The notes under the pieces: model-generated
Told to the model about the DNA's origin: nothing
Databases searched by the model: none
The model's input: only the letters and a program-made list of their open reading frames with translations
Shown here: positions 1 through 64,000 of the stretch, piece by piece
Layout of the letters: every line of letters begins with the position of its first letter
Position numbering within the stretch: the stretch's first letter is position 1
Source of the DNA: an uncultured Schlesneria sp.
GTDB taxonomy: Bacteria > Planctomycetota > Planctomycetia > Planctomycetales > Planctomycetaceae
Reading direction: 5' to 3'
Assembly (NCBI GenBank): GCA_903899985.1
Contig: CAIULL010000008.1
Span: forward strand, 1-64,000
DNA: 64,000 nt
Program-made: the position numbers and the translations under genes

Positions 1-853
1 CATCGCAAGCCACGGTCACTTCAGCAAAGGCGGAGGGACGGTTACCGGCGATTTGCATTTCCGCGGTACGACTCAGCATCAGGCGAACGGGCTTACCCGT
101 TGCTTTGGCCAGTTTGGCACAAGCGACGTCCCATTCATCGACGGTGGACTTCGAACCAAAACCACTCCCCAAGAAATCGCAGCGAATATTCACGTTCTTG
201 GCATCGACGCCAACCGGTTCCACGTACTGACCTGATGTTCCCGAAACATTCTCGGTCGACAAGGCGACGTTTAAGTTTTCGCCGTCCCACGCGGCATGAG
301 ACCCATGCGGTTCCATGCTCATGTGTGTGATGGTGTGAACGCCGTAAACCCCCTGATGAATGTGCTTCGCCTCCTTCAACGCTGCATTAATGTCTCCGCT
401 TTCGCTCGTTCTCAATGTTTTCGTCAGATTCTGAGGTTTGCCGCCGACTTCCGCCGCTGCGGCCGCTTTGAGATCCGATCCGTCCACGAAATGAGGCAGG
501 GGTTCGAACTTGAATTCGATCGCTCGTAGACCGTCTTCAGCAAACTCAGGCCGTTCTGCCGCGATCGCGACGATCGGCCAGCCTTCGTACCGGATCTCGT
601 CACCCACCTTGGCCATCGCCAGGACTGATCTCACTCCTTTGACGGTTTTGGCCTTTTCGATATTCAAAAGCACCAGTTTCGCATGAGCGTGCGGCGACGT
701 CAGCAGTTTTGCAAACAGCGTTCCAGCAGTATTAATGTCGTTCGTGTACTTGGCCTGCCCGGACGCTTTAACCTTGCCTTCGACTCGCTGGATCTCGCCA
801 CCGATCAGGGAGTGTGACACTTGAGGCTCCCAACCGACTTTCCGTTCGACCAT
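1..853 (-). CDS. Xanthine dehydrogenase-family molybdopterin-binding subunit (3' end outside window)
   Basis: Large molybdenum-cofactor subunit of a xanthine dehydrogenase/aldehyde oxidoreductase-type hydroxylase; only the first 284 codons are in the window and the frame is open to the left edge. The visible part holds the N-terminal a/b hammerhead domain (VEGKVKASGQAKYTNDI followed by LFAKLLTSPHAHAKL) and the start of the Mo-binding region (GVHTITHMSMEPHG, FLGSGFGSKS). The start is the ATG at 851-853, preceded by a GAGGG ribosome-binding site. It has no signal peptide of its own, while the adjacent [2Fe-2S] subunit upstream carries a Tat signal, so the two would be exported together as for E. 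coli PaoA/PaoC. No FAD subunit lies between them. The substrate cannot be told from this fragment. Confidence 0.9.
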   Translation of the reverse strand, partial: MVERKVGWEPQVSHSLIGGEIQRVEGKVKASGQAKYTNDINTAGTLFAKLLTSPHAHAKLVLLNIEKAKTVKGVRSVLAMAKVGDEIRYEGWPIVAIAAERPEFAEDGLRAIEFKFEPLPHFVDGSDLKAAAAAEVGGKPQNLTKTLRTSESGDINAALKEAKHIHQGVYGVHTITHMSMEPHGSHAAWDGENLNVALSTENVSGTSGQYVEPVGVDAKNVNIRCDFLGSGFGSKSTVDEWDVACAKLAKATGKPVRLMLSRTAEMQIAGNRPSAFAEVTVACD

Positions 854-961
854 GTCGTTTGACCCTCATTCACGTACGACGAAAGTGTCGTGCTTTTTTT
901 TCGGCGGCTTCGTTTGCTATCGAAAAAACTCGGTAGGCTGTTGGTTGCTGTCATCACACAA

Positions 962-998
962 GAGCACTGCTTGAACGAAGACATTCAAGCAGTGGCAC
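962..998 (-). repeat. 37-bp hairpin repeat, copy 1
   Basis: Lies between the [2Fe-2S] and Mo subunit genes. An 11-bp perfect stem (CACTGCTTGAA at 965-975 and its complement at 984-994) encloses an 8-nt loop. Read on the minus strand it begins GTGCCACTGC and ends TCAAGCAGTGCTC, exactly the ends of a second 37-bp hairpin at 33404-33440. Its position inside an apparent operon suggests mRNA processing or attenuation, but that is inference. Confidence 0.7.
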
Positions 999-1016
999 AG
1001 GACTTTTTTCCGTCGT

Positions 1017-1640
1017 TTATTGTGCAATCTGGGCCGTGTCGTACGCCGCCTTCAAAACGCCGTCGTATGTTCCACACCGGCAGATGTTTCCTCCTAATCC
1101 GCGACGACACGCTTCCTCGGTCGCGCCGGGATTCTGGTCACAGAAACCCCGAACGGCCATGACGAACCCGGGAGTACAAAAGCCACATTGAATCGCGTCA
1201 TATTTACAGAAGGCGGTGACGACATCGTCGGTCTTCTCGAGGGAATGCATTGATTCAGCCGTGACAATCTTTTGTCCGACGACTTCAATCGCAAACCGGG
1301 TACACGCATAGACCGGTTTGTCGTCGATCAACACAGTACAGGCACCGCACGTCGAACGATCACAGACATCCTTGCAGCCCGTTAAGTTCAAATCATTCCG
1401 CAAGGCGTCGATTAACAGGACTCGCGGTTCGACCGTCACCTGCTGGTCCGCACCATTGACGTGAAGCGTGATCGTATGAGGTCCCGCGGAAATGATTTTT
1501 GTCGACGGTTGCTGAGCGGCCAATGGCCCTTCAACCGCCGCTGTGGCGGCAGCACCGGCGACCACTGCCGCACCAGACCCCTTCAGAAATTCGCGGCGGT
1601 TAAATCCTGTCCCGCCGCGATTGACCTGATCACGTCCCAT
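1017..1640 (-). CDS. Tat-exported (2Fe-2S)-binding subunit of a molybdenum hydroxylase
   Basis: Small iron-sulfur subunit (207 aa) that passes electrons from the molybdenum subunit. A twin-arginine signal is clear: NRREFLKGSGAAVVAGAAA near residues 14-32. The plant-type ferredoxin cluster follows (TGCKDVCDRSTCGACTV) and then the second cluster domain (CGFCTPG and NICRCGTYDGVLKAA). I chose the ATG at 1638-1640, which overlaps the end of gcvT by 11 bp; a longer reading frame starts upstream inside gcvT but would put about 22 residues ahead of the Tat motif. The next gene downstream is the molybdopterin subunit, so this is the usual small/large pair, exported by Tat and acting in the periplasm. 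Family known; electron acceptor unknown. Confidence 0.92.
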   Translation of the reverse strand: MGRDQVNRGGTGFNRREFLKGSGAAVVAGAAATAAVEGPLAAQQPSTKIISAGPHTITLHVNGADQQVTVEPRVLLIDALRNDLNLTGCKDVCDRSTCGACTVLIDDKPVYACTRFAIEVVGQKIVTAESMHSLEKTDDVVTAFCKYDAIQCGFCTPGFVMAVRGFCDQNPGATEEACRRGLGGNICRCGTYDGVLKAAYDTAQIAQ

Positions 1641-2754
1641 GCTTGGCTCTCTTATAGAATGGAATCGCGACAACTTCTGCGGCTTCGCGTTTTCCGCGAA
1701 TATCAATTTCTACAGACGACCCTACCTTCGAATGTTCCCCAGTGACGTACGCCATCGCGATCGCCTGATCCAGCGTCGGCGAAAATGTTCCTGATGTGAC
1801 TTCGCCGACCCGATCAGCTCCTACAAAGATTTCGCTATGCTCACGAGCAATTCGTCGCGAGCCCAGCCTTATTCCAACGCGAACATTTCGATTCGTCTGT
1901 TCTGAAATCTTGGCGAGTGCTTCACGCCCGATGAATTCCGGCTTGTCCAATTTGACTGAGGAACCGAGTCCTGCCGTCAGCGGATCGATCGTCTCTAAAA
2001 GTTCGTGCCCGTAAAGCGGCATGGCAGCTTCCAGACGAAGCGTGTCACGACAACCAAGTCCACAAGGTTTGACCCCAAGGTCATGACCGGTTTTCATGAA
2101 CGTTTCCCACAAACCGGCGGCTGATGCGTTGGGAACTATCAGCTCAAAGCCATCTTCTCCCGTGTAGCCAGTTCGACTGACAAACGCGGGAACCCCATTG
2201 AGCTTGATACTCCGTCCGGTGTAGTACTTCATCGAGTCAAAACTCTCGCCCGTCACCTGATTGACCAGTTTCAGTGCCATTGGTCCTTGAACAGCGATCA
2301 TTGCGGTCTCAAGAGTGTGATCCTGGAAGCGAAGATCGAGCGTCTGGTTCGCGGCCGCAATATCCGACGTCCGTTTCCCGATCCAGTCAACAATCTTCTC
2401 ACGATTGCTGGCATTAACGACAAGTCCAAACGATGTCGCATCAATTCGGTTGACGAGCACATCATCCAGAATTCCCCCTGCGTCGTTGCAGACCAGCCCG
2501 TATCGAATCTGGCCGTCGACAAGATTGTCGACGCGGCAAGTCAGCAGATGAGCCAGCAACCGGGAAGCATCCGCACCACTGAAGCTCAGTCGCCCCATGT
2601 GCGAAATATCGAATAGTCCCACCGCCTTTCGCACGGTGTGGTGTTCGTCCACGATGCTGGTGTATTGGACTGGCATTTCCCAACCGCCGAATTCGACCAT
2701 GCGGCCGTTATGGTTTGTATGCCAGTCAAAAAGTGGTGTGCGCCGCAACGACAT
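1630..2754 (-). CDS. gcvT: Aminomethyltransferase, glycine cleavage system T protein
   Basis: GcvT (374 aa, normal length) transfers the aminomethyl carbon of glycine from lipoyl-GcvH to tetrahydrofolate, releasing ammonia. Seen: SLRRTPLFDWHTNHNGRMV at the N-terminus, the GLFDISHMGR folate-site signature, and the C-terminal barrel with TSGTFSPTL. The ATG at 2752-2754 is preferred over an upstream in-frame start because AAAGGA sits 7 nt before it. GcvH and GcvP are not nearby. The downstream neighbour is a molybdenum hydroxylase small subunit whose start codon lies within gcvT, so the two are probably co-transcribed although they share no obvious pathway. I looked upstream for a glycine riboswitch and saw none. 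Confidence 0.94.
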   Translation of the reverse strand: MSLRRTPLFDWHTNHNGRMVEFGGWEMPVQYTSIVDEHHTVRKAVGLFDISHMGRLSFSGADASRLLAHLLTCRVDNLVDGQIRYGLVCNDAGGILDDVLVNRIDATSFGLVVNASNREKIVDWIGKRTSDIAAANQTLDLRFQDHTLETAMIAVQGPMALKLVNQVTGESFDSMKYYTGRSIKLNGVPAFVSRTGYTGEDGFELIVPNASAAGLWETFMKTGHDLGVKPCGLGCRDTLRLEAAMPLYGHELLETIDPLTAGLGSSVKLDKPEFIGREALAKISEQTNRNVRVGIRLGSRRIAREHSEIFVGADRVGEVTSGTFSPTLDQAIAMAYVTGEHSKVGSSVEIDIRGKREAAEVVAIPFYKRAKHGT

Positions 2755-2825
2755 GCCATTGTCCTTTAATTTCTGATGTGATTGGACCATTGATTGAAGG
2801 AATCAATCGGCCAATCGGTTCCACA

Positions 2826-2865
2826 GGGGAGCGACACGCGATACTCTTTGCCGTGAAGTCTCCCC
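2826..2865. promoter_or_regulatory. GC-rich hairpin between divergent gcvT and sulfatase genes
   Basis: GGGGAG and CTCCCC arms with an inner CACG/CGTG pairing form an imperfect hairpin in the short divergent intergenic region. It could act in the leader of either transcript. It has no T-run, so it is not an obvious terminator. Confidence 0.35.
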
Positions 2866-2898
2866 CTCACATAACCTATTCACGACTCCTACAGGAGC

Positions 2899-5800
2899 AT
2901 GACGTTGAACATCCAATTCGGCAAGATTCACACCCGAGTTACCTGCGGAAATCGATATCCTGGCTTACCTGCAATCGGATCGATAATTGCCTTCGCGTTC
3001 CTGATGTCACTGGCAGGAACGTTACTGGCTGACGAGCCTCGACCGAATGTCGTGCTGATTGTCATAGACGATCTCGGCTGGGCGGATCTTGGTTGCTACG
3101 GAAGTAAGTTCCACAAGACTCCCAATCTCGATCGCCTGGCGTCCGAAGGGATGCGGTTTACTCAAGCCTACGCCGCAGCACCGGTCGGCTCGCCAACCAG
3201 GGCGGCCATCATGACGGGGCGGTATCCGCAGCGCTATGGCATTACGACATCGGTGCTGGGCAAAGTGGACGACCCAAGTCGCCGTTTGAAACCGCCTGAA
3301 GTGGCACCGCAATTGCCTCTGTCGGAAGTCACCATTGCGGAAGCACTCAAACAAGTCGGTTATACGACAGGGGCGATTGGAAAATGGAATCTCGGCGGAG
3401 CGGGTTACGGACCAAAAGAACAAGGTTTTGATGTCAGCGTGGCGGGGATCGACGTCGTGAGTATTCCCTATCGCGATGTAGCCCCTTACACGGATCAGGC
3501 GGGAAACAGGTTGCCGGGACTCGAACAGGCACCGGACGGCGAATTCCTGACCGACCGACTGGCCGCCGAAGCCGAGAAATTCATCACCGATCACAAATCA
3601 AAGCCGTTCTTTCTCTATCTGCCGCACTTCGCCGTTCACATGCCCGCCAGTCCCAAATCGGAAATTGTCGCCAAGTACGGAAAAATGCCGACCGATCCAA
3701 ATGGTTCCCAGATCAACCCCAACTATGCCGCGATGATTGAAAGCATGGACACCGCTGTTGGTCGCGTCTTGAAATCGCTCGATGATCACAATCTGTCACA
3801 GAACACACTGGTCCTGCTGACTTCTGATAATGGCGGCGTCTGCAATGGAAACGGCCAGATCATTCCGTCCACATCCAATGCGCCGCTACGAGATGGCATG
3901 GGACACCTTTACGAAGGGGGTCTGCGAGTTCCATTGCTGGTGAAGTGGCCAGAAATCGTCAAAGCGGGATCAACCAATGACGCGATCGTGTCGTGTCTCG
4001 ACTTCTTCCCGACGATCTTTGAAGCATGCACCGTTGCAAAAACAGTAACACAACCGATCCCATTCTTTGATGGAGTCAGTTTGATTCCCCTGTTGAAAGA
4101 GGCAGGACCAATAACTCGCGAGGCGTTGTACTGGCACTTCCCACACTACAACGTCAACGCCGGTGCCAAACCGGGAGGGGCGATTCGAGCAGGCGATTGG
4201 AAGTTGATCGAGTACTACGAAACAACGCCCCACGACGCTTCCGGCAACGCCCAGTCGGATGCTCACACCGGTCGAAGAGAGTTGTTCAACGTCAACAAGA
4301 ACGGTGGCGAGGGACAGAATTTCATCTACGAGAAAGCCGACATTGCGAAAGATCTGGCCGCGAAATTGGCCAAATGGCGAGAAGCGGTCGGTGCCAAGAT
4401 GCCGACAGACAACCCAAGCTACGGGCCAAATCTCCAGGCGGACGATGGCTCGGTGATGATGCCATCAAGTACCGCCGATGTCTTCGGGGTGATGCTGCGT
4501 TATGAACCGCTCCCCAATAAAGACACCATTGGCTATTGGGTCAAAAAGGACGATTGGGCCAGCTATGAATTCACCTTGAAAAAGCCGGGTCGTTTTCATC
4601 TTGTGCCGCATGTCGGTTGTGGCACAAGCGGAGGGAGCCTGGTCCACTTTGAAGTCGCCGGACAGACGCTGCCCCTGAAAGTCCCGGGGACCGGCCACTT
4701 TCAAAACTTCGTCCCGCAAGACCTGGGGATCGTGACGCTCGACAAACCAGGCCGATACACGCTGACGGTCAAACCGCAACAGCTGGTCGGGGTTGCCGTA
4801 ATGGATGTTCGTCGTATCGAACTCAAACCAGTCACCGTCGCTGAAACGCTGCCTGAATTGCATCTGCTCGAACCATTCTGGCGATCAGCGACGGTGTTCC
4901 GCGAAAGTGTTCTGTGCGTCGAAGACAACACGAACCAGCCTGCAACCGGCAAACTGTTGTTCCCCGCCGTAAAGATCCTTTCCGTTCATACGGCCAATGG
5001 AAGTCAACAATTCGAGGAGGGGATCGACTTTACCGTCGCCGCCGACGGAAAGCAGATTATTCGAACCGAAAAGTCGCGTATTCCCTTTCTAAAAGGCTCG
5101 GATCTATTCATGCCACGCGGTGCCAGGCCTGTCTGGGCTGGCGGAGCACAGCCCGCGATCCCATGTGCCTTGCCACATAAACTGGGCGACCCGGAAACTC
5201 ACTTGCTTTTCGACAACGGACACTGGTTTCACGATCAGCAGATCGAAGTCACGTATATCCGCACAGCTAACAACTGGCCCGAAGGAGGACCGAAATTCGA
5301 TGCCACCAAACTGCCAAAGACAGTGGCTCGCCTCAAGGCCAAACAAAAGCTGACCATCGCCGTCAGCGGCGACAGTATTTCGTATGGCCTGAACGCATCA
5401 GGACTGGTCGGTGCATCCCCCTACATGCCAATGTACCCCGATCTGGTCGCCGCTCAATTGCGAGCCAGCTACGGCGGCGAAGTGAATTTGATCAATCGAG
5501 CGGTCGGCGGCTGGGGAGTTCCCAACGGCCTGGCCGATCTCGACAAGCTTCTTGAATCCAGCCCAGATCTGGTCATTATCGCCTACGGCATGAACGACGT
5601 CGGCCGCCGAAACCCCGACGCCTATCGCGAAGGGATTCAGCAAATGATCACGCGCATCAAAGCTTCGCAGCCACAAGCAGAAATCATCCTCGTCGCCACC
5701 ATGGTCGGCAACGAGCAATGGACCCACACCCCGCGCGAGATGTTTCCCAAATACTTAGAAGCGCTGCAATCGCTGCAGGGAGACGGAGTCACCCTGGCCG

Positions 5801-5940
5801 ACCTGACCACGCTGTGGACAGAAATGTTAAAGCGAAAACGAGACTGCGACCTGACCGGCAACGGAGTCAACCACCCCAGCGACTTCGGCCACCGAGTCTA
5901 CGCGTCCGCGTTGTTATCGTCATTAATCGAAACCCCCTAA
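2899..5940 (+). CDS. Secreted sulfatase fused to a C-terminal SGNH/GDSL hydrolase
   Basis: 1013-aa exported hydrolase. A hydrophobic signal segment lies at about residues 26-44. The sulfatase domain follows from about 48 (PNVVLIVIDDLGWADLGCYG, metal-binding DD at 57-58). The formylglycine site reads GSPTR with Ser98 where most family members have Cys (S-x-P-x-R motif). After the sulfatase domain (to about 490) comes a beta-rich module (about 505-630, resembling a carbohydrate-binding fold), then a linker domain, then an SGNH hydrolase with the blocks SGDSIS, YGMNDVG and HPSDFGH. The likely role is removal of both sulfate and ester (acetyl) groups from an algal polysaccharide; this is inferred from the fusion. 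A Ser-type site needs an anaerobic sulfatase-maturating enzyme, which is not in the window. Confidence 0.88.
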   Translation: MTLNIQFGKIHTRVTCGNRYPGLPAIGSIIAFAFLMSLAGTLLADEPRPNVVLIVIDDLGWADLGCYGSKFHKTPNLDRLASEGMRFTQAYAAAPVGSPTRAAIMTGRYPQRYGITTSVLGKVDDPSRRLKPPEVAPQLPLSEVTIAEALKQVGYTTGAIGKWNLGGAGYGPKEQGFDVSVAGIDVVSIPYRDVAPYTDQAGNRLPGLEQAPDGEFLTDRLAAEAEKFITDHKSKPFFLYLPHFAVHMPASPKSEIVAKYGKMPTDPNGSQINPNYAAMIESMDTAVGRVLKSLDDHNLSQNTLVLLTSDNGGVCNGNGQIIPSTSNAPLRDGMGHLYEGGLRVPLLVKWPEIVKAGSTNDAIVSCLDFFPTIFEACTVAKTVTQPIPFFDGVSLIPLLKEAGPITREALYWHFPHYNVNAGAKPGGAIRAGDWKLIEYYETTPHDASGNAQSDAHTGRRELFNVNKNGGEGQNFIYEKADIAKDLAAKLAKWREAVGAKMPTDNPSYGPNLQADDGSVMMPSSTADVFGVMLRYEPLPNKDTIGYWVKKDDWASYEFTLKKPGRFHLVPHVGCGTSGGSLVHFEVAGQTLPLKVPGTGHFQNFVPQDLGIVTLDKPGRYTLTVKPQQLVGVAVMDVRRIELKPVTVAETLPELHLLEPFWRSATVFRESVLCVEDNTNQPATGKLLFPAVKILSVHTANGSQQFEEGIDFTVAADGKQIIRTEKSRIPFLKGSDLFMPRGARPVWAGGAQPAIPCALPHKLGDPETHLLFDNGHWFHDQQIEVTYIRTANNWPEGGPKFDATKLPKTVARLKAKQKLTIAVSGDSISYGLNASGLVGASPYMPMYPDLVAAQLRASYGGEVNLINRAVGGWGVPNGLADLDKLLESSPDLVIIAYGMNDVGRRNPDAYREGIQQMITRIKASQPQAEIILVATMVGNEQWTHTPREMFPKYLEALQSLQGDGVTLADLTTLWTEMLKRKRDCDLTGNGVNHPSDFGHRVYASALLSSLIETP

Positions 5941-5952
5941 AAACCCATAGAA

Positions 5953-6125
5953 AAACGCAACCCCACCCCCCCCGCGGGGGTGGTTAACGGGCCTTTGCCC
6001 TAGCGACTTCCTACCTCGCGCCGTGCGTCTTCCTACCTCGATTCAAGACGAAAGCGTTATCATCGCCCGGCCCGCTGGTGCGAAGGCCCGTTAACCACCG
6101 GAACAGGCCCGGTGGGGTTGCGTTT
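5953..6125. repeat. MITE-like palindromic repeat, copy A
   Basis: 173-bp element with perfect 15-bp terminal inverted repeats (AAACGCAACCCCACC at 5953-5967, complement at 6111-6125). Inside is a second inverted pair around GTGGTTAACGGGCC and GGCCCGTTAACCAC. No coding capacity. It sits just after the sulfatase stop codon, and with copy B fills the gap to the next gene. Confidence 0.85.
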
Positions 6126-6138
6126 GAGAATTGAATCC

Positions 6139-6279
6139 GAAACCCCACCCCCCCTGCGGGGGTGGTTAACGGGCCTTTGCCCTAGCAATTGCAATCACCC
6201 AACCACCACCGATAACATCAACACATAACGGCTGGTGCAAAAGGCCCGAAATCCACCCCCGCAGGGGAGGTGGGGTTTC
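6139..6279. repeat. MITE-like palindromic repeat, copy B
   Basis: 141-bp relative of copy A with 11-bp ends (GAAACCCCACC and GGTGGGGTTTC) and the same core GTGGTTAACGGGCCTTTGCC. Its right half is less conserved. Together copies A and B account for nearly all of the 397-bp gap at 5941-6337. Confidence 0.82.
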
Positions 6280-6337
6280 AAAGTCCTCAACATCAGCCGC
6301 AGCAAACGAAGTGATCACACATTGAAAAGGGCCACCA

Positions 6338-9300
6338 ATGCCGATCGCTGTTTCGTGTCCGGAATGCGGCAAAGCCTACCAGTTGCCCGAAGAATCACTC
6401 GGTCGCAAGGCCACCTGCAAATCATGCGGCAACGCATTTCGTGTGCAGACCGGAGCCGACGCGCCTCAATCCCGCCGTTCCGTTTCCGAATCCGTATCCG
6501 GTTCAAAAAGCCGAATCTCCTCCAGCGACACGTTACCAGCCCAAATCGGTCGGTTTCAAATCCTGGACAAACTGGGAGCCGGTGCATTCGGCACGGTCTA
6601 TAAAGCCTACGATCCGGTTCTCGAACGCGAAGTGGCGGTCAAGGTCCCCAATCCCGGCCTGCTCTCATCCGAACGAGACAAACAGCGTTACCTGCGGGAA
6701 CCAAAAGCCGCCGGTCAATTGCATCATCCCAACATCGTCCCGGTCTTCGAAGCCAGCCTGGACGGCGACAACATCTTCATCGTCTCGGCCTTCATCAAAG
6801 GCCGTACGCTAGAGAAAGCGATCGAAGAAAAGCGGCCCGATCTCCGCCGAGCGGCAACACTCGTGATGAAACTGGCCCGAGCTTTGCAATACGCTCACGA
6901 AAACGGAATCGTGCATCGTGACGTCAAGCCAGCCAATATCATGCTCGACGCAAAGGGAGAACCGCTGCTGATGGACTTCGGCCTGGCTCGGATTCAGGAA
7001 TCCGCCGAGAAGCTGACGATGAACGAAGCAGTCCTCGGCACTCCGGCTTACATGTCCCCCGAACAAGCGGCGCACAACAACGAAAATGTCGGACCTGCGA
7101 GCGACCAATACAGCCTGGGAGTGATCCTGTTCGAAATGCTCTGCGGCCAGCGCCCGTTCAGCGGTCCCGCTGCGATTGTGATGTCGCTCGTCATTAAGCA
7201 GGAACCACCCGCACCAAGAAGCCTTAACAAAAAAGTCCCGCGAGATTTGGAAACGATCTGCCTGAAAGCGATGGCGAAAGAGCCGAAGAAACGATTTGCT
7301 GACTGCCAGGAGTTCGCGGATGACTTGGAGCGTTGGTTGCAGGATGAACCGATCACTGCGCGACGGACGACGATTGTCGAACGCGGAATTCGCTGGAGTA
7401 GAAGGAATCCATTGGTTGCTGCGCTGACGAGTTCCGTAGGAGCACTCCTGTTTCTGGTGGCGATCATATCCTCATTCGCTGCCGTCCGGTTGGATCAAGA
7501 AAGGCGACGAGCAAGTCAAAAAGATGAAGAAGCGACAAACCAGAAGCAGCTTGCAGAAAACAATGCAACGGAGGCACGAGAGCAGGCTCGCCGTGCCGAA
7601 GATCAGGCGATTGAGGTTAATCGGCAAAAAGAAATCGCTTTGCGTGAGCGAGACCGTGCCGGAGCAGAGTCCAATCGCGCATTTCGAAATGCCTACATCT
7701 CCGAGATGAACCTCGTCCAGCGAGATTGGGACCAGAATGACTTCGTAAGCCTGCGGAATCGTTTGACTAAAACATCGCAAAAGAACCCAGACGATGACGA
7801 CCCACGCGGGTTTGAATGGTTTTATTGGCGCCGGCTCGTATATGGCGGACAACAGGCGTTCATCGGCCACAATGGCCCGGTTTCTTGTGTGTCATTCAGT
7901 ACGGACGGAAAGCGTATCGTCAGTGGAGATGCTCACGGCGTTATCAAGGTTTGGGACGCGAACACTGGCGGGGAAATCCGCACACTCAAGCACAGCGCTG
8001 AAGGATTATCCCCTATTATTTCGAATGTCGAGTTTAGCCCGAATGGGTCGATGATTGCTAGCGGCGCCGTTCTTATTCCGCCGGCCCAGCTTACATTCCA
8101 GCAGCGACGCTCCGGGATAGTCACGGTGTGGGACGGAACTACAGGAGCGGAAATTGTTTCGCTCGACAGAAAGGCCAAATCTATTTCTTCCATCCGGTTC
8201 TCGCCGGATGAGAAGCGTCTAATTTGTGGAGAGATTGAGCTTCCTGAACTGAAGATTCGCGCGGTGTTTCCAAGTGCGCCCCGGGGCGCGATTACTGTAT
8301 GGGACACGGCAACAGGTCACCAACTCCTCGACGTGGACCTAAATGCGGTAACCAAAATCGTTATTAGCAGCGACGGACAGCGGGCAGCGAGCGTTGATCC
8401 GGTAAACGCGATAAAAGTCCGGAGCCTATCCGACGATAAAGACGAATCTACATTAATTGGGCATAACGACACGCTTACCAGCGTCGTATTCAATTCGGAT
8501 GGAAAGAAGATCATAAGCGGTAGTAGCAACGGGGTGATTAAAGTCTGGGATCTATCGACCGCTCAAGAAACACTCTCAATACCGGCGCACACAGGTGTGG
8601 TAAAGTGCGCGGTGTTCAGCACAAACGAAAAACATATCCTGACAGGAGGTCAAGACACGAGAGTCAAATTGTGGAACGCATTCGATGGGCGGGAACTGTT
8701 CACGCTCCGGGGGCATTCCGGAAGCGTCAATGCGGTAGCGTTCAGCCCCGATGGGCGAAAGATTGTCACTGGAAGCAACGACAACCTGGTCAAGATTTGG
8801 AAAGAAAACGCAACACAAAGTCCGCTTACGCTCGTTGGGCATTCCGACATCCGTTGTATAGCATTTACGCCCGACGGAAAGCGTATTGTAAGCGGAAGCT
8901 GGGACCGAACGGTGAAAGTGTGGGACTTAACGACCGGTGGAAACACCCTTACGTACAAAGGCCACTCAGATCATATCACCGCGTTGGCCATAAGCGCCGA
9001 CGGAAAAACAATTGCAACCGGCGGAGCCGAAAATAGAGCGACTTTATGGAACCTGGAAACAGGAGAAGACATTTTCGTTTTGCAATGTCAAATGTCATCT
9101 GCGGCTTTCAGCCCAGATGGGAGCCGGATCGTCGTCGGAAATCGCGATTGGTTAGGTGTTTTTGATGTCGCGACCGGTGATTTGTGTTTTTCTATCGGCG
9201 ATAAAATAAACGGTGTTGGCAGTGTTGTTTTTAGTCCTGATGGACAGAAGATATTGTGTGTCGCATGGAACGGATTTATTGAGTTGTTGAGCGCAACCGA

Positions 9301-9649
9301 CGGTAAGCCGTTTATTAGTACCAAGGGATTCTGCACTAAAGCCGTATTTTCCGCCAGTGGGTCGCAAACCGTCTGCTCCGGACGGATGATTGAGGTGCGC
9401 GATGCAACAACCCTTCAGCTGAACCTCACTATTGACACCGAGTGTAATGACGCCGTGTTTAGCCCGGATGGACGAAGAATTGCGAGTATCGGGGAAAAAG
9501 GGGTTAAATTCTGGGATGTTACAACTGGCCAAGAGGTACTTACCCTTGAGGGCGGCGGAAGATGTGTTGCGTTCAGCGCGGACGGACGTCGAGTCGCCTG
9601 CGGAGGCGAACACGGTATCACAATCTGGGACGCGACAGACAAAAACTAG
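6338..9649 (+). CDS. Serine/threonine protein kinase with C-terminal WD40 propellers
   Basis: 1103 aa. It starts with a zinc-ribbon (CPECGKAYQLPEESLGRKA with CKSCG, residues 7-31, MJ0042-like). A Hanks-type kinase domain follows at about 70-340: glycine loop GAGAFGTV at 80-87, Lys102, catalytic HRD at 193-195, DFG at 213-215 and GTPAYMSPEQ. One transmembrane helix lies near 358-384 (NPLVAALTSSVGALLFLVAI), then a charged coiled coil to about 460, then WD40 repeats. I count about 14 WD40 units, enough for two seven-bladed propellers; several in the second half are degenerate. The kinase would be cytoplasmic, with the WD40 part on the other side of the membrane if it crosses once. An AAGGG site precedes the ATG. 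The target is unknown. It converges on the FHA kinase gene. Confidence 0.93.
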   Translation: MPIAVSCPECGKAYQLPEESLGRKATCKSCGNAFRVQTGADAPQSRRSVSESVSGSKSRISSSDTLPAQIGRFQILDKLGAGAFGTVYKAYDPVLEREVAVKVPNPGLLSSERDKQRYLREPKAAGQLHHPNIVPVFEASLDGDNIFIVSAFIKGRTLEKAIEEKRPDLRRAATLVMKLARALQYAHENGIVHRDVKPANIMLDAKGEPLLMDFGLARIQESAEKLTMNEAVLGTPAYMSPEQAAHNNENVGPASDQYSLGVILFEMLCGQRPFSGPAAIVMSLVIKQEPPAPRSLNKKVPRDLETICLKAMAKEPKKRFADCQEFADDLERWLQDEPITARRTTIVERGIRWSRRNPLVAALTSSVGALLFLVAIISSFAAVRLDQERRRASQKDEEATNQKQLAENNATEAREQARRAEDQAIEVNRQKEIALRERDRAGAESNRAFRNAYISEMNLVQRDWDQNDFVSLRNRLTKTSQKNPDDDDPRGFEWFYWRRLVYGGQQAFIGHNGPVSCVSFSTDGKRIVSGDAHGVIKVWDANTGGEIRTLKHSAEGLSPIISNVEFSPNGSMIASGAVLIPPAQLTFQQRRSGIVTVWDGTTGAEIVSLDRKAKSISSIRFSPDEKRLICGEIELPELKIRAVFPSAPRGAITVWDTATGHQLLDVDLNAVTKIVISSDGQRAASVDPVNAIKVRSLSDDKDESTLIGHNDTLTSVVFNSDGKKIISGSSNGVIKVWDLSTAQETLSIPAHTGVVKCAVFSTNEKHILTGGQDTRVKLWNAFDGRELFTLRGHSGSVNAVAFSPDGRKIVTGSNDNLVKIWKENATQSPLTLVGHSDIRCIAFTPDGKRIVSGSWDRTVKVWDLTTGGNTLTYKGHSDHITALAISADGKTIATGGAENRATLWNLETGEDIFVLQCQMSSAAFSPDGSRIVVGNRDWLGVFDVATGDLCFSIGDKINGVGSVVFSPDGQKILCVAWNGFIELLSATDGKPFISTKGFCTKAVFSASGSQTVCSGRMIEVRDATTLQLNLTIDTECNDAVFSPDGRRIASIGEKGVKFWDVTTGQEVLTLEGGGRCVAFSADGRRVACGGEHGITIWDATDKN

Positions 9650-9804
9650 CGTTCGGGAGCTCCAATCGAAAGATCTTGTTCTGATTCACGCTTGTTCGAA
9701 ATTCGTAAAATCTGTCGCGTCCTAGTCCTCTCGGCCAAAAGTCCCCTTTTCTCCCAGAAGTTCTTGACGGCAACCCAACCATATCCCTCAGGCGCGGGGT
9801 TTCG

Positions 9805-11331
9805 TCAGGTTACGTTTATTAATGCTTCTCTGAATTCTTGGGCTGATTGATACCGGATCTTTGGTTTATCCTGGAGGGCTTCGTCGATCACTTCGGCCAG
9901 GCGTTTGGGGATCGACTTGTCTCGCTCGCGGATTGGGATCGCTGCCGTTTCGAGAATTACGATCCAGGGATCGAGGCCTTTGATGAAATTGCGCGGCGGC
10001 TTTCCTGTTAGCATTTGATACAGGCAGGCCGCCATGGCCCAGACGTCGACTTCGGGTTTGGCGTTCAAATAATCAACGACTTGTTGGCGTGGCATGTAAT
10101 ACGGCTTCCCCGCCATCGCACCTGAACGAGTCATCCCGCTTAGTCCCGCGGTGTCGAATGCTTTGGCCAGGCCGAAGTCGCTCACTTTGGCGATCAATTC
10201 AGACGGACTTCCCGTCAGCAGAATGTTCTGGGGACTCAGGTCGCGATGGACGAGACCGTGTGCTCGCCTGGTGCTGCCGTCGAGAAGTTCTACCTCGACA
10301 TCGACGTTATGGGCGTACTCTAAGGCATCGAGCGCCTGGAGTGTAATCTTGATCGCTCGTCGAACGGGCAGGACGCCTCCCTGGTTTTTCATCACGCGGT
10401 CGACGCTGCGATACCGGCAGAGTTCGAGCGTGAAAAAGAACATTCCTTGCGAGTGACCGTAATCGTATACCGGGACAATATGAGGATGATTCAGGGCGGC
10501 AGTGTTCTTGATTTCGCGGAGGAACAGTTTGCGAGTCCATTCGTTGGCCGCGACCTGAGGGAGCATCACCTTGAGAGCCACTCGTTCGCCGGAAATCGTG
10601 TTCCGTGCGAGGTAGACCGCTCCCATGCCCCCTTTGCCCAGACGTTTTTCGATTTCGTAATCCTTAATCGATTTCAGATCGTGTTCGCCGGAGCGCGCGT
10701 CTGCCAGCAGGCGCCGAATGAGCTGTAGCGGTTCGGCCTGACAGGCGCTGCAGATGAATTCTCCGTGGCGACCGGTTCCCATTTCGTCGGCGACATCTCT
10801 GCCGCACTGCGTACACTGCTGCACCTCGTTCGGTGGCTGCTGATATGGTTGGGTGGTCTCGATGATGACTCGACAATCTTCACAGCGTGAGTCTTCCGGG
10901 TCGGGATTTCCCGTTGCGCTCTGGTCATCGGGGATTTCCTTTTGACAGCAGGTGCAGACCTTGGGAATGAAGATCTCGGTTTGGAACACGAGCGTCCCGA
11001 CCGTGATTTGGTCACCCGATTTCAAGTCGTGTTCGCGATACTTGATGCGCGCTGCATCCTCACGCGTTTGACCCTTTTTTCTCCGTCCAATGATCTCGTC
11101 GTTGACCTTCGTTCCGTTAAGACTCCCCAGGTCGCGGATGCGGATGTCGGGGGGATTAATGTCTAACAGGCAGTGATGGCGAGAACACCTGCGGTCGATT
11201 TCGGTGGTGCTGGGCAGCCGTAGCTGGCATGCGCTTCCTCGACCGATCAGGCAGGTTGCGCGTTCTTGAAACTCGAAGGTTTTTCCTTCCAGACTGCCAG
11301 CAATCACCTTGATGGAAACTTTTGATGGCAT
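9805..11331 (-). CDS. FHA-domain serine/threonine protein kinase
   Basis: 508 aa. An N-terminal FHA phosphothreonine-binding domain occupies about 1-120 (CLIGRGSACQLRLP, CSRHHCLL, LGSLNGTKVND). Two CxxC zinc modules follow (CTCCQKE with CEDC at 127-153; CTQCGRDV with CSAC at 173-197). The kinase domain starts near 225: LGKGGMGAVY, Lys254, HRD at 362-364, DFG at 385-387. Between the C-helix region and HRD there is an unusual insertion (VDVEVELLDGSTRRAH). The last residues read RYQSAQEFREAL, the common end of bacterial kinases. No transmembrane segment is evident, so it is probably soluble. Substrates are unknown; FHA plus kinase implies binding to phosphorylated partners or itself. Confidence 0.92.
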   Translation of the reverse strand: MPSKVSIKVIAGSLEGKTFEFQERATCLIGRGSACQLRLPSTTEIDRRCSRHHCLLDINPPDIRIRDLGSLNGTKVNDEIIGRRKKGQTREDAARIKYREHDLKSGDQITVGTLVFQTEIFIPKVCTCCQKEIPDDQSATGNPDPEDSRCEDCRVIIETTQPYQQPPNEVQQCTQCGRDVADEMGTGRHGEFICSACQAEPLQLIRRLLADARSGEHDLKSIKDYEIEKRLGKGGMGAVYLARNTISGERVALKVMLPQVAANEWTRKLFLREIKNTAALNHPHIVPVYDYGHSQGMFFFTLELCRYRSVDRVMKNQGGVLPVRRAIKITLQALDALEYAHNVDVEVELLDGSTRRAHGLVHRDLSPQNILLTGSPSELIAKVSDFGLAKAFDTAGLSGMTRSGAMAGKPYYMPRQQVVDYLNAKPEVDVWAMAACLYQMLTGKPPRNFIKGLDPWIVILETAAIPIRERDKSIPKRLAEVIDEALQDKPKIRYQSAQEFREALINVT

Positions 11332-11366
11332 TGGAAGGCTTTAATCAACAACCCCTATCGAAACGC

Positions 11367-11405
11367 AACGCAACCCCACCCCCCCCGCGGGGGTGGGGTT
11401 GCGTT
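11367..11405. repeat. Solo palindromic hairpin, copy C of the repeat family
   Basis: 39-bp near-perfect palindrome made only of the terminal arms of the MITE-like family (AACGCAACCCCACC and its complement joined by a C/G tract). It lies between the FHA kinase start and the dehydrogenase stop, and could work as a transcription terminator for the minus-strand dehydrogenase, though no T-run follows on that strand. Confidence 0.75.
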
Positions 11406-11423
11406 AGGTCGTTTTTTATAAAA

Positions 11424-12545
11424 TCACGCGACGTTTACGAAGACCTTGATGGCTTCTTTTTCTTCGACTAACAGTCGCATCATTTCTTTGTAATTGTCGA
11501 GGCCGGCCACGGGGTTTGTCAGGATTCGTTCCGTCACTCCGGGGTATGTCAGTTCGCCTACAGCCAGGTCCGCGATTCCCATTTCGAAGTGACGGCGGTT
11601 GCCGTTCACGCTGGAGACCAGCAACTTATTGCCGAGGACCCATTCGAGATTGATCTTGGCACCATCGACTGTCACGTCGTGTTTGCCGCCAGTGATGCTG
11701 GTCCAGATGAGTGCTCCGTTATGAGCGAGAATTTCCATCGAGCGGAAGCAGACTTCGGCATTGCCGGTCGCTTCGAAAATCAGGTCGGGCTTGCCGACCT
11801 TTTTCACCAGATCGTGCAGTGAGGTCTGTTTGGTGCTGACATACGTCGCACCATACGCTTCGGCAATTTCCTGCTTACGATGTGGGCCGGGGCGCGTCGC
11901 CACCGTGTAAACTTCCATTCCTCGCAGTTTCAACATCATCGTGGCGAGCAAACCAATCTGACCGGCCCCCATGACGAAAGCTCGTTTGGGATTCCAGACC
12001 TGCAGACGTTGTTGAGCGAGATAGGCCTGGTCGATCGCCTTCGCGCAAACGCTGGCTGGTTCCGCGAGAACGCCGAGATGCTTCAGATTCACAGGGACCT
12101 TGACCATATATTCGGCGTCGTCGACGAATGACTCGGTCATGTAACCGTGACAGAGATTGATGCCACGTTCGAAGTAGACCTCTTCGCTGGTAATGTCATT
12201 TCGTCCGATCTTGTCAAACATCGATCCACCGGGTCGACGGACGGTGCACGAGACATAATCGCCAGGCTTCAGTTCCGTGACCTTATTGCCAACTTCCAGG
12301 ACTTGACCGAAGCTTTCGTGACCGATGACGAGGTGTTCGCCGCCGGGAGGAGCGTTTCCATACAGCGCTTCGTTGATTTCGCGGTCGGTTGCATCGACGC
12401 CGACTTGCAGCGTTTTGACCAGAACCGCTCGCCCTTCAGGAATCTTGCACACATGCGGCTGTGGCTGATCGTGAAGTTTCGGAGCGGGAATCTCTCGAAG
12501 GTGGACGCTGTTGGGCTTTCCGGGAAGTACGGCGATGGCTTTCAT
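11424..12545 (-). CDS. Glucose 1-dehydrogenase-like medium-chain zinc dehydrogenase
   Basis: 373-aa NAD(P)-dependent alcohol dehydrogenase of the archaeal-type glucose dehydrogenase family. Seen: the catalytic domain with [10 protein letters not shown] and [12 protein letters not shown], the acidic metal ligand region [13 protein letters not shown], and the Rossmann motif [15 protein letters not shown]. The usual catalytic-zinc Cys is Asp51, as known for the Haloferax mediterranei glucose dehydrogenase (Asp, His, Glu ligands). The structural-zinc lobe lacks its four cysteines and instead has the [16 protein letters not shown] stretch of that subfamily. It probably oxidises an aldose; glucose itself is not proven. 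It stands alone between two palindromic repeats. Confidence 0.87.
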
Positions 12546-12809
12546 GGCGAATTCGACTCGTCAAGGATTTTTGGTAATTGATAATGATCAGCAACGTCTA
12601 AGATGATGCCCGGGAGTGAGCATCATTCGGCCCGGAAGTGTAACTATCCGAAGCGACTCATTCCAGCAGGCGAACCCGGAAGAGCAGGGTGGGGCATGGC
12701 GATCAAACGGCGTATTCCCACGACGACCTTGCGTTACACCCAAAAAAACGGCGTTTCATCCAGCGTAACATCAAAGTCAACGTAGCAAGTTTATTGCCCG
12801 GAATTACGA

Positions 12810-13016
12810 AAACGAAACCCCACCCCCCCTGCGGGGGTGGTTAACGGGCCTTTGCCCTAGCGTCTTTTCGATACCGATTTTTCACGACAATGCAATCATC
12901 CGCCGCCCCGCTGGTACGTATTTTCACTCCGATTAGACTTGATTGCGCAACTATCCACGAACGAGCTAGGGCAAAGGCCCCTTGACCACCGGGGCGGGCC
13001 CGGTGGGGTTTCGTTT
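12810..13016. repeat. MITE-like palindromic repeat, copy D
   Basis: 207-bp copy with perfect 15-bp ends (AAACGAAACCCCACC and complement) and the shared core GTGGTTAACGGGCCTTTGCC on the left, with GGGCAAAGGCCCC on the right. It is the longest member; its centre (about 12860-12960) is unlike the other copies. The rest of the gap 12546-13033 shows no convincing gene. Confidence 0.82.
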
Positions 13017-13033
13017 GGTGGTGGCCGGAACAC

Positions 13034-14248
13034 TCAACCGACCCGCAACTCCGCGTCGTGAACGCGAGCTGATAGTGCGAAATCCATTTCCACGTGCGAT
13101 GAAACCGATTTGGTTGTCGGATTCAACAGGTGATTGAGTGCTGCGATCAATTGGCGTGGATTGGACTTGGAAACGGATGCATCCACGGTGAACGGGAATG
13201 ACTCGTCGTTATCCGATGTCGTCAGTCGAATCACGGGAATGCCGCTCGCTGTTTGACGGGACATTACCGCATCTGCGACCTCGGTTGTGACCGGTTCACC
13301 GATCAGAATCGCACAATACGCCGATGACCGCTCGTTCTGAATGCTTGCACACGCGTTTGCGTCCGATTTTACGGAATCAGAATCGTATCCGACCGATCGC
13401 AAGGCCATGCCAATCAGGTTTCGGAAGAACAGCGAATCTTCGATGATCAGCACTCGGCGTAGCTCGATCGTCTCTTCAACGGGTTCCGGGACGGCAATTG
13501 TTACTGAGCCCGCTTGAAGGCTGACATCGGACGGAGTGGCCATCGTCGAGTTGTCAGAAATGCGGATAACTTCTGCCGCCGATTGGAATTCTCGAACGGA
13601 AAGGACATGACACATCGCCGCGGACCAGGGTTCGGTCGCCGCCAATTTATTCAAATCAGTACTTGCAGCGGTCGAATTCCCAACGACTGAAGTCAACGCA
13701 TTTAGCCCCATCTCAGACGTCAATCGCGGATGCGACGGAGTGGGGACAATTTCCCGCTGATTCGCGTGAGGATGCGCGATGACAGTACCGTGAGCCGTAT
13801 CGTTGGCTGCGGGAGCGACTTCGATTGTCCTGTTTGTTGGGTTTGACCAGAACCCTTTCAGGGTATCCCGTTCTAATTTCTGTAACGATGTCAAATCGGT
13901 GATGAACGGTTCCTCACGCATCGCTTCCAGACCAAGCAGCAAGTCCTGCAGGCTTCCCACGGCGGCTGTCACATCATTCAGGTTTTCAGTTGTGAGTTCC
14001 AGCTTTCCCGCGCAGAATCGTTCCAGAAACTGCTCAATCGCCAGGCTGTTTCGAGCCAATCTTTTCAGATCCAGATCATCGGCTTTGATCCAAAGCACTT
14101 GCAGGCTGCGGATCAATTCCACCAGACCATCGTGGTCGCTTGATCTGAGCGACCACGCAGCGAACCATTGGCGCAACTGGCTGATTAATCGCCAGGCGTG
14201 ATCCAGTAATGATTCGATTCTTGCGGGTTCCAATTGCAAATCTGTCAC
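13034..14248 (-). CDS. Degenerate HPt plus pseudo-receiver protein
   Basis: About 404 aa from the GTG at 14246-14248. Two further in-frame GTG codons (14269, 14287) extend it into or towards repeat copy E, so I prefer the shorter form. The N-terminal 110 residues form a helical bundle like the CheA/FrzE phosphotransfer domain (KADDLDLKRLARNSL, FLERFCAGKLELT), but the H-x-x-K-G phosphorylation site is absent. The C-terminal 115 residues look like a response-regulator receiver (RVLIIEDSLFFRNLIG, then IPVIRLTTS and VSKSN), yet the phospho-accepting Asp is replaced (AILIGEP). The middle is low-similarity. It may be a phosphorylation-independent relative of CheA-receiver hybrids; function unknown. 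Confidence 0.72.
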   Translation of the reverse strand: MTDLQLEPARIESLLDHAWRLISQLRQWFAAWSLRSSDHDGLVELIRSLQVLWIKADDLDLKRLARNSLAIEQFLERFCAGKLELTTENLNDVTAAVGSLQDLLLGLEAMREEPFITDLTSLQKLERDTLKGFWSNPTNRTIEVAPAANDTAHGTVIAHPHANQREIVPTPSHPRLTSEMGLNALTSVVGNSTAASTDLNKLAATEPWSAAMCHVLSVREFQSAAEVIRISDNSTMATPSDVSLQAGSVTIAVPEPVEETIELRRVLIIEDSLFFRNLIGMALRSVGYDSDSVKSDANACASIQNERSSAYCAILIGEPVTTEVADAVMSRQTASGIPVIRLTTSDNDESFPFTVDASVSKSNPRQLIAALNHLLNPTTKSVSSHVEMDFALSARVHDAELRVG

Positions 14249-14274
14249 CCCAAAGAAACGTAACCCCACATCCC

Positions 14275-14424
14275 AACGCAACCCCACCCCCCCTGCGGGG
14301 GTGGTTAACGGGCCTTTGCCCTATCGTCTTCCTACCGCAATTCGAGACGAACCCGTTGTCATCGCCCCGGCCCGCTAGGGCAAAGGCCCGGTGACCACCC
14401 CCGCGGGGGGGGTGAGGTTTCGTT
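14275..14424. repeat. MITE-like palindromic repeat, copy E
   Basis: 150-bp copy with slightly imperfect ends (AACGCAACCCCACC and GGTGAGGTTTCGTT) and the core GTGGTTAACGGGCCTTTGCC mirrored by GGGCAAAGGCCCGGTGACCAC. A partial extra arm (AACGTAACCCCAC) lies just left at about 14257. It separates the pseudo-receiver gene from the NupC gene. Confidence 0.8.
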
Positions 14425-14558
14425 AATCTTTGTTTTTCGCGAATCGAATGCCGAAACGGCCTCCGCACCGGCGGACTTTGCCGATTGAGAAAGCTTTGAC
14501 GATCGACTCTGTTGGCCTATATCGACCGGTCGTTCCGCAAAAATTGAACGAGAGTTTT

Positions 14559-15758
14559 TTAAAGGATCACGCCTGCGACGCAGGCGGTCAGGCAGCACGA
14601 GAGCATCCCGCCGAGCATGGCACGAAGTCCGAGGCGCGCGATGTCACCTTTTCGCTCTTCGGCCATGCCGCCAAGACCACCAATCTGGATGGCGATCGAA
14701 CTGAAGTTTGAGAAACCGCACAGTGCGTACGTGAGAATGACAAATGACCGCTCCGTGATTTGATCTTTACATTTGGCAAGTTCACCGTAGGCGATCACCT
14801 CGTTCAAGGCCATTTTCAGCCCAAGCAGTTCGCCACCTTTCAGGCAGTCTTTCCATTCGATCCCCATCAGCCAGGCAATCGGAGCGAATCCGTAACCGAA
14901 CCCATCTTTGAGAGACCACGCCTGGCCGATCAACTCCCCCAGCATGGCCAGTCCCTTGTCGACCATCGCAATAAGCGCGATGAACGCCATCAGCATGGCC
15001 GCAACGTTGAGTGCCAGTTTCATCCCGTCGGCGGCGCCATTGGCTGCGGCATCGATCAAATTGACTCCCGCCGGAGGGACTTCGAGCTTGGCATTTCCAT
15101 ACGTCGCAGGAGTTTCCGTTTCTGGCAGCATCAGCTTGGCAATCATCAGGCTGGCTGGAGCAGAAATGACAGAGGCCGTGATCAAGTGACCGGCAGGAAT
15201 TTTCATCCCCACGAAAAGCGCCAGAACACCACCTGAAATCGTGGCGAATCCACCAATCATGACCGCATTGAGTTCTGAAAGAGTCATTTTGGCGATGTAT
15301 GGCTTGATCAGCAGCGGAGCTTCCGTCTGTCCCAGAAAGACGTTAGCACTCGCAGACAGAGTCTCGGCCCCTGATGTCCCTAATGTTCGCTGCATGAGCC
15401 ATGCAAGGCCGTTGACGATCCATGGCATCAGGCCGATGTAGTACAAAACCGACATCAGCGACGAAACAAAGATGATCGTTGGCAACACTTTGAAGGCGAA
15501 AAAGAATTCCTTGAAGCTGTCTCCGAAGACAAATCGTGCCCCCGTGTCGGAAAAGTCGAGCAGCGATGTAAAGACATCACCCATCCAGGCAAAAAACATC
15601 AGCCCCAACGTGGTCTTCAGAATCAGGATGGCAAAAACGAATTGCATGATCGTCCCCGCGATCAGCACTCGCCAGGGAATAATTCGCTTATGGGAACTCA
15701 TTAACCATGCCAGCAGCAGCATGACCACGTAACCGAACAAGCTGATGAAGCGTTCCAT
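14559..15758 (-). CDS. Concentrative nucleoside transporter, NupC family
   Basis: 399-aa inner-membrane protein with about ten hydrophobic segments. It takes up nucleosides by cation symport. Family marks: VFGQTEAPL-like motif (ANVFLGQTEAPLLIKPYI), GGFATISGGVLA, and the C-terminal ALCGFSNFSSIAIQIGG. Length matches bacterial CNT proteins. It lies 83 bp downstream of uracil phosphoribosyltransferase on the same strand, so import and salvage of pyrimidines are probably one unit. Ion coupling and nucleoside preference cannot be read from the sequence with certainty. Confidence 0.92.
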   Translation of the reverse strand: MERFISLFGYVVMLLLAWLMSSHKRIIPWRVLIAGTIMQFVFAILILKTTLGLMFFAWMGDVFTSLLDFSDTGARFVFGDSFKEFFFAFKVLPTIIFVSSLMSVLYYIGLMPWIVNGLAWLMQRTLGTSGAETLSASANVFLGQTEAPLLIKPYIAKMTLSELNAVMIGGFATISGGVLALFVGMKIPAGHLITASVISAPASLMIAKLMLPETETPATYGNAKLEVPPAGVNLIDAAANGAADGMKLALNVAAMLMAFIALIAMVDKGLAMLGELIGQAWSLKDGFGYGFAPIAWLMGIEWKDCLKGGELLGLKMALNEVIAYGELAKCKDQITERSFVILTYALCGFSNFSSIAIQIGGLGGMAEERKGDIARLGLRAMLGGMLSCCLTACVAGVIL

Positions 15759-15841
15759 GGAAAGATCAGGCTCACGAGAGAAACAAGGTACCCATGTTCA
15801 CAGAAGGCATTGATACAAACGGCATTCACACACGGGGAGGC

Positions 15842-16480
15842 TCATTCGAGGTATCTGAGCGTGTTAAACGTCCGATCACCCGCGTCTCCTAATCCGGGGA
15901 CGATGTACTTGATGGCATTCAATTCAGGGTCGATCGCACCAACGAAGATCTGGGCCTCAGGAAATCGTTTCACGACTGCGTCGACCCCCGCTTGCGAGGC
16001 AATCACGGAAATGAGCTTGATTGATCTCACACCCCATTCTGTCAACGATTCAATGGCGGCCGTTGCACTGCCACCGGTGGCGAGCATCGGGTCGAGGATC
16101 AACGCGACGTCGACGGGGTTTGATTGAGGCAGCTTATTGTAATATCGCACGGGTTGCGCGGTCGCTTCGTCCCGGTACAGACCCAAATGCCAGACTTCGG
16201 CGTCAGGGATCAGATCGAGAATGGGATCGACCATTCCCAACCCCGCACGCAGAATCGGAACAAGTGCAATCTTCGGAGCAAGTTCCGCCCCGACCATCGA
16301 TGTCAGTGGTGTCTGAATTGAACGATCACGAACATCAAGATCATATGTGGCTTCGTAAGCAAGCAGGGTAGAAAGTCTTCGCATCAAGGCGCGAAACTCT
16401 ACTGGCGACGTGTTTTTGTCACGCAGTTGCGTAAGATGATATCGGACGAGTGGATGATCACTTTCGAAAACGTGCAGCAT
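15842..16480 (-). CDS. upp: Uracil phosphoribosyltransferase
   Basis: 212-aa cytoplasmic enzyme that joins uracil to PRPP to make UMP. Seen: ILRAGLGMVDPIL, the PRPP loop LILDPMLATGGSA, and the C-terminal uracil-binding stretch YIVPGLGDAGDRTFNT. The ATG at 16478-16480 is chosen because AGGGG precedes it at good spacing and MLHVFESDHPLVRYH is the usual family N-terminus; an upstream in-frame start would add 23 unlike residues. Upstream of nupC-like gene, divergent from hypD. Confidence 0.95.
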   Translation of the reverse strand: MLHVFESDHPLVRYHLTQLRDKNTSPVEFRALMRRLSTLLAYEATYDLDVRDRSIQTPLTSMVGAELAPKIALVPILRAGLGMVDPILDLIPDAEVWHLGLYRDEATAQPVRYYNKLPQSNPVDVALILDPMLATGGSATAAIESLTEWGVRSIKLISVIASQAGVDAVVKRFPEAQIFVGAIDPELNAIKYIVPGLGDAGDRTFNTLRYLE

Positions 16481-16619
16481 GCATAAACCCCTGAAGGTGC
16501 GAGACTGCGAATAGCCTACGGACCACAATCGATTTCGAACAGCGAACACTCTTTAAGCGTGCGGAATTCCGAACGACTGAACTTAAGATTCAGATGAAAG
16601 AAACGATGTCAGGATCAAA

Positions 16620-17720
16620 ATGAAGTTTGTTGATGAGTATCGAGATCCGACACGGCTGAAAATTCAGCTTGCTGAACTGCGAAAGATGATCACTCGTCGG
16701 TGGGTAATCATGGATGTCTGTGGCGGCCAGACCCACGGATTACTTCGACACGGCATCGAGCAGGAACTCGAGGATGTTCTGGACCTGGTGCATGGCCCTG
16801 GATGCCCGGTCTGCGTCACACCCGCTGAAGCGATTGACGACGCCGTTGAACTGGCAAATCGTCCTGACGTCATCATGACAAGTTTCGGAGACATGTTGCG
16901 AGTCCCCGGTCGAAGGGGGAGTCTGCTTCAGGCACGGGCCAGGGGGGCTGATATCCGCATCGTTTATTCGCCCGCTGATTCTGTCCAACTGGCCGTGAGG
17001 GAACCTGAAAAGCAGGTCATTTTCTTTGCTGTGGGATTTGAATCGACCGCTCCGGCAACGGCCCTGGCCGTCTTGCAGGCACGCCAGCTTGGACTGAAGA
17101 ATTTCAGCCTGCTGGCAAATCACGTGCGGGTCGAGCCAGCCATGCGCGCTGTGATGCAATTGCCGGGAAATCGCATTCAGGGAATGCTGGCGGCAGGACA
17201 CGTCTGTACGGTGACCGGGTATGCTCATTATTCGGAGTTCGTCAACCAGTTCCGCGTACCCGTTGTCGTGACGGGATTTGAGCCCATGGATTTACTCGCC
17301 GGCCTGACCCGATCCGTTCAACTGCTCGAGTCGGGTGAGCCGCAACTTTGCAATGAATACTCTCGATCGGCGCAGCCGGAAGGTAATTTGCATGCACAGC
17401 GGTTGATCGACGAAGTTTACTGCGTGGCGACCGTTCCGTGGCGAGGATTTCGTGAGATCGCTGATGGGGGTCTGGTGATGCGACCAGCGCTGCAAGACTT
17501 CGATGCGCGATCTCGTTTTGGTCTGGCTGAAGCCCTTTTGTCGAGCGATGGTGAATGCCGTAGTGGTGATGTGATGACCGGACGGATCAAGCCGATTGAG
17601 TGTCCGTTATTCGGCAACGCCTGCACTCCGGAGACGCCCGTGGGTGCTCCGATGGTCTCCTCAGAAGGGGCATGTAGCGCGTACTTCCGCTATGCGAGAC
17701 CGATCGAGGTACGAACTTGA
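16620..17720 (+). CDS. hypD: Hydrogenase maturation protein HypD
   Basis: 366 aa. HypD carries a [4Fe-4S] cluster and, with HypC, is the scaffold on which the Fe(CN)2CO centre of [NiFe] hydrogenases is built. Diagnostic motifs: MDVCGGQTHGLLRHG, VHGPGCPVCVTP, TSFGDMLRVPG, FFAVGFESTAPATA and NHVRVEPAM. Length is typical. It overlaps hypE by 4 bp (TTGA). No hydrogenase structural genes and no hypA, B, C or F are in the window, so the partners must be elsewhere. Confidence 0.96.
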   Translation: MKFVDEYRDPTRLKIQLAELRKMITRRWVIMDVCGGQTHGLLRHGIEQELEDVLDLVHGPGCPVCVTPAEAIDDAVELANRPDVIMTSFGDMLRVPGRRGSLLQARARGADIRIVYSPADSVQLAVREPEKQVIFFAVGFESTAPATALAVLQARQLGLKNFSLLANHVRVEPAMRAVMQLPGNRIQGMLAAGHVCTVTGYAHYSEFVNQFRVPVVVTGFEPMDLLAGLTRSVQLLESGEPQLCNEYSRSAQPEGNLHAQRLIDEVYCVATVPWRGFREIADGGLVMRPALQDFDARSRFGLAEALLSSDGECRSGDVMTGRIKPIECPLFGNACTPETPVGAPMVSSEGACSAYFRYARPIEVRT

Positions 17721-18781
17721 GTCAGATCAGCCGACAAGATGACGTACCGGGTTGTCCGATTCCCAGCGAGAATGATCGCGAGCGGATCACACTGGCTTAT
17801 GGCGAGGGGGGGCGCCTTTCGCGACGAATGATTCGCGAGCGGATACTGACTCGATTTTCCAACGACCAGTTGAACCAGTTGGGAGATGCCGCGCTGTTGA
17901 CGACAGACAGTCGCCAACTCGCCTTTTCGACCGACGGGTACACGGTGACCCCGTTATTTTTTCCCGGGGGGGATATTGGGAAACTCGCGGTTTTTGGCAC
18001 GTCGAATGACCTGGCCGTCTCGGGCGCGATCCCTCGATGGCTGAGCCTTTCGTTGATTATTGAAGAAGGGCTTCCGTGGTCGGTGCTGGACCGGGTCCTC
18101 GACAGTATTCAGGCCGCAGCAGCGGTGGCAAAGGTCTCGATCGTAACGGGTGACACAAAAGTTGTCCCCCACGGGGCAGCAGACAAACTCTTTATCACAA
18201 CGTCGGGGGTCGGCGAAATACGAGAACCTGCGCCACCCGGCCCTCGATCACTTCAACCGGATGACGTATTGATCGTCAGCGGCCCGATTGGCTGCCACGG
18301 AGCGGCGATTTTGTGTGCTCGGGAAAAGTTTGACTTTGACCCGCTCCCTAACAGTGATTGTGCTTCTCTCATTCAGCCGCTTATTTCCCTTTATGCGGCA
18401 CGGCTGACTCCTCGTGCCGTTCGGGATGCGACTCGCGGTGGTGCGGCGGCCGTGTTACAGGAATGGGCTGACGCATCGGGATTAACTTGTATCATCAACG
18501 AATCTGCGATCCCCGTCGCTGATGGCGTGCGTGGAGTCTGTGAGTTGCTGGGGCTTGATCCGCTCAATTTTGCAAACGAGGGAACATTTGTCCTCGCCAC
18601 GCCACCTGAATTGGTTGAATCCACACTGAATTTGTTGCGCCAGCATGCGGTGACGAATCAGGCGGCAGTGATCGGTCGGGTTAAACCCCGCCAAAACAAC
18701 CCTGTTCTCGTGGTGAGAGGGATCGGACGGGAGGTTGTGCTCGACGAGCCTTCCGGGTCGCCCCTACCTCGGATTTGCTGA
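17717..18781 (+). CDS. hypE: Hydrogenase maturation protein HypE
   Basis: 354 aa, an ATP-dependent enzyme that dehydrates the C-terminal thiocarboxamide to a thiocyanate and gives the cyanide ligand to HypC-HypD. Seen: LAYGEGGRLSRRMIRERI, FSTDGYTVTPLFFPGGDIG, VTGDTKVV, and the required C-terminal Pro-Arg-Ile-Cys. It starts at TTG within the hypD stop (TTGA), which implies translational coupling; the next methionine would be far too late. Confidence 0.95.
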   Translation: MSQISRQDDVPGCPIPSENDRERITLAYGEGGRLSRRMIRERILTRFSNDQLNQLGDAALLTTDSRQLAFSTDGYTVTPLFFPGGDIGKLAVFGTSNDLAVSGAIPRWLSLSLIIEEGLPWSVLDRVLDSIQAAAAVAKVSIVTGDTKVVPHGAADKLFITTSGVGEIREPAPPGPRSLQPDDVLIVSGPIGCHGAAILCAREKFDFDPLPNSDCASLIQPLISLYAARLTPRAVRDATRGGAAAVLQEWADASGLTCIINESAIPVADGVRGVCELLGLDPLNFANEGTFVLATPPELVESTLNLLRQHAVTNQAAVIGRVKPRQNNPVLVVRGIGREVVLDEPSGSPLPRIC

Positions 18782-18969
18782 AAAATTTCTTAAAACGAAA
18801 TCACGGGCAGGGTTAATTTCTGAATCAATCTACGGTTAGACCGCTGTGACAGTCCTGTGCGGACAGCCTGTCGTTGGTGTCTCAGTTGAAAGCTGATTGA
18901 AACGCTTTCTTGATGACGAGCGAGAAATCCCGAAATGGGTGACTCGATTCCGTGCTCGTCGAATTGTGC

Positions 18970-18975
18970 AGGAGG
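18970..18975 (+). promoter_or_regulatory. Shine-Dalgarno AGGAGG fixing the sigma factor start
   Basis: A perfect AGGAGG stands 10 nt before the ATG at 18986. A longer in-frame start at 18935 has no such site, so this decides the start. Confidence 0.75.
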
Positions 18976-18985
18976 TTGCTGTCAC

Positions 18986-19963
18986 ATGGCTGGTTTGCGA
19001 AGCGCCCAAAAGGCTGGCAAGTGTTTTCGCGAGGAATTCGATTCCCCAAAGTCTGCAACACCATCGCGTAAGCCTCGATTTCCAAAGGAGTTAATCGAGC
19101 GAACTCGGCATTTGATGGAACAAACCATTGAGTTTGTCCCGCATTCCGACTTCGAACGGCCCGACGCCGTCCAAGTCATGCGGAAACTTCGACCAGGATC
19201 ACTCGATCAACCCCCGGTTTTCGCTCGAACTGAACCCGGAATCGCTTTCGTGTCGGGGCTTGTGCAGACACCATTGTTGACGCATGACGAAGAAGTTTAC
19301 TGGTTTACCTGGATGAATTTCGTCAAATTTCGGGCAGAAAGAAACCGTCGATTACTGGATTTGAGCCAGCCCGACCGAAAACTGGTCGCCCGAATTGAAG
19401 CCGATATGGCAGAAGCCCTGCAGGCAAGAAATCATATCGTTCAGGGTAACGTGCGATTGATCATTTCTCTCGCAAAGAAATTGACAGGATCAATTGATGA
19501 GATGTCCGATCTGATCAGTGAGGGGATGCCTCCGCTGATCCGTGCCGTGGAACTGTTCGACATCAGCCTGGGAAACCGCTTCAGTACATACGCGACCTGG
19601 GCAATCCGCAATCAGATGTTGCGATTTCTGAAACGGGCAAGAACTGTTCTCGACGTCTCCACCGGGGAAGATTCTCCCTCACTGGAAAATCTTCCTGACA
19701 GAGAGTCCGCCACGCTGACGACTGAGGCAGCTCAGGAAACGCGGATGGCAGCTGTTCGAAGACTGTTATCCTCGCTCTCCGAGCGAGAACGTGAAATTGT
19801 CACTGCTCGATTCGCGTTAGAGGGTCAACCGAGCGGCCAAAGCCTCGCGGACATTGCCGGACGAATGGGCCTTAGTAAAGAGCGAGTTCGTCAAATCGCA
19901 CTGAGCTCGCTGACCAAGCTGCGTGAATCGATGAGTTACGACGAATTTGAAGCCATCAGTTGA
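18986..19963 (+). CDS. RNA polymerase sigma-70 family factor
   Basis: 325 aa. Region 2 is clear (NHIVQGNVRLIISLAKKLTG, DEMSDLISEGMPPLIRAVELFD, NRFSTYATWAIRNQMLRFLKR) and region 4 ends the protein (LSEREREIVTARFAL, LADIAGRMGLSKERVRQI). The roughly 100-residue N-terminal part has no region 1.1 signature, and the linker between regions 2 and 4 is short, so a canonical region 3 seems reduced. It is neither housekeeping RpoD nor a small ECF factor; the build resembles group 3-like sigma factors common in planctomycetes. It converges on csrA. Regulon unknown. Confidence 0.9.
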   Translation: MAGLRSAQKAGKCFREEFDSPKSATPSRKPRFPKELIERTRHLMEQTIEFVPHSDFERPDAVQVMRKLRPGSLDQPPVFARTEPGIAFVSGLVQTPLLTHDEEVYWFTWMNFVKFRAERNRRLLDLSQPDRKLVARIEADMAEALQARNHIVQGNVRLIISLAKKLTGSIDEMSDLISEGMPPLIRAVELFDISLGNRFSTYATWAIRNQMLRFLKRARTVLDVSTGEDSPSLENLPDRESATLTTEAAQETRMAAVRRLLSSLSEREREIVTARFALEGQPSGQSLADIAGRMGLSKERVRQIALSSLTKLRESMSYDEFEAIS

Positions 19964-19998
19964 GATTTGAATGGGTCTCGACGCGTCCAGCCGGGCCG

Positions 19999-20319
19999 TC
20001 ACACAGCCATGACACATCGCATTTGATCTTCGATTTGTGCGGCGTAATCCGTGCTGAAGTCGAGTGCCGGGACATCCTCTGCTGGAACTTCATCCGAAGC
20101 AAATGTGTCTGCTTCCACTGGTGCAATCTCTTCGACAGGGCTCTCAGTCGTCATTGACGACAGCGGCGAGGTTCTTGTCAACTCGCCGCGCAGAACTCGG
20201 ATGTGAGCGGGGGCTTGAATTCCGAGTTTGACCTTTCCGCCTGCGATCTGGGTCACCACGATCACAATGTCATTGCCGATCTGAATCGATTCCGAAATCT
20301 TCCGTGAGAGAACAAGCAT
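19999..20319 (-). CDS. csrA: Translational regulator CsrA with a long acidic tail
   Basis: 106 aa. The first about 50 residues are a standard CsrA ([18 protein letters not shown], then [18 protein letters not shown]), an RNA-binding dimer that controls translation by binding GGA motifs in leaders. The remaining about 55 residues are an acidic, Glu/Asp/Ala-rich tail not found in typical 60-70 aa CsrA. The ATG at 20317-20319 gives the normal MLVLSRK start; a further ATG is three codons upstream. Convergent with the sigma factor. Confidence 0.92.
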
Positions 20320-20734
20320 GATTGGCATCCCGTTTTTTGTTGGCGAATCAGATTGATGATTCGCGTCAACCTGTTTGTCAGGCGGTCGACATTGATCCGC
20401 CTTATGAGATTTCCACTAATGCAACCGGAATGCCAGACCGTGGCGCCAGTCACGGAATTTTTGCAAATCCCAATGAAACAGGCTGTTTGATCCCTTCCAG
20501 GGAGAACACCTCGGCCCTGCGCATGTAAAAACGGGCTTTTTTGTCAACACCAGTTTTGGAAGAAATTACAAACGCGATCGCGTGCTGATCACAGGGGCGG
20601 TTTCCAGACCCCGATTTCGTTTTCCAGAATGATTTTAAATCATTCCAACGTCCTCTTCGTTGTCGCTTCAATGGGCCGATTGAAGCGGTCGCATCAGCGC
20701 TTTTGTGGAGGAGATCCCAGGCTGGTCCTCGCCG
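20320..20734. other. Intergenic region with two hairpins, no gene seen
   Basis: Between csrA (minus) and the 3' end of the dihydroorotase gene (minus). It holds the csrA leader and two palindromes described separately at 20627-20645 and 20664-20687. I see no coding frame that I can support. Confidence 0.6.
20627..20687 (-). terminator. Tandem hairpins downstream of dihydroorotase
   Basis: First hairpin 20664-20687: 9-bp stem CGCTTCAAT with loop of 6. Second 20627-20645: 9-bp palindrome GAATGATTT / AAATCATTC around one base. Both lie just after the dihydroorotase stop on the minus strand. No clean T-run follows, so the terminator call is tentative. Confidence 0.4.
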
Positions 20735-22075
20735 CTACGCGTCGTTGTTGGGTATTGCCCAGTAGCCACCTTTTGCATGATCGAAGGTGATTTCCGTGCC
20801 GCGAATGGATTCGTCGAAATTTCCATCCAGGAAGACCGTTTTGCCTCCGACAATCGTTCGCACCGGCCAGCCTTGCAGCGTGACCCCGTCCCAGGGACTC
20901 CAGCGGCATTTTGTTTCCTGGTTTTCATTCCGAACGGTCTGCTTCTTGCCAAGATCCACCAGAACCAGGTCGGCGTCGTAACCTTCTGCGATCCTCCCTT
21001 TCCCCTCCATATCCCACACACGGGCTGGCGCATCGCACATCCAATGAACAACACTTTCCAAAGAACAGATGCCGGCGTTCACGCAGTCGAGCATCAGTGC
21101 AAGCGAGTTTTCAACAGCCGGGAGACCTGAGGGAGATTTTGGATAGGGCTGCTGTTTTTCTTCCAGTGTATGCGGAGCATGATCGGTGGCGATCACCTGA
21201 ATTCGTCCGTCTTTTAATGCTCGCCAAAGCCCTTCATTATCTGCGGATGTCTTGATTGACGGATTCATCTGCACCAGCGACCCCAATCGCTCATAGTCAT
21301 CGACATTGAAAAAGAGGTGATGCGGACAGGCTTCCGCAGTGATCAGCCCCTGTGGATCTCTCAAAAACTCTGTTTCCGCCGCGGTCGAGACATGCAGAAC
21401 GTGAAACCGGTGCCGGTGTCGAATCGCCAGGTCCAAGGCTCGCTTAGTGGCGATGACCGCAGCCGCTTCGTCACGAATCTGGGAATGGTCTTCGTATTTT
21501 GAGCCACCACCCAGTCGCAGGCTGTTCGCCTTGACGGTGGCCTCATCTTCACAGTGGGCACAGATCGGTAATGTTGTCTCAGCAAAGATTCGTTCCAGGG
21601 CCTGCTGATCATCCACCAGCAGGTCTCCGGTGCTCGATCCGATGAAAATCTTGATCCCCGGAGTCCGTTTCGCCGCTTTCAATTCGTCGAGATTCGCCGG
21701 AGTGGCACCGATGTAAAAACCATAATTGACCATGCATTTTTCGCTGGCGAGCGCCAGCTTCTCGGCCAGGCGGTCGCACGTCGTCGTGGTCGGCTTGGTG
21801 TTCGGCATTTCCAGAAACGACGTGACGCCCCCCTTGGCACAGGCGCGTGTTGCCGTGCGCAGATCTTCTTTATGGGTCAGGCCAGGGTCGCGAAAATGAA
21901 CCTGATCATCGACAACTCCTGGAATCACAACCAGATCATCCGCACGAATCGTTTCGTCGACCGAAGCACCTTGCGGGGGATCGATACCGAGAATCTTTCC
22001 GTTTTCGATCAGCAGATCGACACGGGCCTGACCCGTCGGAAGAACGCATGTTGCACCTGAGATCAACAATCGCAC
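20735..22075 (-). CDS. pyrC: Dihydroorotase (class I type)
   Basis: 446-aa metal-dependent amidohydrolase that cyclises carbamoyl aspartate to dihydroorotate in pyrimidine synthesis. Seen: [19 protein letters not shown], the probable carboxylated lysine in [27 protein letters not shown] and ATDHAPHT. The first His of the usual H-x-H metal motif is Gln58 here; I recall the same DDQVHF form in Bacteroidetes dihydroorotases, so activity is still likely. An allantoinase or hydantoinase is the alternative, less likely given HFRDPG and length. It follows pgm on the same strand with a 45-bp gap. Confidence 0.9.
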
Positions 22076-22120
22076 AATCGGGCCTCGCTTTTTACTATTT
22101 CGTTTCGGTCACTAAAACGC

Positions 22121-23767
22121 TTAGCTGGCGCTCAATGCGTGGCCCACAATTTCTCGAGCTTCCGTGACAATCCGCTGAAGGTGTTCGTCATCGCGAAAGC
22201 TTTCGGCGTAAAGCTTATAAATGGCCTCAGTTCCCGATGGCCGGGCAGCAAACCAGCCCTGATCGGTCACGACTTTCACGCCGCCAATCGGCTTATGGTT
22301 TCCCGGTGCTTCGCTCAACCTGGCTGTGATGGACTCGCCTGCCAGTGTCGTCGATGTGATCGCGGCAGGGTTCAGATGTTTGAAACGGTCCTTTTCTTCG
22401 GCCGTAATTCGCTGATCGATTCGCGTGTATCGCCGCTCACCAAACTGAGCCACCAGATCGCGATAATGGAGACCAGGATCGCGTCCGGTTTTGGCAGTGA
22501 TCTCGGCAGCAAGCAAGGCCAGGATAATGCCATCCTTGTCGGTCGACCATGCCGTTCCGTCCATTCTGAGAAAGCTGGCGCCGGCGCTTTCTTCACCGCC
22601 GAAACCGAGTGTTCCATGAAACAGACCGTCGACAAACCATTTGAAGCCAACCGGCACCTCGTAGAGAGTCCTGCCAATTGATGCCGCGACACAGTCGATC
22701 ATCTGACTGCTGACGCAAGTCTTCCCAACACCCGCATTGCCCGGCCAATTCAATCGGTTTTGAAACAGATACTGAATCGCGACCGCGAGATAATGATTGG
22801 GATTCATCAGCCCAGACGACCTGGTCACGATACCGTGTCGGTCAGTGTCAGGATCATTCCCGAATGCGATGTCAAACTGGTCTTTCAGTTGAACCAGACT
22901 GGCCATGGCATACGGACTGGAGCAATCCATCCGAATCTTGCCGTCGTGGTCAACCGACATGAAAGCAAATTTCGGGTCGACCTGCTGATTAACAACCGTG
23001 ATGTTCAGTCCGTAGGTCTCTGCAATCGGCTGCCAGTATCCGACGCCCGCTCCACCCAGCGGATCGACGCCGATCTTCAGTCCGGTGTGCCGGATGACAT
23101 CGAGATCGATGACATGTTTCAGGTCGTTGATGTAGTCACGGGCAAAGTCTTGCGACCGAGTCGAAGTCGCCTTGAGAGCCGATTCGTAACTCAGCCGTTT
23201 TGTGTTGGCCAGACCACTTTTCAGCAATTCATTGGCGCGATTTTGAACCCATCCCGTGATATCGGTGTCAGCCGGACCTCCGTTTGGAGGGTTGTATTTG
23301 AACCCGCCGTCCTCGGGCGGATTATGCGACGGTGTGACGACGATCCCGTCGGCAAGATGGTCCGTTCGACCCCGGTTATGGCAGAGGATGGCGCGAGAAA
23401 TCGTTGGCGTGGGGGTAAACCCGTTTCCGTTCTGAATAACCGTCTCGACTCCGTGAGCCGCCAGGACCTCTAATGCAGTTCGCTCGGCAGGCGCTGAAAG
23501 CGCATGCGTATCTTTTCCAAGATAAAGAGGTCCATCAATCTTGTTTGCTTCGCGGTATTCGATCAGCGCCTGCGTAATCGCGATGATATGTGATTCGGTG
23601 AATGTCCCGTCGGTCGAAGTCCCGCGATGCCCGCTCGTCCCGAAACTGACCTGCTGTGATTTGTTGCTCGGGTCTGGTTTTTGATCGAAATAACTCGCAA
23701 TCAGTTTATCGGTATCGATCAGCATCGATGACGGAGCGGGTAATCCAGCCAGAGGAGAAACGGCCAT
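22121..23767 (-). CDS. pgm: Phosphoglucomutase (alpha-D-glucose phosphate-specific)
   Basis: 548 aa. Interconverts glucose 1-phosphate and glucose 6-phosphate through a phosphoserine. Seen: [12 protein letters not shown], the active serine loop [13 protein letters not shown], the metal loop [11 protein letters not shown], the sugar loop [10 protein letters not shown] and the C-terminal phosphate site [16 protein letters not shown]. The ATG at 23765-23767 is preceded by AAGG at 7 nt; two codons upstream is a weaker TTG. Length fits the E. coli Pgm family. Confidence 0.95.
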
Positions 23768-24022
23768 ATTCAAACCTTAAAATTTATTTTCACGTGATAT
23801 TTCGCCAGGGAACAGGGTCGGTCACGAAGCCGTTTTCCCAGGCTGTGCAAGGGAATCACGGGGCTCATGGCGCGAACCGGATGGGTAGTACCGATGTCCT
23901 GACACTCACCACCTGACGAACCGAGTATACACAATACAAACAGACAAGCGTTTTGACACGGTCACGGATCGCGTTTACCATCCCGCATCGATTGACCATT
24001 GCGTCGAAATTCTCTTAAACGA

Positions 24023-25429
24023 ATGAGCATGCTCGCCGACCAACCCGCTGCCACCAATTCCTCTGAGACGGACGGGTTACGGCGTCAGCTTTTCTTACTG
24101 GCGCTTCCGGTTCTCTGCGAGCAGATGCTGACGTTCTGCGTCGGCTTTTTTGACGTTTACCTTTCTGGCCGTCTCGGAAAGTCAGAAACCGCGGCGATCG
24201 GGCTTTCAGCCTATGTCTCGTGGCTGGCATCCATGCTCTTCAGCCTGGTCGGGACGGGGACTTCAGCCGTTGTGGCTCGAGAATGGGGTGCAGGCCGATT
24301 CGACGAGGCACGCCGGATCGCCGGCCGATCCCTTTCGATGTTGCCCATCATGGGCCTGTTCGTTTTTTCGCTGCTGCAGCTTCTGGCTGCCGGTTTCCCT
24401 CGCCTGCTGAATATGGAAGGTGAGCAGTTACGAATCGCGGTCGAGTTTCTTCGAATCGATGCGTGTGGTCAGTTCTTTGCAGGCTGGACCTTGATCGCGT
24501 CGGCGGCTTTCCGGGGCTCGGGAGATATGCTTTCGCCGCTGCGAGTCTTACTCGTGACCAACCTCGTGAATATCATCGTCTCGACGGCATGCACATTTGG
24601 TTTATCAATCGAGAATCCGTCTTTGACGATCGTTCCTCAACTGGGTGTCAGGGGAATCGTCATCGGAACGACGATCGCTCATCTGTGTGGCGCCGTCCTG
24701 ATGACCTGGCTGCTCTTCTCCAGAACCTCGCGATTGCATGTGACGCGAGCAGACTTTGGCTTTCATCGAGAGACGATCTGGCGAGTTCTGCGGATTGGCG
24801 GCCCGGCGGCTCTCGGAGGCCTGTGTACGTTCATCGGGCATTTTTCGTTTTTGATGGTGATCGCTCGACTTTCACCGAATGGTTTTGACGGGGCAACTTT
24901 CGCAGCACATGTCGTCGGGGTTCGAATTGAAGCTCTCTCGTATCTTCCGGTGGAGGCCTTTGGAATCGCCGCGGCAACGTTAGTCGGCCAATCACTGGGC
25001 GCACGACAGTTTCAACGAGCCAAAGCGGCAGGCCACGAAGCGCTGAGTCAATGTGTCTGGTACGCAGTTTTGATGACGGTATTGTTTTTTGTTTTTGCAC
25101 CACAGATTTACGCGATGATGCACTCCGACCCCGCCGTGGCTGCGGCGGGTGTCCCCGCGTTTCGCCTGATGTCGGGCTTTCAGGTCCCTAACGCCATCTT
25201 GATCGTATACGTCAACGCACTGCGCGGGGCGGGTGATACGCGTTTTCCGCTGTACTGTTCGCTGATCGGGAACGTGATTGTCCGCGTATCGGTCGGGTAC
25301 TTCTGCGGGGTTTACCTGCAACTCGGTTTGTTGGGAGCCTGGATGGGCATGGGTGCGGATAATATTTTGCGATCAACCCTCGTTGCCTGGCGATATCTCG
25401 CCGGCAAGTGGACCCAGACCAAGGTGTAA
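24023..25429 (+). CDS. MATE family efflux transporter
   Basis: 468-aa inner-membrane antiporter with about 12 hydrophobic helices in two homologous halves (LFLLALPVLCEQMLTFCVGFFDVYLSG near the start; IGGPAALGGLCTFIGHFSF at the second half). NorM/DinF-like members export drugs or organic cations using Na+ or H+. The ATG at 24023 is preferred to a TTG at 23999. Repeats begin 38 bp after the stop. Substrate unknown. Confidence 0.9.
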   Translation: MSMLADQPAATNSSETDGLRRQLFLLALPVLCEQMLTFCVGFFDVYLSGRLGKSETAAIGLSAYVSWLASMLFSLVGTGTSAVVAREWGAGRFDEARRIAGRSLSMLPIMGLFVFSLLQLLAAGFPRLLNMEGEQLRIAVEFLRIDACGQFFAGWTLIASAAFRGSGDMLSPLRVLLVTNLVNIIVSTACTFGLSIENPSLTIVPQLGVRGIVIGTTIAHLCGAVLMTWLLFSRTSRLHVTRADFGFHRETIWRVLRIGGPAALGGLCTFIGHFSFLMVIARLSPNGFDGATFAAHVVGVRIEALSYLPVEAFGIAAATLVGQSLGARQFQRAKAAGHEALSQCVWYAVLMTVLFFVFAPQIYAMMHSDPAVAAAGVPAFRLMSGFQVPNAILIVYVNALRGAGDTRFPLYCSLIGNVIVRVSVGYFCGVYLQLGLLGAWMGMGADNILRSTLVAWRYLAGKWTQTKV

Positions 25430-25466
25430 CCCGCGAGTTTACTCGGCCCCAAGCTCCAGCCCGCAA

Positions 25467-25636
25467 CTCGTTCCCAAGCTCCCGCTTGGGAACGCAAGTC
25501 TTCGAAGCTCTGCTTCGCACGAAGCGAGTCACGCTTCCCCATCGAAACAATTCCCGAATCAAGTTCACTCCCGATTCCGCGACGTCGAAGCGGAGCTTCG
25601 GGAAGAGGCGTTCCCAAGCCGGAGCTTGGGAACGAG
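25467..25636. repeat. REPIN-like palindromic repeat, copy 1
   Basis: 170 bp. Each end is a 24-bp hairpin with arms GTTCCCAAGC and GCTTGGGAAC (25470-25493 and 25610-25633), inside CTCG/CGAG. Between them are two inner short palindromes around TTCGAAGC and GAAGCGGAGCTTC. With the following 26-bp spacer it forms the first unit of a 196-bp tandem duplication. Confidence 0.88.
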
Positions 25637-25662
25637 TTGCTAGCGAGTTGAGAGCGCGTTAC

Positions 25663-25832
25663 CTCGTTCCCAAGCTCAAGCTTGGGAACGCAAGTCTTCG
25701 AAGCTCTGCTTCGCACGAAGCGGGTCACGCCTCCCCATCGAAACAAGTCCCGAATCAAGTTCATACCTGATTCCGCGACGTCGAAGCGGAGCTTCGGGAA
25801 GAGGCGTTCCCAAGCCGGAGCTTGGGAACGAG
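25663..25832. repeat. REPIN-like palindromic repeat, copy 2
   Basis: 170-bp tandem copy of copy 1 with only scattered substitutions. The 26-bp spacer TTGCTAGCGAGTTG... is repeated after it, and a truncated third unit (CTCGTT) follows at 25859. It ends just outside the RAYT stop codon. Confidence 0.88.
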
Positions 25833-25867
25833 TTGCTAGCGAGTTGGGAGCGCGTTACCTCGTTCGC

Positions 25868-26404
25868 TCACATCCAATCCGTGACAACATCAATCAGGCC
25901 TGGACGTCGTGCATAGTTTCTCGCGCTGGAATATCGCCAATGAAGCGGATCATCCACATAACCCCGAACAACGGGATTGTTATGGATATACTCCAGCTTT
26001 TGCCACATCATTTCATCGTTCTGAATCTGTTGAGGATGACTTCCCTCCTGCCACACCTGAAAGTCACTCCCTGTCTTGTGTGCCAATTTGTGGGTCTGGA
26101 GTTGTTGAAGCAGCACCTCTGCGTTTCGCCGCTTCAGCAAATCGATGATCTGCCGCGCCGTAAAGCTTTTCATACTCTGAAGCACGCCCGACAGTTTCGG
26201 AGCACGTGCGATCAGATGCAGGTGGTTTTCGAGCACCACATAGCCGAATATCTGGAGCTCTGAATTCTGCTGGTGATAACGCCATGCTTCAAACACGATT
26301 TCAACGGTTTCAGACCGTGTAAAAACAGGCAGCCAACCGACGATTGTGTTTGTGAGGAAATATGGATACTCGGTCTCGAAAATACGATATCGAGACCGAG
26401 TCAT
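25868..26404 (-). CDS. REP-associated tyrosine transposase (RAYT, Y1/HUH family)
   Basis: 178 aa, a single-strand DNA nuclease family related to the IS200/IS605 transposases, thought to spread REP/REPIN palindromes. The HUH motif is HLHLIARA in mid-protein, and the likely catalytic Tyr is in the helix WQKLEYIHNNPVVRGYV. The start is ATG at 26402-26404, with AGAGG six bases upstream. Palindromic repeats lie on both sides (25467-25832 and 26522-26685), as expected for a RAYT and its repeats. Codons 2 to about 13 contain a perfect 12-bp inverted repeat (26368-26401). No larger insertion sequence ends are seen. Confidence 0.92.
   Translation of the reverse strand: MTRSRYRIFETEYPYFLTNTIVGWLPVFTRSETVEIVFEAWRYHQQNSELQIFGYVVLENHLHLIARAPKLSGVLQSMKSFTARQIIDLLKRRNAEVLLQQLQTHKLAHKTGSDFQVWQEGSHPQQIQNDEMMWQKLEYIHNNPVVRGYVDDPLHWRYSSARNYARRPGLIDVVTDWM
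26368..26401 (-). promoter_or_regulatory. 12-bp inverted repeat in the 5' coding end of the RAYT
   Basis: ACTCGGTCTCGA (26390-26401, minus strand reading) and its exact complement (26368-26379) are separated by 10 nt. It starts immediately after the AUG, so the mRNA would fold a stable hairpin at the start codon. A role in limiting translation or in self-binding is inference. Confidence 0.6.
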
Positions 26405-26465
26405 TCGACACCTCTTTCAACTCTCTGCCGCAGCGTTTACTTGTTTTACTCGTCTTCTCGTTCGA

Positions 26466-26685
26466 CTCGTTCCCAAGCTCCAGCTTCGTTCTACTCGTTC
26501 CCAAGCTCCAGCTTCGTTCTACTCGTTCCCAAGCTCCAGCTTGGGAACGCAAGTCTTCGAAGCTCTGCTTCGCTCGAAGCGAGTCACGCTTCCCCATCTA
26601 AACAGGATCAAGCTCACTCCCGATTCCGCGACGTCGAAGCGGAGCTTCGGGAAGAGGCGTTCCCAAGCTGGAGCTTGGGAACGAG
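26466..26685. repeat. REPIN-like repeat, copy 3, with two truncated lead units
   Basis: Full copy at 26522-26685 with end hairpins at 26525-26548 and 26659-26682. It is preceded by two 28-bp tandem units (26466-26493 and 26494-26521) that repeat only the first half of the hairpin and TTCGTTCTA. It fills most of the 336-bp gap between the RAYT and the next gene. Confidence 0.85.
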
Positions 26686-26740
26686 ATTCGACGAGTGTCG
26701 TCGAGCGTCGACGAGATTCGGAGGAGATTCTAACGGTCGA

Positions 26741-27568
26741 CTACTTCGTCCTCGCAGCCACCTTCGTCGGAGCGACCTCAGCCGCCGCGGCTGATGCGGC
26801 CAGATATTCCGCATGAAGGACTGAAGTCGAGCGTTTTGCAATTGGCTGTGGGGCTGCAACCGGTGTCGCGTATGCCACGGGAGCAGGAGGATACGTTGCT
26901 GAAACGGACGGAGCGACGCTTCGAATCGCAGGTTGTGCTGTTGTGGCGGATGCCATGCGCGATGACAACGTCGGTGTGTAGACATCAGATCCGACGCTGG
27001 ATCGATTTGCGTTGACGCTCGTCGGAGCAGTTGTACGGGCCGTATAAATCGGCGAAACGACAGTTCGATTCGCGGCGATTGATTCGCCCGAGTACGTTGA
27101 CGTGTAGGCAACAGGTTGTGCCGGATAAGTCGTTCCCGCGACCGTGTAAGTCGTTGTGGTGTTAATCGAGTTATTGTCGCAGCAGCTTGTCGGCAAGGTG
27201 TAGGTGTATGCGCAACAATAACGAGGTGCGCGATATCTCACGTAGGTGTACGTCGGGTAGGTGTAAATGACCGGACGGACATAACCGTACCCGGCATAAC
27301 CATAGACGGGATACCCAAACCCAGGATACCCCCAGCCGCCGCCCCATCCCCAACCACGATGTGCCCAGCCGCCGCCCCAACCCCAGCCACCGCCCCAACC
27401 CCATCCCCAGCGGTGCCATCCGATTGAGGCGTCGGTTAATGCGGTCTGAGCGTGTACCGCAGCTTGCTGCGCGACTGCCGGACCAGATGCCTGAACTTCA
27501 GAAACGAATAACCCAAGACTCAGCAACGATAATATGACCAAGCAAGCTCGAACATTTTTCGTACTCAT
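26741..27568 (-). CDS. Exported Gly/Trp/Tyr-rich protein of unknown function
   Basis: 275 aa. Start ATG at 27566-27568 with a strong GAGGGGG ribosome-binding site; a longer frame upstream has no support. The signal peptide is clear (STKNVRACLVILSLLSLGLF then VQASG). The mature part begins with a Gly/Trp-rich block made of near-duplicated GWGWGGGW units, followed by a Tyr/Gly/Pro region (YPGFGYPVYGYAGYGY), a pair of double cysteines (RYCCAYTY and SCCDNN) and a long Thr/Ser/Ala/Pro tail. Such composition suggests a surface or wall-associated structural protein; similar proteins are frequent in planctomycetes but not characterised to my knowledge. Confidence 0.8.
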   Translation of the reverse strand: MSTKNVRACLVILSLLSLGLFVSEVQASGPAVAQQAAVHAQTALTDASIGWHRWGWGWGGGWGWGGGWAHRGWGWGGGWGYPGFGYPVYGYAGYGYVRPVIYTYPTYTYVRYRAPRYCCAYTYTLPTSCCDNNSINTTTTYTVAGTTYPAQPVAYTSTYSGESIAANRTVVSPIYTARTTAPTSVNANRSSVGSDVYTPTLSSRMASATTAQPAIRSVAPSVSATYPPAPVAYATPVAAPQPIAKRSTSVLHAEYLAASAAAAEVAPTKVAARTK

Positions 27569-27701
27569 CAATTTGCCCCCTCGACAGGATTTCGTATTGA
27601 TCGACCAGTCATCTCGCCACCCCGATAACAACGCGGTCCATGTTATGACTGGCGAATTGCGTTGGTCAAGCAATTTGGGGGCATTCAGGCTGGCATTTTT
27701 G

Positions 27702-28496
27702 TTATGTCGAGGTCCGGGAAAAAAGATCGGCGAAGTCATTTTTGACTGCGTTGACTCCGGCAACAGCCAAGCGAACATCGTTTGTTGGTGAGAGCATTTG
27801 ACACCCCTTGCTGATCAGCATTTCGGCATGCTTCGGGTTAAAGGTCACCGCAGCCCATGGTTTCCCTGCGTCACGGCAGGCTTGTGACACTTTGTCGATC
27901 GCCGCCAGGCATTTCTCGTGAAAGAACTCACCGGTCACTCCCAGACTTTGACTCAGGTCTGAAGGACCGACGAAAAGGGCATCAACGCCATCAATGGCCG
28001 CGATCGCGGCACTCTGTTCAATCGCCGCCAGCGTTTCGATCTGAATCGCAACGAACGTCTCTTCGTTGGCCTTGCGTGTGTACTCAGCTGCAGGAATCAT
28101 TGAAAATCTTGCGTCCCATCCGCCCGTATTCAGACCACGCCAGCCGCGAGGCGAGAACTTGGACCAGCGCACGAATTCCTCCGCTTGTTCGGCACTGAAG
28201 ATCTGAGCCGCCATGATGCCGCTGGAACCCGCTTCAAGGCATCGAGTCACTGTGGCGTAATCTGTCGGGGCGACGCGGCAGAATGTGTCGAGGCCATGTT
28301 CGCGAGCGGCCATCGTCAGGATCTCGAGCTCCTGAGACGAAAATCCGACGTGTTCCATGTCGAACCAGATTCCATGAAAACCGCCACTCATCCCGAGAAT
28401 ATGGATCAAATTGTGGTGCGGCATCCTCCCAACGCCGCAAATACGTACAAATTCGCCGTTTTTTAATCGCTGCTTGAGTGTAACCATTCGTTGCAT
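27702..28496 (-). CDS. HpcH/HpaI family aldolase
   Basis: About 264 aa. Class II metal-dependent pyruvate aldolase of the HpcH/HpaI family, which cleaves 2-keto-3-deoxy sugar acids or 4-hydroxy-2-oxo acids. Seen: FHGIWFDMEHVGFSSQELE (metal/substrate Asp-Glu region), SGIMAAQIFSAEQAEEFV, FVAIQIETLAAIE (metal-binding Glu) and VDALFVGPSDLSQSLGV. The usual pattern RGxN near the middle reads WRGLNTGG. Start is either ATG 28496 or ATG 28487; longer frames run upstream without family similarity. Substrate cannot be assigned. Divergent from the receiver-HATPase gene. Confidence 0.88.
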   Translation of the reverse strand: MQRMVTLKQRLKNGEFVRICGVGRMPHHNLIHILGMSGGFHGIWFDMEHVGFSSQELEILTMAAREHGLDTFCRVAPTDYATVTRCLEAGSSGIMAAQIFSAEQAEEFVRWSKFSPRGWRGLNTGGWDARFSMIPAAEYTRKANEETFVAIQIETLAAIEQSAAIAAIDGVDALFVGPSDLSQSLGVTGEFFHEKCLAAIDKVSQACRDAGKPWAAVTFNPKHAEMLISKGCQMLSPTNDVRLAVAGVNAVKNDFADLFSRTST

Positions 28497-28709
28497 TCCG
28501 AGTTTTGGGAGTAAGATTGGGCTGCAATATTGTTTCAACACGTATCGAAGAGGATAATCAAATGTCTCGTAGACTTCACGCCGATCGAATTGGACCGTAT
28601 CCTTTTCGCGGCGTCGACGTGAGCCATCAGCCTGAAAAGGCACCTGATCGACCAAAGGATGGAGTCGTTTGATGATTTCAGATCTTCACTCGTTTTGCGG
28701 AAGCCTCTA

Positions 28710-29600
28710 ATGACGACCATTCTTGTGGTCGACGATTCGAGCGTCGACAGGAAGCTGGCTAATGGCCTGTTGTTGCAGGAATCCGGCTGGAATGTGATTG
28801 AAGCCGTGGATGGCAACGCCGCTCTGGCCGCGATCAAAGCTTCGTCGCCCGATGTCATTGTGACGGATCTGCAAATGCCGGGAATGACCGGCTTGGAACT
28901 GATCGCATCGCTGCGAAAAAGTCATTCGCACGTCCCGGTCATCCTGATGACGTCACGAGGGAACGAAGAAATTGCGGTGGAAGCCCTGCAATCCGGGGCC
29001 TCCAGCTATGTCCCCAAACGATCGCTGGCGACGATGCTGGTCGATACTGTTCGCCGGGTGCTAGCGGCCATGCACGAGAGTCGAAAACATTCCGAACTGA
29101 TGAATCGAATCGGCGTACGTCAGGAAAACTTTGTTCTCGAAAACGACGTCAATCTGTTAATGGCCATGTCGCGACACTTTCAAACAGTTCTCGCCGAGGT
29201 CTGGAGCCTGGATCGAACGGATCGCTTAAGGACAGGAACCGCGCTGGAAGAAGCACTGTTGAATGCGATGTATCATGGTAATCTTGAGGTCAGTTCAGAA
29301 CTGAAGGAACAGGACCATCAGGCATTTTATGCCTTGGCGGAAGAACGTCGGCAAATGGCCCCATGGATCGACCGACGCATTCGAGTGCAATTGAAGCTCA
29401 CCGCAGAAGAGGCAACATTCGTGATTCGCGATGATGGAAAAGGATTCGATCCCGCGACGCTTCCCGACCCGACCGATCCAGAAAATCTGGCACGCCCGTT
29501 CGGACGTGGGGTGATGCTGATGCGAGCCTTCATGGACGAGGTTGACTACAATTCCACCGGGAATGAGGTCACCTTGCAGCGTAAGCGATTCCGAGTCTGA
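28710..29600 (+). CDS. Response regulator receiver fused to a RsbW-like HATPase domain
   Basis: 296 aa. The receiver domain comes first (TILVVDDSSVDRKLA, phospho-acceptor in VIVTDLQMPGMTG, ILMTSRG, YVPKRS), then a short coiled link, then an anti-sigma-type ATP-binding domain (TALEEALLNAMYHGNLE with N-box; DDGKGFDPATLPDP and FGRGVMLMRAFMDEV). The H-box of a histidine kinase is missing, so it is more like a switch protein: phosphorylation of the receiver would control a RsbW-like partner-binding or kinase activity. The ATG at 28710 gives the normal receiver start. Its partner kinase and target are not adjacent. Confidence 0.85.
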   Translation: MTTILVVDDSSVDRKLANGLLLQESGWNVIEAVDGNAALAAIKASSPDVIVTDLQMPGMTGLELIASLRKSHSHVPVILMTSRGNEEIAVEALQSGASSYVPKRSLATMLVDTVRRVLAAMHESRKHSELMNRIGVRQENFVLENDVNLLMAMSRHFQTVLAEVWSLDRTDRLRTGTALEEALLNAMYHGNLEVSSELKEQDHQAFYALAEERRQMAPWIDRRIRVQLKLTAEEATFVIRDDGKGFDPATLPDPTDPENLARPFGRGVMLMRAFMDEVDYNSTGNEVTLQRKRFRV

Positions 29601-29716
29601 CCGTCGCGGGATGCCCTCGATGACGGAGACTGATGAACTGTGCTTTCCTTTCCCGTCGATCGATCATAGAATCCCAGTGGTACGACTCCCCCTTGTCCAA
29701 GCCCCACGTGTCAGTC

Positions 29717-30238
29717 ATGAAATGCGGACGTTGCTCAAAGCCAGCGGTATTACACATCACCGAATTGCGGCAGAAAGAAGTGCAGGCACTGCACCTCTGC
29801 GAGGGATGTGCGAAAGAATACCTCAGTCATTCGCAAGCCTCCAAAGGAGACGCAGCGATGGACCCGGATTCTGAAAGCGAAGCTTCCATTCTGGAAGAGC
29901 TTGATCAAAAGCTTTGTCCGAATTGCGGAATCGCCTTTAAAGAGTTCCGGGCACAAGGACGGTTGGGTTGCCCCCACGATTACGTCGTGTTCGAAGACGA
30001 ATTGTTGCCGTTGCTCGAAAACATCCACGGCGAAACGACTCACGTCGGAAAAGTCCCCAAACGATCTCCCCAGGCGAGCCAGTTGCAATTCCAATTGATC
30101 AAACTTCGCAACGAGCTGCGTTCGTCCGTCGAAGAAGAGCGATACGAAGACGCAGCACGCATTCGGGATTCGATCCGCCACATCGAAGAGGCCAGATCAA
30201 AGGCCGAGGCAGGGCAGGCCTCGAATGAACCCGATTGA
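29717..30238 (+). CDS. mcsA: McsA-like activator of protein arginine kinase
   Basis: 173 aa. Zinc-binding CxxC pairs: MKCGRCSKPA with CEGCAKEY, then CPNCGIAFKEF with LGCPHDY. The C-terminal UvrB/UvrC motif is ELRSSVEEERYEDAARIRDSI. In Bacillus McsA binds and activates McsB. The ATG at 29717 is chosen since it begins the first zinc module; longer frames have unrelated residues. McsB follows 99 bp downstream. ClpC is not in the window. Confidence 0.9.
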   Translation: MKCGRCSKPAVLHITELRQKEVQALHLCEGCAKEYLSHSQASKGDAAMDPDSESEASILEELDQKLCPNCGIAFKEFRAQGRLGCPHDYVVFEDELLPLLENIHGETTHVGKVPKRSPQASQLQFQLIKLRNELRSSVEEERYEDAARIRDSIRHIEEARSKAEAGQASNEPD

Positions 30239-30337
30239 GAACGGATTTGTCACGGGGAACGGCAACTCCCTGACGAAATGATCCGAGATTTGTTGTGATC
30301 GGCGCTTTGCAGCAACTACACCATTGAAGGAATAGAC

Positions 30338-31393
30338 GTGGACCTCGAGTCCTTAACACGCACGAGCGGCGAGTGGTTGAAAGCAACGGGACCTGATTCG
30401 GATATTGTGATGTCGAGTCGGATTCGGCTCGCCCGAAACCTGGCAGATTTTTCGTTTCCCAGCCGCGCCGACGACCGCGCTCGAGCCGAGATCGAGGAAC
30501 TGCTCAGACGTCAGATCGCCAAGAATCCCGGCGGACGGAAACTGAACTATATCTCTGTCAGTTCGCTGGACACGATCGACCGGCAAATGCTCGTCGAACG
30601 ACAGCTGATCAGCCGGGAACATTCTGAGACACATGGTCAACGCGGCGTGGGAATCAGCGACGAAGAGAACGTCAGCGTGATGATCAACGAAGAGGATCAC
30701 TTGCGGATTCAGGTGCTCCGCAGTGGGTTCGCTCTCGACGATTGCTGGCTGGAAATTGATGCCATCGATGACGCGATCGAGGCGGACCGCACATACGCTT
30801 TCAACGACCGTCTGGGCTATCTGACCGCTTGTCCCACGAATTGTGGCACGGGAATTCGCGTCAGTGTGTTGATGCACCTGCCCGCTCTCGTGCATACAAA
30901 AGAAATTCAGAAGGTCTTTCAAGCGCTGCAGAAGATTAATCTCGCCGTGCGCGGATTGTACGGCGAAGGAAGCCAGGCCATGGGAGACTTCTACCAGATT
31001 TCGAATCAGGTCACGCTTGGAAAGAGCGAAGAGCACCTGATTCGGACGATCCAGGATGTCGTGCCGAATATCGTCTCGTACGAACGTCGCGTCCGTCAGG
31101 CACTCGTCAGCGAAAATCGGCGCGGTCTGCACGATCAAGTTTCACGCGCCTACGGAATCCTGAAAACGGCTCGCACGATCAGTTCGGAAGAGACGATGGA
31201 CCTGCTTTCCAGCGTGCGACTTGGAATTAATCTCGGCTTGATCGACGATCTGGAAATCCCCACGATCAACGAACTGTTCATCCATACGCAACCGGCCCAC
31301 CTTCAAAAGATCCGTCACGAAAAGCTGGAGACGGTCGAGCGCAATGTGGCGCGCGCCGATTACATCCGCCAGCGACTGAATGAGCGGAATTAA
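30338..31393 (+). CDS. mcsB: Protein-arginine kinase McsB
   Basis: 351 aa, phosphagen-kinase fold. It phosphorylates arginine residues and in Firmicutes marks proteins for ClpCP. Seen: MSSRIRLARNLADFSFP (phosphate-binding Arg), NEEDHLRIQVLRSG, the catalytic-Cys loop TACPTNCGTGIRVSVLMHLP and the C-terminal region. It starts at GTG 30338, with AAGGA six bases before. Paired with mcsA. Confidence 0.94.
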   Translation: MDLESLTRTSGEWLKATGPDSDIVMSSRIRLARNLADFSFPSRADDRARAEIEELLRRQIAKNPGGRKLNYISVSSLDTIDRQMLVERQLISREHSETHGQRGVGISDEENVSVMINEEDHLRIQVLRSGFALDDCWLEIDAIDDAIEADRTYAFNDRLGYLTACPTNCGTGIRVSVLMHLPALVHTKEIQKVFQALQKINLAVRGLYGEGSQAMGDFYQISNQVTLGKSEEHLIRTIQDVVPNIVSYERRVRQALVSENRRGLHDQVSRAYGILKTARTISSEETMDLLSSVRLGINLGLIDDLEIPTINELFIHTQPAHLQKIRHEKLETVERNVARADYIRQRLNERN

Positions 31394-31404
31394 TTCTATT
31401 GGCG

Positions 31405-31490
31405 AATGCCGGATGGTTAGAAAAATGAGACTTATACGACGTATAAGTCCTGCAGGACTGATTCACCCATTCGGACGACCAGTCTGGCAT
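31405..31490. terminator. Palindromes after mcsB, probable terminator
   Basis: GACTTATAC-GAC-GTATAAGTC at 31429-31449 is a 9-bp hairpin with a 3-nt loop. It is enclosed by an outer AATGCC/GGCATT pair (about 31406-31411 and 31484-31489) whose right arm runs into TTTTT. It follows the mcsB stop, so termination of that operon is plausible. Confidence 0.5.
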
Positions 31491-31543
31491 TTTTGTCAGT
31501 CCGATTCGGGCTATGACGTGCCCAACCGCCCGCTAACTTGAGA

Positions 31544-32110
31544 ATGAAAATGGTTCGTATTTTTCTGCCTTTGGCATTTCTGAGTACCGCATCATTACTG
31601 CTGGCAATGGCTTTGGGTTTATCGATTGATGACCCGAAAGTGCGAACCGTGGCAGTTCAAACTGGCGTGCAGTACCACTTTCTTGCGGCGCTGGCAGCGC
31701 TGGTCTTCGCGACTCTCGTGCATGCCATCGTGCTGACCTATTTCATGGGAACAGGTCGCTGGATTGAAGAAACCTCAAATGCATACCACCTTGACCCCAA
31801 ACTCCACAAACAAAGTCAGACAATCAAGTATCGCACGATTCCCTTAATGGTTCTCTGTTTTACGCTGCTGGTGTTCACAGGGGGATTTGGTGCGGCAGCC
31901 GACCCCGCGTCACCCATGCAGGCCAAGGGTTGGTTCGGATATTCGCCAGGAGCGATCCATTCCATCGTGGCTATCACAACGATCATCGCCAACCTTTACG
32001 TCAACTGGCTCGAATTTCGTGCACTCGAACGAAACGGCGAATTGATCGACCAGGTTCTCGCCGATGTTCGGCGCATCCGACTGGAAAACGGCCTGGCGGT
32101 TGAAGGCTGA
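31544..32110 (+). CDS. Small integral membrane protein, unknown function
   Basis: 188 aa with four hydrophobic segments (IFLPLAFLSTASLLLAMALG; FLAALAALVFATLVHAIVL; IPLMVLCFTLLVFTG; IHSIVAITTIIANLYVNWL). His residues recur near the membrane (YHFLAA, LVHAIV, IHSIV), which might bind heme or metal, but no known family motif was recognised. ATG at 31544 (another at 31550). It stands alone between mcsB and a convergent gene. Confidence 0.8.
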   Translation: MKMVRIFLPLAFLSTASLLLAMALGLSIDDPKVRTVAVQTGVQYHFLAALAALVFATLVHAIVLTYFMGTGRWIEETSNAYHLDPKLHKQSQTIKYRTIPLMVLCFTLLVFTGGFGAAADPASPMQAKGWFGYSPGAIHSIVAITTIIANLYVNWLEFRALERNGELIDQVLADVRRIRLENGLAVEG

Positions 32111-32112
32111 CT

Positions 32113-33246
32113 CTACTTGTTAGCCACGGGTTTTGGTTCGCAGTATTTCATGGCCATCAACGTGTAGGCGGTTGCCAGGTTCGGGTCTCCTTCGTACCAC
32201 CGATCGTTCTTGTTCAGCCAGCCACCGTTTTCCTGCTGAAGCTCGAACAGGTGTTCGGCAAGTTCCTTACGCCAGTCGTGAGATTTGCCTTCGTCGTCAA
32301 TTGCATAGTCAAGGTTCATGGTGGACAGTGATTTGGCGAAAATCTGGAAGTAGTAGTACAGTCCCTGCTGACCGAGACCGGGATTTTCTTTGACAGAATA
32401 GTGCCTGGTGATCCATTCCAGTGCGGCTTTGACTCGTTTGTCGTCTGGCGTCAGTCCGGCAAAAACCATGCTTTTCAACCCGGCATAGGTCATGCTGGCA
32501 TAGGAACGTAATCCACCGTTTTCGGTGTTGCCCGCTTGCGAATTTCCTCCAGCAGCGGGGGTGTAATAAAAGCCACCATCATTCACCATCGATGAAAACG
32601 CGGTTGTATTGTGTTCTGATTCCAGGTTCTGGCAGCGTGAGAGAAAGACGAGTGCATTTTGCACAGCCGGATCATCCGCTTTCGCTCCAGTGGCTTGCAG
32701 TGCATCCAGGAAAAATGTCGTGTTCGAGAGATCGGGGCGGTCGTTGGTTCGGCCGTATCCTGCGCCACCAAATTTCGGATCGGATTTGTCTGTCTTTTCG
32801 CTCTCGTCCCATTGCAGCTTCCGCAGGTATTTTTCCGCCTTTTTGATTAAATCGTTGTACTTGCCACTGGTATTGGCCGCATTGAACGCCAGGAGAGAGA
32901 TCGCCGTTTCGTAATTACTGTGATAGCTCTTCGGAGCATAAATCCCGCCGTCAGGCTGGATAAATGTTTCGAGGTGCTTAAGAGCCTTTTCGACCACGGG
33001 ATCGCTGGCGGGAACACCACTTTGGAGTAATGAAAAGGTGACCAGTCCCGAGATCCCCGGCGACTGAGGTGATGTCCAGCTTCCGTCAGCAGCCTGGGTC
33101 GTCTTGAGGAAATTGGCCCCGCGAAGACGCGACTTAGCCCATTCATCGGCCTTGGGACCAACCGTCTGAGCTGCCAGTTCAGGGCCCAGGCAAAGCATCA
33201 CTCCCGACAACAGGAACAAAGACAAGACTGGTAACATTCGAGGCAT
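32113..33246 (-). CDS. Secreted prenyltransferase/squalene-oxidase-repeat protein
   Basis: 377 aa with a signal peptide (MLPVLSLFLLSGVMLCLGPELAAQ). It has alpha/alpha-barrel repeats of the terpene cyclase/prenyltransferase type: FLKTTQAADGSWT, FIQPDGGIYAP, YLRKLQWDE, FLSRCQN, LFELQQENGGWLNKNDRWYEG. The catalytic DXDD of squalene-hopene cyclase is not seen, so it is more likely a structural or glycan-binding relative. Such proteins are common in planctomycetes; function unknown. It lies next to the gsp operon but is separated by 291 bp. Confidence 0.85.
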   Translation of the reverse strand: MPRMLPVLSLFLLSGVMLCLGPELAAQTVGPKADEWAKSRLRGANFLKTTQAADGSWTSPQSPGISGLVTFSLLQSGVPASDPVVEKALKHLETFIQPDGGIYAPKSYHSNYETAISLLAFNAANTSGKYNDLIKKAEKYLRKLQWDESEKTDKSDPKFGGAGYGRTNDRPDLSNTTFFLDALQATGAKADDPAVQNALVFLSRCQNLESEHNTTAFSSMVNDGGFYYTPAAGGNSQAGNTENGGLRSYASMTYAGLKSMVFAGLTPDDKRVKAALEWITRHYSVKENPGLGQQGLYYYFQIFAKSLSTMNLDYAIDDEGKSHDWRKELAEHLFELQQENGGWLNKNDRWYEGDPNLATAYTLMAMKYCEPKPVANK

Positions 33247-33403
33247 GATCGACCTTTCCGCAATTTTTTCATCGTCTTAATACTGACGTGATTCACTTGA
33301 CCGTATCATACCGACGGTATGACTCATAGGCGATGGATGCTATTGGCAAGCCAATCACGAAACGATCCTTTTTCTGCCGCGACCTGGGATTATTGTGATT
33401 GAA

Positions 33404-33440
33404 GTGCCACTGCATGACCGCTTTGGGTCAAGCAGTGCTC
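33404..33440 (+). repeat. 37-bp hairpin repeat, copy 2
   Basis: Same length and ends as the element at 962-998: GTGCCACTGC at the left and TCAAGCAGTGCTC at the right, with a CACTGC-TGACC / GGTCA-GCAGTG stem and a different loop. It lies in the gap between the squalene-cyclase-repeat gene and gspK. A nearby 9-bp stem GTCACGGAA (33457-33465) with TTCCGTGAC (33480-33488) may terminate the gsp operon. Confidence 0.7.
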
Positions 33441-33537
33441 TTTGGATTTCAGGAACGTCACGGAAGAAGTGAAAGCTTTTTCCGTGACTGATGCATTGCC
33501 ACAAAGTCGAGAGCTCGAAGCTTGCCAGAAACCACAG

Positions 33538-35274
33538 TCACTTCACGATCTGCAACAAATGGCTTCTCGAATAGCCACGTCCAAGTTCATTGAGGTCTCG
33601 TTGAGCGATCACGCGAGGCGGAAGCTGGGTGCTGTCGATCATGGCTTCAATCCGTGATACCGGTCCGCCACCATCGAAGAAACCAAGAACCTGAACCCGG
33701 TAGACATCTCCATGCGACGTGATGTAAGGGTCCAGGTTCATCATGCCGGGAATGTCGACGATTCCTTCCGCATACAGCCAGGCGGCGGTTGTGTGCTGTC
33801 GGATCGTATCGAGTGACGGCTGGCCGTTCGAATCAAGGCGCTGCGCCGCGACAATGGCGTTCACAATTTCTTCCGTCATTGTCGGAAGACCCAATAGAAT
33901 TTCACGACGCGCCTGGTTGATGTTGATTCGCCCTTCGAGATATTCCTCTTTCGTCGTCGTCAGCTTATCACTCAATTCGGGGAGAACCGTAGTGATTGAA
34001 CCTGCATCGCTCGACCAGGGGCTGGTGAGTGTCGTGTTCGTTCCATTAACTTTCACGGAGGTTTTTGTGCCAATCAATTCCCACAGAGATTCGATGTTTC
34101 CTTTGGCCGAACCTCCCTTTGACAGATCAATGCCACCGCGGGTCACAGACCCACCCGATTTTGTCACGAACGCCAGGAAGTCCGTCAGGCTGGCCGCTGC
34201 TTCCTGATCCTGAATGGACTGTGGAGCTGTCGACGAAGTCGTGGACGTCGAGTTGGCGGTCATCTTCGTCGAAGCCACAACGGGATTTGTTTTCGAGGTC
34301 GCCGTCGGCGTGGACGGACCATTAATGCGATAACCAACAATAAACTTGGCAGTATCTTCGTTGAAGGCTTCGAGAAGAGCGTCGTAAAGGTCGGTCAAAA
34401 AGCCGTCGTTTACGTTAATCTTGAGTTTTCCATCTTTCTTGCGGTTCGATTCCCGACCATGGACCGAGAAATAAGCGACGAACCCGTGATCCAGCACTCC
34501 GTCAGCGTTATCCAGCGGCGGACTTTTGTCTCCGTCATTTTCATTCGGATCGAGTAACCCGTTTCGGTTGGCATCTTCACCGTACAAAAGCGTCGGAGTG
34601 ATCCCTTTCACGAGCAGTAATTCATCGATCGTTTCGAAGGGACCATTCTTCGCCTTGTAGGGTGGATTCATCTGTTGATAATCCTCCGATTCAGCCCCAT
34701 ACGGGTTCTTGGTATCGTCGGCATCCATCCAGTCGAGAATCGCGTCGACAATCTCTGCCGTCATCTGCGGAATATTCAACATCATCGTACTGATGTCGTC
34801 ATTGCTGAGTCCCATCTTGGGGAGGTAATTCAGATTCAGCTTGGCAGACTCGTCCATCAGGCCATAACGAATCGCACCGCTTTTCGAATCGTGTTCGACC
34901 GGCGCGATGATCGTGAATCGACTGTTGGCGCGCAGATGCGGGGAAGGTGAGACGACTTTCCCCATAAAGAGTGATGGATTATGGATCAGATTTTCAGCCA
35001 CCGTTGTCTGCCGACTGCCGAGCAGTGTCGCCACGAAGTCGACACCAGAATCGGCGGTGATCCGCGACTGCACGTCCAGCGTGTACATCGACGCCGCTTC
35101 CATTTCGGTTGTCATCGACTGGGCAAAATTGAATGCGGCCAAAGTCAGCATGGCAATGACCACGACCACGAGCAGCAAAACGCTCCCCCAGCGTGTCGAA
35201 GGATTCGATTTCGTACCCTGATGGCTGACGCCGGGCGCATCGGATATCGATCGGGAAAATGCTTGTCTTTTCAC
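33538..35274 (-). CDS. gspK: Type II secretion minor pseudopilin, GspK-like
   Basis: 578 aa. GspK caps the pseudopilus tip in the periplasm. N-terminal hydrophobic helix GSVLLLVVVVIAMLTLAAFNF starts near residue 30, preceded by a basic leader; the cleavage-site Glu is less typical than in GspH-J. Two long globular parts follow, with the GspK-type repeats AKLNLNYLPKM and GRININQARREILLGLPTMTEEI (helix-hairpin-helix-like). It contains EF-like acidic text DANRNGLLDPNENDGD, a likely Ca2+ site. ATGA overlap with gspJ fixes the start. Longer than the E. coli protein by a Ser/Thr-rich middle. Confidence 0.85.
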   Translation of the reverse strand: MKRQAFSRSISDAPGVSHQGTKSNPSTRWGSVLLLVVVVIAMLTLAAFNFAQSMTTEMEAASMYTLDVQSRITADSGVDFVATLLGSRQTTVAENLIHNPSLFMGKVVSPSPHLRANSRFTIIAPVEHDSKSGAIRYGLMDESAKLNLNYLPKMGLSNDDISTMMLNIPQMTAEIVDAILDWMDADDTKNPYGAESEDYQQMNPPYKAKNGPFETIDELLLVKGITPTLLYGEDANRNGLLDPNENDGDKSPPLDNADGVLDHGFVAYFSVHGRESNRKKDGKLKINVNDGFLTDLYDALLEAFNEDTAKFIVGYRINGPSTPTATSKTNPVVASTKMTANSTSTTSSTAPQSIQDQEAAASLTDFLAFVTKSGGSVTRGGIDLSKGGSAKGNIESLWELIGTKTSVKVNGTNTTLTSPWSSDAGSITTVLPELSDKLTTTKEEYLEGRININQARREILLGLPTMTEEIVNAIVAAQRLDSNGQPSLDTIRQHTTAAWLYAEGIVDIPGMMNLDPYITSHGDVYRVQVLGFFDGGGPVSRIEAMIDSTQLPPRVIAQRDLNELGRGYSRSHLLQIVK

Positions 35275-36479
35275 TGTACGAAATCCTTCGGATAGGGGTC
35301 CGAAACCGGAATCAGGATGACTGTCCGAAATTTATTCATTGAACTGCTGACACCCGTACTGAAGATCGAACGCGGACGTTTTGGGGGTGGAAACGCGAAC
35401 GAGACTTCGATGGCACGCGGGATTCGGGTCAGCGTGTCGGTATCCCACGTTTCGGCCCAGGTGCGGCCATCAAAGTACCGAATCTGAAAGGCAGTTACTT
35501 CCGGAGCCAGTATCTGGGACTGAGACATTTGAGTTGACGACCCTCCATTCGCTTCGGCAACCTCAACCGCCATCCGGTCCCCCTCGGTCCGCACCAGCCC
35601 ACTCAGCGTGCCAGTCCCTGCCGGGAGAAACGTGTAAGAAACCTGCCGCAGGTCGCTCGTTTGGGTGGAGGTCGCGCTTGCTTGCGTACCTGGCAGCAGA
35701 TCGCGTCTGGGTCGAGCGATACTGATTTCCAATTTCTGATTGGTTCCTCGCACACCCAGACTTTTCGAATTGGGACCCGTCGTTTCGGTGTCTGTTGTCG
35801 TTGTTGAAGTCGTACTTGATGTACTGGAAGCCTGAGAGGCGGCTAAACCAAACGTACTTGAAGAACTCGACGAACCGGACGATCCAGACGAACCCTTTGA
35901 ACCGGAAGAGCCGCCCGACGAACCACGGGAGCCACCCGATGAACCTCCTGAACCACCCGATGAGCCTCCTCCACCGCCTCCTCCACCTCCGCCGCCACTG
36001 CCACCGCCGCCGCCGCCACTCCCACCTCCCGATGAACCTCCTCCGCCGGAGCCACCCGTCGAACCTCCTGAACTGGAACTCCCCGTGGTCGTACCAGACG
36101 AGCTGTCAGTCTCTGACTCGTCGACAGGTGGTGGTGGAACGAACGTGATCGCCCGAATATCCAGTTCAATCTTGTGAATCAGCGCCCGAGCCAGTTGCGC
36201 CCGCTCCATTTCCTCACGGCCACTCGCTGATGCTCGCCACGACTGGTCAATGGCGGCATAAATACCTGCGAGCAACAGGGCAGAAAGCGACAGCGCCAGC
36301 ATCGTTTCCAGCAGAGTAAAACCCGATCGTTGACTTCGCGAGCGTCCTTTGAGCGGTGACAAACGGAAGAATCCCGCCTGGCCAGACGTGTTCAGGGAAA
36401 TCATTGCCAGGAACGATAATCGAGGCGGTGTCGAAACCGTGATGGTATTTCGAACGAAGCCCACATGTCGGCGTATCAT
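35271..36479 (-). CDS. gspJ: Type II secretion minor pseudopilin, GspJ-like with Gly/Ser linker
   Basis: 402 aa. Prepilin motif RSGFTLLETMLALSLSALLLAG lies near residue 50. After the N-terminal helix an about 90-residue low-complexity Gly/Ser segment (GGGSGGG-type, DNA 35870-36120) is inserted, then the globular GspJ domain (LSGLVRTEGDR, QIRYFDGRTWAETWDT, PRAIEVSF). Start ATG at 36477-36479 overlaps the gspI stop by ATGA. The linker is absent from standard GspJ. Confidence 0.83.
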   Translation of the reverse strand: MIRRHVGFVRNTITVSTPPRLSFLAMISLNTSGQAGFFRLSPLKGRSRSQRSGFTLLETMLALSLSALLLAGIYAAIDQSWRASASGREEMERAQLARALIHKIELDIRAITFVPPPPVDESETDSSSGTTTGSSSSGGSTGGSGGGGSSGGGSGGGGGGSGGGGGGGGGGGSSGGSGGSSGGSRGSSGGSSGSKGSSGSSGSSSSSSTFGLAASQASSTSSTTSTTTTDTETTGPNSKSLGVRGTNQKLEISIARPRRDLLPGTQASATSTQTSDLRQVSYTFLPAGTGTLSGLVRTEGDRMAVEVAEANGGSSTQMSQSQILAPEVTAFQIRYFDGRTWAETWDTDTLTRIPRAIEVSFAFPPPKRPRSIFSTGVSSSMNKFRTVILIPVSDPYPKDFVQ

Positions 36480-36916
36480 TGCGTTCTCGCTTCCATCTTT
36501 TCTTCTTCCTGTTTCGTCTGGGTGGCTCCCTGCACGAAGATCGCCTGCTCCCGTGCCCAACGACGCAATGTCACATCAATGCTGGCCAGACGGCTTTTGC
36601 TGCGATGGCTGACCGTCACATCCAGCTGAACCAGCTCTGGCTGACTGCTTGGTGTCACCACCTGGCTCCATGTCCAATTGCTGTCGTCGGGGAAGGGGAC
36701 GTTCGACTTGGCCGCCATTTGCTCGACACCGGCCAGGATTTCATTCAGCTTGGCTTCACAGCGAATCGTGGCTTGCGTCTTCAGTCGAGCCTGCACTGTG
36801 GCACGGCTTCCGTTCCACGCTAATTGGGATAACGCCGCAGCGGCCATGCAGAAAAGTGCCAGAGACAGGACGATTTCCAGCAACGTCAATCCTGATCGGT
36901 GACCGTGACCACTCAT
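36476..36916 (-). CDS. gspI: Type II secretion minor pseudopilin, GspI-like
   Basis: 146 aa. It begins MSGHGHRSGLTLLEIVLSLALF, a short leader with the prepilin peptidase site before Leu-Thr-Leu-Leu-Glu, and a hydrophobic helix, then a small periplasmic domain. The start ATG at 36914-36916 shares its A with the gspH stop (TAATG), so translation is coupled. Assignment as GspI rests on size, operon order and position between H and J. Confidence 0.8.
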   Translation of the reverse strand: MSGHGHRSGLTLLEIVLSLALFCMAAAALSQLAWNGSRATVQARLKTQATIRCEAKLNEILAGVEQMAAKSNVPFPDDSNWTWSQVVTPSSQPELVQLDVTVSHRSKSRLASIDVTLRRWAREQAIFVQGATQTKQEEEKMEARTQ

Positions 36917-37665
36917 TAACGTTTCCCCGCCACAAGTCGTTCGATACTGACCGCACCCGTAAATGCACGGACATGAAGCTTGATATGCTGCATTTTCTGA
37001 TCGGAAACTGTGATTTCCAGATCGGCACCAGACGACCCGTCGGGGTGGAAAAGCACTGGGGTCGACCAATTCGCCCCCGCCAGATCACCCGCATTGGGAA
37101 GACCGTCCAATGATCCGGGCAACAATTTATGTGAGGCGCCTGCACTGGCCGTTGCCGCGGCAGGGGCACCTGTAGTGGTTGGGGCAGCAGCCGTTCTGAA
37201 ATTCACCGAACTGAACGCGATCCCGGCTGGTAGTCGCCCCGCCGCACGAGTCAGCAATGTTGCCCCACCACCCTGACCACCTGCCTGAGAATTGGCATGG
37301 TCAGGTTCGAAGGGGACGACCACATACCGACTACCGTTCGTTTCGCTACAGAACTGGTAAATGATCCCCGATTCAATCGCCCGGATACGCGCACTGGCAA
37401 TTGCCGAGCGAACTCGCTCTGCCGCTCCCGTCAGTTTCTGCTGGCCAAACATTCGCATGACGGAGGGGACGGTCATCCCCGCAAAAATTGCCAGGACCCC
37501 CAAGACCAGCATCACTTCGAGCAGCGTGAATCCGCTTCGGGCGCCACTGTTGTGCGTCGTCGCTCGAACCCGCTTTTGAAACTCAGCCTTGAAATGAGAA
37601 GACACTGGCGGCTGGAAGCACCCACCAGTGACACTCGTTTTCGCAGCTTTCCGTTTCAAAATCAC
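36916..37665 (-). CDS. gspH: Type II secretion pseudopilin, GspH-like
   Basis: 249 aa. GARSGFTLLEVMLVLGVLAIF is the prepilin site and helix, but it comes after an unusually long (about 44 aa) leader if the GTG at 37665 is the start; a later GTG (37605) would shorten it. GspH domain text: RSAIASARIRAIESG, VVPFEPDHAN, and the closing FHPDGSSGADLEITV. An Ala/Gly/Thr-rich insertion lies near residues 160-180. First pseudopilin of the operon, 17 bp after sppA. Confidence 0.8.
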   Translation of the reverse strand: MILKRKAAKTSVTGGCFQPPVSSHFKAEFQKRVRATTHNSGARSGFTLLEVMLVLGVLAIFAGMTVPSVMRMFGQQKLTGAAERVRSAIASARIRAIESGIIYQFCSETNGSRYVVVPFEPDHANSQAGGQGGGATLLTRAAGRLPAGIAFSSVNFRTAAAPTTTGAPAAATASAGASHKLLPGSLDGLPNAGDLAGANWSTPVLFHPDGSSGADLEITVSDQKMQHIKLHVRAFTGAVSIERLVAGKR

Positions 37666-37682
37666 TTTATCCCTGGAATCAA

Positions 37683-39512
37683 TTATTTAATCATCACATG
37701 GTATGGCATCACAGTGAGAAACTTCTCCCGTGCCAACAGATCATACACATCCAGATTCTTTAATTGTGATGAAATCTCGGGCGGAAGCTGATTCAGCCAC
37801 GATTTCGCCATGCCGGCGCCCAATTTTGCGGCGGGATCGATCGGGCCGAACAAGGCTTCAAACGGGCTTGTCGGTTTGGGCAGATTCAAGCGTTCGAGTT
37901 TCGTTTCCGGATCGATTCCGGCCAACTTTTTCGCATGAGCGATGGCGTCGTCCAGTGTCCCCAGTTCGTCGACCAACCCGAGTGACAATGCCTGAACTCC
38001 GGTGTAAACACGGCCGCGAGCCAGTTTTTCCAGTTTTTCGTAGTCCATCTTGCGTCCGGCAGCGGCCTTCTTCGTGAACTGTGCATAGATGTCGTTCATC
38101 ATCTTCTGCATGGCGTCCCGCTCGGTGTCCGTCCACGGCTTCGTCGTGCTGAGGACCCCGGCATTCTTCCCCTTTTGAACGACGCTCGATGTGATCCCGA
38201 CTTTGGCATAGAACTTTTCCAGGGCAATTTTCCCACCGACAACACCGATCGAGCCGGTCAACGTTCCTGGTTCGGCAAAAATTCGATCGGCACCCATGGC
38301 GATGTAATAACCACCACTGGCGGCGGTGTCTCCCATGCTGACGATCAGTGGCTTTTTGCCATCGAGTGTTTCCAGTTCGTGCCACATCAAGTCGCTGGCC
38401 AACGCACTACCGCCAGGACTGTCGACACGCAGCACAACCGCTTTGACCGTCGCATCGTCGCGAGCTTGCCGGATCGCCTTGATCATCGTTGTCGATCCCA
38501 TCGATTCGTCGCCGAAGAAATCGCTCTGGCTGGAACCTGACATGATCGGACCGACAGCACTGATGATCGCAATTTTCGCGTTCGACGATTTGCGAGATGA
38601 TGGTTCAATCCCCATCAGCATATTCATCATCTTGGCCATACCGGAAAAGCCGCTGAAATCGGTATCAAACTTTTTCTTACCGTAACTCCTGGTGTATTTG
38701 ACCTCGACGTCCTTCTGGTCCCCCTTGATCAGCGTTGTGATGTGATCCTCATACCCAACATGATCGATCAGACCAACTTTCTTGGCCTCTTCCGCCGAAA
38801 ACAGACCAGTATCAATAATCGAGGTGACTTGTTCAGCAGTCAGTTTGCGCGAGGCCGAAACCATTTCGACAATCTGACGGAAGTAATCGTCGATGATGGC
38901 TTCCATTTCTTCACGAAATGCAGGACTCATTTCGGAACGACTGTAAGGTTCGGCAGCCGATTTGAATTCGCCTACTCGCAACATCTCAGGTTGAATCGAC
39001 AGCATGTCAAACAGGTTCTTATAGAAGGAGATCTCTGCACGCAGTCCCGGCATCATGACCATCCCTGATTCGGGGATGATGATCTGGTCGCAGGCCGATG
39101 CCAGCAGATAGTCCTTCGTGTCGGCTCCTTCCAGCCACGCATAGACCTTGCGGCCTTTCTGGCGAATTTTTGCGATTCCCGTTCGCAATTCATTCAGCTT
39201 GGCCCAGCCGATATGTGGTCCGTTAATGTGAAGCACAACCGCCTCAAGGTTTTCATCACTCGCCGCCTTCTTCAATCGTTGCAGCACGTCCCCAAGAGTT
39301 TCCACCACTTCGCTGAACAGCCCGCTTCCTCCAGCCCCTTCGGAATAACTTCCCGTGATCTCGATATGAGCCACCGTCAGCTTCTTGTCGGCAGGCTTAT
39401 CGGCGGCCGGCGCCTGATCTTTCTTGACCGTCGCACTGGCATCGGTCGCTGCCTGAGCGAACAGAGTGGAGGCCGTCCCGAGCAGGAAAAGAAATGCGAA
39501 ATACCGGTACAT
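37683..39512 (-). CDS. sppA: Signal peptide peptidase SppA, 67K type
   Basis: 609 aa, a serine protease with a Ser-Lys dyad that degrades cleaved signal peptides in the membrane. Two ClpP-like halves are present. The catalytic Ser is in GDTAASGGYYIAMGADRIF and the Lys in GADTKDYLLASACDQI. The signal/anchor YRYFAFLFLLGTASTLFAQA opens the protein. The ATG at 39510-39512 is fixed by a perfect AGGAGG five bases upstream; the frame could extend 29 codons further but without support. It heads the gspHIJK cluster, which suggests a role in quality control of that export line (inference). Confidence 0.92.
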   Translation of the reverse strand: MYRYFAFLFLLGTASTLFAQAATDASATVKKDQAPAADKPADKKLTVAHIEITGSYSEGAGGSGLFSEVVETLGDVLQRLKKAASDENLEAVVLHINGPHIGWAKLNELRTGIAKIRQKGRKVYAWLEGADTKDYLLASACDQIIIPESGMVMMPGLRAEISFYKNLFDMLSIQPEMLRVGEFKSAAEPYSRSEMSPAFREEMEAIIDDYFRQIVEMVSASRKLTAEQVTSIIDTGLFSAEEAKKVGLIDHVGYEDHITTLIKGDQKDVEVKYTRSYGKKKFDTDFSGFSGMAKMMNMLMGIEPSSRKSSNAKIAIISAVGPIMSGSSQSDFFGDESMGSTTMIKAIRQARDDATVKAVVLRVDSPGGSALASDLMWHELETLDGKKPLIVSMGDTAASGGYYIAMGADRIFAEPGTLTGSIGVVGGKIALEKFYAKVGITSSVVQKGKNAGVLSTTKPWTDTERDAMQKMMNDIYAQFTKKAAAGRKMDYEKLEKLARGRVYTGVQALSLGLVDELGTLDDAIAHAKKLAGIDPETKLERLNLPKPTSPFEALFGPIDPAAKLGAGMAKSWLNQLPPEISSQLKNLDVYDLLAREKFLTVMPYHVMIK

Positions 39513-39831
39513 CAGAACCTCCTGAAAGTTTCGAACAACCCATACGCCGCAGGCTTCCTGTGACGTCAGAGAGAAATCGTCGCAAAAATATTTTGACAAC
39601 CTTTAAGTTGCCAACGTTTCGTCGCGCCGGATTGTCGCACGTCACCACCCGGCCCTTTGGTCCGGTTTGTTGAACTGGCGAGCAACTGACACGCAATGTG
39701 TTCTAGCCAGCACGCCATGATCCGTCCAGCGGAAACAGACTCGCACGACATGGGCACGAGTGTGCTCGACGATGTTGACGAACCATTTTTTGATGGGATT
39801 CATCGGATCCACGAACAATCCGATATCTCAT
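39513..39831. other. Intergenic region, no gene seen
   Basis: 319 bp between the sppA start and the stop of the TIR-TIR-SLOG gene. It should hold the sppA promoter and leader (AGGAGG at 39518-39523 read on the minus strand). No RNA gene, repeat or supported reading frame was recognised. Confidence 0.6.
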
Positions 39832-41970
39832 TCAGCGAATTGTTCGCAGGCCTTTCAGCACCAGATAGATCATTTCGGAAACATGCGGTGTCACGAACAA
39901 ACGACGGTTTTCTTCCGCAGACAGGCCGTTCCCGGCACTTAATGCACTCAGATTGTTGGCACCTGCCGCTTCAAAGATGGATCGCAGGGCGTCGTAGTCA
40001 ATCAGTTCGAGACCGTGTTTCACCGCGCGAGAATTAAAGTCCGTGACTCGTTGTTCATAGGGCGATCTGGCCCTGCCAGGATTTTGAGATCGAAATTCCT
40101 GATCCAGGCGAATCTGGCCATCGAGCGTGATCGATTCAGGTTGACGTCCCTCAACGGCATCAATGATCGCACGGGTACAACCGCCGAAGGCACCGATCAA
40201 GTAGGTTGGCAGGTTCGCTTTCATGGCAAAATAGGCTTCTTCCACCAGACCGGGATATCGACCGGCATAACCGGCAAGCGGGCCTCCCAACAAAATGCGA
40301 GCGTTAATCGTGTTGTGTGGTTCGTTCGGTTTCTTGACTTGCATTGACTCACGCATCGCCATGAAGCAGCGGGTGGCCAGGTATTCATTATCGGCCAGTG
40401 AGAGCGTTGCCGGTGGTGGTTGTTTTGCATCGAGATTCAGTTCAGCGACGAGATCCGCCGGAAGCGCCAGTCGCCGCATGCGGGCATTGGTTTTCAGTCC
40501 CAGCAACGTTTCAGCGGGCTGCGAAATATGAGCGATCCACGCCAGGAAGATTTCGACTCGAAGAGCAGGGTCCTGAGTCTGTTCGCTGTACTGTCGGGCG
40601 AGCCCATGCAGGCGTTCGGTAAATCCCCCTTTACGCGGGTCTCCCCCATAGGCCAGATTCATCCCGCTGGCCAGCAGATACCGAGCGAGTTCATTAAAAG
40701 CGTCTTCAAAATGCGACGGAAGAAACCCAAGTCGCTCTAACTCCACCGCGAACTGAGGCCCCGCTGCGGTTTCGCTCAGTGACAGTCCGATCAACGGAGT
40801 AGTCCCCTGATTGGTGGCGGTCTCGGCTACCAGGAACATGGGAGTGACTAACCGACTGTTCGGGTCACCACTATTGAGTAGCTCAATCTCGTGGTTTCCC
40901 AGCGGCGGATCGGGGTAGACCACGGTACGTGGTGTCGGAGAAGGGGGAACCAGATTGATTAGTTCCGGCGACTGAGACAGGATCAGCGCATCCTTCAGGT
41001 CGACGTCGAACAATTGACCCGTCCGTCGTGCCTGCTTCGGAAAATACTCGGACCGCAAGACTTCAAGCAGCAGGTGCCCGATGATTTCTTCGATGGGGGT
41101 CTCGGACTTGTAACGGAGCGTCGGAACGTTTCCAAGATAGGGGAATGAGCGAGTCTCACTGTGTTCAACATGATCGAGGACCAGAACCGGCCGGCGATAC
41201 TTTTTGGCAAACAGGACTTCTTTCTGACACCATTCCCGGGTGCTGTAAGCATCAGTTTGAAGAATCAGTAAAGCCGACTCTTTGGCTCGCTTTTCGATAT
41301 CGTCCCCAAAGTCGTCAGCATAGAAGATTCCGTTTCGATCGAAGAAGGTGTCGAGTTGCAGTTCGTTTTGCAGAAAGGTCTTGAATTGAAGGGTCAGTTC
41401 TTCGCCATCTTTCTTGGCATGGCTCAAGAAGACCCGGACAGGTGTCTCGATCGGTGCATCTTCCGATTCATAGTTCACAGGGCTTGAACCGCTGAGCAGG
41501 CGGCAAAGATCGTGCACGATTCCAATCAGAAATCGCTGCTTCTGTTGCGAGACCGGCGTCTGACGATTGATCGGCAGAAAATTGCGTTTGCGAAGTTCGG
41601 CATGCAGTGAGAACGCAGCCTGAGACAAATTGACGGGGATCAAACGATGAGCGCCCGCCTTAGCCGCTTGAACCAGCGAATCGGCATACTGTTCCCACCC
41701 ATCATCGCGACCCAGCGTCATCTCATCGTCAACCAGCAACACGACAATGGTATGCTCAGCCTGATCGAAGGGCACGGGTTCGGGAATCAGATTCGAAGCG
41801 GTCGCGGTTCGCAGATAGACAGGAATCCCCAGCCCTCGCGACAGTGGTTCGTTCGCATCACGCGTCAGACGGTCAGACAAGAATGCCGCAAATTCACGCC
41901 CGAGGACGAAATCCGGATGCCAGACCACATAGACAACCAGTTCAGGGCGATAGGTCTTCTGTAGGATCAT
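39832..41970 (-). CDS. TIR-TIR-SLOG fusion protein (predicted immune effector)
   Basis: 712 aa, soluble. Residues 1-160 are a TIR-like domain of divergent type (VVYVVWHPDFVLGREFA; no clear catalytic Glu). Residues 177-305 are a second, canonical bacterial TIR: VRVFLSHAKKDGEEL, then TREWCQKEVLFAKKY, whose Glu251 matches the NADase glutamate of SARM1/ThsB-type TIRs. Residues about 395-610 match a SLOG (LSDAT/TRPM-MHR-like) nucleotide-ligand fold: IGLSLSETA, LAYGGDPRKGGFTERL, ILLGGPLAGYAGRYPGLVEEAY, LIGAFGGC. SLOG domains bind ADPR-type products; in Thoeris ThsA the SLOG binds the TIR product. Having both in one chain implies local production and sensing, or a filament-forming effector. It is 326 bp downstream of the nSTAND gene on the same strand. 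Family assignments are mine by motif; function is inferred. Confidence 0.82.
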   Translation of the reverse strand: MILQKTYRPELVVYVVWHPDFVLGREFAAFLSDRLTRDANEPLSRGLGIPVYLRTATASNLIPEPVPFDQAEHTIVVLLVDDEMTLGRDDGWEQYADSLVQAAKAGAHRLIPVNLSQAAFSLHAELRKRNFLPINRQTPVSQQKQRFLIGIVHDLCRLLSGSSPVNYESEDAPIETPVRVFLSHAKKDGEELTLQFKTFLQNELQLDTFFDRNGIFYADDFGDDIEKRAKESALLILQTDAYSTREWCQKEVLFAKKYRRPVLVLDHVEHSETRSFPYLGNVPTLRYKSETPIEEIIGHLLLEVLRSEYFPKQARRTGQLFDVDLKDALILSQSPELINLVPPSPTPRTVVYPDPPLGNHEIELLNSGDPNSRLVTPMFLVAETATNQGTTPLIGLSLSETAAGPQFAVELERLGFLPSHFEDAFNELARYLLASGMNLAYGGDPRKGGFTERLHGLARQYSEQTQDPALRVEIFLAWIAHISQPAETLLGLKTNARMRRLALPADLVAELNLDAKQPPPATLSLADNEYLATRCFMAMRESMQVKKPNEPHNTINARILLGGPLAGYAGRYPGLVEEAYFAMKANLPTYLIGAFGGCTRAIIDAVEGRQPESITLDGQIRLDQEFRSQNPGRARSPYEQRVTDFNSRAVKHGLELIDYDALRSIFEAAGANNLSALSAGNGLSAEENRRLFVTPHVSEMIYLVLKGLRTIR

Positions 41971-42296
41971 GGTGTCCGATTTCGACGAACTCTTGGTGGA
42001 TTCAACGATTAAGACATCGTCACGGAAATAACATTCCGCATCAAGCGTTCAGCGTTTTTCGGCTTGCGATGGAAAGCTTTGGGGTATTGTTCGCAACGTT
42101 TGATGACGCGATCGACATGAACTCACAACAATATCGCAACAACGATATCGCAAATAGTAACCGTCTTAGAATGCCTTGGCTTCCTGGTTGTTCTCGGAAG
42201 TGATTATCAACGGCTTCCGTTTTGCCGGATCATTCCAATCGTCGACCAGGAAATGAAAACATCGATTCCTTTAACAAGCACTGAATCGTGACTTTT
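41971..42296. other. Leader region of the TIR-TIR-SLOG gene with tandem 14-bp repeats
   Basis: 326 bp without a gene. At 42126-42139 and 42140-42153 lie two adjacent 14-bp repeats (CAACAATATCGCAA and CAACGATATCGCAA, one difference). They are about 156 bp upstream of the start codon, where an operator could sit. Nothing else was recognised. Confidence 0.55.
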
Positions 42297-45200
42297 CTAT
42301 TTATCGTCAGTATTTCTGGAATCGTCGGGTGGTGCACCGGTTTCGTGCCAGATGATGACGTTTGAATCCCTGCTTCCGCTGACGAGCCGATTACCACTTG
42401 GCCCGAAAGCCACGCATGAGACCTCGGCACCGTGTTCCTTTAAAGTCAGTTTCAGCTGACCGGTTAACGCGTCCCACACTTTCACGGAAGTATCACTGCT
42501 CGCGCTGGCAATCCGATTTCCATCAAAACTGATCGCCAGGCCGTTGACATTCTCTACATGCCCATTCAGCGTGAGCAGGGAATTTCCTGTCGACGCGTCC
42601 CAAACTTTCAAGGTTTTGTCAAAGGATCCGCTGACGATCTTCTTGCCATCGGCGCTGAACACCACACACGAGACTTTATCAGTGTGTTCCGTCAGGTTCA
42701 TCTTCGGTTGCCGATCGCCGGAAATCGAGTCCCAGACTTTGATGGTATTGTCCCAACTGCCGCTGACAATCCGTTTCCCGTCGGGGCTGAAGGCAACGCT
42801 TGCGACAGCATCGGAATGTCCCGGCAGTACGAGTAATTCCTGACCATTCGTTGAGTCCCATATTTTCACCGTTTCGTCCAGGCTTCCACTCGCAATCCGC
42901 CCGTCGACACTGAATGCGACACACCAGACTTCATCCGAGTGACCTTTCCAGTCCAATAGTTTTTCACCAGTTATTGAATTCCAGACCTTGATTTTGTTGT
43001 CGTCGCCGCAACTGACGACCCGGCTCCCATCGGCACTGAATGCGACCCCGAAGACCGAGCCGTCGTGAGCCTCGATCCTGATCGCTTCCCGACCACTCGC
43101 CGCATCCCACACCCGAACCGTACCATCCTCGCCGCCGCTTACAATCTGCTTCCGATCCGGGTTGAATGCGACGCTGAAAACCGTTCCAACGTGATTCTCA
43201 AGCGTCAACGTTTCCTGCCTGCTGGCTGTATTCCAAATCTTCATTAAATCGGTACTACAGGTGATAATCGACTTTCCATCTGGACTAAAGCCTGCCTTCA
43301 TGACAGTGTTTTCGTGTGCATTCAATGTGAGCAATAGCACGCCGTTTTCAGCGTCCCAGAGTTTCGCGGTTTTATCCTTACTTCCGCTAATGATTCGCTT
43401 TCCGTCCGGGCTGAACTCGACCTGTCGGATAATGGAGCCGTGCCGTTTCATCGAATGAATGAGTTTGCCGTTCGTGGCGTTAAATGTATTAACCGCCTTG
43501 TCTTGCCCACCACTCACGATCAACTTTCCGTCCGGGCTGAAAGCAACGCTTTCGACGGGCGATGGATTTTTATATGACCACAAAATGTTACCACTTGACG
43601 CGTCCCAAAGCATGATGGTCTCGTCCCAACTACCGCTCGCAACAGAACTGCTGTCTGGACTGAACGACACGCTTCTGACCGAACTCTGATGCTTGGAAAA
43701 CGTCACAATTTCACGACCATTCTTCCTATTCCAAACCTTCGCCGTGCCGTCGTCACTTCCACTTACGATCAATTTTCCGTCAGGACTGCAGGCAACACTC
43801 GTGACTGCTTTTGTATGGCCCCGAAATGTGCTTTTCTCTACTCCGCTTGTCGAATCCCAAACGGTCACGACACCGTTTCGTCCGGCGGTGACGACACTCA
43901 ATCCGTCAGGGCTGAAAGCAACGCTGGCGGCCCCCGTGGAGACAGAGGCGTCTATTTGCGCCAGCAACTTACCGTCGTCCAGGGCCAGGATGACGAGTTT
44001 GCCATCCGTCAAGCCGAATGCCATCTTTTTCGCCGCATGGTCAAGTGCGACTCCGCCAGAAAAAGGGATATCGCCGCTCGGAATCTCATGCTCTACCTTT
44101 GGACGGTCGCTGGAGATGTCCCAAATTTTCACCAGATAGTCCCAACCACTGCTGACGATTTTATTCCCGTCCGCACTGTATGCGACGCTGACGACGAAGC
44201 TTCTATGGCCTGTCCATTTTTCTAATAGTTTGCCGTTTGAGGCGTCCCATTCCCGTACCATATTGGCGGAATCACCGCTGACAATCCGTTTCCCGTCGGG
44301 GCTGAACGCGACGCTGCTTACCTCGAAACTGTGTCCATCCCAGTCATGCAGTTTATCACCACTCGCAGCGTCCCAGACAAAGATATCTCCACCGTAGCAT
44401 CCACAAACGATTTGCGTGCCTTCTTTGTTGAAAGCCACACTTAAAACCCTGTCCTCGGGATCACTCATGGTATGTAATTCCTTACCATTTGATGCGTCCC
44501 AGATCTTCACCGTTTTATCATCGCTACCGGTCGCGATGAACTTGCCATCGGCGCTGAACGCGACGCTCTTGACCGCCGCAGAGTGCCCCTTCAGGTTCAG
44601 GCTTTCCTTTCCATTCCGCACGTACCACACCTTGGCCGTCCCGTCTTCGTTACCGCTGACAATTCGTTTTCCATCAGGGCTGAAGACCACGCTGTAGATT
44701 TTTCCCTCGTGACCTTCAATGGTCCGCACTTCATTGCCATTGGAAGCGTCCCAGATTTTGATGGTATTGTCCTCACTGCCACTTACAATACGCTTACCAT
44801 CCGCACTGAATGCCACGCTTGAGACGGATTGCGCATGTCCTCTCAATGTCATCACTTCCTCGAAAGACACCGCATCCCAGACCTTCACCGTTTTGTCGCG
44901 GCTTCCGCTGGCAACCTGCTTTCCATCAGGACTGATGGCGACGCAATTGACGTAGTTTGTATGGCCACGCAGTGTCTTCTGGTTTTCATTGAAAACGGTC
45001 CAGAGAAAATCGTGTTCCCAACCGCGCAATCTCCATGCAGCGACGTCGAGACTGCGACGTGCAAAGTCAGCATACCCTTCGCCCCACGCAAGCTGGGCCG
45101 ACTCGATTGTCGAGGCGTAGACAAGGCGTTCAGCACGGTCAAGAATTTTTTGTTCTCTTACTTGCGACGCGACGGCCTCCTGCAGTGCATCGTCTGCTTT

Positions 45201-47111
45201 GATTTTCGCCTGATCGGCGTCCTTCTTCGCATTTTCTGCATTCTCTTTTTCCGAGATCGCATCCTTGGCTGCTTGTTGCGCCACCGCAGCTTGTTTCTTC
45301 GCATTGGCCCCTTGTCGGCTCGCATTGATCGATTGCAGGCCAGCAAATAAAAAACCGATGAACGCGAGAGCCGCGACACCAGCCACCGCCTTTGCCCGAT
45401 ACCTCATCTTCGCAGCGAAATCCTCCGCCGCAGCAATCTTCGACTGCTGTTCCCGCTGCTTTTCCTGTGCTTCTTCGGCGGCCTGCGCCAGACTCTTTTT
45501 TAAGAACTGCTCGGAATGATCAAACGAACCGTCGACACAGGCATTGGCCCATGCAGGACTCGGACGAAATTCGGTCCACCATTGATTGAAGAATTCCAGT
45601 TCAGGATTTCTCATCAAACCGGCGGTTTTCTCGTTCTCGGTCGCTTCCGCCAACCGTCGGTAGCGGCGACGTGAATTCTCTTCGATCTCAAGCCAGGATG
45701 GCGTTGCCTGAGTGTCGCCCGACTCCCCTCCGTGTGCACCTAACCGTTGCCATTGGCGTATCAACGCTTCATGACTGATATCCAGCAACGTATCGGGCTT
45801 CAGATCGCTTGTTCCCGCTGGCAGCGAATTGGAGTCTGGTTTCCCTGGAGTCAAAAAACAACGATCATCGCGACGAAAAACATCGACAACGGAGATCACA
45901 TCGGCGACGGAACAACCTGAGATCTCGGCAACGTCCTTGACCTTGGTCGGACGTCGCACGTACGAACCACTGGCACCCCGAGCGGCCAGACTGCGAAACA
46001 ACATCTGTGCGATTAATTGTTTTCGGGATGGCTTGTGTCCGGGGCCGTGATCGGCACTCGCAGGGGAATCGTCGGCCAAGCTGAAATAGGCTTCATCCAG
46101 GTGCTGCGACAAAGCGTTCGTCTGCGACTCGTACAACGAATTGCCTGCCGCGTTCGATCGATCGCCAGTCGACCCTTTTCCGATTGTCGAGCCATGATTC
46201 TGTGACCGTCGGACGAGGCCACCCGTTTGCACGTAATCTTCGAGGCGCAGGACCAGGCTGGCGGATCTTGTCCCGATGGCCATCGAGCCTCCGTTCAGTT
46301 GGTTCCAGATTCGTGATAACACGTGCTGGACCAGGGGCAACTGGTCTGAATTCCCTTCGGCGTCGTTGATCAGACGAGTGACCAGTGCCGGCTCGACCCG
46401 CGAATTAAAGACTTCAGCCGGACTTTGAATCGCCTCGGCCAACTGGTCTCGCGTCAGCCGGGGACACAGATATTGCGAATCGTTTAATATTTCGGGCAGC
46501 CCGGGAAAATTCGTGCATTCCCCCAGAAAATCCGTACGCATTGTCAGCACAATATAGATTGGCAACGATTTATCGTGTCCCGATGTCAGCAACAGATTCA
46601 CGAAGGCGAGTGCCTCGTTCGGGTCCTTCTGCTGAAACCGAAAGATCTCTTCAAATTGATCTGCAAGAATCAATAAATTCGTGTGTGGCGGGAGTTGAGC
46701 CTGTCGCACCAGATTCACCAGCGACTTGTCACTTTGGCGGAGTACTGCAGGTAACAGCGCGGCCGCCTCGGGAGAATCAGACCAATGAGATCCGAAGACG
46801 CCGCATTTGGCCAGTGCGTCAGCGAGGTTGGTGACGGGTGCATCGCCGGGCTTCATGTCCGCCACGTACCACTTAGAACCGAGTTCGCCCATCAAACCGC
46901 TTTCCAGCGCCGGCAGAACACCAGCCCGGACAAGTGACGATTTACCGCAACCCGACGAACCAACGATCGCGAGGAATTGACGTTTCTTCAGTCGCGACAA
47001 CACATCATCGATCTGCCCGTCGCGGCCAAAAAAAACCATCGATTCATCACGTAGAAACGGACGCAAACCCGGATACGGAGCATCGACTGTCGGCTCAAAT
47101 GTGATTTTCAT
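42297..47111 (-). CDS. nSTAND1 NTPase with transmembrane helix and 21 WD40 blades
   Basis: 1604 aa. The N-terminus has the nSTAND1 signature PYPGLRPFLRDESMVFFGR, Walker A GSSGCGKSSL (51-60) and Walker B LLILADQFEEI (146-156), followed by the arginine-finger and winged-helix part to about 450. A hydrophobic helix sits at about 574-594 (VAGVAALAFIGFLFAGL), then an Ala/Lys/Glu coiled coil to about 660. From about 700 to the end I count 21 WD40 units (LRGHTNYVNCVAISPDGKQ-type), i.e. three seven-bladed propellers; two or three are degenerate. STAND proteins are ATP-driven switches in which the repeat region senses a ligand and oligomerisation activates an effector; here no effector domain is fused, so the flanking TIR proteins are the candidates. 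Its ATG overlaps the upstream TIR gene by 4 bp (ATGA). Confidence 0.92.
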   Translation of the reverse strand: MKITFEPTVDAPYPGLRPFLRDESMVFFGRDGQIDDVLSRLKKRQFLAIVGSSGCGKSSLVRAGVLPALESGLMGELGSKWYVADMKPGDAPVTNLADALAKCGVFGSHWSDSPEAAALLPAVLRQSDKSLVNLVRQAQLPPHTNLLILADQFEEIFRFQQKDPNEALAFVNLLLTSGHDKSLPIYIVLTMRTDFLGECTNFPGLPEILNDSQYLCPRLTRDQLAEAIQSPAEVFNSRVEPALVTRLINDAEGNSDQLPLVQHVLSRIWNQLNGGSMAIGTRSASLVLRLEDYVQTGGLVRRSQNHGSTIGKGSTGDRSNAAGNSLYESQTNALSQHLDEAYFSLADDSPASADHGPGHKPSRKQLIAQMLFRSLAARGASGSYVRRPTKVKDVAEISGCSVADVISVVDVFRRDDRCFLTPGKPDSNSLPAGTSDLKPDTLLDISHEALIRQWQRLGAHGGESGDTQATPSWLEIEENSRRRYRRLAEATENEKTAGLMRNPELEFFNQWWTEFRPSPAWANACVDGSFDHSEQFLKKSLAQAAEEAQEKQREQQSKIAAAEDFAAKMRYRAKAVAGVAALAFIGFLFAGLQSINASRQGANAKKQAAVAQQAAKDAISEKENAENAKKDADQAKIKADDALQEAVASQVREQKILDRAERLVYASTIESAQLAWGEGYADFARRSLDVAAWRLRGWEHDFLWTVFNENQKTLRGHTNYVNCVAISPDGKQVASGSRDKTVKVWDAVSFEEVMTLRGHAQSVSSVAFSADGKRIVSGSEDNTIKIWDASNGNEVRTIEGHEGKIYSVVFSPDGKRIVSGNEDGTAKVWYVRNGKESLNLKGHSAAVKSVAFSADGKFIATGSDDKTVKIWDASNGKELHTMSDPEDRVLSVAFNKEGTQIVCGCYGGDIFVWDAASGDKLHDWDGHSFEVSSVAFSPDGKRIVSGDSANMVREWDASNGKLLEKWTGHRSFVVSVAYSADGNKIVSSGWDYLVKIWDISSDRPKVEHEIPSGDIPFSGGVALDHAAKKMAFGLTDGKLVILALDDGKLLAQIDASVSTGAASVAFSPDGLSVVTAGRNGVVTVWDSTSGVEKSTFRGHTKAVTSVACSPDGKLIVSGSDDGTAKVWNRKNGREIVTFSKHQSSVRSVSFSPDSSSVASGSWDETIMLWDASSGNILWSYKNPSPVESVAFSPDGKLIVSGGQDKAVNTFNATNGKLIHSMKRHGSIIRQVEFSPDGKRIISGSKDKTAKLWDAENGVLLLTLNAHENTVMKAGFSPDGKSIITCSTDLMKIWNTASRQETLTLENHVGTVFSVAFNPDRKQIVSGGEDGTVRVWDAASGREAIRIEAHDGSVFGVAFSADGSRVVSCGDDNKIKVWNSITGEKLLDWKGHSDEVWCVAFSVDGRIASGSLDETVKIWDSTNGQELLVLPGHSDAVASVAFSPDGKRIVSGSWDNTIKVWDSISGDRQPKMNLTEHTDKVSCVVFSADGKKIVSGSFDKTLKVWDASTGNSLLTLNGHVENVNGLAISFDGNRIASASSDTSVKVWDALTGQLKLTLKEHGAEVSCVAFGPSGNRLVSGSRDSNVIIWHETGAPPDDSRNTDDK

Positions 47112-48664
47112 AAGTCACCTCCGTTTCTTAGCTCGTCAACCCATTTGGCGAGACTGCGACTGTTGGCTTTTGCCAGGTTAATCGACTTCAAACCGGGAAC
47201 TTTAATCCCAAGAGGCGGTTTGTCCGACGGTTCGCCATTGCAAATGGCCAAAGCTTTAAGCTGTTTGGTTCGCCCCAATCGATCCCGTTTTGGAAAGATG
47301 CGGGGAAACGTCCGAAACTGTGCTCGAACCCACTCGGGTGGGACTTTACCGTAAAGCACGATCAAAACATCGCACTTCATCAGATTGGCTTCAGTGTCTT
47401 CGCGAATACTTGCTGGTTCACCGGATGTCAGCGTCGACGATACCGAACAATTAAGATTCGTCAGCTCTTTCGCAAGCCATTCGGTTTGCTCATTGTCTTC
47501 AATACCTCCATGGATAAAGACCGTTAATGTTTCTTCTAATGTGTCTTCGTCACCCGGCCGACTGCTGCGGATTTCAGCCACTTTCTCGACATTTTTTTCG
47601 GGTGGTGGTAGCGCGGCAACCCGTTTGACGTCCCATTTGAACGCTTCCAGAGGGCATTCAATAGCGGTTGCATTCTTCACAAAATCGAAATGGTTCGCAT
47701 CCTCAAACTCTCGCGAAAGAAGATCGGGAGCACGCCATTGAATCACTTTCTTGCCTGACTCGACAGCCAAGTCATGTTGTAAACGGACGATACCATTGTG
47801 TGCTCCCTTGAGTTCACGACCGGGGTACATGCCAAGCATTTGCACGAAGCAGGTGGCCCCAGCCAGTTCCTTTAACGCCGCTTCTTTCCAGCTTTCAAAT
47901 TCGACGGCGTTACGCCCCCCGAGGGCCACGCGGAACTGGTGGGACTCCAGAAACGCGACCAGTTGTTTTCGGGCACCAGACAGATCGTCGCTGGTTTCGG
48001 CAACGTAGACGACGGGACCGGTTAACGCCGGCTCTGGTGTGGCAGCGACGAGGTTCGACGCCTGGGACAGTGTGGCCTGATTCTGTTTTACGTACGAAAC
48101 CCCAGCCTGCTTCAAATGGTCAAATTCCTCTTTGATTCGTTCTGCCAGGTACTGAACGGCGTCGTAGAAATCGGGATGGTCTTTGCCATTGGGTTCGGGG
48201 AATCCCATGGGACGGCGACGCTTTTTGTCATCCATGATCCACAAATCAAACGGCTTGTAATTCGAAAATATCGCCCGTTTCTGCTGATCCGTAACACTGC
48301 CAAGATCGACGACGAAGATTCGTGAATCCGATCGACCTTGCTTCGAGATCGCCTTCTGAAACGTATCCAGTTCTTTGGGGCACCAGGGGGATTCAAGAAA
48401 TCCGGGCGACAGAATGACAACAAGGCAAGCTGTCCGTTCGAGTGCCTGTTCGATTTGCTTGTCCAGCGGCTGATTCTCGGCGAGATGCGACTGATCCCAC
48501 CAGGGTTCCAACCGGCCGAGTCGACCGATTGCCACGCTGAGGCTAACCTCCAGCGTTCTGATAAACGACGTCACCCAACCTCGTGCGATGCCTGGACGTA
48601 TCGCATCATCAACAAGTGCGTAACTGACAAAAATATCATGATCAAAACCAGATACATAGGCCAT
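47108..48664 (-). CDS. Multi-domain TIR protein, first gene of the STAND/TIR cassette
   Basis: 518 aa. Residues 1-190 are a TIR domain (HDIFVSYALVDDAIRP; SPWCPKELDTF with candidate catalytic Glu98). The WWDQSHLAENQPLDKQIEQAL segment is typical of TIRs next to NACHT/STAND proteins in planctomycetes and cyanobacteria. Residues 215-345 form a second Rossmann-like TIR-related domain (VVYVAETSDDLSGARKQL; no acidic catalytic motif), and 375-518 a third (TVFIHGGIEDNEQTEWLAKEL; CDVLIVLYGKV). The latter two look like pseudo-TIR or DUF4062-like binding modules. The stop overlaps the start of the nSTAND gene (ATGA), so the two products are made together. No transmembrane segment. Could sense, signal or kill through NAD+ consumption; none is shown. 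Confidence 0.85.
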   Translation of the reverse strand: MAYVSGFDHDIFVSYALVDDAIRPGIARGWVTSFIRTLEVSLSVAIGRLGRLEPWWDQSHLAENQPLDKQIEQALERTACLVVILSPGFLESPWCPKELDTFQKAISKQGRSDSRIFVVDLGSVTDQQKRAIFSNYKPFDLWIMDDKKRRRPMGFPEPNGKDHPDFYDAVQYLAERIKEEFDHLKQAGVSYVKQNQATLSQASNLVAATPEPALTGPVVYVAETSDDLSGARKQLVAFLESHQFRVALGGRNAVEFESWKEAALKELAGATCFVQMLGMYPGRELKGAHNGIVRLQHDLAVESGKKVIQWRAPDLLSREFEDANHFDFVKNATAIECPLEAFKWDVKRVAALPPPEKNVEKVAEIRSSRPGDEDTLEETLTVFIHGGIEDNEQTEWLAKELTNLNCSVSSTLTSGEPASIREDTEANLMKCDVLIVLYGKVPPEWVRAQFRTFPRIFPKRDRLGRTKQLKALAICNGEPSDKPPLGIKVPGLKSINLAKANSRSLAKWVDELRNGGDL

Positions 48665-48916
48665 TTACGGTGTTCCTCGTACGTGCTCACCAGGGGCAAT
48701 CTGCAGTCGTTCGCGTCAACGCCTGCAGCAGGCCAGTACCTTATTATGTTTTTGTTTCAATCTACGACGAAGTCCGATTGTGTCTCAGACGATTGGCGCT
48801 CGTTTACTTGACGATAACCTTTTAAGATCAATTTGCTTCACAACACTGGCAAATCTGACCATGTTCTTCAAGCGACAGGCCTGCAAAACATAAAGTATAA
48901 AGAATTGAGTATCCGC

Positions 48917-49993
48917 ATGGACGAGTTACGACACGCCGTGGGACGCGGGGCACAAATCAATCCGGGTAACCGTTTTGCCAGGATCGAATACGTCGAAGAT
49001 CTCTCAGATCTGGAAGGTGAGGACGTTGCCGATCTTGCGGGAGTTCGAACGGAATACTTTTCTGACCTGTCAAAGTCGGTTGTCTCTGAAAATGACAGTC
49101 CAGACGTTTTTTTTCGCTACAGCGTCAATCCGTATCGAGGTTGTGCCCACGGCTGCAGCTATTGCTATGCGCGGCCGACGCATGAGTATCTTGACCTCAG
49201 TGCCGGTCTGGACTTTGAATCAAAAATCTTTGTCAAAGAACGTGCCCCGGAACTGTTTCGTGAATGGCTAGCCCGTGATCGTTACGAACCCGAATTAGTC
49301 ATGATGTCGGGTGTGACGGATTGCTATCAACCGGCCGAGCGGCATTTTCAGTTGACTCGAAAATGTCTTGAAGTCGCCCTGGAAGCTCGGCAGCCCATTG
49401 CCGTGATCACCAAGAATGCTTTGGTGACTCGCGACCTGGATCTGCTGAAGCCTATGGCCGAACTGAACCTGATCAATACGGCACTCAGTATCACATCGCT
49501 GGATCAGGCATTGACCCGGGTGATGGAACCACGGACCAGCAGCCCCACCGCTCGTTTGCGTGCGATCAGGGAACTGTCTGACGCGGGGATTCCAACCCAC
49601 GTGATGGTCGCCCCAATCATCCCCGGCCTGAACGACTCGGAAATCCCCGCCATCTTACGAGCGGCTCGCGAAGCCGGAGCCACATCCGCAGCGTTTGTAT
49701 TGCTCCGCTTGCCACTGACCGTCAAACCGGTCTTTCTGGAATGGCTGGAACGGCATCTGCCAGGTCAGAAGGAAAAGATCGAATCACGCCTCCGCGAGAC
49801 GCGTGGCGGAAAATTGTATGAAAGCGATTTTGGGACTCGCATGACCGGACGGGGTGAATTGGCCGAACAGATCCGCCAGACTTTTGAAGTTTTCGCGAAA
49901 AAGTACGATCTGACCCACGGACATCCTCCGCTTGATACGTCGCAATTTCGCAAGCCAATTCCTAAAACGGGGCAACTTCGGCTATTCGATTGA
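48917..49993 (+). CDS. Radical SAM protein, PA0069/SplB-like family
   Basis: 358 aa. The cluster-binding motif is RGCAHGCSYCYARP (C-x3-C-x2-C), followed by the family text THEYLDLSAGLDFESKI, MSGVTDCYQPAER and VMVAPIIPGLND. PA0069-type radical SAM proteins are related to spore photoproduct lyase but their reaction is unknown. Start ATG at 48917 begins the conserved part; 28 more codons are open upstream. It ends 140 bp before the phosphodiesterase start. Confidence 0.9.
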   Translation: MDELRHAVGRGAQINPGNRFARIEYVEDLSDLEGEDVADLAGVRTEYFSDLSKSVVSENDSPDVFFRYSVNPYRGCAHGCSYCYARPTHEYLDLSAGLDFESKIFVKERAPELFREWLARDRYEPELVMMSGVTDCYQPAERHFQLTRKCLEVALEARQPIAVITKNALVTRDLDLLKPMAELNLINTALSITSLDQALTRVMEPRTSSPTARLRAIRELSDAGIPTHVMVAPIIPGLNDSEIPAILRAAREAGATSAAFVLLRLPLTVKPVFLEWLERHLPGQKEKIESRLRETRGGKLYESDFGTRMTGRGELAEQIRQTFEVFAKKYDLTHGHPPLDTSQFRKPIPKTGQLRLFD

Positions 49994-50133
49994 ATTCAAG
50001 TCATCCTACACTGGCAATTTGTTGCTTCATTGTCTGGTTAAATGCTTGTTCCCAAAGAACTTGGCCGATATATTCAGTCATGGGTTCCTGGAGTGTCGTC
50101 AGTGCCGCTCAACCCCTCCTCTTAAGGGACACT

Positions 50134-50892
50134 GTGGACGTTACCGTTTTATCATCTTCGGTCGAAGGTGCAGCTCATCAGTTTGCTGCGTCATACGTCG
50201 TGAATGACACGCTGGTGATCGATGCGGGCAGTATCGGCTTTTCCAGCCTCGACCGGCAAAAAGCTGTTCGATCGATTTTGATCTCACATGCACACTTGGA
50301 TCATGTCGCGTCGTTACCGATTTTTATTGACAATGTCTATCAGCCGGGGCCGCATTGTCCAACGATCTATGCGTCGCAGCACGTTGTTGACAACCTGATG
50401 GCACATTTTTTTAATGACATTGTCTGGCCCGATATGGTTCGCTTATCGGCTGAGGAATCTCCATTCATCCGATTTGTCGTACTTGAAGACGGCAAGCCGG
50501 TACAGATTGATGGGATCACGGTGACACCGATCGCCCTGAATCATGTGATTCCGACCTTTGGGTTTATTGTGGATGACGGCACAACCGCAGTCGCATTTAT
50601 CAGCGATACGGCTCAAACCGAGACGATCTGGGAACAGGTTCGCAACAATCCTCGCGTGAAAGCAGTCTTCCTGGAAGCGGCGTTTCCGAATTCGATGGGT
50701 TGGCTGGCAGAAAAAGCCAAGCACCTGACCCCGTCCCTGTTTCGTGAGGAATATTCCAAAGCAGGCCGTTTGATTCCCGTCGTCGCGGTTCACATCAAAC
50801 CAGCGTTTTACGCCGCTGTGGTCAGTGAGTTAAAGCAGTTGAACCTGGATAAGTTGACAATCAGCCAGCCAAATCAGACATATTCGTTTTAG
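50134..50892 (+). CDS. Class-II-like 3',5'-cyclic nucleotide phosphodiesterase (metallo-beta-lactamase fold)
   Basis: 252 aa from the GTG at 50134, which has AAGGGA close upstream and begins the normal beta-strand (DVTVLSSSVEG). Longer frames run back to 49990 but are not conserved-looking. The metal site is SHAHLDH (52-57), with further ligands in SDTAQTE and VVAVHIKP. The family is the class II cAMP phosphodiesterase type (yeast PDE1/CpdP-like) rather than a lactamase, judged from SHAHLDHVASLPIFIDN and LEAAFPNSM. It lies 37 bp upstream of an FHA-linked cyclase gene and probably in one operon with it, so it is likely to hydrolyse that enzyme's product. Confidence 0.87.
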   Translation: MDVTVLSSSVEGAAHQFAASYVVNDTLVIDAGSIGFSSLDRQKAVRSILISHAHLDHVASLPIFIDNVYQPGPHCPTIYASQHVVDNLMAHFFNDIVWPDMVRLSAEESPFIRFVVLEDGKPVQIDGITVTPIALNHVIPTFGFIVDDGTTAVAFISDTAQTETIWEQVRNNPRVKAVFLEAAFPNSMGWLAEKAKHLTPSLFREEYSKAGRLIPVVAVHIKPAFYAAVVSELKQLNLDKLTISQPNQTYSF

Positions 50893-50929
50893 TTCCGGCT
50901 CGCATTAAGGTTAGAAGGATTTAATCAGT

Positions 50930-52789
50930 ATGGCCTCCGCAGTGAACATCACAATTTCTGGTCAGGATGCCTCCCAGAGATTGCTGAAGATTCTCGAAGA
51001 CCAGGAAACCGTTCGAATCGGTCGCGCCGCGAAATTGGGCTGGGAAATCCCGTGGGACCAGATGATCTCGCGCGAGCATGCCGATGTTGCCTGGGGCGAT
51101 GGAAAATTGCGTGTCCAGTGCCTGGAACAAGCCCGGAACCCGATCGTTGTCGGAGGCAAACCGGTTCGTGAAGCGGTACTCGGCGTCAACGAATGGTTTC
51201 AAATTGGAACGACGATTTTCCACGTCAGTTCGCTGGTCGCACGGACATCCGCACCTGCCGAACCGGATGCCGCCACGCACAGAAACTTCGACGACTTTGA
51301 ATTCCGTGAAGAAGAAAACCACGAAGGATCAGAACGGGCCTATTCTGCAGCAGAATTGCGAAAAGTCGCTTTCGGCAACGGCGAACGACAAATGGAATTG
51401 CTCGAACAACTGCCCGACAGGATCGCCGAATCGCACTCGGATGATGACCTCGGGGCGATGTTGTCGCGTCTGCTGATCGAGGCGATCCCAACCTCATCGG
51501 CCGTGGCGGTCGCCCACTTCGATGAAACAGAACTTCCCGCGGATGTTTCTCAGATCAATTCATTTCCGAAGCCGCTTTCGATGCGAGTTGAGACTCGCGA
51601 ACATTTTGAAGGGCGGTTTGTTCCCAGTCGGCGAATGATTCTCAAATGTCTGAAAACGAAATCGAGCGTCGTTCACGTTTTTGAGAGTTCCGATGAATCT
51701 CAGTTTACCATGAGCGAAGGATTGGGCTGGGCCTTTTGTGCGCCGATCAAAGCCGAGTCGAGCAAGGGCTGGTGCATGTATGTTTCGGGACAGGGAGCGT
51801 CGCACGGCGGCATGATGGTCACCGAAGCCGACCTGTTGGGAGACCTTCGTTTCACACAGCTTGTCGCCCAGTTCATCGGGTCGATCCGCCATGTCCGAAT
51901 GCTTCAAGAGCAGAAGACACAACTCAGCAGTTTCTTCTCACCAAAGGTGATCGAAGGACTGACAGCGGGCAATTCCAAAGAAACGCTCAGTCCGAGCGAA
52001 CGCGAGATCTCGGTTCTGTTCTGCGATGTGCGTGGTTTCTCAAAAAAGGCCGAAGCACTGCAAAGCGACCTGTTGACCTTGTTGCGGAGTGTCAGTGCCG
52101 CGCTCGGCGTCATGGCGGGTGGGATTGTCGAACGTGATGGAGCGATCGCGGACTTCCAGGGAGATGCCGCACTTGGCTTCTGGGGATGGCCGATTGAGCT
52201 CGAAGAGGGGCCTGTCCCGGCCTGCCGTGCGGCCCTGGCGATTTATAAAGCCTTTCAACAGGGTGTCATCGAAAACGACAGTCTGCTGTTTGGATTCTCG
52301 GTTGGAATGGGGATCGCACATGGCCGGGCGCTTGCGGGTCAGATTGGTACGAACCAGCAATCGAAAGTTGGCGTGTTCGGGCCGGTTGTGAACCAGGGCT
52401 CTCGCCTTGAGGGTTTGACCAAGCAGTTTGCAGTCCCCATCTGCGTGGACGAAACAACAGCCGGGTTTGCCAAAAAGTTTTTGAATCCCTCGGAAGGTCG
52501 ACTTCGTTGTCTGGCCCGTGTTCGACCCAAAGGTATGGACACACCGATCACTGTCTATGGGCTACTTCCCCCGCTGGAAGAGTTGCCAGAAATCACGCCA
52601 GAAATTATCGCCAACCATGAAGCAGCCGTTGAGGCAGTTGTTCGTGGAGATTGGCAGAATGCCCTGTCGCTCCTCCAGCAAATTCCAGACGGAGACGGCC
52701 CGAAGGCGTTCCTGATCAATCACATGAATGAATTTGGCAATACGCCTCCTCAGGATTGGGATGGGGCATTTTCGTTGGCCAGCAAATAA
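50930..52789 (+). CDS. FHA-GAF-class III nucleotidyl cyclase
   Basis: 619 aa, soluble. FHA domain about 1-105 (RIGRAAK, SREHADVAWGDG), a GAF-like sensor about 160-325, then a class III cyclase domain about 355-550. The two metal Asps are Asp366 (SVLFCDVRGFS) and Asp412 (FQGDAALGF); transition-state Asn488 and Arg492 are present (PVVNQGSRLEG). The residues that normally select adenine are changed: Lys to Asp408 (four before Asp412) and Asp to Gly481 (seven before Asn488). So it should make a cyclic nucleotide, cAMP or possibly another. Ends with a helical tail. Follows the phosphodiesterase gene. FHA suggests control by Ser/Thr kinases. Confidence 0.92.
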   Translation: MASAVNITISGQDASQRLLKILEDQETVRIGRAAKLGWEIPWDQMISREHADVAWGDGKLRVQCLEQARNPIVVGGKPVREAVLGVNEWFQIGTTIFHVSSLVARTSAPAEPDAATHRNFDDFEFREEENHEGSERAYSAAELRKVAFGNGERQMELLEQLPDRIAESHSDDDLGAMLSRLLIEAIPTSSAVAVAHFDETELPADVSQINSFPKPLSMRVETREHFEGRFVPSRRMILKCLKTKSSVVHVFESSDESQFTMSEGLGWAFCAPIKAESSKGWCMYVSGQGASHGGMMVTEADLLGDLRFTQLVAQFIGSIRHVRMLQEQKTQLSSFFSPKVIEGLTAGNSKETLSPSEREISVLFCDVRGFSKKAEALQSDLLTLLRSVSAALGVMAGGIVERDGAIADFQGDAALGFWGWPIELEEGPVPACRAALAIYKAFQQGVIENDSLLFGFSVGMGIAHGRALAGQIGTNQQSKVGVFGPVVNQGSRLEGLTKQFAVPICVDETTAGFAKKFLNPSEGRLRCLARVRPKGMDTPITVYGLLPPLEELPEITPEIIANHEAAVEAVVRGDWQNALSLLQQIPDGDGPKAFLINHMNEFGNTPPQDWDGAFSLASK

Positions 52790-52916
52790 TCTCTGCAATC
52801 TTCTGATTGCGATGAGAATTTCATTGACGGTCGAATCCTGTCCTGTGCCACGGCCTCGGAGCCTTCTCCGACACCGTGTCTTCATTTTTTTCGACGCGAT
52901 CGAAAAGCACATGGTG

Positions 52917-52946
52917 ACGGAAGAGGGTCATACGGAAGAGGGTCAT
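52917..52946. repeat. 15-bp tandem direct repeat
   Basis: ACGGAAGAGGGTCAT occurs twice head to tail (52917-52931, 52932-52946) in the 207-bp gap between the convergent cyclase and MscS genes. Meaning unknown. Confidence 0.6.
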
Positions 52947-52996
52947 CCAGTGGCATCAGAAGTTCCGATTGGACGAGATCCTTACTGCCACTCTGA

Positions 52997-54478
52997 TTAC
53001 GCCGTGATCTTGCTGCTTCCTTCGAAAACGACCCGAAAGAATCCGAGGATTTTCTTTTTGAATTGATCTGTCAGAGAATCAGACTGGTCTTGAAGGGAAT
53101 TTGTCGCCGACAATTCCCGAGCCTTATCCGCCAGCCTTCGTTCGGCAAGAGATCGACTGAGGTCATCAACCAGACCAGGGCGATGTTCCAGCAATTTCAC
53201 CAAAGCCGATTTTTCAATGGTCATAACAACGGAATTCAACGCGGCTCGGATCGTAGCGGACCGTGGTTCGCCCGTCAGCAATGACATTTCGCCAAAAAAA
53301 CGCCCCGTCTGAATCCGGGCAACTCGAGTCTCGGTGTTGCCTTCCCCGGTTCGGTAGACATCCAGCAAACCTTCGACAAGAACGTACATCGAATCGCCTG
53401 CTTCACCCTGGCGGATTAATGTGTCTCCTTGAATAAATGACTGACTCGACACCGATTCCGCCAACGCGTCGAATTCATCGTCGTTCAGTGATCGGAACAG
53501 CGAGATCTTTCTCAGGATCGCAACCCGGTCAAATTGCGATCGAAAATCTGTGTAGACCGGCATGGTTCGGGAATCGAAATTGATCAGTTTCGGAATTCCC
53601 TGTCCAACTCCTGCAAACTGCAGGCTCTGAACAACATTTGTCAGAACCAAATTCGACGCGGTCGTCGGCGAATGGGGATCCCACGGCTTGACCCAATAAC
53701 GAACGATATACTTTAACCCGGCTTCAGTCATCTCATCTAAAAGGACGACCGGTGAAGGTTCTTCGAGCACTCCGTCTGTCCCCGTCGCGGCCGCGAGTAG
53801 CAGTTGTCGACACCGTTCCACAGGAACGGCAGCGTCTAAACAAACTTCGATCTGAAAGCGAGTTGGAAGATTCGGCTGATTGTAGTTAGTGAAAATCATC
53901 TTGCCGAGAATGCTGTTCGGCACAATCACTAATTCGTTCGTTTCCGTTTTCAGACGCGTCGTACGCCAGTTAATCTCTAAGACTTTGGCGTTCATACCGT
54001 CCATTTCTCCATACATTCTGATCCAGTCACCGATCGAAAAGGGACGGTCAAAATGGATTGCCAGACCGGTAAAGACATCCAGGATAATTGTCTGCAAGGA
54101 AAAACCGAGCACGATACCGACCAGCCCGGATGTTGCCAGAATTCCAGAAATATTCTGTCGGAAGACCACGCTCACAACGCCTGAAACGGCGATCATCATG
54201 ATCAATCCGGCGACCATGTCGCGAATCAGTCGTGGGACAGGGGCACCCAGATAATCGGCCACCAATCTTTCCCAGACGAAGACCTGGACGAGTCGAATCA
54301 GGGCAAACGCGGCCGTGATCCAGACCGCAGTCTGCAAACCGAGACTGATGAACTGGCCAGCGCTTCCAGCCCCCTCGACAACTTTGGCGATGTCACCACT
54401 AAACCAAGCGGCAAGGGCAGTGCAGAAAAACAATGTCACAGGAAACGCTAGTGAATTAGTCCTGCGCACTGATAACAT
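52997..54478 (-). CDS. Mechanosensitive channel MscS with C-terminal cyclic-nucleotide-binding domain
   Basis: 493 aa. Three hydrophobic segments precede the pore region, with the MscS core FSLQTIILDVFTGLAIHFDRPFSIGDWI and the beta domain LVIVPNSILGKMIFTNYN. After residue about 350 a CAP-type binding domain follows (FRSLNDDEFDALAESV, QGEAGDSMYVLVEGLLDV, phosphate cassette FFGEMSLLTGEPRSATIRA with the ligand Arg). Such bCNG proteins are cyclic-nucleotide-gated and mostly insensitive to tension. It converges on the cyclase and phosphodiesterase genes, which makes their product its likely ligand. ATG at 54476-54478 is preferred to a TTG upstream. Confidence 0.92.
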   Translation of the reverse strand: MLSVRRTNSLAFPVTLFFCTALAAWFSGDIAKVVEGAGSAGQFISLGLQTAVWITAAFALIRLVQVFVWERLVADYLGAPVPRLIRDMVAGLIMMIAVSGVVSVVFRQNISGILATSGLVGIVLGFSLQTIILDVFTGLAIHFDRPFSIGDWIRMYGEMDGMNAKVLEINWRTTRLKTETNELVIVPNSILGKMIFTNYNQPNLPTRFQIEVCLDAAVPVERCRQLLLAAATGTDGVLEEPSPVVLLDEMTEAGLKYIVRYWVKPWDPHSPTTASNLVLTNVVQSLQFAGVGQGIPKLINFDSRTMPVYTDFRSQFDRVAILRKISLFRSLNDDEFDALAESVSSQSFIQGDTLIRQGEAGDSMYVLVEGLLDVYRTGEGNTETRVARIQTGRFFGEMSLLTGEPRSATIRAALNSVVMTIEKSALVKLLEHRPGLVDDLSRSLAERRLADKARELSATNSLQDQSDSLTDQFKKKILGFFRVVFEGSSKITA

Positions 54479-54605
54479 CCTTCCACTAAAACGTCTCAAA
54501 TTAAAAATAGCCAGGAAATCCGGCGGGACGCTGAAATTTTATCACGGCTGAAGGATTCAGAGAAGCGAACCGTTTTGACATCGCAAGACCAGAATCCCCG
54601 AAAAA

Positions 54606-54632
54606 CCTCTAAAATCAAAGGATTTTTAGAGG
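54606..54632 (-). terminator. Intrinsic terminator between the autotransporter and MscS genes
   Basis: On the minus strand an 11-bp stem (CCTCTAAAAATC pairing with GATTTTAGAGG, one bulged base, 4-nt loop) is followed at once by TTTTTC. It lies downstream of the autotransporter gene and upstream of MscS, and fits a rho-independent terminator of the former. Confidence 0.75.
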
Positions 54633-54833
54633 AAAGGATTTCATGAAGAAAAATTGTTGGTCGGGGCGATATCGCCGAAGCGCCAACTCAACGTGAACTT
54701 ATTAATGCGAAATTCACATTACTGCCGCTGGTACACCTCAACCGATTATGATGTTGAATAAAAATACCGCGACTTCATCCACTCCGAACGAATAGCTTTG
54801 GATGCTCAAGTTGATGGAGAATCTCGCTCAAGA

Positions 54834-57800
54834 TCACCATTGATACTGAAGTCCGCCTGATCCAATTAGCGCGGAGTAGCCTGAAGCGACCTGAGTATCA
54901 ACCATTCCAAAAAGGCTGAAGGAATTGGTGACATAAGCCGTAGCACCGAGAGTGAACATCCCTAAATCACGCCCCGTGTGGTTTCCTGCGGTCACGAACT
55001 GAACTGTGGGTGCGCCTGAAAACGATGACGTGACCAGATTGGTACCGTTTCCCCATTCGTGCAGGTAACGGGCCGCGAGTGAAGGAACGACCAGAATCCC
55101 ACCCCAGGTGGTTTCGTGATACAACCGGCCACCGAAGCCGGTTCGCACACTATTGATGATTTGACTGCTCGTCATCAGATCGAGGCTGCCGGCGCCGGAC
55201 TCGTTGTAACCTTTCTGATCCAGGTACAGGTACTGCAAACCCAGGAATGGCTGCAGCCGAAGTTCATCGAAATCAAAGTTCATCCCTCCTTCTGTGTAAT
55301 GAGCCCACTGATTTCCGCTGCTGCTGGCACTGGCGGTCTGTTGAATGTTTCCGATTGTCAGCGGGCGCGAGACATTGTACGAGTTATTGCCGAAGGCATC
55401 GACGTTCGAAAGATACAGATTGTCACGGCGATGAAGTTCGTACAATCCGACTTGATAGGCACTGATCTGTGCGCTGGAACTGTCCTGGCGGTTCCCTACC
55501 GTTGTCGCGGCATATCCACCGAGCACGCCAATCATCGTATTCTCGCCCAACCATCGTTCCACACCGAACAGAGTTCCCCCCAGTCGATAATTTAATCCTC
55601 CCGCGCTTCCATCATTGGCAAAACTCCCCCCAAGGCCGTAACCCTGTGCCCATGTCGTCCATGATTGAGACACACTTCCTTGGCTGGAAAACAGGGGTGA
55701 CTGGACCGCAGGACTGCCGGGCCCACCGGTTGACCCGTCATTGGGTGGCGAGTTACTCGACTGGCTGGAAACCAGGCGAATGCCATTCGTCCGTTGTGCC
55801 ACGCTTGGTAAGGAAGCCCGCGTCCATGCCAATCCGGCAAGGCGGTTACTGAGCAATTGCATCTGGACCGTCGTCGTCTGGATCTCGACCGTCCCAAGAC
55901 TCGGGTAAATATCACCTGACAGCTGGTTTAACGCACCTGACAACTGACCGGGCCCCAGCGTGGTCAATTGAGTCAGCGCATTTGCGTAGTCTCCCGTCGC
56001 GGTACCACTCGTCCTGTCTAGTGCCGAAGCCACCGCGATCAGATTTGATGACTGAACAGCCTGAGTCAGATTTGAATTGACGATCACCTGCAGATTGTTG
56101 GGATTGTATTGTTCGGTGAAGACAATGTTCTGGGTCGTTGTGGTTGGCTGAACAAGAGCGTATTGCCCCGTCAGACCACCTGTTGCACTCAGGATTTCGT
56201 AATGCTTACCAACGGTCAGCGTGCCAGGATCGAGGTTCAAGTTCAGCTTTGTTGCGTTATTAATTTGAGCCGTCCCGTCCACAGCGATTTTATCACTGCC
56301 TGTCGAATTCACTTCGACTGCGTAGCTACTACCCGCTCCCTGGATAAAGTTCCCCTTAATGTTCAGCGGGGCACCTACGGTTCCCGGTGCAATCGTTCCG
56401 CCGGCATTCACAGAAGTGTTGCCTGCAATCAGGCCGGTCCCCATCAGCGTACCGCCGTTATTGACATCGACATTGCTGGTCACCGAGCCGGCAATGATGA
56501 ATGTACTGTCGTTGTCGATCTTCGTTCCACCTGTGTAAGTGTTGGCTCCCGAGAACGTCACGGGTCCGACACCACCGATCTCGACACCGCCTGTTCCCGA
56601 GATGACCCCGGCATAGGTACCGCTGGTGGTCTGATTGAACTGAACGGTCCCACTGTCGAAAATCGTTCCTTGCAGGCTTTTCGTGGTTCCGATCAACGTG
56701 CTGCCGCTGTTGATCGTCGTTCCACCGGCATAAGTATTCACTCCCGAGAACGTCACAGGCCCGGTACCAGCGATCGAAACACTACCGCTACCGGTCATGT
56801 TGCCGGAATAGGTCCCCGCGATCCCCTGATCGAATTCAACAACGCCATTATTGAGAAAGTTCCCCTGAACGCTGTTCGTGGTGCCGATTAATGCGGCTCC
56901 ACTTTCAACCATCGTCCCGCCCGTGTAGGTATTCGTTCCTAAAAAAATAATCGGGACCGTGCCACCGATATCAACCCCACCCGTCCCAGAGATATTGCCG
57001 CTATAGGTGGCCTGTGCCATCGGAAATTGAGGATTTGCCGTCAAAATATCAGGTACCGAAATCAGTGTCCCTGGTGTGAAACTGATCGGTTGGGTCACAG
57101 TCTGAAGGTTGCCGTTATTGAACTGCAAGAAACCATTATTGACGATATCCCCCTGCAGGCTGAATGTCGAACCGGTCAAGCTGGATCCGCTGTCAACCGT
57201 CGTCCCACCGGAATAGGTGTTGTGACCAGTGAATGACACAATGTCTCCACCACTGATTTCGACTTTTCCCGTACCAGAAATGTCTCCGTTGTAGACACTG
57301 GAAGTCCCCCACGAGTTGCCGACCGGGCCTGAGTAGATTGTCGGATCAACTGGCACAACGGGTTGTTGGGGGAACAATATCGCGATCGGATAAACACGGT
57401 CCAGACTGTTGTCAAATTTCACCATTCCATTGTCAGTAATTGATCCTTGCAGACTATTCGTATTGCCGATCAAGGTCCCGCCAACGTCGACCGTGGTCCC
57501 TCCTGTGTAGGTATTTGTACCAAACAGGTTTCCAAGTGTTATCGTCGCGTTGCTGAGGACCTCCACCTTTCCCGAACCCGAAATATTGCCGTAAAACTGT
57601 CCGCCACCACTTTGAGCAAACTGGATGGTTCCGTTATCAGTGACCTGGCCTTTCAGGCTTGTTGCGTTCAAGATCAACGTACTACCGTTATCAACTGTCG
57701 TTCCGCCTTGATAAGTATTGAGCCCCGTGAACGCCACCGGCGCAACACCACTGATTTCGACGCTTCCTGTGCCTGAGATGATCCCCGTAAACGTCCCGAC

Positions 57801-58901
57801 AGTGGCCTGATTGAATTGAATGGCACCGCTGTTATTGATCAGCCCTTGAAGACTGTCGGAATTGCCAACCAGCGTGCTACCTTGATCGACAACTGTTCCG
57901 CCGGAGTAAGAATTCCTGCCTGTGAACGCGACGGCCCCATTACCGCTGATTTCGACTGTCCCTTTACCTGACAAAATACCGCCGTAAGTGCCGCTGACTG
58001 CCTGATTGAATTGCACGGCACCGTCAACGTTAATTGGCCCTTGCAGACTACTCGTCGTCCCAATCAACTTGCTGCCAGAATCAATCTCCGTCCCACCCTT
58101 GTACGTATTCAAACCCGTCAAAGTGATCGTGGAACCCCCGCTGATCTGAAGACCACCGCCCCCTTCAATCACACCGGCGTATGTTCCGCTTGTCGCCTGA
58201 TTGAATTGAATGGTCCCAAAGTCGATGAATGTCCCCTGCAGGCTGTTTGTGGTGCCGATCAACGTACTGTTCTGTGCGACAAAAGTACCACCCGAATAGC
58301 TGTTCGTACCCGAGAACGTCACAGGCCCCGCGCCGTTGATCGAAACACCTCCGCCACCGGACATGTTACCGCCGTACGTCGCACCGGTGAGAAAATTGAA
58401 TTCCACCACGTAGTTATTGACAACAGACCCCTGAAGACTGCCGGTCGTATCAATCAACGTTCCGCCGTTGTTGACAGTGACAGGTGACCCTGCATTCACG
58501 AGATTCAGGCTTTGCAACGTCACCGTACCACTATCGATGACCAGCGGCTGGTAGAGATTTGCTGCGTCAATCGTGTTCGAGTTCCCCGACAATGTGATGG
58601 TCGAAGTCGATTTAAAATCCAGAACCGACTGGCTCATCGTAAACCCGTTGATCACATTCAGCGTGTAACTGGTTCCAGGATTATTATTGATTGTCTGAAT
58701 GGCATTGCTCAGGTCGGTTGAGCTTCCCACATTCAGGGTTTGACCATTAACAGAGGCCGTTGAAAAAAGACCGAGCAAGAAACAGGCGATCGAAGATCGA
58801 AAAAGCGTCCTCGCCTTTCGACCGGAGCGACTGAACTGAACCGCGCGGTCACAACCACAAGATGTGCGACCGTTGATCATTGGGTTCATAAGTTTTCGCA
58901 T
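54834..58901 (-). CDS. Autotransporter-type outer membrane beta-barrel protein
   Basis: About 1355 aa from the ATG at 58899-58901 (GGTGAG seven bases before); the frame stays open 44 codons further. A signal region follows a basic stretch (RSSIACFLLGLFSTASVNGQ). The passenger consists of about ten beta-helix units of 50-95 aa built on G-STLIGTTNSLQG, TIQFNQATSGTYAG and NTYTGGTT motifs (PATR-like). The last about 270 residues look like an autotransporter barrel (WTTWAQGYGLGGSFAND to the C-terminal GGLQYQW, ending in an aromatic residue). It would be a surface adhesin or structural protein. The repeat DNA is coding, not CRISPR. Confidence 0.87.
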   Translation of the reverse strand: MRKLMNPMINGRTSCGCDRAVQFSRSGRKARTLFRSSIACFLLGLFSTASVNGQTLNVGSSTDLSNAIQTINNNPGTSYTLNVINGFTMSQSVLDFKSTSTITLSGNSNTIDAANLYQPLVIDSGTVTLQSLNLVNAGSPVTVNNGGTLIDTTGSLQGSVVNNYVVEFNFLTGATYGGNMSGGGGVSINGAGPVTFSGTNSYSGGTFVAQNSTLIGTTNSLQGTFIDFGTIQFNQATSGTYAGVIEGGGGLQISGGSTITLTGLNTYKGGTEIDSGSKLIGTTSSLQGPINVDGAVQFNQAVSGTYGGILSGKGTVEISGNGAVAFTGRNSYSGGTVVDQGSTLVGNSDSLQGLINNSGAIQFNQATVGTFTGIISGTGSVEISGVAPVAFTGLNTYQGGTTVDNGSTLILNATSLKGQVTDNGTIQFAQSGGGQFYGNISGSGKVEVLSNATITLGNLFGTNTYTGGTTVDVGGTLIGNTNSLQGSITDNGMVKFDNSLDRVYPIAILFPQQPVVPVDPTIYSGPVGNSWGTSSVYNGDISGTGKVEISGGDIVSFTGHNTYSGGTTVDSGSSLTGSTFSLQGDIVNNGFLQFNNGNLQTVTQPISFTPGTLISVPDILTANPQFPMAQATYSGNISGTGGVDIGGTVPIIFLGTNTYTGGTMVESGAALIGTTNSVQGNFLNNGVVEFDQGIAGTYSGNMTGSGSVSIAGTGPVTFSGVNTYAGGTTINSGSTLIGTTKSLQGTIFDSGTVQFNQTTSGTYAGVISGTGGVEIGGVGPVTFSGANTYTGGTKIDNDSTFIIAGSVTSNVDVNNGGTLMGTGLIAGNTSVNAGGTIAPGTVGAPLNIKGNFIQGAGSSYAVEVNSTGSDKIAVDGTAQINNATKLNLNLDPGTLTVGKHYEILSATGGLTGQYALVQPTTTTQNIVFTEQYNPNNLQVIVNSNLTQAVQSSNLIAVASALDRTSGTATGDYANALTQLTTLGPGQLSGALNQLSGDIYPSLGTVEIQTTTVQMQLLSNRLAGLAWTRASLPSVAQRTNGIRLVSSQSSNSPPNDGSTGGPGSPAVQSPLFSSQGSVSQSWTTWAQGYGLGGSFANDGSAGGLNYRLGGTLFGVERWLGENTMIGVLGGYAATTVGNRQDSSSAQISAYQVGLYELHRRDNLYLSNVDAFGNNSYNVSRPLTIGNIQQTASASSSGNQWAHYTEGGMNFDFDELRLQPFLGLQYLYLDQKGYNESGAGSLDLMTSSQIINSVRTGFGGRLYHETTWGGILVVPSLAARYLHEWGNGTNLVTSSFSGAPTVQFVTAGNHTGRDLGMFTLGATAYVTNSFSLFGMVDTQVASGYSALIGSGGLQYQW

Positions 58902-59378
58902 TCGGATTCTCACCGTTCTGAAGGGACGAGAACAATCAGGATTCGCTTGCCAGCCGAACAACTCGTGTTTATGCGTTTCCACGACATTCCGCACACCGAC
59001 CTGCGGGCGGTCGCTTTCTACTTGACGATTCAATCGGGAGCAACGCGAAATCAGATTGACACCCGAAACCCGTCATCAACACCAAATCAACGCAACCCAC
59101 TGCCACAAAAACAGTTTACGGCACGACCAGTGACATTTTTTCAGACATTGAGTATTGATGTACGCTCAAGGAATTCAGAGGCACACACCTCATCCGGCAG
59201 AAGCTGCCACTCCCTGGTCTCTTTTCGAAAAAAGACAGAATCTGAAAAGCCGTTTGTAAGCCATCGGTAATCGAATACAGCTTGGTTTTGGTGAGGCTCC
59301 GTTGTAGAACGTCATGCAGATGGTGAACGCCTGAGACGCTTTCGGCATCCAAACTCGACCAATCAGGAGGCTCGATAG
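58902..59378. other. Divergent intergenic region, no gene seen
   Basis: 477 bp between the autotransporter start (minus) and the TPR protein start (plus), so both promoters should be here. No repeat or RNA motif was recognised. A perfect AGGAGG for the TPR gene is at 59365-59370. Confidence 0.6.
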
Positions 59379-62300
59379 ATGCTCCGTTGCCGGAACTTTT
59401 TCATCCTCGTCAGTTGCCTGACCGTAGGAATCGTCGGAATCTGTTCGACGCGTGCTCAAGAAGTCGACCCCGACGAGGCCAAAGAAAAGTCGGTGATCGA
59501 TCGGTTCGTCGCCGTTTTGGAGAAAAACCCACGGCGAGGGACGGCTCTCGATAAGGTTTATGGCTTTCACGTCGAACGTGGGTCGCTTGAAGGTCTCGTC
59601 AAAGGGTATCGGGACAAAGCCACGCATGCGAAAGGGACCGACGCGGGTGCTGCATGGATGATGGTCGGCCTGTTTGAATCACTCCGTGGACATGACGCTC
59701 TGGCAGCTGCCGCATTCGAGCAAGCCGAAAATCTTGTGAGTGGTAATTACCTCGCGTCGTATTATCTGGGTCAGTCGCTGGTCCTCGTCGGTCAGCCAGA
59801 CAAAGCAGCCGAGGCCCTGGAGCGATCCATTTCCCGGAAGCCAGCTCAGGCAGATCTGCTGGAAATCTATCAGGGACTTGGCCGCATCTATCAGCGAGCC
59901 CAAAAAAACGACAAGGCGCTGGAGGTCTGGAATCGGCTTGAAAAACAGTTCCCCAATGACGCTCGTGTGCAGGAACAGATTGCCACTACGTTGCTGGAAG
60001 AAAACGAGTTTGCGGCGGCCTTGCCTCGTTTCGAAAACCTGGCAAAAACGACGAAGGACAAATACCGCCAATCGTTGTTCCAGATGGAAGTTGCTGAAAT
60101 TAAAGTCCGACTTGGCAAGTCGGACGAAGCGATCAAGGATTACGAAAAACTGCTGGGGCAGCTTCTTCCTGAAAACTGGTTGTACCGCGAAGTCCGCCGG
60201 CGCATTGAAGCGGTCTATCTGCGCACCGACGATCAAGCCGGGCTGATTGCCTACTACGAAACGTGGATCAAACGCAACGAAAATGATCTCGAAGCGATCT
60301 CGCGTTTGTCGCGGCTGTTATCGGGATTTGGTCGCAGTGCTGACGCGCGGCAATGGCTGGAAAAAGGACTGAAGGTTGCCCCGAAGAACAAAGAACTAAG
60401 GCACGCATTAATCAGCATGCTGGTCTTCGAGCATAAAACGTCCGAAGCGATCGTGCAGTACGAACAATTGGATAAATACGAACCCAACAACTCCGACACG
60501 CTGCGAGAATGGGGCCGCCTGATTCTCAAGGACAAATCGCTTGAGGAAGGATCTAGGAAAACGGCGGCAGCGGCAGTCTGGCGTCGATTGAGTGACGCGA
60601 GGCCCAAAGATCCGCTGATCGTTTCGCAGGTGGGTGAGCTGTTTCGGCAGTCAGAGATGACCGAAGAAGCTCTTGAGCTTTATAAGAAAGCGGTTTCGCT
60701 CGCCCCGGAACAATCTCAGTACCGTGAATATCTGGGCGAGTATTTTCATACTCTGAATCGCAAGGATGACGCCCTGTCGACATGGCGAGCGATCGCCGAC
60801 GGCGCACTGAGGACCGCCCCGAACCTGGCTCGGTTGGCAGAAGTTCTCGCCAACTTTGGTTATCTGGCTGAAGCGGTGGAGACCAACGCCGAAGCCTGTC
60901 AGCTCGATCCCAAAGATTTTCTGTTACAGATGAAGCGAGTCGATTTGCTCGCTCAGGCGGAAAAGCACGACAAAGCCCTTGAACAGTTGGCGGTCGTCAG
61001 GAAATTGGCTGCTAATGAGGAAGAACGAGAAGCCTGCCTGGTTCGCGAGCTGCGCGAATTGCAATCGATTGGCAAGCTGACTGATCACATCGCGGACCTC
61101 AAAAAAGAATTGGACGATCCCCAAAGCTCTGCAAGCAAGGATGCCGATCAGTGGTTCCAGCTCGCCCGCGCACATGAGGCGGCTCGCCAGTTGAATGACG
61201 CGTCACGTGCCATCGCGAAAGCGCTCACGCTTACCCCGCAATCGATCCCGATTCTGACCGCGTCGGCCCGGATTCATGAAGCCCAGAACAACCTGCTGGC
61301 CGCAAGCGATATCAATCGGAAGCTGGCACAAATCGACCGCCGCTATCGGACAGAATATTTAAAGCAGGTGGCGGCCCTGGAACAGAAACTTGGCCGACGC
61401 GACAAGGCACTTCAAGCCGGTCGGGACCTGGTCGCCGCCGCCCCAGGCAATACCGAAATGAGTGAGTTTTTCAGCCAGCTCTGTTTTCAACTGGGTGAGA
61501 ACGAAGAAGGTTTGAATGCACTTCGTCGATCTGTACGAATCAACCCAACGGACTCCAAAGGCATGCTCCTGCTGGCATCGGCTCTGGCAGAACAGTTCCG
61601 TACGAGCGAATCGATCGAACTCTATTGGCGAGCCTTTGAGAAAGCGGCCAATCTGGATGACCGACTGTCGATCACCCCAAAGCTGGCGGATCTATATCTT
61701 CAGACCAATCAGTTTGATCGAATGATCGAACGGTTGGAACGACAACGGCGTGAACCGAATCAGAATCGGGAAATGACCATCTGCCTGGCGCAGGCTTATC
61801 AATCGGTGGGAGACGACGGCAGTGCTCGTCAGGAACTGGAAAAACTGCTGACGGAAGAGACACGGGACATTCCGCTTCTCAGTCAACTGGTCAAGCTGTG
61901 CGAAGCGGGGGGTGACCTGGAAGCAGCGGTCAAGTTTCAGCAGCAATTGCTGAAGATCGCTCCCGGCAGAGAAGAGACGATGCGGTTGGCTCAGTTGCTG
62001 ATGAAGTCGGGTGAGACCGAAGAAGCCAAAGCGTTAATGAGCAGCCACACCGTTGTCGACGAAAAGGATCCGAATGCCGTATTGAAGTCGATCGATTCCC
62101 TGCTGAACCAGGGGAACAATGATCAAGCTTTGGCGATGATCCAGAAACTAACAGCCGAACAGCCTCAGAACTGGGAATTGCTTTATCGTGAAGGTGTGGC
62201 ACTGGCCAAATCAAAGGACAAATCGGCGGAGGCGAGATCTCGGTTTGAAGCAATTCTGGCGTTGAATCTGAGCGATGACGAAGAGTCTCTTCTGGCGAAA

Positions 62301-64000
62301 GCTCCGGCAAAAAAGGGCCAAGCGACTCCTCAGCCTCTGATACGAGCACCAAAGACACTAACACAGCGCACGCAAACGGCGACACAGATTCGCCAGGCCA
62401 CAGGACTGGTCGGCAGCCCTGGCACGATAATCACGACATCGGGGACTGTTGCCTCGACGCGTACGGTTCGGACCGCGCAACCAATGTCGTGGACGCCTCA
62501 AGACTTTGGGGACGCCAGAATGGCCTGCCTGGGGTGGCTGAATGTCCTCGCCAGGAATGAAGGAAAGGAAAAAGAAGAGGCATTCCTGAATGAACGACGC
62601 GCAATGGGTGAGAAGTCCGAAAACATCAGAGAACTGATGGACTGTTTGTACCTTGCTCAATTGGCCAACAGTCGAAACGACATCTATTTGGTGCTGAAAA
62701 AACTGTCACAACGCCCCGAAGCTGAGGTTTGGATCAAGGCGATGTATCTGACATATCTCACCTGGCGTGCAGGGCCGCCAGTGCGTGTGATCTCCAATGT
62801 CGCCCCCGGGCCTGACGATGATGCAGACCCGATGCCGAACCTCGTTCCATTGGAAAACGAAGAACTGGAACATGTCCTCGCCTGTTTAAAAGCGGTCGAT
62901 GATGCAGGGACACAGATGAGTTCGACGAGCACTTATCTTCAATTGGTCACCACAGAATTGAAGCGTTCGGGGCGAAAGGATCAGGCGGCGACCATGCTGA
63001 CTGAGGCGATCGAATCTTCCGTTGAGCCAAGCCGAATTGCGTCGTTGCTCCCGGGCTTTGTCCAGCGAAACGATTTCAAAAACGCCTTGAAAGTCATTGA
63101 TCGACTTGCTGAACTCAAACCCGTTGCGACAGGCCTTGGATTAAGGAATGCAAATGGAACGATCAATTACAGTCAGTTTGCAATTCAGCCCGCCAATCAG
63201 TCGCAGATCGTTTGTCAGCTCATGGATAAACGGGCGCAGAAAAACGAACTTGGTGACTCTTTGTTGTTGTGGGATCGTTATGTTCCAATCATCGTTGCAA
63301 GACTCGAGCAGCAGCTGTCTCTGAGCGCTTCGACGAAAAAACAAATTCAATCGTCACAGAATCAAATGTCGCCAACAGGAACAGGATCAGTCATTGTCTG
63401 GCGCAATGGTGCTGGAAGAGGCGAGGCTCTCGACTTTCCCGCAGAGAACGAAATCTATGACAGGCCGGCGATTCAGTTATTGCATCAAATGTTTCAACTC
63501 TACAAAGAGGCGAAGAAAACAAGTGATTTAATCAGCCATTTCCAATCGAAGCTCGCCGATGAAAATACGCCGGTTGCCCAAAAGCCGCTCTGGCATTTTG
63601 GACTCGGTTATCTGAACTGGTGGCTGGGTGAAAAAGACGAGGCGGTTCGCATCCTTGCGGAAGCAACCATGCCTGACAATCAGGAAATGAAGTTTGAACT
63701 GGCTCGACTTTACGAAAAAACAGGCGAACACGGACGGGCATTGGAGATCATTGATTCCTTGGCACCGACAGATCAGCGGGCCATGCAGAACCGCGAGATT
63801 ACCGCACTGAGGATGGCGGTGAACAGCGGGAATGTCGATCGTGCCCGAACGGCTGCCGAACGATTGTTTGGACTTCGACTCGACTCAAACGTGCAGATTC
63901 AACTCGCACAGCAGATGCGTCAACTCGGTATGCACGAGCAGGCCGAGGCGGTGCTGGCCAGGGCAGGGAGGCAAGCTGGAAACAAGACCGACGTTTTGCT
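59379..64000 (+). CDS. Very large secreted TPR-repeat protein (3' end outside window)
   Basis: At least 1540 codons, open to the right edge. AGGAGG stands eight bases before the ATG. Signal peptide LRCRNFFILVSCLTVGIVGICSTRAQE. The rest is almost entirely tetratricopeptide-type helix pairs: AAAAFEQAENLVSGNYLASYYLG, ALERSISRKP, ALELYKKAVSLAPEQSQY, ALTLTPQSIPIL, AVKFQQQLLKIAPGREE and later ALEIIDSLAPTDQ. No enzymatic motif was recognised. It would scaffold protein-protein contacts outside the cytoplasm. Divergent from the autotransporter gene. Long TPR proteins of this kind are common in planctomycetes. Confidence 0.88.
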   Translation, partial: MLRCRNFFILVSCLTVGIVGICSTRAQEVDPDEAKEKSVIDRFVAVLEKNPRRGTALDKVYGFHVERGSLEGLVKGYRDKATHAKGTDAGAAWMMVGLFESLRGHDALAAAAFEQAENLVSGNYLASYYLGQSLVLVGQPDKAAEALERSISRKPAQADLLEIYQGLGRIYQRAQKNDKALEVWNRLEKQFPNDARVQEQIATTLLEENEFAAALPRFENLAKTTKDKYRQSLFQMEVAEIKVRLGKSDEAIKDYEKLLGQLLPENWLYREVRRRIEAVYLRTDDQAGLIAYYETWIKRNENDLEAISRLSRLLSGFGRSADARQWLEKGLKVAPKNKELRHALISMLVFEHKTSEAIVQYEQLDKYEPNNSDTLREWGRLILKDKSLEEGSRKTAAAAVWRRLSDARPKDPLIVSQVGELFRQSEMTEEALELYKKAVSLAPEQSQYREYLGEYFHTLNRKDDALSTWRAIADGALRTAPNLARLAEVLANFGYLAEAVETNAEACQLDPKDFLLQMKRVDLLAQAEKHDKALEQLAVVRKLAANEEEREACLVRELRELQSIGKLTDHIADLKKELDDPQSSASKDADQWFQLARAHEAARQLNDASRAIAKALTLTPQSIPILTASARIHEAQNNLLAASDINRKLAQIDRRYRTEYLKQVAALEQKLGRRDKALQAGRDLVAAAPGNTEMSEFFSQLCFQLGENEEGLNALRRSVRINPTDSKGMLLLASALAEQFRTSESIELYWRAFEKAANLDDRLSITPKLADLYLQTNQFDRMIERLERQRREPNQNREMTICLAQAYQSVGDDGSARQELEKLLTEETRDIPLLSQLVKLCEAGGDLEAAVKFQQQLLKIAPGREETMRLAQLLMKSGETEEAKALMSSHTVVDEKDPNAVLKSIDSLLNQGNNDQALAMIQKLTAEQPQNWELLYREGVALAKSKDKSAEARSRFEAILALNLSDDEESLLAKAPAKKGQATPQPLIRAPKTLTQRTQTATQIRQATGLVGSPGTIITTSGTVASTRTVRTAQPMSWTPQDFGDARMACLGWLNVLARNEGKEKEEAFLNERRAMGEKSENIRELMDCLYLAQLANSRNDIYLVLKKLSQRPEAEVWIKAMYLTYLTWRAGPPVRVISNVAPGPDDDADPMPNLVPLENEELEHVLACLKAVDDAGTQMSSTSTYLQLVTTELKRSGRKDQAATMLTEAIESSVEPSRIASLLPGFVQRNDFKNALKVIDRLAELKPVATGLGLRNANGTINYSQFAIQPANQSQIVCQLMDKRAQKNELGDSLLLWDRYVPIIVARLEQQLSLSASTKKQIQSSQNQMSPTGTGSVIVWRNGAGRGEALDFPAENEIYDRPAIQLLHQMFQLYKEAKKTSDLISHFQSKLADENTPVAQKPLWHFGLGYLNWWLGEKDEAVRILAEATMPDNQEMKFELARLYEKTGEHGRALEIIDSLAPTDQRAMQNREITALRMAVNSGNVDRARTAAERLFGLRLDSNVQIQLAQQMRQLGMHEQAEAVLARAGRQAGNKTDVL

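Follow-up and report, generated by a model that had tools for sequence, protein, structure and literature searches.

A phosphodiesterase, an FHA-bearing class III cyclase and a CNBD-fused MscS channel as a candidate cyclic nucleotide circuit in a Schlesneria-type planctomycete

Can three neighbouring genes make, sense and destroy their own second messenger? The question is raised by a locus in the window (the whole 64,000-nucleotide stretch of DNA that was analysed, from an uncultured Schlesneria sp.), where synthesis, breakdown and a channel effector of a cyclic nucleotide had been predicted to lie side by side. From the sequence of a cyclic-nucleotide-gated MscS channel alone it is difficult to infer which natural ligand it binds and which cyclase is its partner. 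Here the neighbourhood points to a candidate cyclase and a candidate phosphodiesterase (PDE), so that the whole loop could be reconstituted in E. coli. The features are as follows.

50134..50892, + strand: class-II (metallo-beta-lactamase, MBL, fold) cyclic nucleotide PDE; 252 aa, GTG start; PF02112, HxHxDH
50930..52789, + strand: FHA / class III nucleotidyl cyclase; 619 aa; PF00211 and PF00498, catalytic residues kept
51011..51208, + strand: FHA (phosphothreonine-binding) domain of the cyclase, residues 28-93; PF00498, 21.0 bits; 17/20 homologues match
51998..52441, + strand: class III cyclase catalytic core, residues 357-504; PF00211; residues aligned to Cya2 and CyaC
52997..54478, - strand: MscS-family channel with C-terminal CNBD; 493 aa from ATG; Pfam, AlphaFold2, Foldseek
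53879..54091, - strand: MscS beta-domain, residues 137-207 of the 500-aa frame; PF00924, 2.1e-16
53183..53440, - strand: CNBD with phosphate-binding cassette FGEMSLLTGEPRSAT; PF00027; cassette read from the sequence

The PDE stop and the cyclase start are 37 bp apart on one strand, exactly as in the original prediction, and the two genes are probably co-transcribed. The channel, whose ATG is at 54478, converges on them, with 207 bp between the cyclase stop (52789) and the channel end (52997); RNA folding across this junction (52785-53000) has a z of -1.6, from which we claim nothing. The GTG of the PDE at 50134 is preceded by AAGGGA and agrees with the 252-aa frames of three relatives (L036, L037, L038), while a fourth (L035) has a 300-aa frame resembling the window's longest PDE frame. 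Directly upstream of the three genes lie a TIR gene and an nSTAND-WD40 gene.

The class-II-like nature of the PDE held up well: it matches PF02112 (PDEase_II) at 2.5e-13 and 50.3 bits, above the cut-off of 23.7, and its zinc-ligand residues (H52, H54, D56 and H57 of HxHxDH, then H137, D158 and H220) are invariant in 14 homologues, as are F93, N94, W98 and D100. Among solved structures the single sequence finds yeast PDE1 as its best match (1.3e-8), and a profile of the 14 homologues places PDE1 (4ojv, 8.3e-15) ahead of PhnP and RNase Z. The structure model likewise resembles yeast PDE1 (TMq 0.77) and YhfI. Could the protein instead be an RNase Z/PhnP-like hydrolase that leaves the locus without an off switch? 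The model is also similar to structures of RNase Z, PhnP and arylsulfatase, an arylsulfatase heading the list by E-value, and the NCBIfam hits are to PhnP, RNase Z and a cyclic nucleotide-degrading phosphodiesterase, none of them anywhere near its cut-off. We nonetheless consider such a hydrolase very unlikely, given the PDE1 matches, the FND..WPD stretch common to both proteins and the repeated pairing of this gene with a cyclase. Apyc1, a class II MBL phosphodiesterase that cleaves Pycsar messengers according to PMC9117128, was tried as the counterpart of the PDE and set aside: its PDB sequence match reaches E 0.96 only and its structural match ranks below PDE1 and YhfI.

The cyclase is a class III enzyme (PF00211, 2.7e-6, above cut-off) that keeps both metal-binding Asp and the transition-state Asn and Arg. 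Its FHA domain passes narrowly in the window (21.0 bits, cut-off 20.7) and is firmer in the relatives listed above, G31, R32, S47, R48, H50 and N70 being invariant or nearly so in 20 homologues. The GAF domain that had also been proposed is dropped, since none of these 20 matches any GAF model in Pfam at E 0.01; cyclase residues of about 150-345 are thereby left with no fold assignment. Across 91 aligned cyclase rows, which include two genes present twice, the metal Asp are kept in 91 and 91, the Asn in 90 and the Arg in 91.

Which nucleotide would it make? The base-selecting pair is Asp-Gly, in place of the Lys-Asp/Thr of adenylyl cyclases; in the 91 rows the first position is Asp in 89, Lys in 1 and Asn in 1, and the second is Gly in 63, Thr in 25, Asp in 2 and Ser in 1. 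Because the adenine-selecting Lys is Asp in 89/91 rows, these residues suggest that cAMP is not the default product. The best PDB sequence match is Cya2 (2w01, 1.1e-12), whose pair is given as E-G in PMC4215837; compared with the Cya2-type guanine pair (Glu with Cys/Gly or similar), the window enzyme has the same Gly second but Asp first. With Lys replaced by Asp and Gly as its partner, much as in Cya2, cGMP is our best guess as the most likely product. Caution against a firm call comes from a wider collection, in which 6 of the 8 cyclases read near distant MscS-CNBD genes carry the adenylyl-cyclase Lys; in L206's genome a single gene takes both the PF00211 and the P0002 match, and both observations point to cAMP there. 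The source genome encodes a canonical Lys-Asp cyclase on contig C82. The Asp base code offers a direct test case for nucleotide choice by class III cyclases.

The predicted channel proved equally sound, with matches to MS_channel_2nd (2.1e-16), MS_channel_3rd (1.1e-5) and cNMP_binding (4.1e-22). Its AlphaFold2 model has a mean pLDDT of 89 and is matched by Foldseek to MscS/MscK/YnaI structures and to CNBD structures. An MscS pore and beta-domain are fused to a C-terminal CNBD with an intact phosphate-binding cassette, the architecture of bCNG channels. Conservation of the cassette in 80 loci was discarded as evidence because the search patterns themselves contain it.

Put together, we favour, at a probability of roughly 0.57, a self-limiting second-messenger circuit, under kinase/FHA control, with a membrane channel as its gated output. 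In this scheme a Ser/Thr kinase would phosphorylate either the cyclase or some partner of it, and the cyclase would be switched when its FHA domain binds the phosphothreonine. The enzyme, its catalytic residues in place, would then make a 3',5'-cyclic mononucleotide, most likely cGMP. Once bound to the terminal CNBD, the messenger would alter the opening of the MscS channel. Finally the PDE, by its fold and motif, would hydrolyse the messenger and reset the system.

How well is this arrangement conserved? The complete three-gene neighbourhood was seen in only four Schlesneria-type genomes (the window's, G001, G004 and G005). In the next relative (G013, cyclase 79% identical) the PDE-cyclase pair is kept and an ABC exporter-CNBD takes the place of the channel; four more distant loci (L123-L126, cyclase 59-67%) have neither PDE nor CNBD in the stretches examined, some of which are short. 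Each pairwise link of the predicted synthesis, breakdown and effector functions nevertheless recurs in separate arrangements of relatives. Half of the PDE genes in the loci examined (31/62) lie within 260 bp of a class III cyclase on the same strand, 25 cyclase-first and 6 PDE-first, and 31/62 have no cyclase within 1 kb, some being at contig ends. On the cyclase tree the PDE linkage needs at least 6 changes and the MscS linkage 3. In two loci (L113 and L114) MscS-CNBD and class III cyclase genes sit 18 bp apart on one strand, with Ser/Thr kinases 58 and 62 bp away, and in two planctomycete MAGs (L199 and L206) an MscS-CNBD gene is followed by a strong PDE match. Other relatives have an ABC exporter, a MacB-like ATPase or a CNBD-4Fe-4S protein as the CNBD partner, so that the enzyme pair resembles a control module that can be plugged into different membrane functions.

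PDE-cyclase linkage and CNBD-cyclase nearness both exceed chance, with the proviso that loci of one clade are not independent. A CNBD gene lies within 5 kb of 8/31 PDE-linked cyclases, where about 0.29 would be expected from the genome-wide rate (4-11 matches per genome in 9 genomes). A looser scan, which added CNBD proteins at L086 and L089 related to that of L079, gave 8/31 PDE-linked against 2/36 unlinked cyclases (the 36 spread over 29 loci, in tandem arrays), Fisher 0.036, or 0.39 without the window's clade; both of the unlinked cyclases with a CNBD nearby belong to loci holding a PDE 7.4 kb away. CNBD genes thus show no clear excess at PDE-linked over unlinked cyclases, and we do not count this contrast as support. 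Across 150 family genomes the PDE occurs in 12 of the 16 with MscS-CNBD and in 57/150 overall (Fisher 0.002; 0.016 without G001, G004 and G005). In the wider collection a class III cyclase falls within 6 kb in 7/78 further MscS-CNBD loci, two of which (L149 and L151, both Acidobacteria-type records) look alike and are not independent, and 71/78 have none within that distance; about 1.15 would be expected (Poisson 1.9e-4, scaled to 78 loci, the expected rate being counted with Pfam and the hits with our own profile). The raw Poisson value of 1.2e-5 was rejected because 50/78 loci had been picked by hand and all 7 positives were among them.

Both Ser/Thr kinases noted in the window are real (6338-9649, + strand; 9805-11331, - strand, with an FHA of its own), but they lie ~39-40 kb from the locus; we therefore claim no linkage and reject them as its immediate input. 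Phosphorylation control survives through the relatives' kinase neighbours: kinase-cyclase-MscS in L114, MscS-cyclase-kinase in L113, kinase-cyclase-PDE in L081 and PDE-kinase in L076, L077 and L107. Such kinase-cyclase-channel arrangements would link bacterial Ser/Thr phosphorylation with cyclic-nucleotide-gated transport. That the signal is osmotic is a guess.

A different reading is that PDE and cyclase form a regulatory pair for many cell-wide targets, while the channel works on its own as an osmotic valve responding to the overall cyclic nucleotide level and is next door through passenger synteny. The channel is convergent with the enzyme genes rather than co-directional, and the full triplet is confined to four close genomes. 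Genes of a single cluster, represented in L056 by a MurG-like glycosyltransferase, lie no more than 64 bp from the cyclase-PDE pair in 9 loci; the genome has the canonical C82 cyclase, and the CNBD contrast with unlinked cyclases loses significance without the window's clade. These points are countered by the separate MscS-cyclase arrangements and MscS-PDE pairs, and by CNBD genes lying near PDE-linked cyclases above the genome-wide rate. On balance we hold the passenger reading unlikely, though a serious contender.

Pycsar-like immunity had also been evoked: phage would trigger the cyclase, the messenger would open the channel and the cell would die, the PDE preventing leakage. Among the PADLOC models, one for PycC hits the cyclase (1.7e-13) and those for TIR effectors hit the CNBD (2e-15), TIR and nSTAND-WD40 genes are next door, and Apyc1 sets a precedent for messenger cleavage. 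The PADLOC matches, however, are confined to the cyclase catalytic core and the CNBD (channel residues 339-466 for the effector models), and we reject them as defence evidence because they cover only shared folds. Up to E 1 the cyclase matches 24 PDB sequences, and none of these chains is named PycC. Pycsar is described as PycC plus PycTM or PycTIR (PMC11224242), whereas the neighbour here is a convergent MscS-CNBD. Profile P0002 finds a relative in 145/150 family genomes (E 1e-25), a housekeeping pattern; of the three other triplet loci, L035 alone has good-identity relatives of the TIR and nSTAND-WD40 genes, and the relatives' enzymes sit with exporters and electron-transfer genes. Gene arrangement, distribution, PADLOC and PDB matches thus fail to support membership, and abortive infection appears highly improbable.

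Beyond the self-limiting circuit of the window, we tentatively envision, with the odds rather against it, a plug-and-play system across the family in Planctomycetes: a Ser/Thr kinase would act on an FHA-cyclase, whose messenger would control a CNBD transporter and be reset by a dedicated PDE. Its cyclases would select the nucleobase by an uncharacterised Asp-based code, their product therefore being something other than cAMP, and its outputs would be swapped among channels, exporters and electron-transfer proteins.

How does the locus compare with known systems? With the class-II PDEs (yeast PDE1, YhfI and Apyc1) its PDE shares the MBL fold, HxHxDH and the PDE1-like FND..WPD stretch, but it is encoded together with its own cyclase. 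Like Cya2, the Synechocystis guanylyl cyclase, its cyclase has an acidic residue and Gly at the base-selecting positions (D-G here, E-G there); it differs in having Asp for Glu, and an FHA domain where Cya2 carries CHASE2 (PMC5995499). The likeness to Pycsar is that a cyclase of class III fold has a CNBD-bearing candidate effector in its vicinity; the FHA-bearing cyclase, the MscS effector architecture, the gene order and the wide distribution of the cyclase family set the window apart. The closest parallel to the channel is bCNG, reportedly described by Caldwell in 2010 and Malcolm in 2012 as MscS-family bacterial cyclic nucleotide-gated channels. bCNG channels carry a CNBD. The window channel, a candidate for such gating, has the same MscS pore module with CNBD, but its gene adjoins cyclase and PDE genes, while in L113 and L114 only 18 bp separate the channel gene from a cyclase that has a kinase as its neighbour.

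Gene calls on contig C8 of the 8.0-Mb draft genome, together with Pfam matches to PDEase_II, Guanylate_cyc, FHA, cNMP_binding and MscS domains, recover all three genes of the original prediction at the coordinates it gave. They lie between two other features:

39832-48664, - strand: TIR plus SLOG (LD_cluster2) protein, then nSTAND1-WD40 protein (1604 aa) and TIR protein
50134-50892, + strand: class-II cyclic nucleotide phosphodiesterase (PDE), 252 aa, GTG start at 50134
50930-52789, + strand: FHA/class III cyclase, starting 37 bp downstream of the PDE
52997-54478, - strand: MscS channel with a C-terminal cyclic-nucleotide-binding domain (MscS-CNBD), converging on PDE and cyclase across a 207-bp intergenic gap
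54834-59033, - strand: autotransporter-type protein with PATR repeats (Pfam)

The longest PDE reading frame shares 4 bp with a radical SAM gene of the PA0069 family, and the relatives' frames suggest that the true start is the later GTG at 50134. The FHA match is marginal in the window cyclase and present in 17 of 20 homologues; across these 20, G31, R32, S47, R48, H50 and N70, which presumably include phosphothreonine contacts, are invariant or nearly so. The GAF domain once proposed for the cyclase finds no support: none of the 20 homologues matches any Pfam GAF model. The PDE retains HxHxDH plus further His and Asp residues, and yeast PDE1 is the best match of its profile among solved structures (8.3e-15). 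Its structure model (mean pLDDT 79, built from 5 sequences) resembles an arylsulfatase entry, yeast PDE1, YhfI, RNase Z, PhnP and, lower in the list, Apyc1, so the fold by itself leaves the substrate undecided. The channel model (mean pLDDT 89, pTM 0.52) matches MscS-type channels and CNBD structures, and none of the 50 chains listed for it is described as an MscS/CNBD fusion.

Conservation of the three-gene neighbourhood had been named as one check on the circuit; the complete set was seen in only 4 genomes, the window's own and three relatives. In genomes G001, G004 and G005, with cyclases 91-92% identical, PDE and MscS-CNBD are arranged as in the window. G013 (cyclase 79%) retains the PDE-cyclase pair, and converging on it there is an ABC exporter that ends in a CNBD. 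G011 and G012 (48-49%) have the reversed order, cyclase-PDE, and 2.1 kb upstream an ABC ATPase-CNBD that follows MacB/FtsX-type permeases. At four loci with cyclases at 59-67% (L123-L126), no PDE and no CNBD appear in the stretch examined. In locus L079 (G165) a single strand encodes a protein combining three CNBD stretches with 4Fe-4S domains, a hydrophobic 279-aa protein with no Pfam match, a multihaem cytochrome, PDE and cyclase. In L086 and L089, too, a relative of the CNBD-4Fe-4S protein (43% identical) is encoded 2.8 kb from the PDE; cyclic-nucleotide-controlled electron transfer is possible for this type.

On the flanks, the autotransporter-type gene adjoins the channel also in L035 (the G001 locus), L036 and L037. 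In the window the nSTAND1-WD40 gene and the TIR gene next to it overlap by 4 bp. Their relatives in L035 are 56-71% identical, and L036 and L037 show none comparable; 39832-48664 is a variable island beside a conserved flank, possibly defence-related.

Pairwise links are also seen separately in relatives. Of the 62 PDE genes in the loci examined, 31 have a cyclase no further than 260 bp away and on their own strand (cyclase-first in 25, PDE-first in 6); the other 31 have no such cyclase, several of them at contig ends. A 77-row cyclase tree, from a quick search and with several long branches, requires a minimum of 6 changes to account for PDE linkage, 3 for MscS linkage, and 6 each for kinase and CNBD linkage. 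In two Planctomycetia MAGs (L199, L206) the channel gene precedes the PDE on one strand, neither locus yielding a cyclase. Among 12 family MscS-CNBD loci outside the window's clade (L109-L120), a cyclase is present in 2 and absent from the stretch examined in 10. Two loci hold four FHA-cyclase genes in tandem (L121, G117:C139; L122, G167:C413). Nine loci (L047, L056-L058, L060-L062, L064, L094) share a gene of one and the same cluster, MurG-like by Pfam in L056, no more than 64 bp from their cyclase-PDE unit, which may tie the unit to cell-wall synthesis.

The window's two Ser/Thr kinases, which had been cited in calling phosphorylation control plausible, are confirmed as genes but lie far from the focal ones. 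By profile, a kinase gene occurs within 3.5 kb of focal genes in 12 loci (raw count); another gene family is near in 13, so nearness alone means little, and immediate contact is what counts. Such contact occurs in G074 (L114; kinase-cyclase-MscS-CNBD, gaps 62 and 18 bp), in G002 (L113; MscS-CNBD-cyclase-kinase, gaps 18 and 58 bp, the cyclase from another subgroup) and in L081, 2 bp before the cyclase. Likewise in contact, a kinase gene overlaps the PDE in L076, L077 and L107; in L128, L131 and L132 one lies 0.4-0.7 kb away.

CNBD genes lie near these cyclases more often than the genome-wide rate predicts: 8 of the 31 PDE-linked cyclases (half of the 8 from the window's clade) have one no more than 5 kb away, against about 0.29 expected if 8 Mb of genome carry 9 CNBD genes (nine genomes scanned had between 4 and 11 matches). 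The contrast with unlinked cyclases is weak: 2 of 36 (Fisher 0.036; 0.39 without the window's clade), with L113 and L114 excluded from the unlinked set since they were chosen for their MscS gene. These counts therefore do not single out the PDE-linked cyclases. In a wider collection, a class III cyclase is present no more than 6 kb away at 9 of 80 MscS-CNBD loci, two being Schlesneria orthologues; without these, 7 of 78 compares with 1.15 expected, scaled from 50 genomes measured (P 1.9e-4). Across 150 family genomes, MscS-CNBD occurs in 16, strong PDE in 57 and both in 12 (Fisher 0.002; 0.016 leaving out G001, G004 and G005), three genomes with weak PDE matches only (G017, G094, G097) being scored as PDE-negative.

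MscS-CNBD channels, class III cyclases and class-II phosphodiesterases are known classes. Full-text literature searches, covering few subscription journals, found no description of such a planctomycete cyclase/FHA/cyclic nucleotide circuit, and no paper on a cyclic nucleotide-gated mechanosensitive channel together with an adenylate cyclase gene; among the papers listed by broader searches, none was titled as describing one.

Which messenger would the circuit use? Aligned to Cya2 and CyaC, the window cyclase retains both metal Asp residues and the transition-state Asn and Arg; the adenine-picking Lys position is Asp and its partner Gly. In 91 cyclase-domain rows from the loci examined, two genes counted twice (L004/L050, L020/L051), the first position is Asp in 89, Lys in 1 and Asn in 1, and the partner Gly in 63, Thr in 25, Asp in 2 and Ser in 1. 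The window's own genome also has a canonical Lys-Asp cyclase with a partial CNBD match about 2.4 kb away (G000:C82:478-3572). Lys stands at the first position in 6 of the 8 cyclases read from the seven distant MscS-CNBD loci that have one (Gln 1, Asp 1), and in the L206 genome, a 3.2-Mb MAG, the PF00211 match and the match to P0002, the query for relatives of the window cyclase, are one gene; both pull against cGMP. The CNBD's top PDB scores, cGMP-dependent kinases and then PKA, are multi-domain sums and not decisive for the ligand. Glu is the residue of guanylyl cyclases at the adenine-Lys position, with an E-G pair in Cya2 (PMC4215837), and the single change E488K confers adenylyl cyclase activity on Cya2 (PMC5995499). 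Given these, the Asp-Gly code and the fact that Cya2 is the best PDB sequence match (1.1e-12), cGMP is our best guess for the product. The window cyclase and Cya2, the Synechocystis guanylyl cyclase, share Gly at the second base-selecting position and differ at the first, which is Glu in Cya2 and Asp here.
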